Shown here: in pieces, positions 1 to 45,269 of the stretch | Numbering within the stretch: position 1 is the stretch's first letter | How the letters are laid out: each line of letters begins with the position of its first letter | NCBI GenBank assembly: GCA_946546945.1 | Contig: CAMNOU010000019.1 | Coordinates: 1 to 45,269, forward strand | Direction: 5' to 3' | Source of the DNA: an uncultured Lachnospiraceae bacterium | GTDB taxonomy: Bacteria > Bacillota > Clostridia > Lachnospirales > Lachnospiraceae | Length of the DNA stretch: 45,269 nt | Notes under the pieces: generated by a model | Database searches by the model: none | Seen by the model: only the letters and a program-made list of their open reading frames with translations | Told to the model about the DNA's origin: nothing | Program-made: the position numbers and the translations under genes

Positions 1-108
1 CATATCAATAGCTGTAGACATAGGAATTCCAAGACGTGAAAGCACATCTTCAGCTAACTTTTTTGTTGTAGGATTAACTCGTAAATTGAGTGTTGCTGTT
101 TTCTCCAT
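1..108 (-). CDS. RelB/DinJ-family antitoxin, N-terminal part (cut by window edge)
   Basis: The reverse strand from 108 encodes 36 residues that run off the window. They begin MEKTATLNLRVNPTTKKLAE and continue through DVLSRLGIPMSTAIDM. This is the ribbon-helix-helix start typical of RelB/DinJ antitoxins: a beta strand with the TLNLRV pattern, then a helix and the 'LGI..STAI' turn. Such antitoxins bind and neutralise a YafQ/RelE mRNA endonuclease and repress their own operon. The toxin gene would lie further left, outside the window. The start is the ATG at 106-108, with a modest purine-rich ribosome site upstream. Identification rests on sequence pattern only, because most of the protein is missing. 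Confidence 0.75.
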   Translation of the reverse strand, partial: MEKTATLNLRVNPTTKKLAEDVLSRLGIPMSTAIDM

Positions 109-325
109 ACTTATCATCTCTTTTTCTACATTGTAACGCAAATTGCTTCCCTACCAAAACTTTTACGTCATCCTCATGAGCCTTATGTCCCGCGTATGCG
201 TGGTCGTTTTTGACAAAGTCATGGGCGTAAATGGGCAGAAAATGATTGATTTTCATTCTTAATGAGTCTAAAATAAAACTGTGTGTTCAGAGACATTTCT
301 GCCTCAGACAGAATATGGAGGATTT

Positions 326-901
326 ATGAAGAAAAAGAAAATACTCAAACGTTTGGAGAAAGCGATTAAAGCGCAGCAGATGTGCCAGCTGTATCTGGAA
401 TTCAATCCGGAAGAAGCCTGTCGCTTTCAGCCTGTCAAGATGAGCGAAAAACTGATTCTGCTCATAAAAGAAGGGAACCCATCCAAACAGGGATATGTGA
501 TCCGCTGCCTCGATAATATTGAAAAAGTTAAGGTGGAGGATGAAGCTGTAAAAAACAAAAACGGAGAAGACAAGAAGAACACGAAAGAGATCCTGGAGAT
601 GGATCTTACTGACTGGCCGGCAGTCTTCAATCATCTCGGAAAACTCGGCGAGGTGGTCGTTGTAGAGTGTGAGGCACAGGAAAAAAAGGATGCCAATTAC
701 GCAATTGGAAAGATTGAAAAAATCGGCAAGAAGCAGGTCGGAATCCATTATTACGGGCCGGACAGCGACTGGGCAGATAAAAAGTGGAAGATTCCCTATG
801 AAGAGATGACACGTGTCACAATCGCTTCCCGCTATACGGAAGTCCTTTCCAAATTTATTCCGGTGGGGGAAGCGCAGGCTGTTGAGGACGATGAAAACTG
901 A
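326..901 (+). CDS. hypothetical lysine- and glutamate-rich protein
   Basis: A 191-residue protein that I do not recognise. The start at 326 is chosen because a GGAGG-like site (ATATGGAGGATTT) sits directly before it; a longer version from 281 has no such site. The N-terminus is very basic (MKKKKILKRLEKAIK). The middle (about residues 70-85) is a charged KNKNGEDKKN linker, and the C-terminal half alternates beta-type segments such as GEVVVVECEA and KIGKKQVGIHYYG. This suggests two small beta domains joined by a linker, possibly cytosolic and nucleic-acid binding, but that is inference. It is convergent with the MFS gene and is followed by a 7-bp hairpin. Confidence 0.6.
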   Translation: MKKKKILKRLEKAIKAQQMCQLYLEFNPEEACRFQPVKMSEKLILLIKEGNPSKQGYVIRCLDNIEKVKVEDEAVKNKNGEDKKNTKEILEMDLTDWPAVFNHLGKLGEVVVVECEAQEKKDANYAIGKIEKIGKKQVGIHYYGPDSDWADKKWKIPYEEMTRVTIASRYTEVLSKFIPVGEAQAVEDDEN

Positions 902-923
902 CGGCAGAGAACACGATCTGCCG
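902..923. terminator. possible weak bidirectional terminator hairpin
   Basis: CGGCAGA (902-908) pairs perfectly with TCTGCCG (917-923) across an 8-nt loop, between the convergent ends of the hypothetical gene and the MFS gene. There is no clean U-run on either strand, so the terminator role is uncertain. Confidence 0.35.
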
Positions 924-934
924 CCGGATGGTCT

Positions 935-2122
935 TTAATGATCTTTTGCAGTCACAAACAGGTTGATGATGACTGCCCCTGCTGCGGCAAAGATCAGTGC
1001 GGACAGAAGCATGATGTCAAGACCGCAGACATCGATCAGACGGCCGCCGGCATAGCTTCCGATGGCGGTTCCGAGGGTAAAGGAAGCGGCAATGATGGTC
1101 TGCCCCTTTGCCATATCCGCCGAAGGGATCCGCATTTTGGCATAGTAAAACAGAGATGGATAGATGAATCCATAGGTGATGGTCTGTACAAGTTCAATGG
1201 CATATACATGCCAGATCTGTACGGCGAAGATCAGCAAAAGCGCTTTTACGGCATAGAAGATACCGGCCAGCCGCATCAGCGTCAGGATGCTGATTTTTTT
1301 TTGCACTTTTTCAAAGAGAAGCTGAATGGGCGCTGCTGTAATGCAGGCAATAAAGAGGGCAATGCCGACATGGCTGCTGTTGCCGCCCATGCGCCCGAAT
1401 ACGGTGATCAGATAATTCTCACACATAAAATGGCACATGGAAATCAGGATCACGCCGGCGATTGTAATTGTAAAATATTTGTATCTGATAAAAAATGCTG
1501 CCAGGGAAACGGAGTCATTCCGGGACTCTGCTTTTACTGTCACACCGCCATCTCCGAGCTTCGGGTAACCGAGTACGATGATCACATCAAGGGCCAGGCA
1601 GACAATGGAGACCCATATCATCCAGTCCGCACCAAGAAGCGCCATCACGTATCCGAGGATCAGGGAGCCGAAAGAGTAAGTCAGAGAACCGACTCCGAGC
1701 CCGATGCCATAGTTGATCGGATAGGAATGTTCCCCATAGTATGCACACAGAGAGGCATTCATTGACGTGGTGATCGAAATCAGTAAAAACACCACCGCAT
1801 ACAGGGTACCCATCACAAGCAGCGGGGGATGCGCGAGAAGGATGACCAGAAGCAGGCAGAGGCTGGTGAGCAGACAGCCCGCAATCATCTGCGGAACGCG
1901 GAAAGACTTCATCCGGTCAATCAAAGTCCCGGCGAAGGGCTGGATCAGACAGGACAGCAGATTGGCAATCCCGAGAATCAGGCCGACTCCGGAGGCATGA
2001 AAACCCTTTTCCAGCAGAAAAGTCGTTGCAAAGCCAAAGACGCCGGATGTGATCATGAAAAAACAAATCTGGTAAAAGACATAGCGTATTGTCAGATTTC
2101 CGGATGAAATCGTCCGTTTCAT
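935..2122 (-). CDS. MFS transporter
   Basis: A 395-residue, strongly hydrophobic protein with about twelve predicted membrane segments in two halves. The halves are separated by a short polar region near residues 195-210 (VTVKAESRNDSVSL). The N-terminal segment followed by the loop GTLIDRMKSFRVPQ between TM2 and TM3 matches the MFS motif A position (G-x-L-x-D-R). The organisation resembles MFS_1-like permeases of the phenylpropionate/nucleoside group, but no substrate can be read from the sequence. The start is supported by AAGGAGAA eight bases upstream of the ATG. The gene stands alone, convergent with the preceding hypothetical gene and divergent from the transaldolase gene, so its neighbours do not indicate a substrate. 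Confidence 0.85.
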   Translation of the reverse strand: MKRTISSGNLTIRYVFYQICFFMITSGVFGFATTFLLEKGFHASGVGLILGIANLLSCLIQPFAGTLIDRMKSFRVPQMIAGCLLTSLCLLLVILLAHPPLLVMGTLYAVVFLLISITTSMNASLCAYYGEHSYPINYGIGLGVGSLTYSFGSLILGYVMALLGADWMIWVSIVCLALDVIIVLGYPKLGDGGVTVKAESRNDSVSLAAFFIRYKYFTITIAGVILISMCHFMCENYLITVFGRMGGNSSHVGIALFIACITAAPIQLLFEKVQKKISILTLMRLAGIFYAVKALLLIFAVQIWHVYAIELVQTITYGFIYPSLFYYAKMRIPSADMAKGQTIIAASFTLGTAIGSYAGGRLIDVCGLDIMLLSALIFAAAGAVIINLFVTAKDH

Positions 2123-2272
2123 ATCGGCAGTTCTCCTTACGTGATAGATTTAAGTCAACGAATTATAAAATATTATAATGGTGATTTTTGTAAAAGTCCA
2201 GCAGAGCTTTCCGGTCTGCGCGAAGAGAGGAAACCCACCCGGCGGATCACTGAATTAATCAAGGGCGGGCCC

Positions 2273-2301
2273 TTGTAGACACAGTCCGGATATGCTACAA
2301 T
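2273..2301 (+). promoter_or_regulatory. sigma-A-type promoter for the transaldolase gene
   Basis: TTGTAG (2273-2278) and TACAAT (2296-2301) are separated by 17 bp and lie about 60 bp upstream of the transaldolase start codon. A nearly identical pair (TTGTAG/TACAAT, 17 bp) serves the VOC operon on the other strand near 4250. Confidence 0.6.
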
Positions 2302-2362
2302 AGGCATGGCTGTTAAGGCCGGAATATGAGCAAACAGCAGCAGGAGAAAGGAAGGTTTCAAT

Positions 2363-3016
2363 ATGAGATTTTTTATTGACACAGCCAATGTGGAGGATAT
2401 TCGCAAGGCAAATGATATGGGAGTGATCTGCGGAGTGACCACCAATCCGTCCCTGATCGCAAAGGAAGGCAGAGATTTCAAAGAGGTAATCAAAGAAATC
2501 ACATCCATCGTTGACGGCCCCATCAGCGGCGAGGTAAAAGCTACTACGGAAGATGCGGAAGGAATGATCGCCGAAGGACGCGAGATCGCAAAAATCCATC
2601 CCAACATGGTTGTTAAGATCCCGATGACAACAGAGGGATTAAAGGCAGTGAAGGTTCTTTCAGCGGAAGGTATCAAGACGAATGTTACGCTGATCTTTAC
2701 CGCAAATCAGGCGCTGCTCGCGGCAGAGGCCGGAGCGACCTATGTATCCCCGTTCCTCGGCAGACTGGATGATATCAATCAGCCGGGCGTTGATCTGATC
2801 AACACGATCGCAGAAATCTTTGACATCTACGGATATGAGACAGAGATTATCGCTGCGAGCATCCGGAATCCCATCCATGTTACCGACTGTGCGCTGGCCG
2901 GCGCGGATATTGCGACCGTTCCCTACAAGGTCATCGAGCAGATGGTGAAACATCCGCTTACAGACCAGGGAATCGAGAAATTCAAAAAGGACTATATTGC
3001 CGTATTTGGTGAGTAA
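2363..3016 (+). CDS. small transaldolase (FSA/TalC family)
   Basis: A 217-residue class I aldolase of the FsaA/TalC family, whose normal size is about 215-220. It starts [16 protein letters not shown], and the Schiff-base lysine is K85 in the motif VVKIPMT. The family's two activities are separated by one active-site residue: fructose-6-phosphate aldolases carry Tyr131, while transaldolases carry Phe at the equivalent site. Here residue 131 is phenylalanine ([11 protein letters not shown]), so transaldolase activity in the non-oxidative pentose phosphate pathway is the better prediction than true F6P aldolase. The protein is cytosolic. The gene is monocistronic, with its own promoter and a strong terminator at 3071-3115 that overlaps the start of spoIIID. 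Confidence 0.92.
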
Positions 3017-3056
3017 GGTAACGAGCAACTGCACAATGTTTCTCTTTGTGCAGAAC

Positions 3057-3085
3057 ACATAAATAAAATCATCCCCGCATACACT
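3057..3085 (+). promoter_or_regulatory. candidate sigma-E promoter for spoIIID
   Basis: CATACACT at 3078-3085 matches the known sigma-E -10 consensus CATACAnT exactly. ACATAAA at 3057-3063, 14 bp upstream, is a partial match to the -35 region. Transcription would begin near 3092, inside the loop of the transaldolase terminator. B. subtilis spoIIID is sigma-E dependent, which fits. Confidence 0.5.
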
Positions 3086-3115
3086 GTAACAATAAATGTA
3101 TGCGGGGATTTTTTT
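3071..3115 (+). terminator. intrinsic terminator of the transaldolase gene
   Basis: The arms 3071-3083 (ATCCCCGCATACA) and 3097-3109 pair over 13 bp around a 13-nt loop and are followed by seven T residues (3109-3115). The right arm also holds the GCGGGGA ribosome site of spoIIID, and the T-run runs into its TTG start codon. Confidence 0.85.
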
Positions 3116-3368
3116 GAAAACCTATATTGAAGAGCGGGCAATGGAGATTGCCCGGTACATCATAGACAACAATACCACCGTGCGCCGGGCGGCAAAGCAG
3201 TTCGGAATCAGTAAATCCACAGTACATAAGGATATCACGGAGCGTCTGATGCAGGTCAGTCCTGCGCTTGCGGCCGAGGCGCGAAAAGTCCTTGACAGGA
3301 ATAAATCCGAGCGCCATATCCGCGGAGGACTGGCGACCCGGGAAAAATACCTGAAGCGGGAACATTAA
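3114..3368 (+). CDS. spoIIID: sporulation transcriptional regulator SpoIIID
   Basis: An 84-residue HTH protein that matches SpoIIID closely: KTYIEERAMEIARYI at the start, the HTH segment FGISKSTVHKDITERL (about residues 30-45), and the signature tail KSERHIRGGLATREKYLK. SpoIIID is a mother-cell DNA-binding regulator that acts after sigma-E and before sigma-K during endospore formation. I chose the TTG at 3114 because family members begin M-K-x-Y-I-E-x-R, and GCGGGGA lies 6 bases upstream. An ATG at 3096 would add six residues but has no ribosome site. The gene lies between a transaldolase and two VOC genes. Its presence implies a spore-forming host. Confidence 0.93.
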   Translation: MKTYIEERAMEIARYIIDNNTTVRRAAKQFGISKSTVHKDITERLMQVSPALAAEARKVLDRNKSERHIRGGLATREKYLKREH

Positions 3369-3378
3369 GGTGTTCCCG
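3357..3378. terminator. bidirectional terminator between spoIIID and VOC gene
   Basis: CGGGAACA (3357-3364) pairs with TGTTCCCG (3371-3378) across six bases. It overlaps the spoIIID stop codon and lies directly before the end of the convergent VOC gene. The flanking A and T stretches are short. Confidence 0.5.
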
Positions 3379-3380
3379 TT

Positions 3381-3818
3381 TCAGGAGGCATGCTGGTTAA
3401 ACGGTGAGTCACCGGCTTCCTCGAAGATCTCGATGAGGTTTCCGGTATTGTCGCGGATGAACACACCGTAGGTGCCGTCTACTTCAGCAACCATGGCGAT
3501 CTCTACTCCCATAGCTTCCAGTTCGGCCTTTGCCTTTTTGCCGTCGGGCACACCGAAGGAGATGTGCTTGTTTCCGTGTGTCATCAGATCACGGTTCGGG
3601 ACACGCCTGTCTTCCGGAAGCGGAGCTGCGCCGGGCGCCTCAAAGATTTCAAGAATAAATCCGACTCCCTGCATATGGGATACCCTGATGCCCGCGCCCG
3701 GGATTTCCGAACGGTCGATCACGGTGAAACCAAATTTGTCGGAATACCACTGAATCGTCTCCTCTAAGTCTGCCACGCTGATGGCGAAGTGATTGACACC
3801 ATTAATCTTAATTGCCAT
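3381..3818 (-). CDS. VOC (glyoxalase-fold) family protein
   Basis: A 145-residue vicinal-oxygen-chelate protein with the two babab repeats of the fold. The first runs from VNHFAISVADLEETIQWY (about 8-25) and the second from HISFGVPDGKKAKAELE (about 85-101). Likely metal ligands at the usual positions are H10, a Glu in GVGFILEIFE, the His in NKHISFGV and the Glu in NLIEIFEE. VOC proteins include glyoxalase I, dioxygenases and isomerases, and the exact reaction cannot be told here. It lies 12 bp downstream of a second VOC gene and is probably cotranscribed with it. The start has AAAGGAATG upstream. Cytosolic. Confidence 0.85.
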   Translation of the reverse strand: MAIKINGVNHFAISVADLEETIQWYSDKFGFTVIDRSEIPGAGIRVSHMQGVGFILEIFEAPGAAPLPEDRRVPNRDLMTHGNKHISFGVPDGKKAKAELEAMGVEIAMVAEVDGTYGVFIRDNTGNLIEIFEEAGDSPFNQHAS

Positions 3819-3830
3819 AATTCATTCCTT

Positions 3831-4193
3831 TCATTTATCTTCCTGTATCATTTGTATGGAAAAATCATTCGGATCTTTCACAAAGAAAAAACGTACGTGC
3901 GGGTTCGGGGAAATCATTTTCCCGGGCAGATAGCCTGCATCCTGGAAACGCTGATATTCCCGGTCGAGATCTTCCGTCTGAAAGCCGAGGGAGATGCCTC
4001 CGCCGTAATAAATCTGCGTGCCGTCCTGCACTAATTCAATCATGAAATGACCGGCATCATCTGTGAGAAAAACAATCTGATGAGCAGGGTCCTGCCGCAG
4101 ATCCCGGGCGATGGAAAGCCCGAGCATTTCCTGATAGAAACGCAGAGATTCATCCAGTTTCTTCGTGAAAATCGTGCTGTGTACCAGTCGCAT
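3831..4193 (-). CDS. VOC (glyoxalase I-like) family protein
   Basis: A 120-residue VOC protein starting MRLVHSTIFTKKLDESLRFY, the usual opening of the fold with a metal-binding His (H5). The second half has QTEDLDREYQRFQDAGY and ends with FVKDPNDFSIQMIQE, in which the usual final metal-ligand Glu of 'G..IEL' is replaced by Gln. Catalytic metal binding may therefore be altered. The start at 4193 is supported by AAAAGGAGG six bases upstream; an extension to 4232 would lack this. It is the first gene of a two-gene operon with the following VOC gene, transcribed from a promoter at 4247-4275. The substrate is unknown. Confidence 0.82.
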   Translation of the reverse strand: MRLVHSTIFTKKLDESLRFYQEMLGLSIARDLRQDPAHQIVFLTDDAGHFMIELVQDGTQIYYGGGISLGFQTEDLDREYQRFQDAGYLPGKMISPNPHVRFFFVKDPNDFSIQMIQEDK

Positions 4194-4246
4194 TGAAAGC
4201 CTCCTTTTATCATTTTTTTTAAGTTTCTGCACTCTTTACTGTTTCC

Positions 4247-4275
4247 ATTGTATCACGCGTGTTCTGCTCCTACAA
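4247..4275 (-). promoter_or_regulatory. promoter for the two VOC genes
   Basis: Read on the minus strand, TTGTAG (4275-4270) and TACAAT (4252-4247) are 17 bp apart and lie upstream of the first VOC gene. It is divergent from the guaA promoter, whose -35 is only 12 bp away. Confidence 0.55.
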
Positions 4276-4286
4276 GCAACTTTTCC

Positions 4287-4315
4287 TTGTATTCTTTTTT
4301 TTAAATAGATATAAT
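4287..4315 (+). promoter_or_regulatory. promoter for full-length guaA
   Basis: TTGTAT (4287-4292), a 17-bp T-rich spacer and a consensus TATAAT (4310-4315). Transcription would start near 4321, leaving a leader of only about 30 nt. A guanine or PRPP riboswitch is therefore not present here. Confidence 0.7.
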
Positions 4316-4350
4316 AAAGAATGAATTTTTTAAGGGAGGAATACAAGCGA

Positions 4351-5913
4351 ATGGAAAGAGAAATGGTCATTGTCATAGATTTCGGCGGCCAGTACAATCA
4401 GCTGGTGGCGCGCCGTGTCCGGGAATGCAATGTGTACTGTGAGATTTATTCCTATAAGACCGATCTGGAGGCCATCCGGTCAATGAACCCAAAAGGAATC
4501 ATCCTGACAGGCGGCCCGAACAGCTGCTATGAGCCGGATGCCCCCACCTATACAAAAGAACTGTTTGAACTGGGTATTCCCGTGCTCGGACTGTGTTATG
4601 GCGCACAGCTCATGCAGCATATCCTTGGCGGCAGGGTGGAGCGTGCCGAAGTGCGCGAGTATGGAAAGACTGAGGTTTTTGTGGACACCGCCTCCAGACT
4701 GTTTTCAAATGTCAGCCCCAGTACGATCTGCTGGATGAGCCATTTCGATTACATTTCAAAAACAGCGCCGGGATTTACGATTACGGCCCATACGGCAGAC
4801 TGCCCGGCAGCGGCTTGTGAGAATGAATACAAACACCTTTATGCGATTCAGTTCCATCCGGAAGTCTTCCACACGAAGGAAGGGACAAAGATGATCAGGA
4901 ATTTTGTCCGTGACATCTGCGGCTGTGCCGGCGACTGGAAGATGGACTCTTTTGTTGAGCAATCCATCCGGGAAATCCGAAAAACGGTCGGGGACGGCAA
5001 GGTCATCTGCGGCCTTTCGGGAGGCGTTGATTCCTCTGTTGTGGCAGTTCTGCTCTCCAAGGCAATCGGCAGCCAGCTTACCTGTGTTTTTGTAGACCAT
5101 GGTCTGCTGCGGAAAGATGAGGGAGACGCGGTGGAAGCTGTTTTTGGGGAAAAGGGCAATTATGATCTGAATTTTGTCCGTGTCAACGCAAAGGACCGCT
5201 TCTATGTCAAGCTGGCCGGCGTGACGGAACCGGAAGAAAAGAGAAATATCATCGGAAAAGAATTTGCCGCGGTCTTTCGTGATAAATTCCATGAACTCTA
5301 TCCTTCAAATGAAAAAAATGCACCGGTCGACTTCCTCGCACAGGGTACGATCTACCCGGACGTTGTAGAGAGCGGTCTCGGCGGAGAATCCGGCAAGATC
5401 AAATCTCATCACAATACGATTCTGGTGCAGGGAGAGGACTATAACCATCTCGTGGAGCCGCTTCGCTATCTGTTCAAGGACGAAGTGCGAAAGGTCGGGC
5501 TGGAACTTGGGCTTCCCGAAGAACTCGTCATGCGCCAGCCGTTCCCGGGACCTGGACTCGGCATCCGTATTGTTGGGGATGTGACCGAAGAGAAAGTCCG
5601 CATCGTGCAGGAAGCGGATGCAATCTACCGGAGCGTTATTGCAGAGGCCGGATTGAGCCGTGAGATCAATCAGTACTTTGCTGCCCTCACCAACATGCGT
5701 TCCGTCGGTGTCATGGGCGACGAGAGAACCTATGACTACGCAGTCGTGCTGCGCGCAGTAAAGACCGTGGATTTTATGACGGCAGAAAGTGCGGATATCC
5801 CCTTTGAAGTACTGCAGACAGTGATGAGCAGGATCATCAATGAAGTCAAGGGAGTCAACCGGGTATTCTATGACCTGACCAGCAAACCGCCTGGAACCAT
5901 TGAATTTGAATAA
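4351..5913 (+). CDS. guaA: GMP synthase (glutamine-hydrolysing), full length
   Basis: A 520-residue GMP synthase that converts XMP, ATP and glutamine to GMP. The N-terminal class I glutaminase carries the nucleophile motif [10 protein letters not shown] and the His-Glu pair in QFHPEVFHT. The central ATP pyrophosphatase domain has the P-loop [13 protein letters not shown], and the C-terminal dimerisation domain ends [18 protein letters not shown]. Length and domain order are normal for bacterial GuaA. The start at 4351 is chosen because AGGGAGGA lies ten bases upstream and homologs start close to the [13 protein letters not shown] segment. The window holds a second, glutaminase-less copy at 21.9 kb. 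This one appears to be the complete housekeeping enzyme. Confidence 0.96.
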
Positions 5914-6011
5914 CAACATGATTCTAACATTTTTTCCATTATCTTGATTTTCTTTTCGGACGTATTTCGCTATGATGACTGTAAAAAATCATGGGGAGCG
6001 AAACGAAAAAT

Positions 6012-8423
6012 ATGAGGTATGGATTCTTTGATAATGAACATCGGGAATATGTGATCACGCGTCCGGACACACCGGCTCCATGGGTCAATTATCTGGGATC
6101 ACCGGAGTATGGAGCAATCATTTCGAACAATGCGGGCGGATACAGTTTTGAAAAATCAGGAGCCAATGGAAGGATTCTGAGATATCATTTCAATCAGGAC
6201 GATACGCCGGGGCGTTATATTTATATTCGTGACAATGACACGAAGGATTTCTGGTCTGCCTCCTGGCAGCCGGTGGGGAAGGATCTTTCCGGGTATACGA
6301 GCAGGTGCTGTCATGGCACCGGATACACCAGAATTCTGGCTGAGTATGCACAGATCCGGTCCGAAGCGGTCTACTATGTCCCGCAGGGGAAGCGCTATGA
6401 GGTGTGGGAACTGTGTCTGGAAAATGCTTCGGATCAGCGGCGTGAACTGACCGTTACCGGATACGCGGAGTTTACCAGTCACAGCAACTACGAACAGGAC
6501 CAGGTAAATCTGCAGTATTCCCTGTTCATTACCAGGACATTTTTTGAAAAGAACCGGATCATGCAGCAGGTCCATGGAAATCTGAGCGGGAGCAGTGCGG
6601 ATGAAAGCACAGATGAAAAAAATGTGCAGGAGCGCTTTTTCGGGCTGGCCGGCGCGCCGGCCGCATCCTACTGCGGAGAACGGGATGCGTTTCTGGGGAA
6701 ATATCACAGCTATGCGGATCCTGACGGAGTGATCCGTGGTGATCTGGGGAATGTCCTGAATTACAATGAAAACAGCTGCGGGGCGCTCTCGGCTGTGGTG
6801 ACGCTCGCGCCCGGGGAAAGAAAAACCATTTGCTTTCTGGCGGGAGCAAAGGACAGTGAAGAAGCCGGCAGGCTTTTGGAAGGATATGAGGATCCGTCCG
6901 GGCGCTGTGCGGCTGAGGTGCAGGAACTGAAAGACTTCTGGCACGGTATTTTTTCGCGGTTTCAGATCCGGACACCGAGCGAAGAGATGAATTCCATGAT
7001 GAATACCTGGCATGCGTACAACTGTTTTATGACATTTATCTGGTCCCGGGCGGCATCCTTTATTTACTGCGGCCTGCGAAACGGATACGGCTATCGGGAT
7101 ACGGTGCAGGACATCCAGGGCATCATCCATCTGTCGCCGGAGAAGGCAAAAGAAAAGATCCGCTTTATGCTGTCGGCGCAGACCTGCATCGGCGGAGGGC
7201 TTCCGCTGGTGAAATACACGCACAGAGCCGGATACGAGGATACGCCGGATGAGGAATCCTATCGAAAAGAGACCGGCCATCCCTCCTACCGGGCGGATGA
7301 TGCGCTGTGGCTCTTTCCGACCATTTACAAATATATCGCGGAAACGGGAGACCTGGATTTTATCGATGAAACCGTTCCCTACGCCGATTATGGAGAAGCG
7401 ACCGTCTATGAACATCTGAAGCAGGCCATTGATTTTACCATGAATCATCTCGGCCCGCACGGGATGCCTGCAGGATTGTATGCGGACTGGAATGACTGTC
7501 TGCGTCTCGGGAAGGATGGGGAATCCGTCTTTGTCGCGATGCAGTTTTATGATGCGCTGAAGATTCTGAAGCAGTTTGCTGTTTTAAAAGAAGAGGAAAA
7601 GTACAGGGCATATCTTGAGAAGGAAGCGGGAGAGTTAAAAGAAGTGCTCTGCGATCTCTGCTGGGACAAGGACCGCTTTATCCGGGGGTTTTCGGAGCAG
7701 GGGGAAATCATTGGCCTGAGCACAGATCCGGAGGCGAACATGTGGCTGAACCCGCAGAGCTGGGCAGTGATTTCAGGGCTTGCGGATGCGAAACAGACTG
7801 AGCGGGCGCTGGGAGCTGTCCGGGAGCATCTTAACACCGAATACGGGGCGATGCTGATGGCGCCGCCTTATCACGCGCATGCTTTTGAAGGGGCTCTTTC
7901 TGTAATCTATAACCCCGGATCCAAAGAGAATGCGGGGATTTTTTCCCAGCCTCAGGGCTGGATCGTTCTGGCTGAGGCCCTGGCCGGGCACGGAGACAGA
8001 GCGTTTTCGTATTATAGAGAAAGCTGCCCTGCCGCGCAAAACGATCAGGCGGAAATACGGAAACTGGAGCCGTATTGTTTTGGACAGTTTACGGAAGGAC
8101 CGGACAGTGCGCATTTCGGCAGATCCCATGTTCACTGGCTGACCGGCACGGCTGCAACCATGATGGTGGGCTGTGTGGAGGGAATCCTCGGCATGCGGCC
8201 TGATTTCTACGGGCTGCGGATCGCGCCATCTATCCCGAAATCATGGGAGGGGTTTGAGATCGACCGTGAGTTCCGGGGAAAACATCTGCACATTAAAGTA
8301 AAAAATCCGGCTCATAAAGAAACCGGAGCGGAGCAGATGTATTTGAACGGAAGAAAAATGAAGGATCCTTATATTCCTGCAGATATGCTGGAGCAGGAAA
8401 ATGAAATCGAATTAATCCTGTGA
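6012..8423 (+). CDS. GH94 disaccharide phosphorylase (chitobiose/cellobiose phosphorylase-like)
   Basis: An 803-residue inverting phosphorylase of family GH94. It splits a beta-linked disaccharide with phosphate to give a sugar 1-phosphate, saving ATP. The N-terminal beta-sandwich begins MRYGFFDNEHREYVITRP. The (alpha/alpha)6 domain carries the general-acid motif ADWNDC with the Asp at residue 492, and the C-terminal part has the phosphate-pocket region SHVHWLTGTAATM. The N-terminal text (ITRPDTPAPWVNYLG, SWQPVGK) reads closer to diacetylchitobiose phosphorylase than the second GH94 gene does, so the substrate may differ. The start at 6012 follows the family start; an ATG at 5991 would add seven residues. 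It overlaps the end of the convergent AraC gene by 12 bp. Confidence 0.9.
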   Translation: MRYGFFDNEHREYVITRPDTPAPWVNYLGSPEYGAIISNNAGGYSFEKSGANGRILRYHFNQDDTPGRYIYIRDNDTKDFWSASWQPVGKDLSGYTSRCCHGTGYTRILAEYAQIRSEAVYYVPQGKRYEVWELCLENASDQRRELTVTGYAEFTSHSNYEQDQVNLQYSLFITRTFFEKNRIMQQVHGNLSGSSADESTDEKNVQERFFGLAGAPAASYCGERDAFLGKYHSYADPDGVIRGDLGNVLNYNENSCGALSAVVTLAPGERKTICFLAGAKDSEEAGRLLEGYEDPSGRCAAEVQELKDFWHGIFSRFQIRTPSEEMNSMMNTWHAYNCFMTFIWSRAASFIYCGLRNGYGYRDTVQDIQGIIHLSPEKAKEKIRFMLSAQTCIGGGLPLVKYTHRAGYEDTPDEESYRKETGHPSYRADDALWLFPTIYKYIAETGDLDFIDETVPYADYGEATVYEHLKQAIDFTMNHLGPHGMPAGLYADWNDCLRLGKDGESVFVAMQFYDALKILKQFAVLKEEEKYRAYLEKEAGELKEVLCDLCWDKDRFIRGFSEQGEIIGLSTDPEANMWLNPQSWAVISGLADAKQTERALGAVREHLNTEYGAMLMAPPYHAHAFEGALSVIYNPGSKENAGIFSQPQGWIVLAEALAGHGDRAFSYYRESCPAAQNDQAEIRKLEPYCFGQFTEGPDSAHFGRSHVHWLTGTAATMMVGCVEGILGMRPDFYGLRIAPSIPKSWEGFEIDREFRGKHLHIKVKNPAHKETGAEQMYLNGRKMKDPYIPADMLEQENEIELIL

Positions 8424-9221
8424 CGGCACAGAATCGCCGGCTGTCTGCTCTTCTTTGGATTCTGCCTCATCGGAGCCGGATTTCCAGAAGGTGGAAAAAT
8501 AAAGTTCACGGTATTTCTTCGGGGTCATGCCGACCTCTTTTTGAAAGACCTGTATGAAGTGGCTCTGAGAGGAGAAGGACAGATAGTTGGCGATATCGAT
8601 GAGAGAGTATTCGCTGTAGCGCAGAAGATTCTTTGAGGTTTCAATCTTTGCCTTGCGGATATAATCGCTCGCGGAAATGCCCAGTTCCTCCTTGAACAGA
8701 CGGGAAATGTAACTGGCAGAGTTGTGTGTATGTTCTGCCAGATCTTCAATCGTTATGCGCTCCTTGATATGCGCATAAATATAGTTCATGCATGAATTGA
8801 TCGGGCGGGAAAAACCGGCATTCTGGTGCGCGACCTTCATCCGCCGCGTGTAATCCATGACCATCTTCACATGAAGGTTTTCGATATCCTTCAGGGTCGT
8901 GATATAGTCCAGTTTCTGGATATAGAAATCACTCAGGCGAAAAGCCATCTCTGTTCCCATTCCCTCCTCGGCGCAGGTCCGCGCGATGAGGGCCGTTCCC
9001 ACGACAAAGTGATATTTCATATTCTGGATGGGATCCCTGGAAAGGACGCCCACACCGGAGGAATCCATAAAGCGGTGTGCTTTGCAGTTTTCGCGCACTG
9101 CTTCTATATTTCCGCTTGCCACATAGCGGTAAAACATCATTTCTTCATTTGGTTCCCGGTGGACAAACTCTTCGTCATAATCACGAGTCTCATGTCGATA
9201 CCATTCTTCTAACAGCCTCAT
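8412..9221 (-). CDS. AraC-family transcriptional regulator
   Basis: A 269-residue regulator. The C-terminal AraC/XylS DNA-binding domain (about residues 148-245) has two HTH units. The first is in ITIEDLAEHTHNSASYISRL, and the second in the signature SLIDIANYLSFSSQSHFIQV followed by F-x-K-x-x-G-M-T-P-K-K-Y-R. The N-terminal sensor part has no recognisable domain. The tail after residue 250 is acidic and probably disordered. It lies between a GH94 gene and the divergent sugar ABC transporter, so control of both by a beta-glucoside or its phosphate is the natural guess. The start codon lies 159 bp from the start of the divergent binding-protein gene, in a region with an AGGAAC/GTTCCT inverted repeat. 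Confidence 0.9.
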   Translation of the reverse strand: MRLLEEWYRHETRDYDEEFVHREPNEEMMFYRYVASGNIEAVRENCKAHRFMDSSGVGVLSRDPIQNMKYHFVVGTALIARTCAEEGMGTEMAFRLSDFYIQKLDYITTLKDIENLHVKMVMDYTRRMKVAHQNAGFSRPINSCMNYIYAHIKERITIEDLAEHTHNSASYISRLFKEELGISASDYIRKAKIETSKNLLRYSEYSLIDIANYLSFSSQSHFIQVFQKEVGMTPKKYRELYFSTFWKSGSDEAESKEEQTAGDSVPSQD

Positions 9222-9323
9222 TTCTTAATTCTCCTTTATCGGATTATATCAAGAATCTGATATTTTTTCAATTTTTTTTGTATAAGATGCTGAAGAAAAA
9301 GAATACAATGAAACCACTTCAAG

Positions 9324-9341
9324 AGGAACAGCGTGGTTCCT
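9324..9341. promoter_or_regulatory. inverted repeat upstream of the sugar ABC operon
   Basis: AGGAAC (9324-9329) and GTTCCT (9336-9341) flank a 6-bp spacer, between the divergent AraC gene and the solute-binding protein gene. It could be an operator, or a small leader hairpin if it is transcribed. Confidence 0.3.
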
Positions 9342-9379
9342 GTCACTGAGTCTTGCAATAATATGAGGAGGAATTTAGT

Positions 9380-10810
9380 ATGAAAAAGAAAATCGTAGGG
9401 CTGATGCTCATTGCCGCTATGGCAGCGGGCACACTCACTGCATGCGGGAACAGCAGCAAAGACGGCGGAGTTTCAGTTCCTGCAAACGATGGATCTGCAG
9501 CAGATGAAGGAACAGAGGACACGGAAGATGCGGCAGCAAATGCAGCGCCGGGGACGGTACTGAATATCTGGTGCTGGAACGATGAATTCCAGAGCCGTCT
9601 GAATGATTTTTATCCGGAGGTGGAAGAGGTCGCGGCGGACAAATCCACTACGACGCTGAAAGATGGTACGATCATCAAATGGACCATCAATCCGAATCAG
9701 GATAACAATTATCAGGACAAGCTTGATGAAGCACTCCTGCGTCAGGACAGTGCGGCAGAAAATGACAAGATCGATATGTTTCTGATCGAGGCGGACTACG
9801 CATTGAAATATGTAGATGCCGAGGCGGATGTGGCACTGCCGCTTTCGGACATAGGAATTACAGAAGAAGATCTGGCTGATCAGTATCCGTATACAAAAGA
9901 TATCGTCACCGATGAGAATGGTGTTGTCCGCGCGACATCCTGGCAGGCGACGCCCGGTCTGTTTGCTTACCGCCGTTCTATTGCGAAAGATGTCCTTGGA
10001 ACCGATGATCCGGACGAGGTACAGGCAGCCCTTTCCGACTGGGATAAATTCAATGCGGTTGCGGCACAGGCGAAAGAAAAGGGATACTTCATGTTGTCAG
10101 GGTATGATGATTCATACCGTACGTTCTCCAACAATATGGCAGCTCCCTGGGTAGAAGGCACAACCGTAAAAGTCGACCCGAACATCATGGCCTGGGTCGA
10201 TCAGACAAAGACCTTTACGGAGAATGGCTATAACAACAAATCCAGTCTCTGGGATGACACATGGACGAATGACCAGGGCGCAGATGCGAAAGTATTCGGC
10301 TTCTTCTACTCCACATGGGGGATCAATTTCACGCTGGTAGGTAATGCCGGTGAAGCCGGATTCGGAGACTGGGCAGTCTGTGAAGGCCCTCAGCCTTACT
10401 ATTGGGGCGGAACCTGGATGGCAGCGGCAAACGGAACAGATAACGCGGATCAGGTGAAAGATATCATGCTTGCGCTGACATGTAATAAAGAAATCATGAA
10501 ATCTATCACATCCGATCCGGAGATCCAGGATTACACGAACACGGTATCCGGTATGCAGGAGCTTGCGGCGGATCCGAATTATGGTTCCGAGTTTCTGGGC
10601 GGTCAGAACCATATTGCACTGTTTTCAGAAGTGGCTCCGAACATCGATATGAGCAATGTTTCCCCTTATGATCAGGGCTGCAACGAGAAGATTCAGCAGG
10701 CATTCAAAGATTACTTTGACAGGAATGTAGACATGGATACCGCCAAGGCGAACTTTGAGACATCGATTAAAGAACTTTATCCGGAAATCACAGAAGTTGT
10801 TTGGCCGTGA
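9380..10810 (+). CDS. sugar ABC transporter substrate-binding lipoprotein (CUT1)
   Basis: A 476-residue extracellular solute-binding protein. The N-terminus is a lipoprotein signal: charged MKKKIVG, a hydrophobic stretch, and the lipobox LTAC with Cys22 as the lipidated residue. An acidic, low-complexity linker follows (about 23-57). The mature domain opens with VLNIWCWNDEFQSRL, a typical CUT1 binding-protein start. An AGGAGG site lies upstream. Two permease genes follow directly, and no ATPase is encoded nearby, so a shared MsmK-type ATPase elsewhere is expected. Position between two GH94 genes suggests uptake of cellobiose or another beta-linked oligosaccharide. The exact ligand is inference. 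Confidence 0.93.
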   Translation: MKKKIVGLMLIAAMAAGTLTACGNSSKDGGVSVPANDGSAADEGTEDTEDAAANAAPGTVLNIWCWNDEFQSRLNDFYPEVEEVAADKSTTTLKDGTIIKWTINPNQDNNYQDKLDEALLRQDSAAENDKIDMFLIEADYALKYVDAEADVALPLSDIGITEEDLADQYPYTKDIVTDENGVVRATSWQATPGLFAYRRSIAKDVLGTDDPDEVQAALSDWDKFNAVAAQAKEKGYFMLSGYDDSYRTFSNNMAAPWVEGTTVKVDPNIMAWVDQTKTFTENGYNNKSSLWDDTWTNDQGADAKVFGFFYSTWGINFTLVGNAGEAGFGDWAVCEGPQPYYWGGTWMAAANGTDNADQVKDIMLALTCNKEIMKSITSDPEIQDYTNTVSGMQELAADPNYGSEFLGGQNHIALFSEVAPNIDMSNVSPYDQGCNEKIQQAFKDYFDRNVDMDTAKANFETSIKELYPEITEVVWP

Positions 10811-10879
10811 GTATAAAACGGTTAATGTTTGGGGCGAGACAATCGCCCCATATTTTTTGCCACGGAAAGGACTGAAGTT

Positions 10880-11842
10880 ATGAAAAAAAAGAAAGGCGTC
10901 AGCTACGCCAAGTGGGGATATATCTTTATCATACCGTTTTTTGCGTCCTTTACGATTTTCTCACTGATCCCGCTGGTCAATACGATTCGCTGGAGTTTCT
11001 TTGAGTATTATCGTTCCGGACTGAAATCGATCGGACCGAATTTTATCGGGATATCCAATTATCTGGAATTACTGAAAGCGGATCTGCCCAAATACGCAGG
11101 CAATACGTTCATTCTCTGGATCATCGGATTTATTCCGCAGATCATCGTGTCCCTTGTACTGGCGGCATGGTTTACCGATGTCCGGCTGAAAGTAAAAGGA
11201 AAACAATTTTTTAAAACGGTCATTTATATGCCGAACCTGATCATGGCATCTGCTTTTGCCATGCTGTTCTTTACACTGTTTTCAGATGGAGGACCTGTCA
11301 ACTCTGCACTGATGAATATGGGAGTGATCCATGAGCCGGTCCGTTTTCTGTCGACGGTGTGGGGCACGCGCGGACTGATCGGCCTGATGAATTTTCTGAT
11401 GTGGTTCGGAAATACGACGATCCTGCTAATGGCAGCCATCATGGGGATCGACCCCGTTTTGTTCGAGGCAGCTCAGCTGGATGGATGCAGTCATACACAG
11501 ATTTTCTTTAAAATTTCTCTGCCGATGATCAGGCCCGTTCTTTCCTATACGCTGATTACCTCCATGATTGGCGGCCTGCAGATGTTTGATGTACCGCAGA
11601 TCCTGACAAACGGCTCCGGATCGCCCAACCGTTCATCCATGACGCTGATCATGTATCTGAATAATCATCTTGCGAGCAAAAACTATGGAATGGCAGGAGC
11701 CCTTTCCGTCTATCTGTTCATCATCAGCGCCATTCTGTGCTTCATTGTTTACAAACTGATGAATGACGATGACCCGGACGGCTCGAAGAAGGCTGCAAAA
11801 AAGGCAAAGAAACTGGCAGGAAAAGGAGGGAGAGCGCAATGA
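10880..11842 (+). CDS. sugar ABC transporter permease (MalF/UgpA-like)
   Basis: A 320-residue inner-membrane permease with about six membrane segments. Its EAA loop near residue 200 reads EAAQLDGCSHTQIFFKISLP, which contacts the ATPase. It starts at the ATG at 10880, preceded by GGAAAGGA; the upstream extension to 10829 has no ribosome site. The C-terminus is a lysine-rich tail (KKAAKKAKKLAGKGG). The gene follows the binding-protein gene and overlaps the next permease gene by 4 bp (ATGA), showing translational coupling. It belongs to the CUT1 carbohydrate uptake family. Confidence 0.92.
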   Translation: MKKKKGVSYAKWGYIFIIPFFASFTIFSLIPLVNTIRWSFFEYYRSGLKSIGPNFIGISNYLELLKADLPKYAGNTFILWIIGFIPQIIVSLVLAAWFTDVRLKVKGKQFFKTVIYMPNLIMASAFAMLFFTLFSDGGPVNSALMNMGVIHEPVRFLSTVWGTRGLIGLMNFLMWFGNTTILLMAAIMGIDPVLFEAAQLDGCSHTQIFFKISLPMIRPVLSYTLITSMIGGLQMFDVPQILTNGSGSPNRSSMTLIMYLNNHLASKNYGMAGALSVYLFIISAILCFIVYKLMNDDDPDGSKKAAKKAKKLAGKGGRAQ

Positions 11843-12684
11843 AAAATAAAAAGACAGGCCGTGTCAGAACCGTCGTTGCCTATATTCTTCTGATTGTTCT
11901 GGCGTTTTTATGTTTATTCTTTTTCTATATCATGATTGTCAACGCGACCAGATCACATATTGAACTGCAGAAAGGGTTTTCGTTCCTGCCCGGGAAAATG
12001 CTGCTGAAGAATCTGAGAAATGTTCTGAATGACGCGAATATTCCGATCCTGTACGGATTGCGAAACAGTCTGATCGTATCCGCAGGCTGCGCGGTCTTAA
12101 GCACCTATTTTTCCGCAATGACCGCCTACGGACTGTATGCGTATCAGTTCCGCATGAACAAGCCGGCGTTCACCTTTATCATGATGATTCTTGTTATGCC
12201 GACACAGGTAACCGCACTTGGATTCCTTCGTCTGATTACCGGCATGCATATGGATGACACACTGCTTCCGCTGATCATTCCGGCAATCGCGGCGCCCGCT
12301 GTTTTTTACTTCATGTACAGCTATATGAAATCATCCCTGCCGATGTCTCTTGTGGATGCGGCCCGCATCGACGGATCCGGAGAATTCAGTACCTTCAACC
12401 GCATCGTCCTGCCGATCATGAAACCGGCCATGGCGGTGCAGGCTATCTTTTCCTTCGTGGCAGCCTGGAACAATTACTTCATCCCTGCCCTGGTGATTAC
12501 ATCGAAGAAAAGACAGACTCTGCCGATCATGATCGCCAGTCTGCGAAGCGCGGATTTTCTGAAGTTCGATATGGGAAAGGTATATATGCTGATCTCCATC
12601 TCGATCGTGCCCATTATCATTGTCTACATTATTCTGTCCAGATATATCATCGCGGGTGTGACACTCGGCGGTGTAAAAGAGTAA
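11839..12684 (+). CDS. sugar ABC transporter permease (MalG/UgpE-like)
   Basis: A 281-residue permease, partner of the preceding one, with about six membrane segments. Its EAA-type loop is DAARIDGSGEFSTFNRIVLP near residue 173. The C-terminus ends SRYIIAGVTLGGVKE, a common ending for MalG-like permeases ('G...GAVKG'). The ATG overlaps the previous stop codon. The importer operon ends at the strong hairpin 12,709-12,754. Together with the lipoprotein it would form a CUT1 importer that still needs an ATPase encoded elsewhere. Confidence 0.93.
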   Translation: MKNKKTGRVRTVVAYILLIVLAFLCLFFFYIMIVNATRSHIELQKGFSFLPGKMLLKNLRNVLNDANIPILYGLRNSLIVSAGCAVLSTYFSAMTAYGLYAYQFRMNKPAFTFIMMILVMPTQVTALGFLRLITGMHMDDTLLPLIIPAIAAPAVFYFMYSYMKSSLPMSLVDAARIDGSGEFSTFNRIVLPIMKPAMAVQAIFSFVAAWNNYFIPALVITSKKRQTLPIMIASLRSADFLKFDMGKVYMLISISIVPIIIVYIILSRYIIAGVTLGGVKE

Positions 12685-12708
12685 AGAGTGTATAAAGAAT
12701 AAAAAAGA

Positions 12709-12763
12709 CTTGCCTCCCTGATTGTGGAAAACACTGTTCCATTGGGGAGGCAGGTTTCTTTTT
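12709..12763. terminator. bidirectional terminator between ABC operon and GH94 gene
   Basis: CTTGCCTCCC (12,709-12,718) pairs with GGGAGGCAGG (12,745-12,754), with one G-U pair. A T-rich run follows on the + strand, and the six A residues before it give a U-run on the minus strand. Confidence 0.8.
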
Positions 12764-15209
12764 ACAGGATGACTTCGATGAAGGTCTCGGTTCTGTCCTG
12801 GGGAACAGGGATCAGGCAGTCCTCTATCTTCTTTCCATCCGCCAGCAAGTGTTTGACGCCTTTCCGGGAATGGCTTTCATTTTTGACCGTAATATGCCAG
12901 GTGATTCCTCTGAAAAACCGTTTGACGCGAAAACCATCCAGAAAAGAAGGAATGCATGGATCGATGATCAGCCCGTCGTAATCCGGGCGGATGCCCAGGA
13001 TATACTGGGAAACATTGAGAAAGGTCCATGCCGCGGTGCCGGTCAGCCAGCTGTTTTTGGCTTCGCCGAACCGGGGCGCGTCTTTCCCGGCGATCATCTG
13101 GGAATACACATAGGGCTCTGTGCGGTGAATTTCGCTGATATCTTCGATATAGGCCGGGCATGTACGAGTGTAGACCTGCCAGGCACGGTCTCCTCTGCCG
13201 ACAATGGTTTCCGCAATCGAAATCCATGGATTGTTGTGACAGAAAATGCCGGCATTTTCTTTATACCCGGGCGGATAGGAAGATATTTCGCCGAGTTCGG
13301 CATGATATCTGCGATAGGGCGGCTGAAGAAGAACGATTCCATAGCGTGTATCCAGATATTTTTCAACAGACTGCAGTGCCTTCAGACAGTATCCTTCCTT
13401 CAGCCCAATCTCAGCCATCGTGCAGAACCCCTGCGGTTCGATGAATATTTTTCCTTCTTCACATTCTTTTGAACCGACTTTCTGAAGAAAATGATCATAG
13501 GCACGCAGATACCATTCACCGTCCCATCCGTGTTTCAGGACGCTCTGCTCCATGCGGCGGACGGCTTCCTCTGCCAGAAGAGCTTCGTCACGGAGACCTT
13601 TCATCCGGCAGATCCGGATATAGTCTTTTCCGTATTTTACAAACATTCCCGCAATAAAAACAGATTCCGCATTTGGCCCGTCATCCGGCCCGGATGTCTG
13701 GAAGGATTCTCCCGGCTCTTCGGAAAAACAGTTGAGGTTCAGGCAGTCATTCCAGTCGGCGCGCCCGATCAGCGGCAGCCCGTGCGGGCCGAGATGGCTC
13801 AGCGTGTAATGGAAAGAGCGGCGCAGGTGCTCCATGAGATCCGTTGCGGTGTCCATATCATTGTCATAGGGAGTGCGCTCATCCAGGATAGAGAGGTCGC
13901 CGGTTTCTTTCAGATAGGCCGCCGCGGCGGCAATCAGCCAGAGCGGGTCATCGTTAAAGCCAGAGCCGATGTCGGAATTCCCTTTTTTTGTCAGCGGCTG
14001 ATATTGATGCCAGGCCGATCCGTCCGGAAGCTGCGTGGAAGCGATGTCCAGAATACGCTGCCTTGCGCGGTCAGGGATCAGATGCACGAAGCCGAACAGA
14101 TCCTGGCAGGAGTCGCGGAATCCCATCCCCCGGCCGATCCCTGACTCATAGTATGAAGCCGAGCGGGACATGTTAAAGGTGACCATACACTGATACTGGT
14201 GCCAGATGTTGACCATGCGGTCCAGTTTTTCCTCCGGCGACTGAATCGTCAGGCGTGAAAGCAGCCCGTCCCAGTATTTCTTCAAATCGAGGAGCGCCTG
14301 TTCCGCCTGTTCTGCTGTACGGTACCGGGCCAGCATTTCATCCGCGCGTGTACGGTTGATCAACCCGTCCTCCGGTCTGCCGGACCATTTTTCATCAGCC
14401 GGGTTTTCGATATATCCGAGAACGAAGAGGAAAGTGCGTTCCTCCCCCGGAGCCAGCTCTGTTTTCACATGATGGGAACCGATCGGGCACCATCCGCTGG
14501 CGATCGAATTCTTTGATTTTCCTTCCATCACCGCTTCCGGCGCCGCATTCTCTCCCCGGATGCCTAAAAACTGATCCTGATCCGTATCAAACCCGGCGAC
14601 CTCTGTATTGACCGCATACACAGCATAGTGCCGGCGGCGTTCCCGGTATTCGGTTTTGTGGAAGATCCGGGCACCGCCCGCATGTACCTCCACCTCCCCG
14701 ATGGAGAAATTTCGCTGGAAGTTCGTCATATCATCCATGGCATCCCACAGACAGAACTCCACATAGGAGAACAGATCGATGGATTTCGTATGTCTGCTTT
14801 TATTTTTCAAAATCAGACGATTGACTTCGCAGGCATCGCTGAGGGGGACAAATGCGGTCAGCGCGGCAGACAGATCATTTTTTTCTGAAAAAAAGGACGT
14901 GTAGCCGAGTCCGTGATGGCATTCATAGTCATCGAGTTCTGTCCCGGAAGGCATCCAGCCGAGGTTCCATACCGTATCACCGTCTTTGATATAGTAATAA
15001 TGCCCATTGCTGTCCTGTGGAACGTTGTTATAGCGGTATCGGGTCAGACGCAGCAGCCTGGCATCACGGTAGAAACTGTATCCTCCGCCCGTGTTGGAGA
15101 TCAGTGAGAAAAAATCCTCGCATCCCAGATAATTGATCCAGGGGAGGGGAGTGCGCGGGGAAGTGATGACATATTCTTTTGCCTTGTCGTCAAAATATCC
15201 ATATTTCAT
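12762..15209 (-). CDS. GH94 cellobiose phosphorylase
   Basis: An 815-residue GH94 enzyme, predicted to convert cellobiose and phosphate to glucose 1-phosphate and glucose in the cytosol. The N-terminus [29 protein letters not shown] and the following [21 protein letters not shown] region are typical of clostridial cellobiose phosphorylases. The catalytic motif [10 protein letters not shown] has its general-acid Asp at residue 485. The start at 15,209 is the ATG nine bases after AGGAGG; a TTG two codons earlier is possible but fits less well. It faces the sugar importer convergently. The other GH94 gene at 6.0 kb is clearly divergent in sequence, which suggests two different beta-disaccharide substrates share one uptake locus. 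Confidence 0.93.
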
Positions 15210-15239
15210 ATGCAATATCCTCCTGTTTTCAATATTCAG

Positions 15240-15405
15240 CGCAGGATTCTCGTGACTTTAGTCGTGAGAGGAATGCGCCAAATTAACATTTTCGTCTTCA
15301 GCATGGGTTTCATACCTGCGCTGAAGATTGAAGCCTCCGGCGGATCGCAGGCGCGCAAGCGGAAAGCGCGCCGCGGCAAGTACGCCTCGGGCGTACTTGA
15401 TCTTA
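15240..15405. mobile_element. possible IS200/IS605-type end relic or structured leader
   Basis: This intergenic stretch has no gene. CTCGTGAC-TTTA-GTCGTGAG (15,249-15,268) forms an 8-bp hairpin with two G-U pairs, and resembles the ACGACTTTAGTCGT hairpins seen at ends of IS200/IS605-type elements. Further on, CAAGTACGCC and GGCGTACTTG (about 15,378-15,400) form a perfect 10-bp stem. No transposase is present, so this would be a relic at most. Confidence 0.3.
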
Positions 15406-15477
15406 TTTACATTATAAAAAAGCCGCCTGTTTTTTTATATAAAAGTCCGTCAGAAAATGTCAGATTGATGCTGAAGA

Positions 15478-15506
15478 TTGAATTAAGGTACGATTGCGGG
15501 TATAAT
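15478..15506 (+). promoter_or_regulatory. promoter for the amidohydrolase gene
   Basis: TTGAAT (15,478-15,483), a 17-bp spacer and a consensus TATAAT (15,501-15,506), about 37 bp upstream of the amidohydrolase start codon. Confidence 0.65.
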
Positions 15507-15542
15507 ATATAACGAAACGGAATAGAGAAGGAAGGATATTGT

Positions 15543-16493
15543 ATGAAAGACACAAAACTGATTGACGTCCACTGCCACCTGCTTACCAAAGAGTACACAG
15601 ACGCTCTGCATCAATACGGCAGAGAAAAGGAAGACGGGTTTTTGATTCCGCAGTGGAATGAAGAACTGCAGATGGAATACATGGAGAAGGCGGGGCTGTC
15701 CCATGCAGTTTTGTCGGTCTCCTCTCCGGATCCGTATTTTGGCGATGCGGTGTTGGATTGTGAGATTGCGAGGGGATTGAATGAGAAAGGGGCGGAATTA
15801 AAAAAGAAATATCCTGAGAAGATTTCGTTTGCGGCTGCGCTGCCGCTGCCGCATCTGGATGAAGCCATCCGGGAGGCGCAATATGCTTATGATCATCTGG
15901 GCGCCTGTGCGGTCCGGTTCCCGAGCAATGCAGGAGGAGTGTATCCCGGAGATGAGAGGCTGGATCCCCTGATGGAATATCTGAACAGCAGACATGCGGT
16001 CATCATCTTCCATCCGACCGCACCGCCGGCGGTGCCGCAGGGCTGCTTTACCGGAAAACTCCTTCCTCTGATGGAGTTTCTGGGCGATACAACGAGAGCA
16101 GTTGTCAACCTGATGACTTCAGGAACCCTGCAGAAATATCCGAATCTGAAAATGATCATACCGCACTGCGCTTCCTTTTTACCGAATATCATTGACCGTC
16201 TGGAAGGAATCACGGCTCTGCTGGAAAAGAACGGAATTGGCCATGCGGTTCATCCGGAGGAATGTCTGCCGCAGCTCTACTTTGATCTGGCCGGAGACAT
16301 TTTCCCGAGGGGAGCGGCAATTCTTCGCCTTCTGGCGGATGCGGATCATATCCTGTTCGGCGGGGATTTCCCTTATACCCCCAGCCCCATGATCTCTGCA
16401 AAGCGTGAGCAGATCATGCAGTCAGAAATGTTTTCAGACTGTCTGGACAGGATCTGTTATAAGAATGCAGAGCGCTTACTGCAGATCATGTAG
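15543..16493 (+). CDS. amidohydrolase family protein (ACMSD-like)
   Basis: A 316-residue TIM-barrel metal enzyme of the amidohydrolase-2/ACMSD group, which hydrolyses or decarboxylates small acids. Metal-site motifs are visible in order: IDVHCH (residues 7-12), HAVIIFHPTAPP (about 150-161), IIPHCASFLP (about 203-212) and the barrel-end ILFGGDFPY (about 263-271) with its conserved Asp. An AGGAAGG site precedes the ATG. Closest-looking families act on aromatic carboxylates, but no substrate can be assigned. It is the first gene of a + strand series that continues with a siroheme protein, a flavodoxin and the C-deglycosidase-like pair. A link between these is speculative. Confidence 0.85.
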   Translation: MKDTKLIDVHCHLLTKEYTDALHQYGREKEDGFLIPQWNEELQMEYMEKAGLSHAVLSVSSPDPYFGDAVLDCEIARGLNEKGAELKKKYPEKISFAAALPLPHLDEAIREAQYAYDHLGACAVRFPSNAGGVYPGDERLDPLMEYLNSRHAVIIFHPTAPPAVPQGCFTGKLLPLMEFLGDTTRAVVNLMTSGTLQKYPNLKMIIPHCASFLPNIIDRLEGITALLEKNGIGHAVHPEECLPQLYFDLAGDIFPRGAAILRLLADADHILFGGDFPYTPSPMISAKREQIMQSEMFSDCLDRICYKNAERLLQIM

Positions 16494-16530
16494 AGCGGGC
16501 AGCACAATTGTTAAAAAGAGGAGGGAAAAG

Positions 16531-17241
16531 ATGGCATCTTCCGCAATATCACCTGACGAAATGAAACGTCTGAAGGGAATGGGATTTATTAATAACAAAG
16601 GAACGGACAATTTTTCCGCACGTGTGCTCACGGTCAACGGAAAACTGACATCCGGTCAGCTCCTGACGCTGTCTCGTGCAGCAGAAAACTACGGGGACGG
16701 ACACGTTGTCTTCACAAACCGTCTCTCCGCAGAAGTGACCGGCATACCGTATGAGAAAATAGAGGGTTTTCTTGAATATCTCCATGAAAACGGTATGGAG
16801 ACGGGCGGCACCGGCAACCGTGTGCGCCCTATTGTCTGTTGTAAAGGAACGACATGCAAGTTCGGCCTGCTGGACAGCTATGCCATTGCAGAGGAACTGC
16901 ACAAACGCTTTTATATCGGCTATCATGATGTACCCCTGCCGCACAAGTTCAAGATCGCTGTCGGCGGATGTCCGAACAGCTGTATCAAGCCGGATCTGAA
17001 TGATGTCGGAATCATGGGATGGAAGAACGGATACAGGATTTTCATCGGCGGCCGCTGGGGAAAACAGCACACGGTTGGGCGCCCGCTTGGAAGAATCATA
17101 ACCGATCAAGAAGAAATGATGAAAATCGTGGAGCGCGCACTTCTGTTCTTCAAGGATCAGGGAAAGCCAGGGGAACGCTTCTGCATGACGATCGAGCGGC
17201 TGGGATTTGAAACAGTGGAACAGTTCTTACTGCAGGAGTAG
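16531..17241 (+). CDS. small nitrite/sulfite reductase-like siroheme Fe-S protein
   Basis: A 236-residue protein holding one ferredoxin-like half-domain (about residues 30-90) and one siroheme/[4Fe-4S] domain. The cluster cysteines follow the family pattern CX5C...CX3C: C103 and C109 in VCCKGTTC, then C147 and C151 in GGCPNSC. Full assimilatory reductases are more than twice this length, so this is the short form common in anaerobes, whose physiological substrate is usually unknown. The start at 16,531 has GAGGAGGGA upstream; an open frame extending back into the amidohydrolase gene is not used. The flavodoxin gene that follows could supply electrons, which is inference. Confidence 0.82.
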   Translation: MASSAISPDEMKRLKGMGFINNKGTDNFSARVLTVNGKLTSGQLLTLSRAAENYGDGHVVFTNRLSAEVTGIPYEKIEGFLEYLHENGMETGGTGNRVRPIVCCKGTTCKFGLLDSYAIAEELHKRFYIGYHDVPLPHKFKIAVGGCPNSCIKPDLNDVGIMGWKNGYRIFIGGRWGKQHTVGRPLGRIITDQEEMMKIVERALLFFKDQGKPGERFCMTIERLGFETVEQFLLQE

Positions 17242-17285
17242 GCGGAATATTTCTGCCCGGACCGGAATATAATGATTGTATGGAT

Positions 17286-17315
17286 ATCAGAGGGGAGCAG
17301 GATCTCCCCTCTGAT
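17286..17315. promoter_or_regulatory. perfect 12-bp hairpin upstream of flavodoxin
   Basis: ATCAGAGGGGAG (17,286-17,297) pairs perfectly with CTCCCCTCTGAT (17,304-17,315) around a 6-nt loop. There is no U-run, so it is not a standard terminator. It may be an RNA-stabilising or processing structure, or a partial terminator. Confidence 0.45.
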
Positions 17316-17354
17316 TGACAGGAAGAATAAAGTAAACAGGAGGTCATATCGTAT

Positions 17355-17837
17355 ATGGCAGACAGCAAAAAAATTCTCTGCGCGTACTTCAGCGCCGCGG
17401 GTGCTACCGCAAAGGCAGCAAAGCGGATTGCAGATGCGGCGGGGACCGATCTTTATGAGATTAAACCGGTCACTCCCTACACAGAGAAAGACCTGAACTG
17501 GAAAAATGTGTTTTCAAGAAGCATGAGAGAAATGATTCACAGAAGCGGGCGGCCCCCGATTGCGGATCATGACGCAAAGATACAGGATTATGAGATCATC
17601 CTGCTGGGATTTCCGATCTGGTGTGCAATCGCACCGACCATCGTGAATACTTTTCTGGAGGCATATGATTTCTCCGGCAAGCGGATCGTTCTGTTTGGCA
17701 CATCCGGCGGAAGCGGCCTGGGCAGGTCGGCAAAGCATCTGCGGGGGAGCGCTCCGGGGGCAAAGATTGAAGATGGACGGATGATGAATGAAAGTCTGTC
17801 GGACGAAGAGATAAGAAGCTGGATTCAAAGCCTGTAA
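17355..17837 (+). CDS. flavodoxin family protein
   Basis: A 160-residue flavodoxin-like protein. The N-terminal strand ILCAYFSAAGATAKAAKRIA carries the phosphate-binding loop that normally reads S/T-x-T-G-N-T; here it is SAAGATAKA, as in the flavodoxin_4 subgroup. Further signatures are IILLGFPIWCAIAPTIVNTFLE and IVLFGTSGGSGLG, which line the FMN ring. It would bind FMN and carry electrons or act as a small oxidoreductase in the cytosol. An AGGAGGTC site lies upstream. It lies between the siroheme protein and the C-deglycosidase-like pair. Confidence 0.88.
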   Translation: MADSKKILCAYFSAAGATAKAAKRIADAAGTDLYEIKPVTPYTEKDLNWKNVFSRSMREMIHRSGRPPIADHDAKIQDYEIILLGFPIWCAIAPTIVNTFLEAYDFSGKRIVLFGTSGGSGLGRSAKHLRGSAPGAKIEDGRMMNESLSDEEIRSWIQSL

Positions 17838-17903
17838 AAACTTGTAAAAAACCGATAAACAAAATATAATAATAGATACCAATCAAAGGAGGAGGTAGAT
17901 GAT

Positions 17904-18776
17904 ATGTACCAGTATCTGCGAAAAGGACCAAAGCGGGGAGTTGCGCTTTACAGTTATTCTGCCGAATTTGGTCTGACAAAAACTTTGGAGGATTGTTTTG
18001 AGGATGTCTGCGATATGGGGGCGCACGGCATAGAGATCCTTGCCAATACCCATATTGAGAATTATCCTTATCCGACGGAGGAGTGGGTGCAGAAATGGTT
18101 CCGGCTGTGTGATAAATATGAGGTGGTACCGGTTGAATACGGAAATTGGATCGACTCTCATGTGCTCCGGCACCGGGATTTGACCACAGAAGAATCTTAT
18201 GAGATGCTCGCGCGTGATATTCGCCTTGCGCACAGGCTGGGATTTAAAGTGATGAGGACAAAAATGCCTGTCATTAATGAAGAACTGGAGCCGGTAAAGA
18301 ACTGGCGTGAGATCATTCGCATGGCACTTCCGCTGGCGGAGAAGCTGGATATCCGGATGTGTCCCGAAATACATACGCCATCGAATCTGAAAGGAAAGAT
18401 GGTGACAGACTATGTTGATTTTATTAAGGAAACAAACACAAAGAATTTCGGGCTGAATATTGATTTCAGTGTATTCCGTACTGAGTTCGGAGAAAACGAG
18501 TATGTTGACCCGCATTACACACCGAATAAACCCGAAGATATTATTCCTCTGCTTCCTTATATTTACTGCTGCCATGCAAAATTCATCCATATGAGTGACG
18601 AATTTGAGGAAACGACGATCCCTTATAAAGAGATCATTCAGATCCTGAAGGATCACGAATGGGATGGCTATCTTCTGAGCGAATATGAGGGCGCGGATAA
18701 ATACGATCCGGGGTACGAGGTCGGTCAGACGCTGCGGAAACAGCATATCATGCTGAAGAGATATATCGGTGATTAG
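17904..18776 (+). CDS. C-glycoside deglycosidase alpha subunit-like sugar phosphate isomerase/epimerase (DgpC/DfgA-like)
   Basis: A 290-residue xylose-isomerase-like TIM barrel. The expected metal-binding quartet is present: E155 (MCPEIHTPS), D187 (LNIDFSVF), H224 (CCHAKFIH) and E260 (LLSEYEG). On its own this family is broad. The next gene, however, encodes the DUF6379 small protein, and this pairing is the hallmark of the two-subunit C-glycoside deglycosidases of gut bacteria (DgpB-DgpC, DfgA-DfgB, CarB-CarC). These cleave the C-C bond of 3''-oxo-glucosides such as oxidised puerarin or homoorientin. The oxidoreductase that makes the 3''-oxo sugar is not nearby. Function as a C-deglycosidase is therefore a strong but untested inference. 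Confidence 0.8.
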
Positions 18777-18788
18777 GAGGTTTGTTCG

Positions 18789-19229
18789 ATGGAAAGAGAA
18801 GTAATTCAATCAGTTGGTTTTCGGAATATCAAAGAAAATGACAGGATAACCGGTTTTCAGTTTAAAATCAGGCTTCCCTACTATCGAGGAGTCTTTTTGA
18901 GCCAGATCATGCCCGGGACTTTGTACGTGGACGGGGAAAAGTTTGAAAAAGAGGATATTGTCTGGCAGATCAACGGAGAAGAGTACACCTGTGAAGAAAT
19001 GAGCGAGGACTGGCAGACGCACTGGGCCGTAACGGAACCGGCAGTTCTGAAAGTGAAAAAAGAAGGCGGACTTGCGCAGGGATTTCATGATCTCTCGTAT
19101 GGCTTCTGTTTTACCTCTTCTTACATGCCGCCTTCCATGCAGAATGCACTGAATCCGGATGAAGAGCTGTTTGTTTTTCTTCCGGAGTTCGGACATCACG
19201 TAAATAAAAGAAGACTTCTGATCGTATAG
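18789..19229 (+). CDS. C-glycoside deglycosidase beta subunit-like protein (DUF6379; DgpB/DfgB-like)
   Basis: A 146-residue protein of the DUF6379 type. Recognisable parts are the early FRNIKENDRITGFQFKIRLPYYRG (written here in two parts: FRNIKENDRITGF and QFKIRLPYYRG), the central LYVDGEKFEKEDIVWQING, and the C-terminal PPSMQNALNPDE. In known C-deglycosidases this small beta-sandwich subunit packs against the TIM-barrel subunit and completes the active site. The gene starts 12 bp after the alpha gene, with an AGGAGG site overlapping that gap, so the two are almost certainly made as a pair. Partner choice and length are both normal for the family. Confidence 0.8.
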   Translation: MEREVIQSVGFRNIKENDRITGFQFKIRLPYYRGVFLSQIMPGTLYVDGEKFEKEDIVWQINGEEYTCEEMSEDWQTHWAVTEPAVLKVKKEGGLAQGFHDLSYGFCFTSSYMPPSMQNALNPDEELFVFLPEFGHHVNKRRLLIV

Positions 19230-19268
19230 TCCGGATTCAGAGTCAGAAAAAACGGAGATAGAAGTATT

Positions 19269-19853
19269 ATGAACATATGGGTGACGAGGCACGGCCAGAC
19301 AGATCTGAATAAAAAAAGACTGATGCAGGGGCGTACGGACATGCCGTTGAATGAAACGGGAATTGCGCAGGCGAAAGCCGCGCGCCGGGCAATCGGAGAT
19401 ATCCGGTTTGATGCTGTTTACGCCAGCCATCTCGACCGTGCCGTCACCACGGCATCCATCATCGGGAATGTGCCAAAGGAGCAGGTCATGATTGATGACC
19501 GCATCATCGAGACTGATTTCGGGAAATATGAAAAGGCTCCTTATGACAGAATGGGAATTGCCATGTCCCTTTACTGGGCGCTTCCGGAAATCTTTCCGGC
19601 GCCGAAGACGGTGGAGACCATCCGGTCGATGACATCCAGAAGCGCCGCGTTTTTAAAAGAACTGGAGAGCATGTCCTATGAAAATGTGCTTGTGGTCTGC
19701 CATGGCGGGATCATCCGGGCACTGTGCGGCTATCTGGAGGACCGCAGAAATGGGATTCACTGGAGGCCAAAGCCCAAAAACTGTGAAATCCGTGTCTTTG
19801 AATCGAAGGAAGGGAACCATACATTTCTAAAAAAATATGAAAGTACTATTTGA
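19269..19853 (+). CDS. histidine phosphatase family protein
   Basis: A 194-residue phosphoglycerate-mutase-like phosphatase. The catalytic RHG motif is at residues 7-9 (WVTRHGQTDLNKK), the second arginine is in YASHLDRAVTTA, the acid/base glutamate region in IIETDFGKYE, and the second catalytic histidine in VVCHGGIIRAL. The substrate is unknown; family members act on sugar phosphates, cobalamin precursors and nucleotides. It overlaps the downstream EamA transporter gene by 17 bp, which suggests translational coupling. Confidence 0.9.
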   Translation: MNIWVTRHGQTDLNKKRLMQGRTDMPLNETGIAQAKAARRAIGDIRFDAVYASHLDRAVTTASIIGNVPKEQVMIDDRIIETDFGKYEKAPYDRMGIAMSLYWALPEIFPAPKTVETIRSMTSRSAAFLKELESMSYENVLVVCHGGIIRALCGYLEDRRNGIHWRPKPKNCEIRVFESKEGNHTFLKKYESTI

Positions 19854-20736
19854 TAACAGAAAAATCGCCGGCCACCTTGCGGCTCTGTTTGCAGTGAGCG
19901 TCTGGGGGACGACGTTCATATCATCCAAAATACTGCTGCGCTCCTTTGAACCGGTGGAGATTCTGATCATCCGGTTTGTAATCGGACTGGCAGCTCTTTT
20001 TGTGGTGAGGCCGGGAAGGCTGAAACTGACAGATCACAAACAGGAAATCTATTATATCCTGACCGGCCTGACCGGGGTGACACTGTATTATCTTCTGGAG
20101 AATATCGCGCTGACATTCACCTTCGCGTCCAATGTCGGTGTCATTATTTCTACGGCCCCGTTTTTCACAGCAGTTCTGCTCCATTTTTTCCTGAAAGATA
20201 AAGAGCCTCTGGGATGGGCTTTTTTTGTGGGATTTGTCGTGGCGCTTGCGGGAATCGCCCTGATTTCCTTCAATGGCACACAGTTTCACTTAAGTCCCGC
20301 CGGAGACCTGCTGACAGTGGGAGCTGCCATCTGCTGGGGATTCTATTCCCTTTTCCTGAAAAAGGTAAATTCCTTCGGATATCCGACGATCCTGAACACA
20401 AGACGCATTTTCCTGTGGGGCATCATTTTCATGGTGCCGATGGGATTTGTGATGGGATTTCGCCCTGACATCCGTAAGATCGCAGAACCGGTGAACCTTT
20501 TGAACTTTCTGTTTCTGGGAATCTGCGCATGTGCCGTCTGCTTCGTGGTCTGGAATTTTGCCGTCAGAGAGATCGGAGCGATCAAAACCAGCATCTATAT
20601 ATATCTGAGTCCCGCAATCACGGTATTTGCTTCTGCCATTCTATTAAAAGAACCGGTTACGGGGATGATGCTTGCGGGAACGGCATTTGCCCTGGCCGGA
20701 CTCCTGATTTCAGAAATAAAACCGTCAAAAAGGTAG
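19837..20736 (+). CDS. EamA/DMT family transporter
   Basis: A 299-residue membrane protein with about ten membrane segments arranged as two EamA repeats. The first repeat opens with HLAALFAVSVWGTTFISSK and the second begins near LLTVGAAICWGFYSLFLKK. DMT transporters export or import amino acids, nucleotide sugars or other metabolites, and no substrate can be read here. The start codon lies inside the end of the histidine phosphatase gene. It ends the long + strand run that began at 15.5 kb. Confidence 0.9.
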   Translation: MKVLFDNRKIAGHLAALFAVSVWGTTFISSKILLRSFEPVEILIIRFVIGLAALFVVRPGRLKLTDHKQEIYYILTGLTGVTLYYLLENIALTFTFASNVGVIISTAPFFTAVLLHFFLKDKEPLGWAFFVGFVVALAGIALISFNGTQFHLSPAGDLLTVGAAICWGFYSLFLKKVNSFGYPTILNTRRIFLWGIIFMVPMGFVMGFRPDIRKIAEPVNLLNFLFLGICACAVCFVVWNFAVREIGAIKTSIYIYLSPAITVFASAILLKEPVTGMMLAGTAFALAGLLISEIKPSKR

Positions 20737-20865
20737 ATGCAACCGCCGGTTGCGCAGTTTCCAAGTCTGTTTTATGGCCTTCTACGGCTGATTTCGGTAT
20801 GATAGGGCCATCAAAAAGAGATCCTGTGTACGAAAACACAGAGCGGTCAATAGAAGGAGGAGCTT

Positions 20866-21849
20866 ATGATACTGGCAGATAAAATTATCGAACTGAGAAA
20901 AAAGGCAGGATGGTCGCAGGAGGAGCTGGCGGAGAAACTGGATGTCAGCCGGCAGTCGATTTCCAAATGGGAAAGTGCGCAGTCCATCCCGGATATGAAC
21001 CGGATCCTGAAGCTGTCACAGATCTTTGGCGTGACAACGGACTTCCTTTTAAAAGATGAAATCGAGATGGAAGAAATAACAGAGTCTGTGGAGCAGGAAT
21101 ATTCGCAGAGGACCGTGACGATGGAAGAAGCGGCTGCTTTTTTGGAACACAAACAGATGGCATCGGGAAGAGTTGCCCTTGGAGTGATGATGTGCATCCT
21201 GTCTCCGGTCATCGTCATTATTCTTTATGCCCTGTCGCAGAGCGGGAAAATCCGGCTTACAGAGTTCCAGGCAGAGGGAATCGGACTATTGTTCCTGTTT
21301 GCCCTGATCGGAGGCGCCGTGGCGTTATTTGTGACCACCAGTCTGCGCGGACATCGCTTTGAATACCTGGAAAAAGAACCCATCGAAACCATATATGGTG
21401 TTGACGGAATGACCCGCGACAGGAAAGAAAAATTCCGTCCGGTCTTTATCCGTTCTCTGACCATTGGCATCGTATTATGTGTGGTTTCCTGCGTTCCCGT
21501 AATCATTTCCATGATTCTGTATGGTGAGGCGGAGACCCCGATGACGTTTGCGGCTGCGGGACTTCTGATTATTGTTGCAATTGGTGTACTTTTCATCGTA
21601 AGGTGCAGCGTCGTCTGGGGTTCCTATGCAATGCTTCTTGAAGAAGGGGATTATACAAAAGAAAAGAAAATTGAGGAGAAGAAGAACGAGCACCTTTCGA
21701 CCGTATACTGGACTGCAGTGACGGCGGGATATCTCGCATACAGCTTTATCACCGGTGACTGGGGCAGAAGCTGGATCGTCTGGCCAATCGCAGGCGTATC
21801 CTACGGAGTCATCACCGCCATCCTGCGGATGCTTCGAAGCAGAGGATAA
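20866..21849 (+). CDS. XRE-family regulator with membrane domain
   Basis: A 327-residue protein. Residues about 5-60 form a Cro/CI-type HTH ([39 protein letters not shown]). The rest has about six hydrophobic membrane segments, from [21 protein letters not shown] near residue 106 to the C-terminus. The layout fits membrane-anchored XRE regulators common in Firmicutes, which couple an unknown membrane signal to transcription. An AAGGAGGAG site precedes the ATG. No obvious target gene lies beside it, although the downstream gene is the second guaA. Confidence 0.85.
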
Positions 21850-21854
21850 ATCAA

Positions 21855-21883
21855 TTGACGAACAATGCCTCATTTGCTAAGAT
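21855..21883 (+). promoter_or_regulatory. promoter for the glutaminase-less guaA
   Basis: TTGACG (21,855-21,860), a 17-bp spacer and TAAGAT (21,878-21,883), about 60 bp upstream of the guaA start codon. Confidence 0.6.
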
Positions 21884-21945
21884 AATAAGAGCAAAAATCT
21901 GAAACATCTACGAAAGAAAAATGAGATGGAAACGGAGGTATATGA

Positions 21946-22935
21946 ATGGAAGATATCAGAAGACCTGACGGCATGGAGCGGATCACGACTCCGGAACTGG
22001 CAGACGCATTTATCGCAGAGCAGATCAAAGCTCTTCAGGCGCAGGTGGGAGAAAGAAAAGTGCTCCTTGCCCTTTCCGGAGGAGTAGACTCTTCCGTAGT
22101 GGCAGCACTTTTAATCAAAGCAATCGGCAAACAGCTGGTATGCGTCCATGTAAATCATGGTCTGCTGCGCAAAGGGGAACCGGAGCAGGTAATCGAAGTG
22201 TTCCGGAATCAGATGGATGCCAATCTGATCTATGTTGATGCGACAGACCGTTTCCTCGACCTGCTGGCAGGCGTCAGCGATCCGGAGGAAAAACGCCACA
22301 TCATCGGCGAAGAATTCATCAATGTATTTGCAGACGAGGCGAGAAAACTGGAAGGCGTTGATTTCCTGGCACAGGGTACCATCTGGCCGGATATCCTGGA
22401 GAGCGAGAATGGAATCAAAGCTCACCACAATGCAGGAGGACTGCCTGAGGACATCGCAGATCGTTTCGAGCTGGTAGAGCCGGTCCGTATCCTGTTCAAG
22501 GACGAAGTCCGTATGGTCGGAAAACAGCTGGGACTTCCGGAAAACATGGTAGAGCGGCAGCCGTTCCCGGGTCCGGGCCTTGGCGTACGCTGCCCCGGTG
22601 CAATTACCAGAGAGCGTCTGGAAGCAGTCCGTGAATCGGATGCCATCCTCCGTGAAGAATTCGCAAAGAACGGTCTGGAGGGCAAAGTATGGCAGTATTT
22701 CACCGTTGTTCCGGATTTCAAATCCACCGGAATCAAAGACGGAAAAAGAACCTTTGACTGGCCCTGCATCATCCGTGCCATCAACACGACCGATGTCATG
22801 GAAGTAACTGCAGAGCATCTGCCGGCAGAACTGATCGATCATCTCGTAAAGAGAATCACCACAGAAGTGCCCGGCATCAACCGCGTTCTTTATGATTACA
22901 CACCGAAGCCGCCCGCAACGGTCGAGTACGAATAA
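21946..22935 (+). CDS. guaA: GMP synthase ATP-pyrophosphatase subunit without glutaminase domain
   Basis: A 329-residue protein that covers only the synthetase half of GuaA. It has the P-loop [16 protein letters not shown] (about residues 41-56), the XMP-binding region [15 protein letters not shown], and the C-terminal dimerisation domain ending NRVLYDYTPKPPATVEYE. The class I glutaminase domain that normally precedes it is absent. The upstream gene is an unrelated XRE regulator, so this is not a frameshifted GuaA. It may use ammonia directly, or a separate GATase as in archaeal GuaAa/GuaAb. Its last codons form the integration site of the mobile element. A complete guaA lies at 4.4 kb. Confidence 0.93.
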   Translation: MEDIRRPDGMERITTPELADAFIAEQIKALQAQVGERKVLLALSGGVDSSVVAALLIKAIGKQLVCVHVNHGLLRKGEPEQVIEVFRNQMDANLIYVDATDRFLDLLAGVSDPEEKRHIIGEEFINVFADEARKLEGVDFLAQGTIWPDILESENGIKAHHNAGGLPEDIADRFELVEPVRILFKDEVRMVGKQLGLPENMVERQPFPGPGLGVRCPGAITRERLEAVRESDAILREEFAKNGLEGKVWQYFTVVPDFKSTGIKDGKRTFDWPCIIRAINTTDVMEVTAEHLPAELIDHLVKRITTEVPGINRVLYDYTPKPPATVEYE

Positions 22936-22937
22936 TT
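22923..22937 (+). repeat. attL core of the integrative element
   Basis: CGAGTACGAATAATT covers the last guaA codons (Glu-Tyr-Glu-stop) and two bases beyond. The same 15 bp recur at 36,353-36,367, the right end of the element. Confidence 0.85.
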
Positions 22938-22991
22938 AAGAGCGTCCGGGAAACGGCTTAAAATAAGGCTTCCTGAGTCCTCATGGGTCGA

Positions 22992-23020
22992 TTTGATAAC
23001 AAAATGATAACATTTGATAT
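22992..23020 (+). repeat. left-end TGATAACA repeats (possible integrase arm sites)
   Basis: TGATAACA occurs at 22,994-23,001 and 23,005-23,012, with a partial TTTGATAT at 23,013-23,020. The same octamer occurs three times near the right end of the element. Paired subterminal repeats are typical arm-type binding sites for tyrosine integrases. Confidence 0.55.
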
Positions 23021-23096
23021 TCTGCTTTTATTCTGACAGGCGGACGGCTTGCGGGTTTAGCCCGCAAACTGAGCGCAACAAATCAGAAGAAATAAC

Positions 23097-23149
23097 AAGA
23101 GCAGGGTCTCTCTGAACTATGAACGGTTCGGATTGATCCTGCTCTTTTT
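23097..23149. terminator. terminator at the left end of the element
   Basis: AAGAGCAGG (23,097-23,105) pairs with CCTGCTCTT (23,138-23,146) and is followed by a T-run. It separates guaA from the convergent XRE gene of the element. A second perfect hairpin, TTGCGGG/CCCGCAA, lies at about 23,049-23,067. Confidence 0.65.
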
Positions 23150-23212
23150 GTTTGCCTGGGAGGACATGCATGAATACGGTGAAAATGAGAAGGCCATAGG
23201 AAGAAAATGAAA

Positions 23213-23701
23213 TCAGAGAGAGCTTTCCGGCGGCACCTTGGCTGTAAGTACAGAGGTCCCGTCATTGGGAAAGTTATAACGCCAGTGATCATACTCTTCC
23301 TTCGTGATCCTGCCATGTATGTATTTCTCCTTCATGGAGTACCAGTCATCCAAGTACTGCCAGAGGTTGGTTCCCGGCTGCGTGACGAACTTGTCCAGAT
23401 GCAGACAGGTGACATCATCGATGCGATCGATAGTAAGGCCATAAATGTCCTCCAGGGTAAAAAGGGTATGGAGCAGGCCTTTGTATGTATCAATATCCGG
23501 GACAGTAAGTGCTTCCGGGACAACGCCAAAGACATCCGCCATAGACTGCGTCAGTTCCGCTTTGGGCTTACGGGAATTGTTTTCATATTGAGCAATGCGG
23601 ACATCTGCCCCTTTTTCATCAAAACCAAGAAGCTGCCCCAGGGCATTCATGGTCAGATTGCATCGCCTGCGAAAGAAGTTGATCCGTTCTCCGATTGCCA
23701 T
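23213..23701 (-). CDS. XRE-family regulator of the mobile element
   Basis: A 162-residue protein with an N-terminal HTH (about residues 1-60: INFFRRRCNLTMNALGQLLG, then RIAQYENNSRKPKAEL). The C-terminal part (WQYLDDWYSMKEKYIHGRITKEEYDHWRYNFP, given here only as a landmark around residues 115-145) is of unknown function and probably oligomerises. The start at 23,701 has AAGAAGGAGAA upstream. It is transcribed away from xis/int, and the shared intergenic region holds several CACTAA half-sites placed over both promoters. It most likely represses excision and integration genes and itself, as in many integrative elements. SOS-type cleavage motifs were not seen. Confidence 0.8.
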   Translation of the reverse strand: MAIGERINFFRRRCNLTMNALGQLLGFDEKGADVRIAQYENNSRKPKAELTQSMADVFGVVPEALTVPDIDTYKGLLHTLFTLEDIYGLTIDRIDDVTCLHLDKFVTQPGTNLWQYLDDWYSMKEKYIHGRITKEEYDHWRYNFPNDGTSVLTAKVPPESSL

Positions 23702-23727
23702 GATAGTTTCTCCTTCTTTGAGTGAAT

Positions 23728-23758
23728 GTCCAACTATGATGAAGTATATCAAAAATGC
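23728..23758 (-). promoter_or_regulatory. promoter of the element repressor
   Basis: Read on the minus strand, TTGCGT, a 17-bp spacer and TATACT lie about 50 bp upstream of the repressor start codon. A CACTAA half-site falls within the spacer, which fits autorepression. The exact bounds are approximate by a few bases. Confidence 0.45.
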
Positions 23759-23880
23759 TTAGTGTACGCAATACAAAATTAAATAAAAATAATTAGAAAA
23801 GATAGCATGAAACACTTGACACTAAATAAATATGTATAGTATACTCCGTGTCAGGAGCACTAAACAAATACACTTAGTGC
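23759..23880. promoter_or_regulatory. operator repeats between the repressor and xis/int genes
   Basis: The hexamer CACTAA or its complement TTAGTG occurs four times: 23,759-23,764, 23,820-23,825, and the inverted pair GCACTAA (23,857-23,863) and TTAGTGC (23,874-23,880). One copy overlaps the end of the -35 of the xis promoter, and the inverted pair lies just after its -10. This is the layout expected for sites of the adjacent XRE repressor. Confidence 0.6.
23816..23845 (+). promoter_or_regulatory. promoter of the xis-int-mob operon
   Basis: Consensus TTGACA (23,816-23,821), an 18-bp spacer and TATACT (23,840-23,845). A leader of about 200 nt without a gene follows before xis. Confidence 0.7.
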
Positions 23881-24061
23881 AAGGCGAATACATAACCAAA
23901 TAGCTATCCGGACAGAGATAAACCGCCTTGACTTTTCAAGAAGAAAACGAGCGCCTTTTAGGACGACACAGCACCGAAAAGGGGATTTGCCTGTCAGGAA
24001 ACTGATCCGGGGAGAATAGCGTGCAGCACATTAAAATCACAAAGACGAAAGGATAAAAGGA

Positions 24062-24277
24062 ATGACAGAAAGAATGTTTATGAAAGCAGATGAGGTTGCT
24101 GAGGTTTTAGAGGTGTCGAAACCATATGCTTACAAGCTGATCCGGCAGATGAACAAGGAACTGAGAGCAAAAGGGTGTCTGGTGATTGCCGGGAGAGTGG
24201 ACCGCAGATATTTTTACGACAATTTCTATGGAGACAGAACGGACGGGCGAAAGGAGGGGGCAAATGCCGGCGTATAA
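24062..24277 (+). CDS. excisionase (MerR-type/HTH_17 small protein)
   Basis: A 71-residue protein with a winged-helix DNA-binding pattern: KADEVAEVLEVSKPYAYKLIRQMN (HTH, about residues 8-31, shown in pieces as KADEVAEVLEVS and KPYAYKLIRQMN), then the wing GRVDRRYFYDNFYG. It is the usual partner of tyrosine integrases in Clostridia elements, directing excision by bending the arm sites. It starts at ATG 24,062 after an AAAAGGA site and overlaps the integrase start by 14 bp. The name follows position and size. It may also regulate the operon. Confidence 0.8.
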   Translation: MTERMFMKADEVAEVLEVSKPYAYKLIRQMNKELRAKGCLVIAGRVDRRYFYDNFYGDRTDGRKEGANAGV

Positions 24278-25415
24278 AGATAAAAACGGAACCTGGTATG
24301 CGATGGTTCGGTATACGGACTGGCGTGGGGAAAAGAAGCAGAAATGCCAAAGGGGTTTTGAAACCAAAAGGGATGCTCTGGCTTGGGAAACGCAGTTCAA
24401 ACTGCAGAAACGGGCAGATATTGACATGACGCTGGAAAGCTTTTATGAGCTTTACAGGGAGGATATCAAGCCCAGGCTGAAAGAAAACACCTGGATTACA
24501 AAGGAAAGCATTATCGAAGGAAAAATTCTCCCCTATCTGGGCAAACGCAGGCTTTCCGAGATCACGGCCAAAGACATCGTTGATTGGCAGAATACTGTAA
24601 TGCAGCTGCCGGGGACTGGCGGGAAGCCGTTGTCTTCTACCTTTATGAAATCGATTCATGCACAGCTCTCTGCCATGTTTAACCATGCCATCCGTTATTA
24701 TCAGCTGCCGGTCAATCCGGCCCGTATCGCAGGCAGCATTGGCAAAGAGGAATTCAAGGAAATGAAATTCTGGACGAAGGAAGAGTATTTGAAATTCGCT
24801 GAGGTCATAATGGAGAAACCCATCTATTATTATGCTTTTGAGGTACTCTACTGGACTGGCATTCGAGAGGGCGAGCTGCTGGCTTTGACACCGGAGGACT
24901 TTGATTTCGATAAAAAAATGCTTCGGATCAACAAATCATATCAGAGGCTTCGAGGCAAAGATGTTATCACAACTCCGAAAACGGATGCCGGTGTGCGAAT
25001 GATTGCGATTCCGGATTTCCTCTGTGAGGAAATGAAGGATTGCCTGAAGCTGTACTATGACATTCATTCTTCGGACCGGATCTTTCCTATGACGAAATAC
25101 GGACTTTGCCGGAACATGGAATCCGGAAGCAAGGCTGCCGGTGTCAGGAGGATCCGCATTCATGATCTTCGTCATTCCCATGTATCTCTTCTGATCAATC
25201 AGGGCTTCAGCGCTTTTGAGATTGGAAAGAGAGTCGGACATAGCAGCGAAAAGGTCACCTACCGCTATGCACATCTGTTTCCGAATAAGCAGGCGGACAT
25301 GGCAGAATTTCTGGAAAACCAGCGATTGCCGGAAACCGAAAACAGACAAAGCAACTCTTTGAACCATGATAAACGCGCAAACGGAGGAGAAGGAGGAAAA
25401 AAGAATGTCAGCTAA
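24264..25415 (+). CDS. int: tyrosine recombinase/integrase
   Basis: A 383-residue site-specific recombinase. The N-terminal arm-binding domain (AP2-like, residues 1-50: YKDKNGTWYAMVRYTDWRG) is followed by a core-binding SAM-like domain (about 55-155) and the catalytic domain (about 168-350). All catalytic residues are visible: R201 (TGIREGELL), K239 (TPKTDAG), H300 and R303 (HDLRHSH), H326 (VGHSS) and the nucleophile Y335 (TYRYAHL). The start at 24,264 follows AAGGAGGGGG. It should recombine the 15-bp core at the guaA 3' end. The gene overlaps its neighbours on both sides, consistent with one operon. Confidence 0.95.
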   Translation: MPAYKDKNGTWYAMVRYTDWRGEKKQKCQRGFETKRDALAWETQFKLQKRADIDMTLESFYELYREDIKPRLKENTWITKESIIEGKILPYLGKRRLSEITAKDIVDWQNTVMQLPGTGGKPLSSTFMKSIHAQLSAMFNHAIRYYQLPVNPARIAGSIGKEEFKEMKFWTKEEYLKFAEVIMEKPIYYYAFEVLYWTGIREGELLALTPEDFDFDKKMLRINKSYQRLRGKDVITTPKTDAGVRMIAIPDFLCEEMKDCLKLYYDIHSSDRIFPMTKYGLCRNMESGSKAAGVRRIRIHDLRHSHVSLLINQGFSAFEIGKRVGHSSEKVTYRYAHLFPNKQADMAEFLENQRLPETENRQSNSLNHDKRANGGEGGKKNVS

Positions 25416-25737
25416 AAATATGGACAGGCAGGGAAGATGGAGGTCAGTCACGGTAGCTTTTCGGGTATCTCCTGAAGAAGATATGCTCATCGAATCAGCG
25501 GTGAGAGTGTCCGGATTAACCAAACAGGATTATATAATCCGGAAGCTCACGGACCGGGAGGTGGTAGTTCAAGGGAATCCGAAGGTTTATAGGGGACTCT
25601 TGCTGGAAATGCGGGCGATATTGGATGAACTGAGGAGAATCCTTGAGGGGCAGACGGTAAATGAAGATCTTTTAACCCGAATCGATCTCATCACTTCTGT
25701 CATGATCGGGATGCAAAAGGAAGATGGTAGCTTATGA
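25405..25737 (+). CDS. MobC-like relaxosome/RHH protein
   Basis: A 110-residue protein with a ribbon-helix-helix start (SVTVAFRVSPEEDMLIESAV) followed by SGLTKQDYIIRKLTDREVVV, a pattern shared by plasmid mobilisation accessory proteins. The C-terminal half is helical (LLLEMRAILDELRRILEG). It would bind near oriT or an operator as a dimer. The start at 25,405 has AAGGAGGAAAA upstream and overlaps the integrase end by 11 bp. A second, larger MobC-like gene lies at 27.1 kb, so the two may have different sites. One could instead control replication. Confidence 0.65.
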   Translation: MSAKNMDRQGRWRSVTVAFRVSPEEDMLIESAVRVSGLTKQDYIIRKLTDREVVVQGNPKVYRGLLLEMRAILDELRRILEGQTVNEDLLTRIDLITSVMIGMQKEDGSL

Positions 25738-25753
25738 GAAAGGGAAAATGCGT

Positions 25754-26986
25754 ATGGATCAGAAAAGAATAACGACTGCTCTGAACCCGGCTGTTGGCGC
25801 AGCCGCAGAGCAATCGTCATTAAACATGTATGCTCAAAGTATAGCGAATCCGTCTCCGGAAATCAATGAAAACACAAGTGATTATATAGGTTTTTGCACT
25901 GATAATTCAATATCCGGTAAGACTGAGGACAAGGTAGAAACCGACTGGTATGACGATCCGGATCAGGAATTCACTTTACGGATCATAAGGAGAACAGCGG
26001 ATCCTTCTTATCTCCCGACCATCAGCATGACGCAGCTGTATGATCAGGTATACTGTGCCAAACCGCCTCTGATCGAAAACCTGCTCTATCCGGGCACCTA
26101 TCTATTCGTAGGGGCCCCGAAGCTGGGCAAGAGCTTCCTGATGCTGCAGATCGCCTACCATGTGGCAGCGGGGCTTCCTCTGTGGGAGTACCCCGTCAGA
26201 CAGAGCTCGGTCCTGTATCTGGCACTAGAGGACGATCCCAGGCGACTCCAGGAACGTCTGTATCGCATGTTCGGGACGGAATGTACCGACAGGCTTCATA
26301 TGGCTACGAGAGCTGATTCCCTGGATGGGAGCCTCTTAGGGCAAATGCGGAGATTTCTGTCAGAGCACCCGGATACCGGGGTGATCATAATCGATACGTT
26401 GCAGAAGATCCGGGCAAATGCCGATGAACGGTACAGCTATGCCAATGACTATGATGTGATCGTGAAGCTCAAGGATTTTGCAGATCAGGCCGGCATTTGC
26501 CTGCTCCTTGTACACCATACGAGAAAGCAGCAGGCCGACGATAAGTTTGAGATGATCTCAGGGACAAATGGCCTGCTCGGTGCGTCGGACGGCGCATTCC
26601 TGCTGCATAAGGAGAAGCGCACCAGCTGTGAGGCAGTGCTCGATGTCTCCGGCAGGGATCAGGCAGACCAGAGCCTGCACCTGAACCGGAACCCTGAAAC
26701 GCTTCTGTGGGAGCTTGAGACAGCGGATATGCAGGTGCTCTCCGTGAGACCGGAGCCGCTTCTGGAAACCGTTGCTGAACTGGTATCCGTTGAGAATCCA
26801 AACTGGACCGGGACGGCGACGGAGCTTGCGGAGGTACTTCACACGGAGCTATCGCCTAACAAACTGACTATGAAGCTGGGGATCAATGCCTCAAGGCTGT
26901 TTCATGAATACGGCATCACTTTCGAAAAAACACGGACTCGGGCCAACCGACAGATCACACTCCATCGCGATGTGGCAGGGGCGTGA
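25754..26986 (+). CDS. RepA-like AAA ATPase (RecA/DnaB-type helicase fold)
   Basis: A 410-residue protein. After a variable N-terminal region of about 85 residues, it shows a Walker A motif GAPKLGKSF near residue 120, the conserved SVLYLALEDDPRRLQERL, and a Walker B strand GVIIIDTLQKIRA. A sensor-like LLVHHTRK and a C-terminal winged-helix-like segment (NPNWTGTATELAEVL) follow. This is the hexameric RepA/RSF1010-type ATPase fold, common in mobilizable elements that replicate their circular form. Three candidate starts exist; 25,754 is chosen because GAGAAAGGG lies about nine bases upstream. Its stop codon lies inside the first iteron of the inverted repeat that follows. Confidence 0.8.
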   Translation: MDQKRITTALNPAVGAAAEQSSLNMYAQSIANPSPEINENTSDYIGFCTDNSISGKTEDKVETDWYDDPDQEFTLRIIRRTADPSYLPTISMTQLYDQVYCAKPPLIENLLYPGTYLFVGAPKLGKSFLMLQIAYHVAAGLPLWEYPVRQSSVLYLALEDDPRRLQERLYRMFGTECTDRLHMATRADSLDGSLLGQMRRFLSEHPDTGVIIIDTLQKIRANADERYSYANDYDVIVKLKDFADQAGICLLLVHHTRKQQADDKFEMISGTNGLLGASDGAFLLHKEKRTSCEAVLDVSGRDQADQSLHLNRNPETLLWELETADMQVLSVRPEPLLETVAELVSVENPNWTGTATELAEVLHTELSPNKLTMKLGINASRLFHEYGITFEKTRTRANRQITLHRDVAGA

Positions 26987-27064
26987 CGGTTGTGACGATG
27001 GTGACGGTAGATTTAAGGGTAGGCTGGACCTAAAATAACCGTCACAACCGTCACCATCGTCACA
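26983..27064. repeat. iteron-type inverted repeat; candidate oriV or oriT of the element
   Basis: Three tandem 9-mers beginning GTGACG (26,983, 26,992, 27,001) face three complementary 9-mers ending CGTCAC (27,037-27,063), with about 27 bp between. TGTGACGATGGTGACGGT (26,991-27,008) is an exact 18-bp inverted match of 27,047-27,064, and an alternative 15-bp pairing is also possible. The place, between the RepA-like ATPase and MobC/relaxase genes, suits a replication or transfer origin. Confidence 0.7.
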
Positions 27065-27093
27065 TATGGTTTTGAAACCGGAAAGGATATGGT

Positions 27094-27444
27094 ATGAGCA
27101 TTACGAGAACGAAACAATTTCTCCTGAAATTGACAGATCATGAACACGAAATGATACAGCAGAAAATGCAGCAGTGCGGCACCCGTAACATGAGCGCATA
27201 TATCCGCAAGATGGCGATCGATGGCCTCGTGGTAAATCTAGATATGCCCGCCTTCCGGGAAATGCTGAAGCTTGCGAACCGGACTGCCGCGAATGTGAAC
27301 CAGATTGCGATTAGATGCAACATAGTCGGCGGCATATCCAGGGAGGATCTTACAGAACTGCAGGAGGGTTACCGGGAGCAAGCGGAACAGATCAAGAAGT
27401 TGGTTTCAGAAGTGATCACCCTGAAATCCATCAGGAGGGTATGA
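27094..27444 (+). CDS. mobC: MobC-family mobilisation protein
   Basis: A 116-residue relaxosome protein. The N-terminal RHH-like segment runs ITRTKQFLLKLTDHEHEMI, and the MobC core has MSAYIRKMAIDG and LANRTAANVNQIAIRCN, the typical 'N.NQIA...N' signature. The C-terminus is a coiled helix (LQEGYREQAEQIKKLVSEV). MobC proteins melt or bend oriT DNA and help the relaxase nick. The gene follows the iteron repeat and precedes the relaxase gene by a single base, which fixes its role as relaxase partner. Confidence 0.9.
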   Translation: MSITRTKQFLLKLTDHEHEMIQQKMQQCGTRNMSAYIRKMAIDGLVVNLDMPAFREMLKLANRTAANVNQIAIRCNIVGGISREDLTELQEGYREQAEQIKKLVSEVITLKSIRRV

Positions 27445-27445
27445 C

Positions 27446-28801
27446 ATGGCGACAACAAGGATTATGCCGATGCATATGAATCACGGAAAAACGCTTTTGC
27501 AATCTCTTGCCGCAAGGACGGATTATGTGATGAATCCGGATAAGACGGACGGCGGAGTCCTGATCAGTTCCTATGAATGCGATCCTACGTCCGTCGAGGT
27601 GGACTTCCTGCTCTCTAAGCAGCAATATCAGATGATTACCGGACGTCAGCCAAAACACGGAAAAGATGTAATCGCCTATCATGTGCGTCAGGCTTTCTAT
27701 CCAGGAGAGATCACGCCGAAGGAAGCCAATCGGATTGGCTACGAACTTGCTATGCAATTCACTGGCGGCAGGCACCAGTTTATTGTGGCGACGCATATCG
27801 ACAAGGCCCACGTCCATAATCACATCGTGTTCAACTCCACCACCCTTGACTGCACCCATAAGTTCAATAATGTTAAGGATACCGCGGATCTGATCCGGGA
27901 CATCAGTGACCGGATCTGTCTGGAAAAAGGATATTCTGTCATTGCTGAACCGGAAGAAAAAGGCAAGGACTATGCCGAGTGGAATGCGGAAAAAAACGGC
28001 ACCAGCTGGAAGGCAAAGCTTAAGAAAACAATCGGGAAAGTGCTGCCGGGCTGTTGTGACTTTGAAGATTTCCTTCGGCAGATGCAAGAACAAGGATATG
28101 AGGTTAAGCGCGGGAAGTATATTTCCCTTCGGGCGCCAGGACAGAATCGTTTCACGAGGCTGAAGACACTGGGGCCGGAATATACCGATGATGCGATCGG
28201 TGCTGAATTGGAACGACTGAGAACTTCAAATAGCAGATCCACAGTTGCAGCGCCCAGCAGAAAATTCGAAAAAAGTTCGACGCCGGATATCTCGTTTCTT
28301 ATCGATATCGAAAAGAAACTTTCAGAAGGAAAAGGCAAAGGCTATGAACAGTGGGCAAAGGTCTTTAACATCAAACAGATGGCAAGCGCACTGCTTATTC
28401 TTCGGGAGGAAGGCATTGGAAGTACAGAGCAACTGGAGGAGCGGCAGGTGAAAGCAACAGCTGTGTTTGAGCAGGCATCGGATGAATTGAAGGCGACGGA
28501 GAGTGAGATTCGGGAACTTCGAAAAATGAAACAGCATATCCTTGACTATGGAAGGACCAGAGAGGTTTTTGCCGAATATCAAAAGCGTGGTAAACCAGAT
28601 GATTATCTGGAGATGCACCGTGCAGAGATCCAGATCCATCTTGCTGCCAAGAAAGTCTTTGAAGAATATAAGACAAAAAGAATTCCGAAGCTCAAGGATT
28701 TGAATGCCAGGTTGTTGGTATTGTCCAATCAACAAAAAGCAAAGTATGAAAAGTACCGGGAAGCAAGAAAAGAGATGCAAAGGTGGCAGGCTGTTCAGTA
28801 A
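27446..28801 (+). CDS. MOB-P type relaxase (MobA/VirD2 family)
   Basis: A 451-residue relaxase that nicks oriT and pilots the strand in conjugation. The likely catalytic tyrosine is Y27 (ARTDYVMNPDKT). The metal-binding histidine motif is HIDKAHVHNHIVFNS, with H117, H122, H124 and H126 (HxHxH type). The C-terminal third (about 330-450) is a charged coiled region (ESEIRELRKMKQHILDY). Length and layout match relaxases of Clostridia mobilizable elements. No coupling protein or secretion channel follows, so transfer depends on another conjugative element. Confidence 0.93.
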   Translation: MATTRIMPMHMNHGKTLLQSLAARTDYVMNPDKTDGGVLISSYECDPTSVEVDFLLSKQQYQMITGRQPKHGKDVIAYHVRQAFYPGEITPKEANRIGYELAMQFTGGRHQFIVATHIDKAHVHNHIVFNSTTLDCTHKFNNVKDTADLIRDISDRICLEKGYSVIAEPEEKGKDYAEWNAEKNGTSWKAKLKKTIGKVLPGCCDFEDFLRQMQEQGYEVKRGKYISLRAPGQNRFTRLKTLGPEYTDDAIGAELERLRTSNSRSTVAAPSRKFEKSSTPDISFLIDIEKKLSEGKGKGYEQWAKVFNIKQMASALLILREEGIGSTEQLEERQVKATAVFEQASDELKATESEIRELRKMKQHILDYGRTREVFAEYQKRGKPDDYLEMHRAEIQIHLAAKKVFEEYKTKRIPKLKDLNARLLVLSNQQKAKYEKYREARKEMQRWQAVQ

Positions 28802-29097
28802 AGTGTACACAGTTCTCTGAATCAATTGGAAAAAGAAAAGCATCGAGGCGGCAGCCGATGATGGAGCAGCATATCTGCTCGCGGGGTTTGGGGCAGACCC
28901 CAGCAAGCGGAAAAGATATATACTTTTCCATTGCTTGCTGCTGCAGCAGTAAGGCCCGGTCTAAAGGAAAAGTTATGAACCAGTTAGTGCAAAAGGTTAT
29001 TATAAAAAGATAAGACCTGCCAATAATTGCAGAAATTACTCATGATTGCCTGGACGTGGCGTGATATTCTCGGAGCAAAAAGAAAGGAGGATGCGTC
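28802..29097 (+). promoter_or_regulatory. non-coding stretch upstream of the RiPP operon
   Basis: No convincing gene is seen. GGAAAAG and CTTTTCC (near 28,909-28,930) form a perfect 7-bp stem, and a GC-rich GGGGTTTGGGGCAGACCCC segment precedes it. No good sigma-A promoter is evident: TATTCT at 29,065-29,070 could be a -10, but without a matching -35. This would fit a promoter that needs the response regulator encoded at the end of the operon. Confidence 0.35.
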
Positions 29098-29223
29098 ATG
29101 AACCCTAGTGCAACGCCTATGGGCAATGGCTGTAAGCTGTGTGCTGGATGCACCGGTTGTATGTTTTGCGGACCGAGTGCTATCGCAGCAGCAACAGCAG
29201 CTGGATTTGTAGGACTCTTCTAG
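29098..29223 (+). CDS. sactipeptide-type RiPP precursor peptide
   Basis: A 41-residue peptide, preceded by a perfect AGAAAGGAGG site, in front of a radical SAM maturase. It opens MNPSATPMGNG and then has five cysteines at 12, 15, 18, 21 and 24, each separated by exactly two residues. A hydrophobic, Ala/Gly-rich tail follows (GPSAIAAATAAGFVGLF). This mirrors thurincin H: a very short leader, a CX2CX2CX2C donor half, and an acceptor half that folds back to receive thioether bonds at alpha-carbons. Small residues S27, A30, T33, G36 and G39 keep the same three-residue rhythm. The product is probably an exported antimicrobial or signal; that is inference. Confidence 0.85.
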   Translation: MNPSATPMGNGCKLCAGCTGCMFCGPSAIAAATAAGFVGLF

Positions 29224-29234
29224 AGCCCTAAAAG

Positions 29235-29279
29235 AGCCTGGAAGGAGACAATTGCTTTAATTTATTCTCCTGTCAGGCT
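29235..29279 (+). promoter_or_regulatory. hairpin between precursor and maturase genes (attenuator)
   Basis: AGCCTG (29,235-29,240) and AGGAGA (29,243-29,248) pair with TCTCCT (29,266-29,271) and CAGGCT (29,274-29,279), leaving a 2x2 internal loop. Only a short T-run follows. Such hairpins often limit readthrough so that precursor mRNA exceeds maturase mRNA. Confidence 0.6.
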
Positions 29280-29303
29280 TTAATATATGATGGAGGATAA
29301 AAA

Positions 29304-30665
29304 ATGTTTCTAAGAATGTTGAATGTAAAGGCAATAGAAAGACAAAAAGAATCCTACATACTTGTAATCGATAACAAATATGAAAAAATGGGAGAGAGTC
29401 TGTACTGGATTAATGAAGATGCTTTTAACATTATTAAGCACATGGACGGTACTCGCACTTTTGATGATCTTATACCGGTGATGACTGGAGGAAATGACCA
29501 TTTACGTGAAGAGGCAACCGAAAACCTGGAAAAATTCATCAATAAATTAAGGGATGAATATGGCATAAGAATTATCGAAACCAAAGTAGCTCAGAAAATA
29601 GAAATCCCTATATTGGGAAATGGGAAAACTCAATATCCGTCAGCGATTTCAGTTGAGATTACACACAGGTGTAATGCAAGATGTCTTCATTGCTACGGAG
29701 ATTATTCAGCAGACAAACAATTTACTGATAATACAGAAGGAATAATTACCCTTTTAAAAGATGCCAGGGCTGCGGGAACAAGGGTCGTTGAGTTTACAGG
29801 AGGAGAAGCAACCTGCCATCCTAAATTTGGCGAGATTTTAACAGAAGCGTATAATCTTGGCTACAATCTTATCAGCATACTTTCAAACGGGTTGGCATGG
29901 AGTAATGAAATTTTTAACATTGTTGTAGAAAATGCTCCCAGAACAGTGGTCCAAATAGATTTGCATGGAGACAATGACCAATATGTAAACTGGTTTATGG
30001 GAACCTCTATTCCAAACATAACACAAAGAGTTAAAACGAACATTTTAAACCTGCATAAAGCCGGTGTCTTTTTAAGAGTTGTGACAATGGTAACCCCAAA
30101 CAACATAAATCAGATAGAAAACATCGCCGATTGGGTTCATTCAAATGATATCGAGAAATACGGTATTTCCGTCATTACACCAATGGGACGAGCCGACCTG
30201 GAAGATAGCAATAATTTGTTGCTAAAAACGGAAAGAGATGCAGAGGGTATTGCAAAAGTTATTAACAGAATTAATGACAAATACGGGAGAGGCTTTCTGT
30301 ATGAGGTAAAAGATGGTGATTCCAAGTTAAATAACTGCGGCGCTTTTACATCAAACCCTTCTATAACACCAGATGGAAATATCAAATTCTGTGCGATGGA
30401 TGATGAGACGATACTAAAACCAGTAGGTAATGTGTTTAAGAAGAATATCGGAGAATTATATACTGAAGAGTATGAGCTTCTAAATCTTGTGCGATCAATA
30501 AAGGCACCTGTATACAACAGCGAAGAATGCAAAGACTGTGATAAGAAGTATTTCTGTAGCTATTGCATTATTAGAGGACTTTATTCTGCAAGAGAAAAAG
30601 AATTTAGAGACTGCCAGTGGTATAAAAACAAAATACCAGATAGCTTCAGGGGGTATATATTATGA
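29304..30665 (+). CDS. radical SAM/SPASM peptide maturase (sactisynthase-like)
   Basis: A 453-residue enzyme. Residues about 15-92 form a PqqD-like peptide-recognition domain (SYILVIDNKYEKMGESLYW...). The radical SAM core holds CX3CX2C at C123, C127 and C130 (HRCNARCLHC) and the SAM-binding FTGGEAT. The C-terminal SPASM domain has seven cysteines (345, 363, 409, 412, 418, 421, 437), enough for two auxiliary [4Fe-4S] clusters. This three-part build is that of AlbA/ThnB-type enzymes, which link Cys sulfur to alpha-carbons in sactipeptides. The start follows GGAGG. It overlaps the ABC gene by 4 bp (ATGA). Other thioether or C-C chemistry cannot be excluded. Confidence 0.92.
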   Translation: MFLRMLNVKAIERQKESYILVIDNKYEKMGESLYWINEDAFNIIKHMDGTRTFDDLIPVMTGGNDHLREEATENLEKFINKLRDEYGIRIIETKVAQKIEIPILGNGKTQYPSAISVEITHRCNARCLHCYGDYSADKQFTDNTEGIITLLKDARAAGTRVVEFTGGEATCHPKFGEILTEAYNLGYNLISILSNGLAWSNEIFNIVVENAPRTVVQIDLHGDNDQYVNWFMGTSIPNITQRVKTNILNLHKAGVFLRVVTMVTPNNINQIENIADWVHSNDIEKYGISVITPMGRADLEDSNNLLLKTERDAEGIAKVINRINDKYGRGFLYEVKDGDSKLNNCGAFTSNPSITPDGNIKFCAMDDETILKPVGNVFKKNIGELYTEEYELLNLVRSIKAPVYNSEECKDCDKKYFCSYCIIRGLYSAREKEFRDCQWYKNKIPDSFRGYIL

Positions 30666-31333
30666 CAACAAACGATTATGCCATTAGAATTTATAATGTG
30701 TCAAAATCATTTGATTCACACAAATTATTTGATGATTTAAGCCTAAATATAAGAAGTAATACAATACATGCAATCATCGGACCAAATGGATCCGGGAAAA
30801 CCTCCTTGCTTCGCATCCTAACAGGGCTTTATGAAGTAGACAGCGGGAAAATAGAGGTTAAAGGAAATCACTGCATGCTTCTTGAAAATGACTATTTATA
30901 TGAAGATAAGTCAGGAATGGAAAATTTAAAAATATTTGGTTTATATTTTGGGTTTGATGCAAGCAAATATGAAAAATATGCGAATATGCTTGGCTTGACA
31001 GATCATTTATCAAAACGAGTAAGCACTTATTCAAAGGGAATGAAGCGAAAACTGTCCCTTTTGATAGTGGTTTTGATGGACAGAGATATTATGCTTTTTG
31101 ATGAACCGACATCAGGAGTAGATCCAATATCCAGAATTGAGATAAGAACTATTATTGAAAGGATGCGCGATGAACACAAAACAGTGTTGATAACGTCACA
31201 TGATTTGTCAGAGATAGAGAAAACTGCTGATTATGTCACCATGATAAAAGACGGAACGCTGTTATTTGAGAAAAGCATGAATGAAGTCCAAAAAGGGACA
31301 CTTGAAGAACTTTTTGTAAAGGCGGGGAGTTAA
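30662..31333 (+). CDS. ABC transporter ATP-binding protein of the RiPP operon
   Basis: A 223-residue ATPase. Walker A is GPNGSGKT (residues 40-47), the signature is the degenerate YSKGMKR (about 123-129), Walker B is IMLFDE (143-148), and the switch His is H180 (LITSHDL). The degenerate signature is typical of drug and bacteriocin export or immunity ABC proteins. It is translationally coupled to the maturase and followed by two membrane subunits, a layout like thnD/E/T of thurincin H. It probably powers peptide export or self-protection. No peptidase domain is fused, so leader removal needs a host protease. Confidence 0.92.
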   Translation: MTTNDYAIRIYNVSKSFDSHKLFDDLSLNIRSNTIHAIIGPNGSGKTSLLRILTGLYEVDSGKIEVKGNHCMLLENDYLYEDKSGMENLKIFGLYFGFDASKYEKYANMLGLTDHLSKRVSTYSKGMKRKLSLLIVVLMDRDIMLFDEPTSGVDPISRIEIRTIIERMRDEHKTVLITSHDLSEIEKTADYVTMIKDGTLLFEKSMNEVQKGTLEELFVKAGS

Positions 31334-31337
31334 TAAT

Positions 31338-32051
31338 ATGGATAGAAATATAAGGAAAGCCTCGTTTTATTATTTGTTAAAAAGCAAAGATACTGCAATT
31401 AATTTTTTTGTAGTTCTGATTATTTCACTGCTTGTATTGTTCGTTATGAAAAAAGGATTGCTTGAAGCCAGAGGTATAAACTATGTTCTGTTGATTATAT
31501 ATGTATTGGTTTTGGCAACAACTCTAATACAGGCCAACTCAATGATAGTTGATTTGACAGTAAAAGACATCCTCAGTAATCGAGTACAGTTTTTTTTATC
31601 ATGTGGTATTGACTATCATAAACTATTAACCGCTTATTCCATGCAGATTTTTGTTCTTTCAAGTATTGTCCCGTTACTTTTGTTTTTGTCGGTATGTTTT
31701 TATGTGCTAACACCTGCGCCTAAGTTAATAATGCAATTAATAGTTGTATATATATCTACGGCGATTTTAGGATTCATAACAATACTCGCGATTAATATTG
31801 CGTCATTCAGCATAAAAAAATACAAATTGTTCAAAAACATATTATTCTTTGGGTGCTTCTTTTTTATTTATGCCATTGCCATGTTTGCAGAAGACATTGC
31901 CGCGATCGCTAATAGGGTAGGAGTTGAGATATGGCTACCTATAACTGTCATAAATATAATTTTAGCAATAGTTCTGTTAGTTTTATTTTCTCAGAAAAAG
32001 CGGGCCCTTTCTAATGAAAAGATTGTAACAGGGGGCGGAAAATGGGAATAA
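31338..32051 (+). CDS. ABC exporter membrane subunit 1 of the RiPP operon
   Basis: A 237-residue membrane protein with about six hydrophobic segments (for example FFVVLIISLLVLFVMKKG and MQIFVLSSIVPLLLFLSVCF) and no recognised enzymatic motif. It starts 5 bp after the ATPase gene and overlaps the next membrane gene by 10 bp. It fits an ABC-2-type permease half that works with the adjacent ATPase and the second membrane subunit. The DNA here is visibly more AT-rich than the host region to the left, like the rest of the cargo operon. Confidence 0.75.
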   Translation: MDRNIRKASFYYLLKSKDTAINFFVVLIISLLVLFVMKKGLLEARGINYVLLIIYVLVLATTLIQANSMIVDLTVKDILSNRVQFFLSCGIDYHKLLTAYSMQIFVLSSIVPLLLFLSVCFYVLTPAPKLIMQLIVVYISTAILGFITILAINIASFSIKKYKLFKNILFFGCFFFIYAIAMFAEDIAAIANRVGVEIWLPITVINIILAIVLLVLFSQKKRALSNEKIVTGGGKWE

Positions 32052-32689
32052 ATAGCATAAAGATTCATCTGCGACAAATGATAACTACAAACTATTTTTT
32101 TATGATGGCAATATCTCTGGTTTTTTCCATGTTGGGAGTATGGGGGAAGGAGGCGTCTTTAGATATGAGTGCTACTCAAATGAAAGAGATGCTTTCAATG
32201 GGGTATGTTTTCCCTCTTATTATCTTCAGCGCGGAGCTAAGCAAAGATAGTATACAGATTGATAAAATTACCCGAAAGATAGAGTGGCTTCTGTCTAATG
32301 GATTAAGCGCATTATCTCTTTGTTTTGACTATTCCGTTGCTACTTGGATTGCAACCTCCTTGTTGACGCTCCCCATGATCGTTGTCACTCATGTAATGAT
32401 ATTAAATATGTCTCCTTTAAATCTTTTGGATTATTATTTATATGGGTTAATATTCAATGCCATTCTTAGCGTCAGGGTATTAAACATAAAAAACATGAAC
32501 AAATATAAAAGCCTGGGACTTCATCTGGCATTCCTTCATATCGCTGCTGTTTTAATAGAAGTAGCCTTATCACACACACTAAATATGATGATTGCGGGAG
32601 TTATGGGCAGATACATTTTTGCCCTGTCTGTATTTATAGTAATGGCGAGAACATTATCTAACGAGAAAATAGCAGGATCTTATTACTAA
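32042..32689 (+). CDS. ABC exporter membrane subunit 2 of the RiPP operon
   Basis: A 215-residue membrane protein with about six hydrophobic segments, beginning with NYFFMMAISLVFSMLGVWG. Its start lies inside the end of the previous gene, behind a GGGGGCGG site, which points to coupled translation. No family is recognised beyond an ABC-2-like membrane subunit. Together with the previous gene it would form a heterodimeric channel for export of the modified peptide, or for immunity against it. Confidence 0.72.
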   Translation: MGINSIKIHLRQMITTNYFFMMAISLVFSMLGVWGKEASLDMSATQMKEMLSMGYVFPLIIFSAELSKDSIQIDKITRKIEWLLSNGLSALSLCFDYSVATWIATSLLTLPMIVVTHVMILNMSPLNLLDYYLYGLIFNAILSVRVLNIKNMNKYKSLGLHLAFLHIAAVLIEVALSHTLNMMIAGVMGRYIFALSVFIVMARTLSNEKIAGSYY

Positions 32690-32712
32690 AACACAGAAAT
32701 GGTCTATAAATC

Positions 32713-34002
32713 ATGAAGAAAAGATATGGATATACTTACCTTGGTGTTTATGTTTTTTCGATTCTCTTTTGGATGTGGGTATGTTCAAAGGGTTATGTCC
32801 GAACAGATTCACTGTTGATTAATTTCTGCTCAATAGCACTCTTTTTTATATTCCTAAATGCTGTTTATATTCAGCTGATAAAATGTAACAAAGAGAGATC
32901 GTTTTTGGATCTTTGGCAGATTCCCTTGATAATATGGCTTAGCTCTCTGGTCATTGACAATGTTCCTCTAATGGTAAACATGAGTGTTGTGATTTTCGTC
33001 ACGGTACTTCTTGTTCACCATTTTGTTTCTAAAGGAAAGAAAGTATCTAAACTGAGCATTTTTGCATTGTATATAGCAAGTGTGACAAGCTTGCGCATAA
33101 GCTATTTTTCAATTCCTCTAATCGTATTGGCTATAGTTATAGATACAAACAACAAATACTCATATTCCGATTTTGAAAGAGTTAATATACTTCCTGTGTC
33201 AAAAAAAGCTCAGAAAATTGCCGTGCCTCTGACCGTATTATTATTAGTGGTTATCTGTTATGGCTTGGGAATGGGTACTATAGAAATTAATATTTTTCTA
33301 CATTACATGGGATGCATATATATATTAATGCTACTAATTAACCTGGAAGAGCCTGTTGGTGAGTTTGATGAAATGAAGGCATTTTACTATCTGGCATCCT
33401 ATATTGAAGACGAAAGAGATGCTTTTTCAAGAGTTTTACACGACGAAATCATACAAGAAGCAAGGGCCAGTTACAATCTTCTTTTATTAAAAGAACCAGA
33501 AATTGATGGAGCAAGAAATATTATTGGAGATATGGAAAAAAGAGCTCGAAGTTTAATGAACTTCTATTCATCTAGTCTGTTTAATGAATTTGACATGGCA
33601 GATAATATTGAAAACCTTACAAGCTCTATAAGTCTTTTATATCCGAAAAGTAGAATCAAAACTGTTGTCAATGTTTCAAAAGAGGCACAAATAATGCTCG
33701 AGAATGAGAGTGTTTCTCGACTGGTGTTCCAAATCAGCAAAGAGCTGATCAACAATGTGTATAAGCACTCTCGTTCCAGCTTCTTACACTATGATATAGA
33801 GTTAAAGGATGAGAATACTATTAAAATAAAGTGTATAAGCGATGGAGCAACATTTGAAGATTACGAAAAAACAAAAAGTTCAAAAGGCGGTGTTCTGATG
33901 CTTCGGCTATTAATAAAAAGAAACAATGGCACGATGGAATATGGATATTCGAACGGTGTTTTAAGCAGCGATGTCGAAATAAAGGCGGGGGAATCTACAT
34001 GA
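32713..34002 (+). CDS. sensor histidine kinase (HPK7/NarX-like)
   Basis: A 429-residue kinase. The N-terminal half has about six membrane segments (residues 8-210) with little extracytoplasmic sequence, as in peptide or membrane-stress sensors. The phosphoacceptor is H243 in SRVLHDEIIQEA, the HisKA_3-type H-box. The HATPase domain has its N-box at ISKELINNVYKHSR (about 341-354), a degenerate D-box ISDGA, and a G-box SKGGVLML. It overlaps the response regulator by 4 bp. As the fifth cotranscribed gene of the RiPP operon it may sense the mature peptide and drive autoinduction, or sense damage; this is inference. Confidence 0.9.
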   Translation: MKKRYGYTYLGVYVFSILFWMWVCSKGYVRTDSLLINFCSIALFFIFLNAVYIQLIKCNKERSFLDLWQIPLIIWLSSLVIDNVPLMVNMSVVIFVTVLLVHHFVSKGKKVSKLSIFALYIASVTSLRISYFSIPLIVLAIVIDTNNKYSYSDFERVNILPVSKKAQKIAVPLTVLLLVVICYGLGMGTIEINIFLHYMGCIYILMLLINLEEPVGEFDEMKAFYYLASYIEDERDAFSRVLHDEIIQEARASYNLLLLKEPEIDGARNIIGDMEKRARSLMNFYSSSLFNEFDMADNIENLTSSISLLYPKSRIKTVVNVSKEAQIMLENESVSRLVFQISKELINNVYKHSRSSFLHYDIELKDENTIKIKCISDGATFEDYEKTKSSKGGVLMLRLLIKRNNGTMEYGYSNGVLSSDVEIKAGEST

Positions 34003-34604
34003 ACATTATCCTGTATGATGATCATATTCTATTTGGAGAAAGCTTAAAAAGACTTATAACCGAAAATGATCAATCGATCAAACGATTTGACTATGTATCA
34101 AGTGAAGATCGGTTTTTTCAAATGCTTCGACGCTTCACGTATGTTGTGGCTTTATTAGATATTAACCTAAAAAGCTCACAAGGAATAACAGGGTTTGATT
34201 TAATTCAAAAAATAAAAAAGGAAAGCCCGCCTACAGCAGTTATAATGCTTTCCTCTTATGATATGCCCCTTTACAAAGCAAAGGCTTTTGAAAAAGGAGC
34301 CGTTGATTATCTTAACAAATCATCTACCCCGGAATGTCTCATAAAAAGAATACATGATGCTGTAACAAAAGAAACAAAGGAACACGAAAGAAAACATGAA
34401 GGGTGTCTGACACATAAGGAAATAGAAGTATTAAGAGAGGTGTGTAAAGGCAAAACGAAGAAGGAAGTGGCCAAGGTATTGTTCATGAGCGAACGGACTT
34501 TATATAATCACCTTCAAAGCATATATGACAAATTAAGCGCTGAAAACACGCTTGATGCTTATAATAAAGCTATAAAATTAGGATATATTGATCCATTAGT
34601 ATAA
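33999..34604 (+). CDS. NarL/LuxR-type response regulator
   Basis: A 201-residue regulator. The receiver domain (1-120) has the acidic pair D7/D8 (YDDH), the phosphoacceptor D54 (ALLDINL) and the conserved Lys in YLNKSST. The C-terminal LuxR HTH (about 137-195) reads LTHKEIEVLREVCKGKTKKEVAKVL and SERTLYNHLQSIYDKL (given as two landmarks). It pairs with the preceding kinase by start-stop overlap and probably activates the RiPP promoter upstream of 29.1 kb, which has no good sigma-A match of its own. Confidence 0.92.
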   Translation: MNIILYDDHILFGESLKRLITENDQSIKRFDYVSSEDRFFQMLRRFTYVVALLDINLKSSQGITGFDLIQKIKKESPPTAVIMLSSYDMPLYKAKAFEKGAVDYLNKSSTPECLIKRIHDAVTKETKEHERKHEGCLTHKEIEVLREVCKGKTKKEVAKVLFMSERTLYNHLQSIYDKLSAENTLDAYNKAIKLGYIDPLV

Positions 34605-34789
34605 GAAAAAGAATAACGTATTAAGGGGTTTTCATAAAAAAATACATGAAAAACTGGTTTACCAACGACATCAGCCATTTATGATGGCATATCTGATTGT
34701 AAACTGAAGTAAGAAAAGGTATATATGATTAGGTTCAAAGAAAACGTTAGTTTTGTGTTACAGACAAGAAGTTAGATATATCTAACTAG

Positions 34790-35128
34790 ATGCTAACAAC
34801 TCTGGTTCTTTCGTTTGTTGGGACACTCATGTTTACAGTGGGTTTATACGCAGGGAAACCGCTTTCCATTACATGTGCAACTGCGCTGGCGCTGTCTTTT
34901 TTTCTCGTTATTAATTTGACGGCGCAGGTTCGGCAGAAGCTCGCCTACTTTATCCCGACTGTTTGGCCGGAGGTGGCAAGGATAGCGACACCAGATTACG
35001 GGTATTATTGGTTGCCATCGATTCCATACATGTTGACATTCCTTCTGGCTGGGATACTTGCTATGAGCAGTATGATTTTATTAAAAATAGGGAAGGTCGA
35101 ATTTTTATGGGAAAATGAGGATATTTAG
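34790..35128 (+). pseudogene. ABC-2 permease, C-terminal remnant
   Basis: An open frame of 112 residues with four hydrophobic segments (LTTLVLSFVGTLMFTVGLYAG, ITCATALALSFFLVINL, and a last one near IPYMLTFLLAGILAMSSMILL). It ends KVEFLWENEDI, a common C-terminus of ABC-2 permeases. A stop codon (TAG) sits right before the ATG, and no N-terminal half is found upstream in 34,605-34,789, so the gene has lost its beginning. A broken ATPase gene follows, which supports a decayed transporter module. Confidence 0.6.
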
Positions 35129-35139
35129 GAGAGGGGTTT

Positions 35140-35833
35140 ATGAATCGAGAAAGAGAGTATACTATCAAAGTTGATTCGGTTTCCAAGTCTCTTAATGATA
35201 CTGTTGTTTTGAACAATGTGTCTGTGGAATTTAAGAGTGGTAACATTTACGGACTGATCGGACATAACGGATCTGGAAAAACTGTACTATTTAAAGCCAT
35301 TTGCGGATTCTTAAGATGTGACAAAGGGTCAATCCTAATTAACAATCAAGTCATGGGCAGGGATTTAAACATGTTGACGGATGCAGGCGTCATTATCGAG
35401 GAGCCTGCTTTTCTGCGCAACTGGAGAGGGTACCGTAATTTAGAATTTCTTTATAAAATAAGAAACAAAAAAAAACAAGCAGCATTTATTTTCAATCATC
35501 AGAAGGGTAGGTCTTGATCCAGAGTATAAGAAGCCTGTAGGAAAATATTCACTGGGAATGAGGCAACGATTGGCTATTGCGCAGGCTATTATGGAAGATC
35601 CGCCGATCTTAATTCTGGATGAACCGATGAACGGACTTGACAGAAAAGGTATTGCTGAAATGAGAGAATTGTTTTTGGAAATGAAGAACCAAGGGAAATT
35701 AATTCTTTTGGCAAGCCATAGCAAAGAAGATGTAGATATTCTATGCGATGAGACTTTTCACATGGAGAACGGAAATCTTATAAAAATGGACAACCTCATC
35801 GGTCAGCCGCTTGCGGAAATGCACCATGAGTGA
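35140..35833 (+). pseudogene. ABC transporter ATPase, frameshifted
   Basis: Two frames together make one ABC ATPase. The first (35,140-35,517) has Walker A IGHNGSGKT and the Q-loop region EEPAFLRNW. The second carries RRVGLDPEYKKPVGKYSLG followed by MRQRLAIAQAIMED (signature region), then Walker B ILILDEPMNGLD and the H-loop LASHSKED. The break most likely lies in a run of nine A residues near 35,466-35,474, since the second frame reads on sensibly from there. It is next to a truncated permease, so the module is probably inactive, unless slippage at the A-run restores the frame. Confidence 0.8.
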
Positions 35834-35920
35834 TAATGCAAAAGGGTTCGCAGATCGATAACCCAGAAAATCAATGAAGAAATAGAATATCGCTTCTCCA
35901 TAAGCAAATCGATCGACCTG

Positions 35921-36121
35921 TTGTTAAAATATGGCCTGTTTCTGGCTGAGCAGAGAGGCAAGCGACACACAGGGAAGGAACTGCTTCAGTATTTGCAAAT
36001 TAAGAAAGAATATGTAATGTTTTCGTCCAGATTAACGAAGAAAGGATTACCTGAGTTTACCGGAAATGCTCAGGCTGACATAGGTAAACCGAAAAGAAAA
36101 ATGCGATTCATCGATTCGTAA
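35921..36121 (+). CDS. small hypothetical protein at the right end of the element
   Basis: An open frame of 66 residues from a TTG. The same frame is open further upstream to about 35,840, giving INEEIEYRFSISKSIDLLLK before it, but no ATG is available. That upstream part resembles the 'NEEI.Y..SIS...LL..GL' helix of short SHOCT-like proteins often found near recombinases in Clostridia. It may be a start-less relic. The confidence that it is expressed is low. Confidence 0.3.
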   Translation: MLKYGLFLAEQRGKRHTGKELLQYLQIKKEYVMFSSRLTKKGLPEFTGNAQADIGKPKRKMRFIDS

Positions 36122-36218
36122 AGCGCAGCGCCTTGCGACCAGTATGGGAATATAAGTACGGCTGGAATATCTTCTGTATGTTGCTGTTGTGGCAGCAAAT
36201 AGATGAGTCTCTAAAGAA

Positions 36219-36251
36219 TGATAACAAAGCACTGATAACACTTTGATAACA
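36219..36251 (+). repeat. right-end TGATAACA repeats (possible integrase arm sites)
   Basis: The octamer TGATAACA occurs at 36,219-36,226, 36,233-36,240 and 36,244-36,251. They are about 100 bp inside the right core repeat and match the two copies near the left end. Confidence 0.6.
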
Positions 36252-36352
36252 ATAGTTCAGATACTTTGAAGACATAGGATACCAGAACACAAATGGAATC
36301 ATGAGGTGTCAAATTACCTATACAAAAACATTTAGAATCGCTATCTCGTTAG

Positions 36353-36367
36353 CGAGTACGAATAATT
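36353..36367 (+). repeat. attR core of the integrative element
   Basis: CGAGTACGAATAATT, identical to 22,923-22,937. The original chromosomal sequence downstream of guaA resumes after it, starting with the guaA terminator. Confidence 0.85.
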
Positions 36368-36394
36368 GCCAGTGGTTTACTAATTAATAGGGAG

Positions 36395-36438
36395 CAGAGT
36401 CTTGTTGAGTGGAGTGTTCAGCAGGGCTCTGTTTTTTT
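36395..36438 (+). terminator. displaced terminator of guaA
   Basis: CAGAGTCTTGTTGA (36,395-36,408) and TCAGCAGGGCTCTG (36,418-36,431) form a 14-bp stem with several G-U pairs around a 9-nt loop, followed by seven T residues. No gene precedes it within the chromosome side of attR. It is best explained as the guaA terminator separated from its gene by the insertion. Confidence 0.75.
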
Positions 36439-36478
36439 ATCATTTTGCACATGGTAAAACATGAGTACCAAACAAACA

Positions 36479-36508
36479 TTGCCATATATAAAATAAATAT
36501 GTTAATAT
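36479..36508 (+). promoter_or_regulatory. candidate promoter of the accessory gene array
   Basis: TTGCCA (36,479-36,484), an 18-bp AT-rich spacer and TAATAT (36,503-36,508), about 105 bp upstream of the first acetyltransferase gene. Confidence 0.45.
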
Positions 36509-36613
36509 GCAAACAACGCAATACGTGAGGAAAAGTACTTTAAAAGACTGGGAAGCAACAGTAATCAAAGGCTGTATGGCAGGATAAGTGAACGCAAGTT
36601 GGAGAAATCTATA

Positions 36614-37054
36614 ATGACAGAACGAATCGTAGATAACGAAATCAGGCTAATTCCATATTACAGAAATGATGAGGAATCGCTTCCCTGGTATCAGGATTTA
36701 GATGTGTGCAGACAGGTCGATAACAGAGATAAACCTTATGATTTAGAACTTCTGCATGGTATGTACGATTACCTATGCTCCCATGGAGAGTGTTATTATA
36801 TTGAATACAAGGGCAAATTAGTGGGTGATGTTTCTCTCTGGGATAATGCAGAAGTTTCCATTGTGGTTTGTAAAGAGTACCAGAATCGTCAGATTGGCAG
36901 ACGCTGTATAAAAGAGACTTTAAAACTTGCAGTTGAAAAAGGCATGGATTATGTGACGGCGAATATTTACTCGTTTAATAAGCAAAGTCAGCATATGTTT
37001 GAATCGATTGGTTTTTATAAAACCAGTGAAGAATGGTGGCAACGTGATCTATAA
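36614..37054 (+). CDS. GNAT family N-acetyltransferase
   Basis: A 146-residue acetyltransferase. The acetyl-CoA-binding core is visible as VSIVVCKEYQNRQIGRRCIKETLKLA (motif A; R/Q-x-x-G-x-G/R region QNRQIGRR), followed by ANIYSFNKQSQHMFESIGF, the usual end of the fold. It has the N-terminal IRLIPYYRNDEESLPWYQD typical of RimJ/RimL-like members. The ATG at 36,614 follows TTGGAGAAA. The acceptor substrate is unknown. It is the first gene of the one-strand accessory array right of the integration site. Confidence 0.88.
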   Translation: MTERIVDNEIRLIPYYRNDEESLPWYQDLDVCRQVDNRDKPYDLELLHGMYDYLCSHGECYYIEYKGKLVGDVSLWDNAEVSIVVCKEYQNRQIGRRCIKETLKLAVEKGMDYVTANIYSFNKQSQHMFESIGFYKTSEEWWQRDL

Positions 37055-37094
37055 GTACAAGGATGGCTAATTTCATTTGTGAGGGGTTATGTGG

Positions 37095-37607
37095 ATGGTT
37101 ACAAAACACGTTATTGTTCAGGCTTATGATGAACACTGGGAACATGATTTTTTACAAATAAAGACTGAGCTTCAGGATGCGTTGGGTGAATTGGCTTATA
37201 AGATCGAGCATGTTGGAAGTACGTCTGTGCGTGGATTATCTGCAAAGCCTATCATTGATATCGATGTCGTTATCCAGGATTATTCTCAATTTGATAAAGT
37301 GATTTCTGCTTTGGGAGAAATCGGCTATCATCATGAAGGAAATCTCGGAATAGCCGGACGAGAAGCATTCAGATATGAGGGCAAGGATCATCTGAAGAAG
37401 CATCATTTGTATGTTTGTCCGCAAGACTCCGATGAACTGAAGAGGCATATAGCTTTCAGAAACTATCTGCGTTCTCATCCAGATGCTGTGCGGGAATATA
37501 GTCTGATCAAAGAAGAGGGTGCAAGACTCTATCCATATGAGATTGAGAAGTATATTCAATATAAATCTTCATTCATTGAGAAAATATACCAAGAGATTGG
37601 TGTATAA
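37095..37607 (+). CDS. GrpB family protein (nucleotidyltransferase fold)
   Basis: A 170-residue protein of the GrpB/UPF0157 family. The hallmark segment is IEHVGSTSVRGLSAKPIIDI, the G-S...D-x-D catalytic motif of the nucleotidyltransferase superfamily (here IDIDVVI). Further conserved parts are HHLYVCPQDSDELKRHIAF and the C-terminal YPYEIEKYIQYKSSFI. The biochemical role of the family is poorly known; members are often stand-alone or fused to dephospho-CoA kinase. The start at 37,095 places GAGGGG eight bases upstream; 37,089 is also possible. Confidence 0.9.
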   Translation: MVTKHVIVQAYDEHWEHDFLQIKTELQDALGELAYKIEHVGSTSVRGLSAKPIIDIDVVIQDYSQFDKVISALGEIGYHHEGNLGIAGREAFRYEGKDHLKKHHLYVCPQDSDELKRHIAFRNYLRSHPDAVREYSLIKEEGARLYPYEIEKYIQYKSSFIEKIYQEIGV

Positions 37608-37636
37608 GAATCGAGGACTTTGCGGAGGGAAAATAA

Positions 37637-37963
37637 ATGGATGATTTCGGCATTATTGAAATGCTGGATATGCAAAAAGCGTTGCAAGAAAAATATAAAG
37701 ACATTTGGGAAACGATATCTCCTGAAATCGGGAAAAACAAACTCCTTTGGATGATTGGAGAAATCGGGGAAGTAATTGATATCATCAAGAAACATGGTGG
37801 AGATACTGCAAGCCAAGATGCAGACTTGCGGGAACATCTTGTAGAGGAACTGGCAGATGTTCTTATGTATTTTAATGATGTGCTGCTTTGTTACGGGATA
37901 TCTGCGGGGGAATTGAAGCAATCCTATGTCAGTAAGTTTGAAAAGAATATGAAACGCTGGTAG
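37637..37963 (+). CDS. MazG-like nucleotide pyrophosphohydrolase
   Basis: A 108-residue all-alpha NTP pyrophosphohydrolase. The metal-binding pattern E-x-x-E ... E-x-x-D is visible in WMIGEIGEVIDIIKKHG and HLVEELADVLMYFND. Short MazG-type enzymes remove abnormal or excess (d)NTPs in the cytosol. AGGGAAAATA lies upstream of the ATG. It fits the housecleaning theme of the array, which also holds two NUDIX hydrolases. Confidence 0.9.
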   Translation: MDDFGIIEMLDMQKALQEKYKDIWETISPEIGKNKLLWMIGEIGEVIDIIKKHGGDTASQDADLREHLVEELADVLMYFNDVLLCYGISAGELKQSYVSKFEKNMKRW

Positions 37964-38005
37964 ATTGTTCTGTAGTGATGTTTTAATAATATAGGGAGCG
38001 TATAT

Positions 38006-38749
38006 ATGGGTAAAATAAAAATCCTGCGCGGTGAAAAAGATAGTAATTCTTTTTATGTCGAATCAAATTATGGACTGTTGCTATTTGATACTGGGGCGGC
38101 TACTTCGCAACTTGTTCAATCTAAATTGACAGATTCACTTGTAAAAGTCAAAACAAAAGAAAGTCAAGGTGTATTAGGAAGCAAAATGCAAGATATGGTT
38201 ATCGTTGATGAACTATGCGTAGGCAGCATAAAAGCGGAACATTTGCAAGTCGATTTGGATGATTCCGTGGGAATAATAGGAAATGATGTTTTGAAGAACT
38301 ACGCTTACACGCTTGATACATCTAAGAATGAAATTGTGTTAATTGATCCTTTTATAAGTGACTTGAAATGTGTCATAGGTCAGCGGGGCCATTTATATGT
38401 TGAGATAGAAATCGGGCACAAAAACGGTATGGCACTAATTGATACAGGGGCGAGTTGTTCGTTAATTGATGATGAATTCTGCAAAGAAATAGTTGGTATG
38501 GTAAGTGACAACAGAACTGAAACAGGTGAAGATTGGGCAGGTGCAATTATTGAAACCCCAATCATAGAAGTTGATTCCCTGACCATGGGAAATGTCCGCT
38601 TTCCTTCACATGAATTTGCGGCGCTTGATTTTAAACAAGTATTTTCTTACATGGAATACCCTATTGCTGCGATTATTGGTGCAACAACGCTATCTTGCAA
38701 GAAGTTCTCTTTTAACCAAATTGACGGATATTTAAGAATTGAGAATTGA
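38006..38749 (+). CDS. two-lobed retropepsin-like aspartic protease
   Basis: A 247-residue protein with two copies of the retroviral-protease half. Lobe 1 has the catalytic triad D28-T29-G30 (LLFDTGAATS) and the psi-loop end VGIIGNDVL (about 88-96). Lobe 2 has D146-T147-G148 (ALIDTGASCS) and AAIIGATTLS near the C-terminus. Each lobe therefore carries its own D-T-G and hydrophobic-hydrophobic-Gly pair, giving a single-chain pseudo-dimer like pepsin. No signal peptide or membrane segment is present, so it should be cytosolic. Targets are unknown. AGGGAGCG precedes the ATG. Confidence 0.82.
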   Translation: MGKIKILRGEKDSNSFYVESNYGLLLFDTGAATSQLVQSKLTDSLVKVKTKESQGVLGSKMQDMVIVDELCVGSIKAEHLQVDLDDSVGIIGNDVLKNYAYTLDTSKNEIVLIDPFISDLKCVIGQRGHLYVEIEIGHKNGMALIDTGASCSLIDDEFCKEIVGMVSDNRTETGEDWAGAIIETPIIEVDSLTMGNVRFPSHEFAALDFKQVFSYMEYPIAAIIGATTLSCKKFSFNQIDGYLRIEN

Positions 38750-38778
38750 TACAATTTCCAGTTCGTGAGGATGATTCT

Positions 38779-39228
38779 ATGAGAAAGACAGAGAATGTTG
38801 AACTGACAGTATTATGCTTGATCGAAGACGGCGATAAGATACTGCTTCAAAATAGAGTTAAGAAGGATTGGCAAGGCTACGCATTGCCGGGTGGTCATGT
38901 AGAACCCGGAGAATCTTTTGTTGATGCTGTGATCCGAGAGATGAAAGAAGAAACAGGATTGACAGTCATTGAGCCGGGATTAGTGGGAGTAAAGCAGTTT
39001 CCAATAGAAAACGGCAGGTATGTCGTCCTTCTTTTCAAGGCAACGAAATGGACGGGAGATCTCCATCCCTCAGAAGAAGGGCAAATGGAATGGATCGAAT
39101 ACAGCCTTCTCTCGACAGTGGAAACGGTTGATGATTTCGAGCAGCTGCTGAGAGTTATAAACAGTTCGGAACTAACAGAGTTTCAGTACTTAGTATCAGG
39201 TGAAGATTGGACAGTATCGATACGGTAA
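38779..39228 (+). CDS. NUDIX hydrolase (8-oxo-dGTP diphosphatase-like)
   Basis: A 149-residue NUDIX protein. The full NUDIX box is GGHVEPGESFVDAVIREMKEETGL (about residues 37-60, shown here as GGHVEPGESFVDAV and IREMKEETGL). The N-terminal ELTVLCLIEDGDKILLQNR and the KDWQGYALPGGHV context resemble MutT/YtkD-type enzymes that clean oxidised nucleotides. The start at 38,779 has GTGAGGATG upstream. Confidence 0.9.
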   Translation: MRKTENVELTVLCLIEDGDKILLQNRVKKDWQGYALPGGHVEPGESFVDAVIREMKEETGLTVIEPGLVGVKQFPIENGRYVVLLFKATKWTGDLHPSEEGQMEWIEYSLLSTVETVDDFEQLLRVINSSELTEFQYLVSGEDWTVSIR

Positions 39229-39266
39229 AACTAATGATTATGTAAAAATGAAAGGAATGAAAATAT

Positions 39267-39683
39267 ATGGATTATAAAATTGAAAGTAATATAACTCCAG
39301 AAGAGTATAATCAATTAAGAAATTCAGTAGGTTGGGATTCTAAAGATAGAAATATAATACTAAATGCATTAGAAAATAGTATTATAATAAAAAAAGTATC
39401 TTTTGAAAACAAAACAATAGGAATGGCAAGAGCAATTGGAGATGGTTTATACTACCTAATTGTAGATGTTGTTGTTCATTCAGATTATCAGAAAAAAGGT
39501 ATAGGTAAATTATTAATTGAATCATTAGTGAAAGATATAGAAGATCACACTATAGTAGGACAAAAATGCAGTATAAATTTAATATCTATGAAAGGAAAAG
39601 AAAAATTTTACGAAAAATGTGGATTTAGAACAATACCTTTTGATTACACAGGGTATGGAATGATATTGAGAATTAAAAAGTAA
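39267..39683 (+). CDS. GNAT family N-acetyltransferase (AT-rich)
   Basis: A 138-residue acetyltransferase with the motif A VVHSDYQKKGIGKLLIESLV (Q-K-K-G-I-G acetyl-CoA loop) and the closing MKGKEKFYEKCGFRTIP. It resembles small stand-alone GNATs of the aminoglycoside/polyamine type, without a clear substrate. Its codon use is strikingly AT-rich (AAT, ATA, AAA runs) compared with its neighbours, a sign of recent transfer from a low-GC donor. AAAGGA lies upstream of the ATG. Confidence 0.88.
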   Translation: MDYKIESNITPEEYNQLRNSVGWDSKDRNIILNALENSIIIKKVSFENKTIGMARAIGDGLYYLIVDVVVHSDYQKKGIGKLLIESLVKDIEDHTIVGQKCSINLISMKGKEKFYEKCGFRTIPFDYTGYGMILRIKK

Positions 39684-39690
39684 GGAGTGA

Positions 39691-39846
39691 GTGGAACATA
39701 TAAAAAGCATAGGAAAAGAACGAGGATGTACAGATATGTATCTTATAGTAAATCAAGAAAATGAAAGTGCTATAAAAGTATATGAAAAATTCAAGTTTTG
39801 GGACATTGATCCAGCTAATGAGGGGCATAGTAGAGGAAAACTATGA
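39691..39846 (+). pseudogene. GNAT acetyltransferase C-terminal fragment
   Basis: A 51-codon frame from a GTG encodes HIKSIGKERGCTDMYLIV and NQENESAIKVYEKFKFWD, the last beta-alpha-beta part of a GNAT domain. The first two thirds of the domain, including the acetyl-CoA loop, are missing. An AGGAG lies in front but the product could not be an enzyme. It overlaps the start of the next relic by 4 bp. Confidence 0.75.
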
Positions 39847-40137
39847 GTGTAATAAAAAAAGATATGCCTATTCTGGAATATGATACAGATACATCAGCAG
39901 TAATCATGCCGGATCATGAGAACATTGATATGAAGCTTCCTGAGAAAGCCGTGTTCGTATTTTGAGGAAATGCAGTGGACGCTATGCGAAAGAACACCAT
40001 GCGATAGTCATTTCTCATTTTGTGTGTCAGCAACCAAAGAATATCCTGTATATATACTGGAAGTGAATAGACAACCAATCTGTCTTATGCTGGCTCCTGT
40101 TGGCGCACCGGCTGCTACACAAATTCCGGCTTGCTGA
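39843..40137 (+). pseudogene. nucleoside phosphorylase-like relic
   Basis: The ATG at 39,843 begins MSVIKKDMPILEYDTDTSA and stops at 39,965 after KAVFVF. A later frame gives SATKEYPVYILEVN and QPICLMLAPVGAPAATQ, which resembles the next part of the same phosphorylase-superfamily proteins. Several frame and stop changes separate the pieces, and the catalytic C-terminal half is missing. It is a clear relic. Confidence 0.6.
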
Positions 40138-40198
40138 TTCCTTATAAAGACAAGGTGATTGGATAATACAGATTTTGTTTTCATGGAGGCGATTCCGA

Positions 40199-40711
40199 AT
40201 GAATTTAATACTTGTAAAGGCATGTGCGGAATACAAAAAACAAATATGTAAAATGCTGGACGAATGGTATGGAACAGGAGAGGAAATTATCCCATATGCA
40301 ATTCGCAGGTTAGATTATCACGATTTTGATAACTATTGTGCCAGTATTGAAGTTAAAGATACAAGCGAGGGCCTGGTGCCGGACTCTACCTTTTTCTGCC
40401 TGGATGTGGATTGAAACATTATGGTTGGAGCGGTAAATATTAGACATTATCTTAATGAAGCACTTCTTCTGAATGGCGGACATATCGGAGATGGTGTGGT
40501 TCCTTCCGAAAGAAGAAAAGGCATTGCCACTGCCATGATCAGCCTTTCTCTGGAAGAGTGCAGGAAGCTGGGAATAGATCAGGTCCTCATGGTATGCGAT
40601 AAAGAAAATGTTGGTTCAGCAAAAAGCATCATCAATAACGGCGGCATTTTAGAAAATGAAGTTGTAGTTGATGGGGTTACGGAACAGAGGTACTGGATAA
40701 AACTCAAGTGA
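40199..40711 (+). pseudogene. GNAT acetyltransferase interrupted by one in-frame TGA
   Basis: From ATG 40,199 to the stop at 40,709-40,711 the frame is continuous except for TGA at 40,412-40,414. The first part reads LILVKACAEYKKQICKMLDE and ends TFFCLDVD. The second continues NIMVGAVNIRHYLNEALL, then GDGVVPSERRKGIATAM (acetyl-CoA loop RRKGIA) and VCDKENVGSAKSIINNGG. A single C-to-T change (CGA to TGA) explains the break. All GNAT motifs are otherwise intact, so the inactivation is recent or the stop is read through. Confidence 0.85.
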
Positions 40712-40791
40712 TAATCGGGATTGTAAGGGATTGAGGAGATGAGCTCACTATTATAATAATATATAGCAGGAAAAACTATTGTGAGGACAAC

Positions 40792-41394
40792 ATGAAGATT
40801 AAGAGGATAGACAGTTATACAGATGGCAGGTTTTCAAAAAGGGTGTTGAATCAACATGGAGCATATTTAGTATTCGATACCCCATACGAAGTAGAGATTA
40901 TAAGTTCAACAGAAGCAGTAATTCGAGGAAATAATCCTGATTTTTATAAAGCCCTGATTGAAGAATTTCGCTTTCATGCTCCTCACATTGTTTTGTTTTA
41001 TGATAAAACCGGAAAAATAGTAGAAGAATATCCGCAACCGAATCTTATAGAGATCGAACTTGATAGCATACAGCCATCTCAATTCTTTGTTGATGAAGAA
41101 AAGCTGGAAGCTGTTCAGACATTCATACATAAACCGGAGGATATTGTTATTCAGGTCATTCCATGGAAAACCAGATATATCTCTCTGGATGGTCATACCC
41201 GTTTATATCTGGCCGAGCAGAGTGGTTTTAATTTTGTGAAAGCTGTAATATGCGATACGGAAGACTGGGTCTGGAGATTCGTACGCGAAGCGGAGCAAAG
41301 AAATATCTTGTGTCCGAGAGATATGGTTTTGCTGCCACATGAACGATATGTAATAGAATGGAATCAATATTGTGAGGATATTTTTGGAGAATAA
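40792..41394 (+). CDS. hypothetical protein with ParB-like motif
   Basis: A 200-residue protein. The clearest feature is ISLDGHTRLYLAEQSGF (about residues 130-146), which matches the 'DGHHRL.A' motif of ParB/sulfiredoxin-type domains, preceded by the strand VIQVIPWKTRY. Upstream, ALIEEFRFHAPHIVLFYDK and ELDSIQPSQFFVDEEKLE fit the rest of such a fold. ParB-like domains can bind nucleotides or cut DNA; which applies is unknown. It has GTGAGGACAAC before the ATG. Confidence 0.65.
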   Translation: MKIKRIDSYTDGRFSKRVLNQHGAYLVFDTPYEVEIISSTEAVIRGNNPDFYKALIEEFRFHAPHIVLFYDKTGKIVEEYPQPNLIEIELDSIQPSQFFVDEEKLEAVQTFIHKPEDIVIQVIPWKTRYISLDGHTRLYLAEQSGFNFVKAVICDTEDWVWRFVREAEQRNILCPRDMVLLPHERYVIEWNQYCEDIFGE

Positions 41395-41447
41395 CATATC
41401 TTTTTCCACTGTTTACAATTCCTCTGGTTAGTGAGTAATGCGAAATG

Positions 41448-41545
41448 GAAAAGATGGTTTTCGTATTATTGATAATTCAATAATACAGACAACGCACATG
41501 GTGGAGGGAACGTTTTTTCATATGGCAGCAGATTGTTTTTTTTGA
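41448..41545 (+). pseudogene. GNAT C-terminal fragment, duplicate of the 45.1-kb gene end
   Basis: The frame GFRIIDNSIIQTTHMVEGTF followed by FHMAADCFF-stop matches the end of the acetyltransferase at 44,718-45,197 (GFRIIGDPIKRTTPIGEGMF, then FHMAEDCFL). The DNA after the stop (GGGATAGATAATAGACCG) is also shared. No other part of the gene is present here. Confidence 0.75.
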
Positions 41546-41596
41546 CTTATTGGGATAGATAATAGACCGTGAAATCGGTATCTGTGAGGACAGAAT

Positions 41597-42046
41597 ATGA
41601 GAGCGCCATTTCAGATTTTAGCAATACCATATAGGAAACAACAGGAATATCAATTTTGCGTTTTCCATCGAGCAGATATTGACCAGTATCAGTTTGTTGC
41701 TGGGGGTAGTGAGAATGACGAACAAGCTATAGATGCAGCCATTCGTGAAGTCAGAGAAGAGACTGGTGTAGAAGCAGTGTCTATCATTCCGCTCACATCA
41801 ATGGCATATATTCCTGCAAATGTAATCTCTGAAAAACACAGAAAGTTCTGGAGTAAAGATACCTTTGTGATTCCTGAATATGCGTTTGGCTTTGAATGTG
41901 ATACAGATATCAGGCTCTCTGATGAACACATTGGATATGAGTGGCTGGGTTACAATGAAGCCATGTCAAGATTGACATGGGATTCCAACAAAACGGCATT
42001 ATATGAATTGAATTGCCGGTTACTTTTAGATGGCAAATGCATTTAA
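41597..42046 (+). CDS. NUDIX hydrolase
   Basis: A 149-residue NUDIX protein with the box GGSENDEQAIDAAIREVREETGV (about 37-59, landmarks GGSENDEQAIDAAI and REVREETGV). The start RAPFQILAIPYRK and the late HIGYEWLGYNEAMSRLTWDSNK resemble NudB-type dATP/dihydroneopterin-triphosphate pyrophosphohydrolases. GTGAGGACAG lies before the ATG. It is the second NUDIX gene in the array and differs clearly from the first. Confidence 0.9.
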   Translation: MRAPFQILAIPYRKQQEYQFCVFHRADIDQYQFVAGGSENDEQAIDAAIREVREETGVEAVSIIPLTSMAYIPANVISEKHRKFWSKDTFVIPEYAFGFECDTDIRLSDEHIGYEWLGYNEAMSRLTWDSNKTALYELNCRLLLDGKCI

Positions 42047-42237
42047 TTGGATGTGTCAGTAAATGAAAAAGCGTTTAATTTTCGATATATAATGACATCA
42101 CCAAAGATAACTGGTATACAAGCGAAACATGAATAGATTACGTTCTAGGTGAATTGGCTCGGTGTGGTAATTAATTTGTCGGAGAAATAAAGCGATTTAT
42201 TTTGTAACCAATATGATAATCAGATGAGGGGATAATT
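42047..42237 (+). other. intergenic stretch with no recognised gene
   Basis: About 190 AT-rich bases between the NUDIX and glycosyltransferase genes. Short open pieces such as VLGELARCGN are visible but no gene or repeat can be supported. It may hold remains of another lost cassette. Confidence 0.4.
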
Positions 42238-43173
42238 ATGATCAGAATTGATCGGCATTCTGCAAATAAAATAGAGGCTGTTGTGACCAGTTACAATCAG
42301 GGAAAAATGATTCTGGATGCAGTTCATTCGCTGTGCAGTCAGACCATCTTGCCGACAAAAATAATAATTGTTGATGATGGTTCCACAGAGGAACAATCCC
42401 TGCAAGTTCTGGAGACTATTGAGTCAGACGCCGGGATTCCTGTTCCTGTTACGATAATACGGCAGATAAATCAAGGCGTTTCTGCTGCACGAAATACAGG
42501 GATTGCGCATGCACAGACGCCACTTGTACTTGTGCTGGATGGAGATGACCGGGTAGAGCCTTTATACATAGAACGCGTCTGTCAATTGTTAGATGATGAT
42601 CCTGCCATGGTTGCGGCATCTTCATGGATGCACACATTCGGAGTACTGGAATCTGTGGTTCGTCCAGGTGGCGGAGATATTGTTCCATTTCTTGTCCGCA
42701 ATTGCTGTCCTGCAACACATATCCTAAGACGAGATATCTGGGAAACATCAGGTGGATACGATGAATCTATGCGTTCCGGATTTGAAGATTGGGATTTTTT
42801 TCTGAGATTGCTGGAAACGGCATCTGACACACAAATCGGAATCGTTCCGGAAGCATTGATCGCTTATCGCACAGCACCTGCTTCATCTAATATAAAGAGT
42901 ATGTCAAAGCGTCTGGAACTCATTCGATATATGATTCGGAGGCATAAAAAGTCTTATCAGAAATATATGGAAGAAGCGTTTATTGGATTGGAAGCGTTGT
43001 CTATGGCAAGACTCAATGGATGGGAAACGGAAATAACGCATGTATTATCTTCAAAACAGAATCTGAGCCGGGAATCAGATGATTTTCTGATGAGTCCGTC
43101 ATACGGGGACGGAGGGATGGCAGCGGCCGTTCGAATCATGTCCGCTGTAAACAGTAATAAAAAACATTTTTAA
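42238..43173 (+). CDS. glycosyltransferase family 2 protein
   Basis: A 311-residue GT-A fold transferase. The nucleotide-sugar-binding N-terminus reads IEAVVTSYNQGKMILDAV with KIIIVDDGST. The DxD-like motif is VLDGDD (LVLVLDGDDRVEP), and the catalytic-base region is GFEDWDFFLRLL, matching the family's 'ED.D...R'. No membrane segment is present. The acceptor is unknown and no polysaccharide cluster surrounds it, so it is another stand-alone gene in the array. AGATGAGGGG precedes the ATG. Confidence 0.92.
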   Translation: MIRIDRHSANKIEAVVTSYNQGKMILDAVHSLCSQTILPTKIIIVDDGSTEEQSLQVLETIESDAGIPVPVTIIRQINQGVSAARNTGIAHAQTPLVLVLDGDDRVEPLYIERVCQLLDDDPAMVAASSWMHTFGVLESVVRPGGGDIVPFLVRNCCPATHILRRDIWETSGGYDESMRSGFEDWDFFLRLLETASDTQIGIVPEALIAYRTAPASSNIKSMSKRLELIRYMIRRHKKSYQKYMEEAFIGLEALSMARLNGWETEITHVLSSKQNLSRESDDFLMSPSYGDGGMAAAVRIMSAVNSNKKHF

Positions 43174-43208
43174 AAATTTTGCGAAAGACAATACTTGAGG
43201 AGGCGCTA

Positions 43209-43784
43209 ATGCTGAGAGAATGTTCATCAAATGAATTTGATAAATATATTGATTTCATCTATGATCTTGCTACAGATCTGACAAAATCAGGATACCCCAC
43301 GTATTGCGATGGAATAAAAACCAGAGAGATGTTCATTGAGCGTTCATCTAAGGCGTTCACGAGAGATACGGAGCAAATCCTTCTTTTTGAGTATGACGGT
43401 GTGGTTCAGGGATGGATACACTATTACTGGATTTCGGAAGATAATTATTTGTCAACATGCAGTTTCAATATCAACATCGCTATGAGACAAGCACTAAAGG
43501 AGTTTATAGAATTCGCGTACGAACGATTTCGTGGGTATGATTTATATTTTGGATTCCCGGCAGCAAATAAGGATGCGATAGAATATCTTTCCGGCCATGG
43601 TTTTGAATGTATCGAGGAAGACTACAACAATGTTGCATTTCCTGAAACGTTTGATATAACACAAAAGGTACAAAGCATGGTGCGAATTATATGCCGCAGC
43701 CGGATCGGTTCAACATCCAAGAGAGATCTCAGACAGAATCTATGCAGGGGGAGTGGCTGCGGCGATCGAATCTGTAACAGGTAG
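43209..43784 (+). CDS. GNAT family acetyltransferase with out-of-frame tail
   Basis: A 191-codon frame starting at ATG 43,209 after TGAGGAGG. Residues 1-150 look like a GNAT domain (LRECSSNEFDKYIDFIYDLA, then FGFPAANKDAIEYLSGHGFEC). The classical acetyl-CoA loop is not obvious, so the family call is moderate. After about residue 158 the frame runs, out of phase, through DNA that in another frame encodes the first part of the cytidine deaminase. The last 33 residues (basic, Cys/Arg-rich) are therefore unlikely to be original. An indel near 43,680 seems to have removed this gene's stop and the next gene's start. Confidence 0.7.
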   Translation: MLRECSSNEFDKYIDFIYDLATDLTKSGYPTYCDGIKTREMFIERSSKAFTRDTEQILLFEYDGVVQGWIHYYWISEDNYLSTCSFNINIAMRQALKEFIEFAYERFRGYDLYFGFPAANKDAIEYLSGHGFECIEEDYNNVAFPETFDITQKVQSMVRIICRSRIGSTSKRDLRQNLCRGSGCGDRICNR

Positions 43785-44058
43785 GATTTATACTGGTGTA
43801 TGCGTTGATACATCGTGCTCTCTGGGTATATGTGCAGAAAGAAATGCCATGTTTCATATGATAACGAATGGCGAGAACGAGATCAGACGTGTGTTGGCGA
43901 TTATGCCGGATGGAAAAACAGGTGCACCTTGTGGAGCATGTCGGGAATTTATGGCACAGTTAATGCCGGGGCGTTATCAGAATGTGGAAATTATGATGGA
44001 CTACGAATGCGGGAAAATTTTAACACTTGGAGAATTGACACCGGAGTGGTGGCTATAA
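43753..44058 (+). pseudogene. cytidine deaminase, N-terminus lost
   Basis: The frame encodes both zinc motifs of cytidine deaminases: CAERNAMF (ligand Cys plus catalytic Glu) and PCGACREF. Upstream in the same frame, WCELYAAAGSVQHPREISDR and IYAGGVAAAIES complete the normal N-terminus back to about 43,677. The frame there meets a stop (TAA) with no start codon. The only usable start is the GTG at 43,753, with no spaced ribosome site, giving a protein about 25 residues short. It may be inactive or weakly made. It would deaminate cytidine or a related compound such as blasticidin S if intact. Confidence 0.75.
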
Positions 44059-44172
44059 ACTTTTCTAAATAAATAGATAAGTGGTGGTGATTCCAAGTGA
44101 GTATTTTTTACATATGTTTTGATTTGATTATGGCAGTACCTTTTTTTCTTGGCATTGTGATAGATTTAAGTT

Positions 44173-44447
44173 ATGGAAGAGACGAATGAAATCGTTTTGT
44201 TTAAAACGGAAGATAAAGAAATTACAAGGAAAAATTAGATAATTGAACAGTCGCAAAATTTGCGACTGTTCAAAACGCAGGGGATAGGAAAGTAGAAAGA
44301 CACATAGAATATGATAGTCTGGATATGATTATTTCTGTTGGTTACCGTGTAAAGTCACAAAGAGGTGTTGAATTCAGACGATGGGCAAATGCTGTTTTAA
44401 AGGATTATATTCTTAAAGGGTATGCGGTTAATAATCAGCGTTGGTAA
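44173..44447 (+). pseudogene. RhuM family gene with internal deletion
   Basis: The ATG at 44,173 begins METTNEIVLFKTED-like sequence (exactly MEETNEIVLFKTEDKEI), the typical RhuM start. The C-terminal part, from GTA 44,292 to the TAA at 44,447, reads RHIEYDSLDMIISVGYRVKS and continues EFRRWANAVLKDYILKGYAV, the RhuM core motif. The middle (HTH region) is missing, and the frames differ. RhuM proteins are found on mobile DNA and have unclear function. A perfect 31-bp palindrome lies within the relic at 44,243-44,273. Confidence 0.75.
44243..44273. repeat. perfect 31-bp palindrome within the RhuM relic
   Basis: TTGAACAGTCGCAAA (44,243-44,257), one A, then TTTGCGACTGTTCAA (44,259-44,273). Both arms match over all 15 bp. 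There is no U-run on the + strand. Confidence 0.9.
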
Positions 44448-44464
44448 TGAATATTATCGCATTC

Positions 44465-44690
44465 AAATCTCGCTCGCGAGACTTGGCGCGGGGTGTTAGA
44501 CGTCCGGGGGACGTCTGTTCAGCACCGACCGTAGCGGAGCGAAGATCGGGTCAGCGTCAGCTGACATCTTCCAAACCGAATCCCTGCGCATCCTCGCGGA
44601 GCGTTTATCTCAGTGGGAGATTGGACCCCACTGAGACGAGCTTGTCATTACCCGCCACTTAAGAAGTGGGGCCTCTCACGCTGAGGTGAA
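44465..44690 (+). ncRNA. GC-rich hairpin series; candidate IS200/IS605-type omega-RNA relic or other structured RNA
   Basis: In an AT-rich setting, this stretch has successive stems: TCTCGC/GCGAGA, AGACGTCC/GGACGTCT (8 bp), a GTCAGC/GCTGAC stem, TCTCAGTGGG/CCCACTGAGA (10 bp, near 44,609-44,638) and CCACTT/AAGTGG near the end. The last, followed by GGGG, resembles the terminal hairpin of TnpB-associated RNAs. No tnpB or tnpA is present. A short open frame across it (44,441-44,662) has no coding character. Assignment is tentative. Confidence 0.4.
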
Positions 44691-44717
44691 AAGTCATATT
44701 TGCAGGAGGAAAACAAC

Positions 44718-45197
44718 TTGCTTGAATTCCATAAAACGACAGAAGATGAGAAGTATATTATTTGTGATTGGAAATATGATGGTGATTATGCTATCTATAA
44801 TAATCCCTCATATGAAGAGCAGATAAAAAACCATCAAGGATTCGCAAATCCCAGGAACAACTTCTACTCATTTTTGGATGGGACAAAACTAATTGGTTAT
44901 ATAAATCTGATTGAAGAAGATTCGGGAGTTTTCTTTGGGATAGGGGTTAATCCCGTTTTCTGTGATCAGGGATATGGACAAAGGATAAGTAAATCTGCTT
45001 GCAAGTTATCACATCAACTGTACCCCGGGAAACCTATCTATCTTGAAGTCCGAACATGGAACACAAGAGCTGTTAAATGTTATGAAAAAGCTGGTTTTCG
45101 TATTATTGGTGATCCTATAAAACGGACAACACCCATTGGTGAAGGAATGTTTTTTCATATGGCAGAAGATTGTTTTTTGACTTGTCGGGATAGATAA
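44718..45197 (+). CDS. GNAT family N-acetyltransferase
   Basis: A 159-residue acetyltransferase. Motif A is GIGVNPVFCDQGYGQRISKS (loop Q-G-Y-G-Q-R) and the last part is LEVRTWNTRAVKCYEKAGF followed by RIIGDPI, the standard GNAT ending. The start is the TTG at 44,718, eight bases after AGGAGGA; the product then begins LLEFHKTTEDEKYII. An earlier TTG at 44,700 lies ahead of that site. A diverged copy of its 3' end lies at 41,448-41,580. The substrate is unknown. Confidence 0.88.
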   Translation: MLEFHKTTEDEKYIICDWKYDGDYAIYNNPSYEEQIKNHQGFANPRNNFYSFLDGTKLIGYINLIEEDSGVFFGIGVNPVFCDQGYGQRISKSACKLSHQLYPGKPIYLEVRTWNTRAVKCYEKAGFRIIGDPIKRTTPIGEGMFFHMAEDCFLTCRDR

Positions 45198-45269
45198 TAG
45201 ACCGGAAAAACGGTATGGTAGTGTCAAATGAATTATGAAAAAGTCGAGTCAAAAAATTAGGCTCAAATG

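Follow-up and report, generated by a model that had tools for sequence, protein, structure and literature searches.

What product is made by the seven genes at positions 29,098 to 34,604 of contig CAMNOU010000019.1 from an uncultured Lachnospiraceae bacterium, and how is its synthesis controlled? The contig was analysed over its whole length of 45,269 nucleotides, hereafter the window, in which a first-pass annotation had proposed a mobile operon for a thurincin H-like sactipeptide. Its coordinates proved exact, and the 41-residue precursor, maturase, ATPase, two permeases, kinase and regulator that it listed are all present. These genes most likely serve the making, export, resistance and self-regulation of a small sulfur-stapled antibiotic peptide. 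We favour, at a probability of about 0.8, a bacteriocin operon that is mobile and self-regulated and whose product is a sactipeptide of the thurincin H-like kind (hairpin, type I).

A conserved five-cysteine precursor and its operon

The precursor gene (29,098–29,223; forward strand, as for all features below) encodes 41 amino acids, MNPSATPMGNGCKLCAGCTGCMFCGPSAIAAATAAGFVGLF, without a single aspartate or glutamate. Its cysteines at positions 12, 15, 18, 21 and 24 form a CX2C run of five within the first half of the core; precursors of this type are expected to have at least four there, and an acceptor-rich C-terminal arm follows. As is general for sactipeptides, this short cysteine-containing precursor adjoins a radical SAM (CX3CX2C) and SPASM enzyme. 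Among 616 window ORFs of 20–200 amino acids, one contained a five-cysteine CX2C run and none a run of three or four. A chance run was rejected, since the 54,216 ORFs of 60 windows generated by a first-order Markov model contained no run longer than four, and that length only once. The five-cysteine precursor is real, as settled by the conservation of precursor type and gene order, which recur in A. prevotii pAPRE01 and in genomes G690, G1510, G1547 and G1635. Six genomes, from four genera, carry all seven genes of the operon intact, and peptide residues 8–27 are invariant across the six intact copies. Over its whole length, the window precursor shares 90% and 71% identity with the other two intact versions, and 66% with a decayed version carrying C21F. 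The permeases and kinase of the relatives share 24–40% identity with those of the window (permease 2, 24–33%; kinase, 32–37%).

The decayed version belongs to genome G998, where most of the maturase and one precursor cysteine have been lost in the same locus. Only maturase residues 318–449 remain, differing from those of G1547 by two synonymous and three non-synonymous changes in 89 codons. The five ORFs downstream are all full length, with dN/dS against A. prevotii of 0.046–0.267, like intact pairs (pairwise Nei-Gojobori estimates only; saturated pairs gave no value).

The precursor gene is followed by the maturase (29,304–30,665), an ABC ATPase (30,662–31,333), two ABC permease subunits (31,338–32,051 and 32,042–32,689), a membrane histidine kinase (32,713–34,002) and a NarL/LuxR-type response regulator (33,999–34,604; Response_reg 7.8e-17, GerE 3.5e-13). 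Because neighbouring genes overlap by up to 10 nt or lie at most 80 nt apart, the single operon suggested earlier is likely. The ATPase is nearest to lantibiotic-protection ATPases: TIGR03740 ranked top of 205 matching NCBIfam families (best 25 listed) at 160.3 bits, below its membership cut-off of 309.75. The permeases, recognized by hydropathy and by synteny in relatives, have six and four hydrophobic segments, respectively, the second with a weak DUF2142 match below cut-off. The kinase was assigned to the NarL/DesK type by eye, from an HDEIIQ H-box and an N-box; it has six hydrophobic segments, no Pfam match and weak NCBIfam matches to MctS, LiaS, UhpB and NarX. In line with the first-pass annotation, no leader peptidase was seen: no match was convincing among the ten proteins of 29,098–35,833 in Pfam or in the NCBIfam matches listed (best 25 for five of the ten), and the sole peptidase-type name in the Pfam scan, Pico_P2A on the ATPase (E 0.21), was at chance level. 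The operon region holds one precursor gene, with neither the repeated precursor genes nor the protease ThnP of thn-type loci. Rfam and tRNA scans of the whole window gave no matches.

Mobile setting

The proposed mobile setting was borne out by Pfam. Upstream of the operon lie a tyrosine integrase (24,186–25,415; Phage_integrase 7.4e-17), an AAA ATPase that appears RepA-like (25,724–26,986; AAA_25 3.1e-27), a MobC/NikA-like mobilisation protein (27,094–27,444; NikA-like 7.4e-13, MobC 2.4e-06) and, as the immediate neighbour, a MobA/VirD2-type relaxase (27,446–28,801; Relaxase 5.1e-32). The mobile link is shown for the window, G690, G1510, G319 and pAPRE01 only; homologs of the window's integrase, AAA, MobC and relaxase proteins were absent from the examined stretches of G1547, G1635, G998 and Tepidanaerobacter. 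Both flanks were compared with 20 genomes of the genus, the window's own and 19 more; no empty integration site could be defined, as matches in the other 19 were confined to short stretches of ~63–81% identity. No convincing att pair occurred among the 20 of 32 direct-repeat families listed. Phage cargo was considered and rejected: the scan of viral contigs gave no match to the maturase as such, its profile reaching four loci over residues 112–197 only (33–34%), and the exact operator pattern described below had no match there. Phage records yielded three matches, the best of which (MT836680) is a four-cysteine relative.

Grouping of the maturase

The maturase is a probable sactionine synthase, comprising a putative RRE-like N-terminus, a radical SAM domain and a SPASM region with seven cysteines (345, 363, 409, 412, 418, 421 and 437), the number also reported for AlbA (PMC5682303). 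Pfam returned Radical_SAM (1.6e-15), SPASM (1.5e-4) and, weakly, PqqD (0.015); this RRE model matched seven of the nine members of the maturase alignment at E<=1, at best at 9.2e-07. Of 57 NCBIfam families at E<=1 (best 25 listed), AlbA scored highest (residues 36–443, 96.9 bits, far below the equivalog cut-off of 850), ahead of SkfB (54.3), StsB (49.4) and PapB (39.9). All nine aligned family members matched the AlbA model, as they did many non-sactipeptide SPASM models. SkfB was the top match among PDB sequences. AlphaFold2, given two sequences, produced a low-confidence model (mean pLDDT 48.8).

A phylogenetic tree of 22 enzymes, with ThnB, AlbA, GanB, the estercticin enzyme and that of G410 outside the set, placed the window group (six rows) within a wider 11-row clade, each with 100/100 support. 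Of the clade's five remaining rows, four, among them locus L021, adjoin precursors with a CX2C run of four, and the fifth, from P. bifermentans, has no such precursor nearby. In this tree without ThnB, the maturase thus shares a clade with enzymes that adjoin thurincin-like precursors. G739, whose precursor also has a CX2C run of four, branches outside the clade, and SkfB, Apre_1837 and others sit on long, unsure branches.

Against PDB sequences, the window peptide found no thurincin, its best match being R-spondin at chance level (E 0.4), and a nine-precursor profile reached thurincin H (2lbz) at E 0.75, the level of unrelated ribosomal chains. Between the L021 precursor and the solved thurincin H/thuricin 17 peptide there is a match as TCWSCLxCAAC (E 0.068). 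Taken with the 11-row clade and the L021 match, the maturase family matches support the thurincin H-like class, and the operon is best filed there as a new regulated, mobile subfamily.

A shared promoter with an operator-like box

Three lineages share a promoter layout, reported here as a new element, in which TTGCAGnAnTTACTCATG is separated by exactly 20 nt from a -10-like box. In the window these are the operator-like box TTGCAGAAATTACTCATG (29,027–29,044), with heptamers inverted in a 7-2-7 arrangement, and TATTCT behind TGA (29,065–29,070), followed by the Shine-Dalgarno sequence AAAGGAGG of the precursor gene (29,083–29,090). Sixteen of the 18 box columns are identical in the three lineages, where 100 dinucleotide-shuffled sets reached at most 12. 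Within three mismatches of the pattern the whole window holds one place, the exact match itself (0.23 expected). The box precedes the precursor in all eight subfamily loci that hold one, and the 20-nt spacing is kept to TATAAT in G690, G1510 and G319, to TAAAAT in A. prevotii, G1547, G1635 and G998, and to TAGAAT at a second A. prevotii site. A generic sigma-70 scan did not list the TATTCT box, and no -35 element matched. NarL operators consist of two inverted TACYYMT heptamers 2 bp apart. The right heptamer, TACTCAT, fits this consensus and the left, TACTGCA (TTCTGCA in the window), fits partly. The box bears some resemblance to a NarL operator, and its operon may therefore be induced by the peptide itself.

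Between the precursor and maturase genes an RNA hairpin is predicted (29,233–29,280; -21.6 kcal/mol, z -2.03), perhaps a partial terminator or stabiliser; eight of 200 shuffles folded as well. Hairpins fold in this gap in other lineages too (no shuffle control).

Relation to known systems

The statement that no five-cysteine peptide of this exact pattern had been described does not hold: estercticin A of Clostridium estertheticum CF004, ELNCWACLGCVGCAACVFTLALASAMSALTGSNR, has the same spacing (core cysteines 4, 7, 10, 13 and 16) and was detected, with three cross-links, by HRMS (Wambui 2022, PMC8792950). It is called a sactipeptide, lies on a 180-kb plasmid and is 28.6% identical to thurincin H, named 'thuricin H' there (PMC8792950). 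Its formula was checked by calculation; its core had no match among plasmid records. At the level of the peptide, its arm VFTLALASAMSALTGSNR differs from the window arm GPSAIAAATAAGFVGLF. Three strings of the window peptide core were unmatched in a literature search conducted outside subscription papers and supplements, and the excerpts of PMC10731318, PMC12300986, PMC10931772 and PMC7738495 contain no five-cysteine CX2C peptide.

Thurincin H/thuricin 17 of Bacillus thuringiensis (2lbz) shares the CX2C array in the N-terminal half, a short leader, one maturase of RRE-rSAM-SPASM type (in the window, with a putative RRE) and a three-gene ABC transporter; unlike the window system, it has four cysteines, acceptors N, T, T and S, three identical precursor genes, the protease gene thnP and the regulator ThnR (PMC8172795). 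Its links 4-28, 7-25, 10-22 and 13-19 (PMC8172795) agree with the separations quoted in the first-pass annotation. Gnavucin D of Mediterraneibacter gnavus HB038 is likewise thurincin-like and from a gut Lachnospiraceae, with a 9-residue leader and no leader peptidase identified, but its mass (-8 Da) indicates four links, its five tandem precursor genes are chromosomal, and a response regulator but no kinase is named in the excerpts (PMC13239113). On pAPRE01 itself, Apre_1837/1838 is another sactipeptide system, with a TrnC-like enzyme and a 65-aa peptide; the excerpts of PMC3132745 and PMC4289311 that describe it do not mention the 41-aa five-cysteine gene or its operon.

Register of the putative links

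In the tail, one phase is filled by small or polar residues (we chose the set A, G, S, T, N and C). At d=3 this phase reads S, A, T/G, G, G, five of five in all three intact precursor versions. For estercticin A and four related peptides the corresponding phase is at d=5, and not at the d=3/6 of the window peptide. The acceptors are probably in register S27/A30/T33/G36/G39. Both ladders proposed earlier stay possible from the sequence. Five links with separations 3/9/15/21/27 are tentatively placed first; four links in the thurincin register 6/12/18/24, leaving C12 free, come second in likelihood, and fewer or other links are the more doubtful outcome. We know of no earlier mature peptide with five nested alpha-thioethers. 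The full proposal, in which C24-S27, C21-A30, C18-T33, C15-G36 and C12-G39 would be joined in a peptide that is invariant over residues 8–27 and moves among anaerobe genera under a peptide-induced promoter, is rather unlikely to hold in every part.

The linked cysteines of subtilosin A are 13, 7 and 4. With acceptors F22, T28 and F31 (PMC8172795), its separations of 9, 21 and 27 follow the register of the five-link ladder. Its enzyme AlbA is the top family match of our maturase, each having seven SPASM cysteines, but subtilosin A has three links and is head-to-tail cyclic (PMC12300986). The i,i+3 Cys-x-x-Ser and Cys-x-x-Gly sactionines of streptosactin/GggB, including Cys25-Ser28, offer a precedent for the putative innermost C24-S27, although its two rings are unnested and its locus has a protease gene and other quorum-sensing regulators (PMC8172795). 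The five-link ladder, if true, would combine an innermost ring of the size seen in streptosactin with a hairpin in the subtilosin register.

Alternative explanations

The cysteines might form no alpha-carbon links at all, but C-beta/C-gamma (ranthipeptide) or other links, or a metal-binding array; the weak scores of many SPASM models and the likeness of CX2C arrays to ferredoxin motifs would suit this. The acceptors of PapB-type links are Asp or Glu. PapB-type chemistry is unlikely for a peptide without an acidic residue, the PapB score is far below both its cut-off of 340 bits and the AlbA score, and in the tree the maturase falls among enzymes encoded next to thurincin-like precursors; we regard this as the least probable alternative. 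Only slightly less remote is a peptide serving mainly as a pheromone for the two-component system, the transporter acting in export only. Every one of the six intact copies does include the kinase and regulator genes, and the precursor promoter may be a target of the regulator. However, co-evolution of signal and receptor would not be expected to leave an invariant peptide segment beside kinases of 32–37% identity, the ATPase is similar to those of lantibiotic protection, and the CX2C relatives thurincin H and gnavucin D are antibacterial (PMC8172795, PMC13239113).

More serious, though still unlikely, is that the transporter and two-component system form an immunity module only, with export by a host system. 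The top match of the ATPase is to the lantibiotic-protection subfamily, and G998 has kept its five downstream ORFs at full length, with dN/dS like that of intact pairs, despite losing most of the maturase. The deletion in G998 may nevertheless be recent, its remnant being close to the maturase of G1547; differences in divergence from gene to gene suggest recombination, and the operon holds no other exporter.

Proposed working and implications

For a self-regulated bacteriocin operon, the favoured reading, we propose that the RRE-like domain would bind a leader of about nine residues, and that the radical SAM and SPASM centres would link the sulfurs of the cysteines to alpha-carbons of the C-terminal arm, which would lie antiparallel to the cysteine arm. 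A host protease would remove the leader, and the ABC transporter would export the peptide, clear it from the producer's own membrane, or both. The membrane kinase would sense the peptide, and the NarL-type regulator would bind the conserved box, which is 20 nt upstream of the -10 element, and turn the operon on, while the hairpin after the precursor gene would keep peptide mRNA above enzyme mRNA.

The peptide is near-invariant while the rest of the operon diverges, which suggests a fixed target. With this locus, the sactipeptide systems of anaerobes include a further one that is compact, mobile and probably self-regulated, and its promoter motif could help to find and induce such clusters. It also offers a clean system for learning how one SPASM enzyme sets link number and register on a five-cysteine substrate, a question raised by the report of only three links in estercticin A.

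A five-cysteine precursor in a seven-gene operon

The operon (window 29098-34604) consists of seven closely packed genes, the first encoding a 41-aa precursor and the second a 453-aa radical SAM/SPASM maturase, together with genes for an ABC ATPase, two permeases, a membrane histidine kinase and a response regulator of the NarL family. The precursor cysteines at positions 12, 15, 18, 21 and 24, as read in the first-pass annotation, were borne out by the sequence. Among 616 window ORFs of 20-200 aa, this precursor was the sole one with a CX2C run longer than two, and the longest run arising by chance was four, found once in 60 Markov windows (54,216 ORFs). Genes for an integrase, an AAA ATPase, MobC and a relaxase lie upstream, with 296 nt between the relaxase and precursor genes. 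Directly downstream of the operon, a possible permease end without a family match (34790-35128) is followed by an ABC ATPase in two frames (35140-35517 and 35558-35833), both parts of which matched lantibiotic-protection ATPases best or nearly best among the matches listed; 34790-35833 is apparently a broken second immunity-like transporter. The window also carries a full-length GMP synthase gene (4321-5913), a second one comprising the C-terminal synthase part alone (21946-22935, ~1.25 kb ahead of the integrase), and adjoining direct repeats of 97 + 44 nt, 84-89% identical, at 41445-41581 and 45082-45216, 3.6 kb apart and at the contig end.

The maturase groups with thurincin-type enzymes

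The comparison with sactipeptide families proposed in the first-pass annotation gave AlbA as the best NCBIfam model for the maturase (96.9 bits, residues 36-443, against a cut-off of 850), followed among the matches listed by general SPASM models, SkfB (54.3), StsB (49.4) and the ranthipeptide PapB (39.9 bits). All nine aligned maturases matched AlbA, SkfB and StsB, and many non-sactipeptide models matched too. The SPASM part contains seven cysteines, as stated for AlbA (PMC5682303).

In a tree of 22 enzymes without ThnB, the window group (six rows) had 100/100 support and was nested in an 11-row clade, also at 100/100. Four of the five other rows of this clade (L018, L019, L021 and L038) adjoin precursors with four-cysteine CX2C runs, which places the window maturase with thurincin-type maturases; the L021 precursor matched thuricin 17 (PDB 2lbz, the thurincin H peptide) at TCWSCLxCAAC with an E value of 0.068. 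The fifth row is a Paraclostridium plasmid maturase (L007 5332-7206) without most of the usual C-terminal cysteines; it stands after an agr-like autoinducer gene, and no CX2C precursor was found near it. G739 (L023), whose precursor has a CX2C run of four, fell outside the clade. SkfB, Apre_1837 and others were also outside it, on long branches whose placement is unsure. The four-cysteine thurincin-like precursor and maturase at L038 5833-7400 come from a record titled 'Bacteriophage sp.' (MT836680), which might be a contig of bacterial or mobile-element origin. The other five-CX2C precursor found, in G410 (L020 6061-6198), has a sixth cysteine (METPKMNAAPICVGCMACGECIICGPTPSGTECAAVAVGLSAFYN); its maturase frame (L020 6282-7607) is interrupted by a stop, at codon 56 of the stretch that matched, and was therefore left out of the tree.

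Distribution, conservation and mobility

Maturase searches covered overlapping genome sets: the family (397 genomes, four matches at E 1e-20 or better), order (392, six matches), class (391, five), phylum (398, three at 1e-40 with a four-row profile), one genus (64, two at 1e-60) and another family (130, four at 1e-40). The first four counts include the window's own genome, and the matches include enzymes outside the five-cysteine subfamily. Against plasmids (50 records), the best match was Anaerococcus prevotii pAPRE01 (58.7%), to which the contig of A. prevotii genome G1548 was identical over the 13,359 bases compared; against genome contigs, a single Tepidanaerobacter contig matched (63%), probably the same record as G1282, judged by coordinates.

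The complete seven-gene operon with a five-cysteine precursor was found in six genomes of four genera, encoding three intact peptide versions: one in the window, one shared by G690 and G1510, and one shared by A. prevotii, G1547 and G1635. Precursor residues 8-27 (MGNGCKLCAGCTGCMFCGPS) are identical across all three. Compared with the window's proteins, the other five intact copies showed identities of 59-64% for the maturase, 61-63% for the ATPase (Tepidanaerobacter 65%), 35-40% for permease 1 (Tepidanaerobacter 43%), 24-33% for permease 2, 32-37% for the kinase (the 37% value over 271 residues) and 45-51% for the regulator.

Three more copies, in G319, G998 and Tepidanaerobacter, are damaged or cut, the last because its contig starts within the maturase gene. 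G319 has an insertion of ~1 kb with transposase-like ORFs after precursor codon 3 (L016 9258-10385), with the operon otherwise as in G1510. G690 and G1510 do not differ in any of the seven genes, and G319 is 99.99% identical to G1510 across 8,242 bases ending at the insertion although it belongs to a different genus, which points to recent transfer. The operon had been called mobile from the window alone. This holds for part of the subfamily: homologues of MobC (37%) and the relaxase (28-33%) lie upstream in G690, G1510 and G319, and a relaxase remnant adjoins the operon on the A. prevotii plasmid, which was typed as conjugative, but the stretches examined in G1547, G1635, G998 and Tepidanaerobacter contained no homologues of either protein.

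G998 represents a natural knock-out. Its maturase is mostly deleted (residues 318-449 left) and its precursor carries C21F, V6A and M8T, whereas the peptides of its three intact relatives are identical. The transporter and two-component genes are full-length, with dN/dS of 0.046-0.267 against A. prevotii; their retention fits a possible role in self-protection, though a recent deletion is possible and the gene-to-gene divergence suggests recombination.

A shared promoter element

The upstream sequences show little similarity between the three lineages apart from TTGCAGnAnTTACTCATG, a box with 16 of 18 columns identical (maximum of 12 in 100 dinucleotide-shuffled sets). In every copy, exactly 20 nt separate it from a -10-like hexamer (TATTCT, TATAAT or TAAAAT). 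A second A. prevotii box (L006 11162-11179), downstream of the regulator gene and 20 nt from TAGAAT, precedes a short ORF and an apparent decayed secreted-protein gene. The box can be divided into two inverted heptamers with two bases between, an arrangement resembling that of NarL sites. It would occupy the -35 position, as expected of an activator site, and the operon's own regulator, itself of the NarL family, is a candidate to bind it. The box-linked promoter was not listed in a generic sigma-70 scan of the window, which would fit an activator-dependent promoter but is no proof of one. A hairpin 3' of the window's precursor gene (-21.6 kcal/mol, z -2.03), with counterparts in the other lineages folded without a shuffle control, is consistent with a possible excess of peptide mRNA over enzyme mRNA.

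Thioether link pattern

Residues at +3, 6, 9, 12 and 15 from the last cysteine are S, A, T/G, G and G. Read directly from the alignment, four of five positions in this phase are invariant across the three peptide versions; the two remaining phases have one and three invariant positions out of five. With the first acceptor at distance d = 3 from the last cysteine, five links with separations of 3, 9, 15, 21 and 27 would form; with d = 6, four links would have thurincin's separations, leaving C12 without a partner. Subtilosin has its cysteines at 13, 7 and 4. With its acceptors F22, T28 and F31 (PMC8172795), the separations are 9, 21 and 27, in the register of the five-link ladder, and streptosactin provides a precedent for an i,i+3 link to Ser or Gly (section 10 of the same source). 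The G410 peptide favours neither, d = 3 and d = 6 tying at four of five, and the L021 peptide has no clear phase. Against both readings, the best phase is d = 5 for L018, L019, L023, L038 and estercticin A. Estercticin A, whose published formula corresponds by calculation to that of the linear peptide less 6 H (PMC8792950), has three links for five cysteines, which counts against a full five-link ladder. Judged from the peptide sequences, five links (probability about 0.4) are only marginally more probable than four, with some other pattern somewhat less probable than either.

Relation to described peptides

The initial claim that no five-cysteine peptide of this exact pattern had been described fails, as estercticin A shares the number and identical CX2C spacing of its cysteines with the window precursor (PMC8792950, in the part available). 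Gnavucin D is another gut thurincin-like peptide for which no leader peptidase was identified (PMC13239113, in part). The pAPRE01 passages of Murphy 2011 and Letzel 2014 list a different cluster and do not mention the five-cysteine operon, and three strings of the window peptide core had no match in the literature searched. The window operon can be filed among the thurincin H-like sactipeptides, effectively as a new subfamily; new here are the conserved, mobile five-cysteine subfamily and its promoter.
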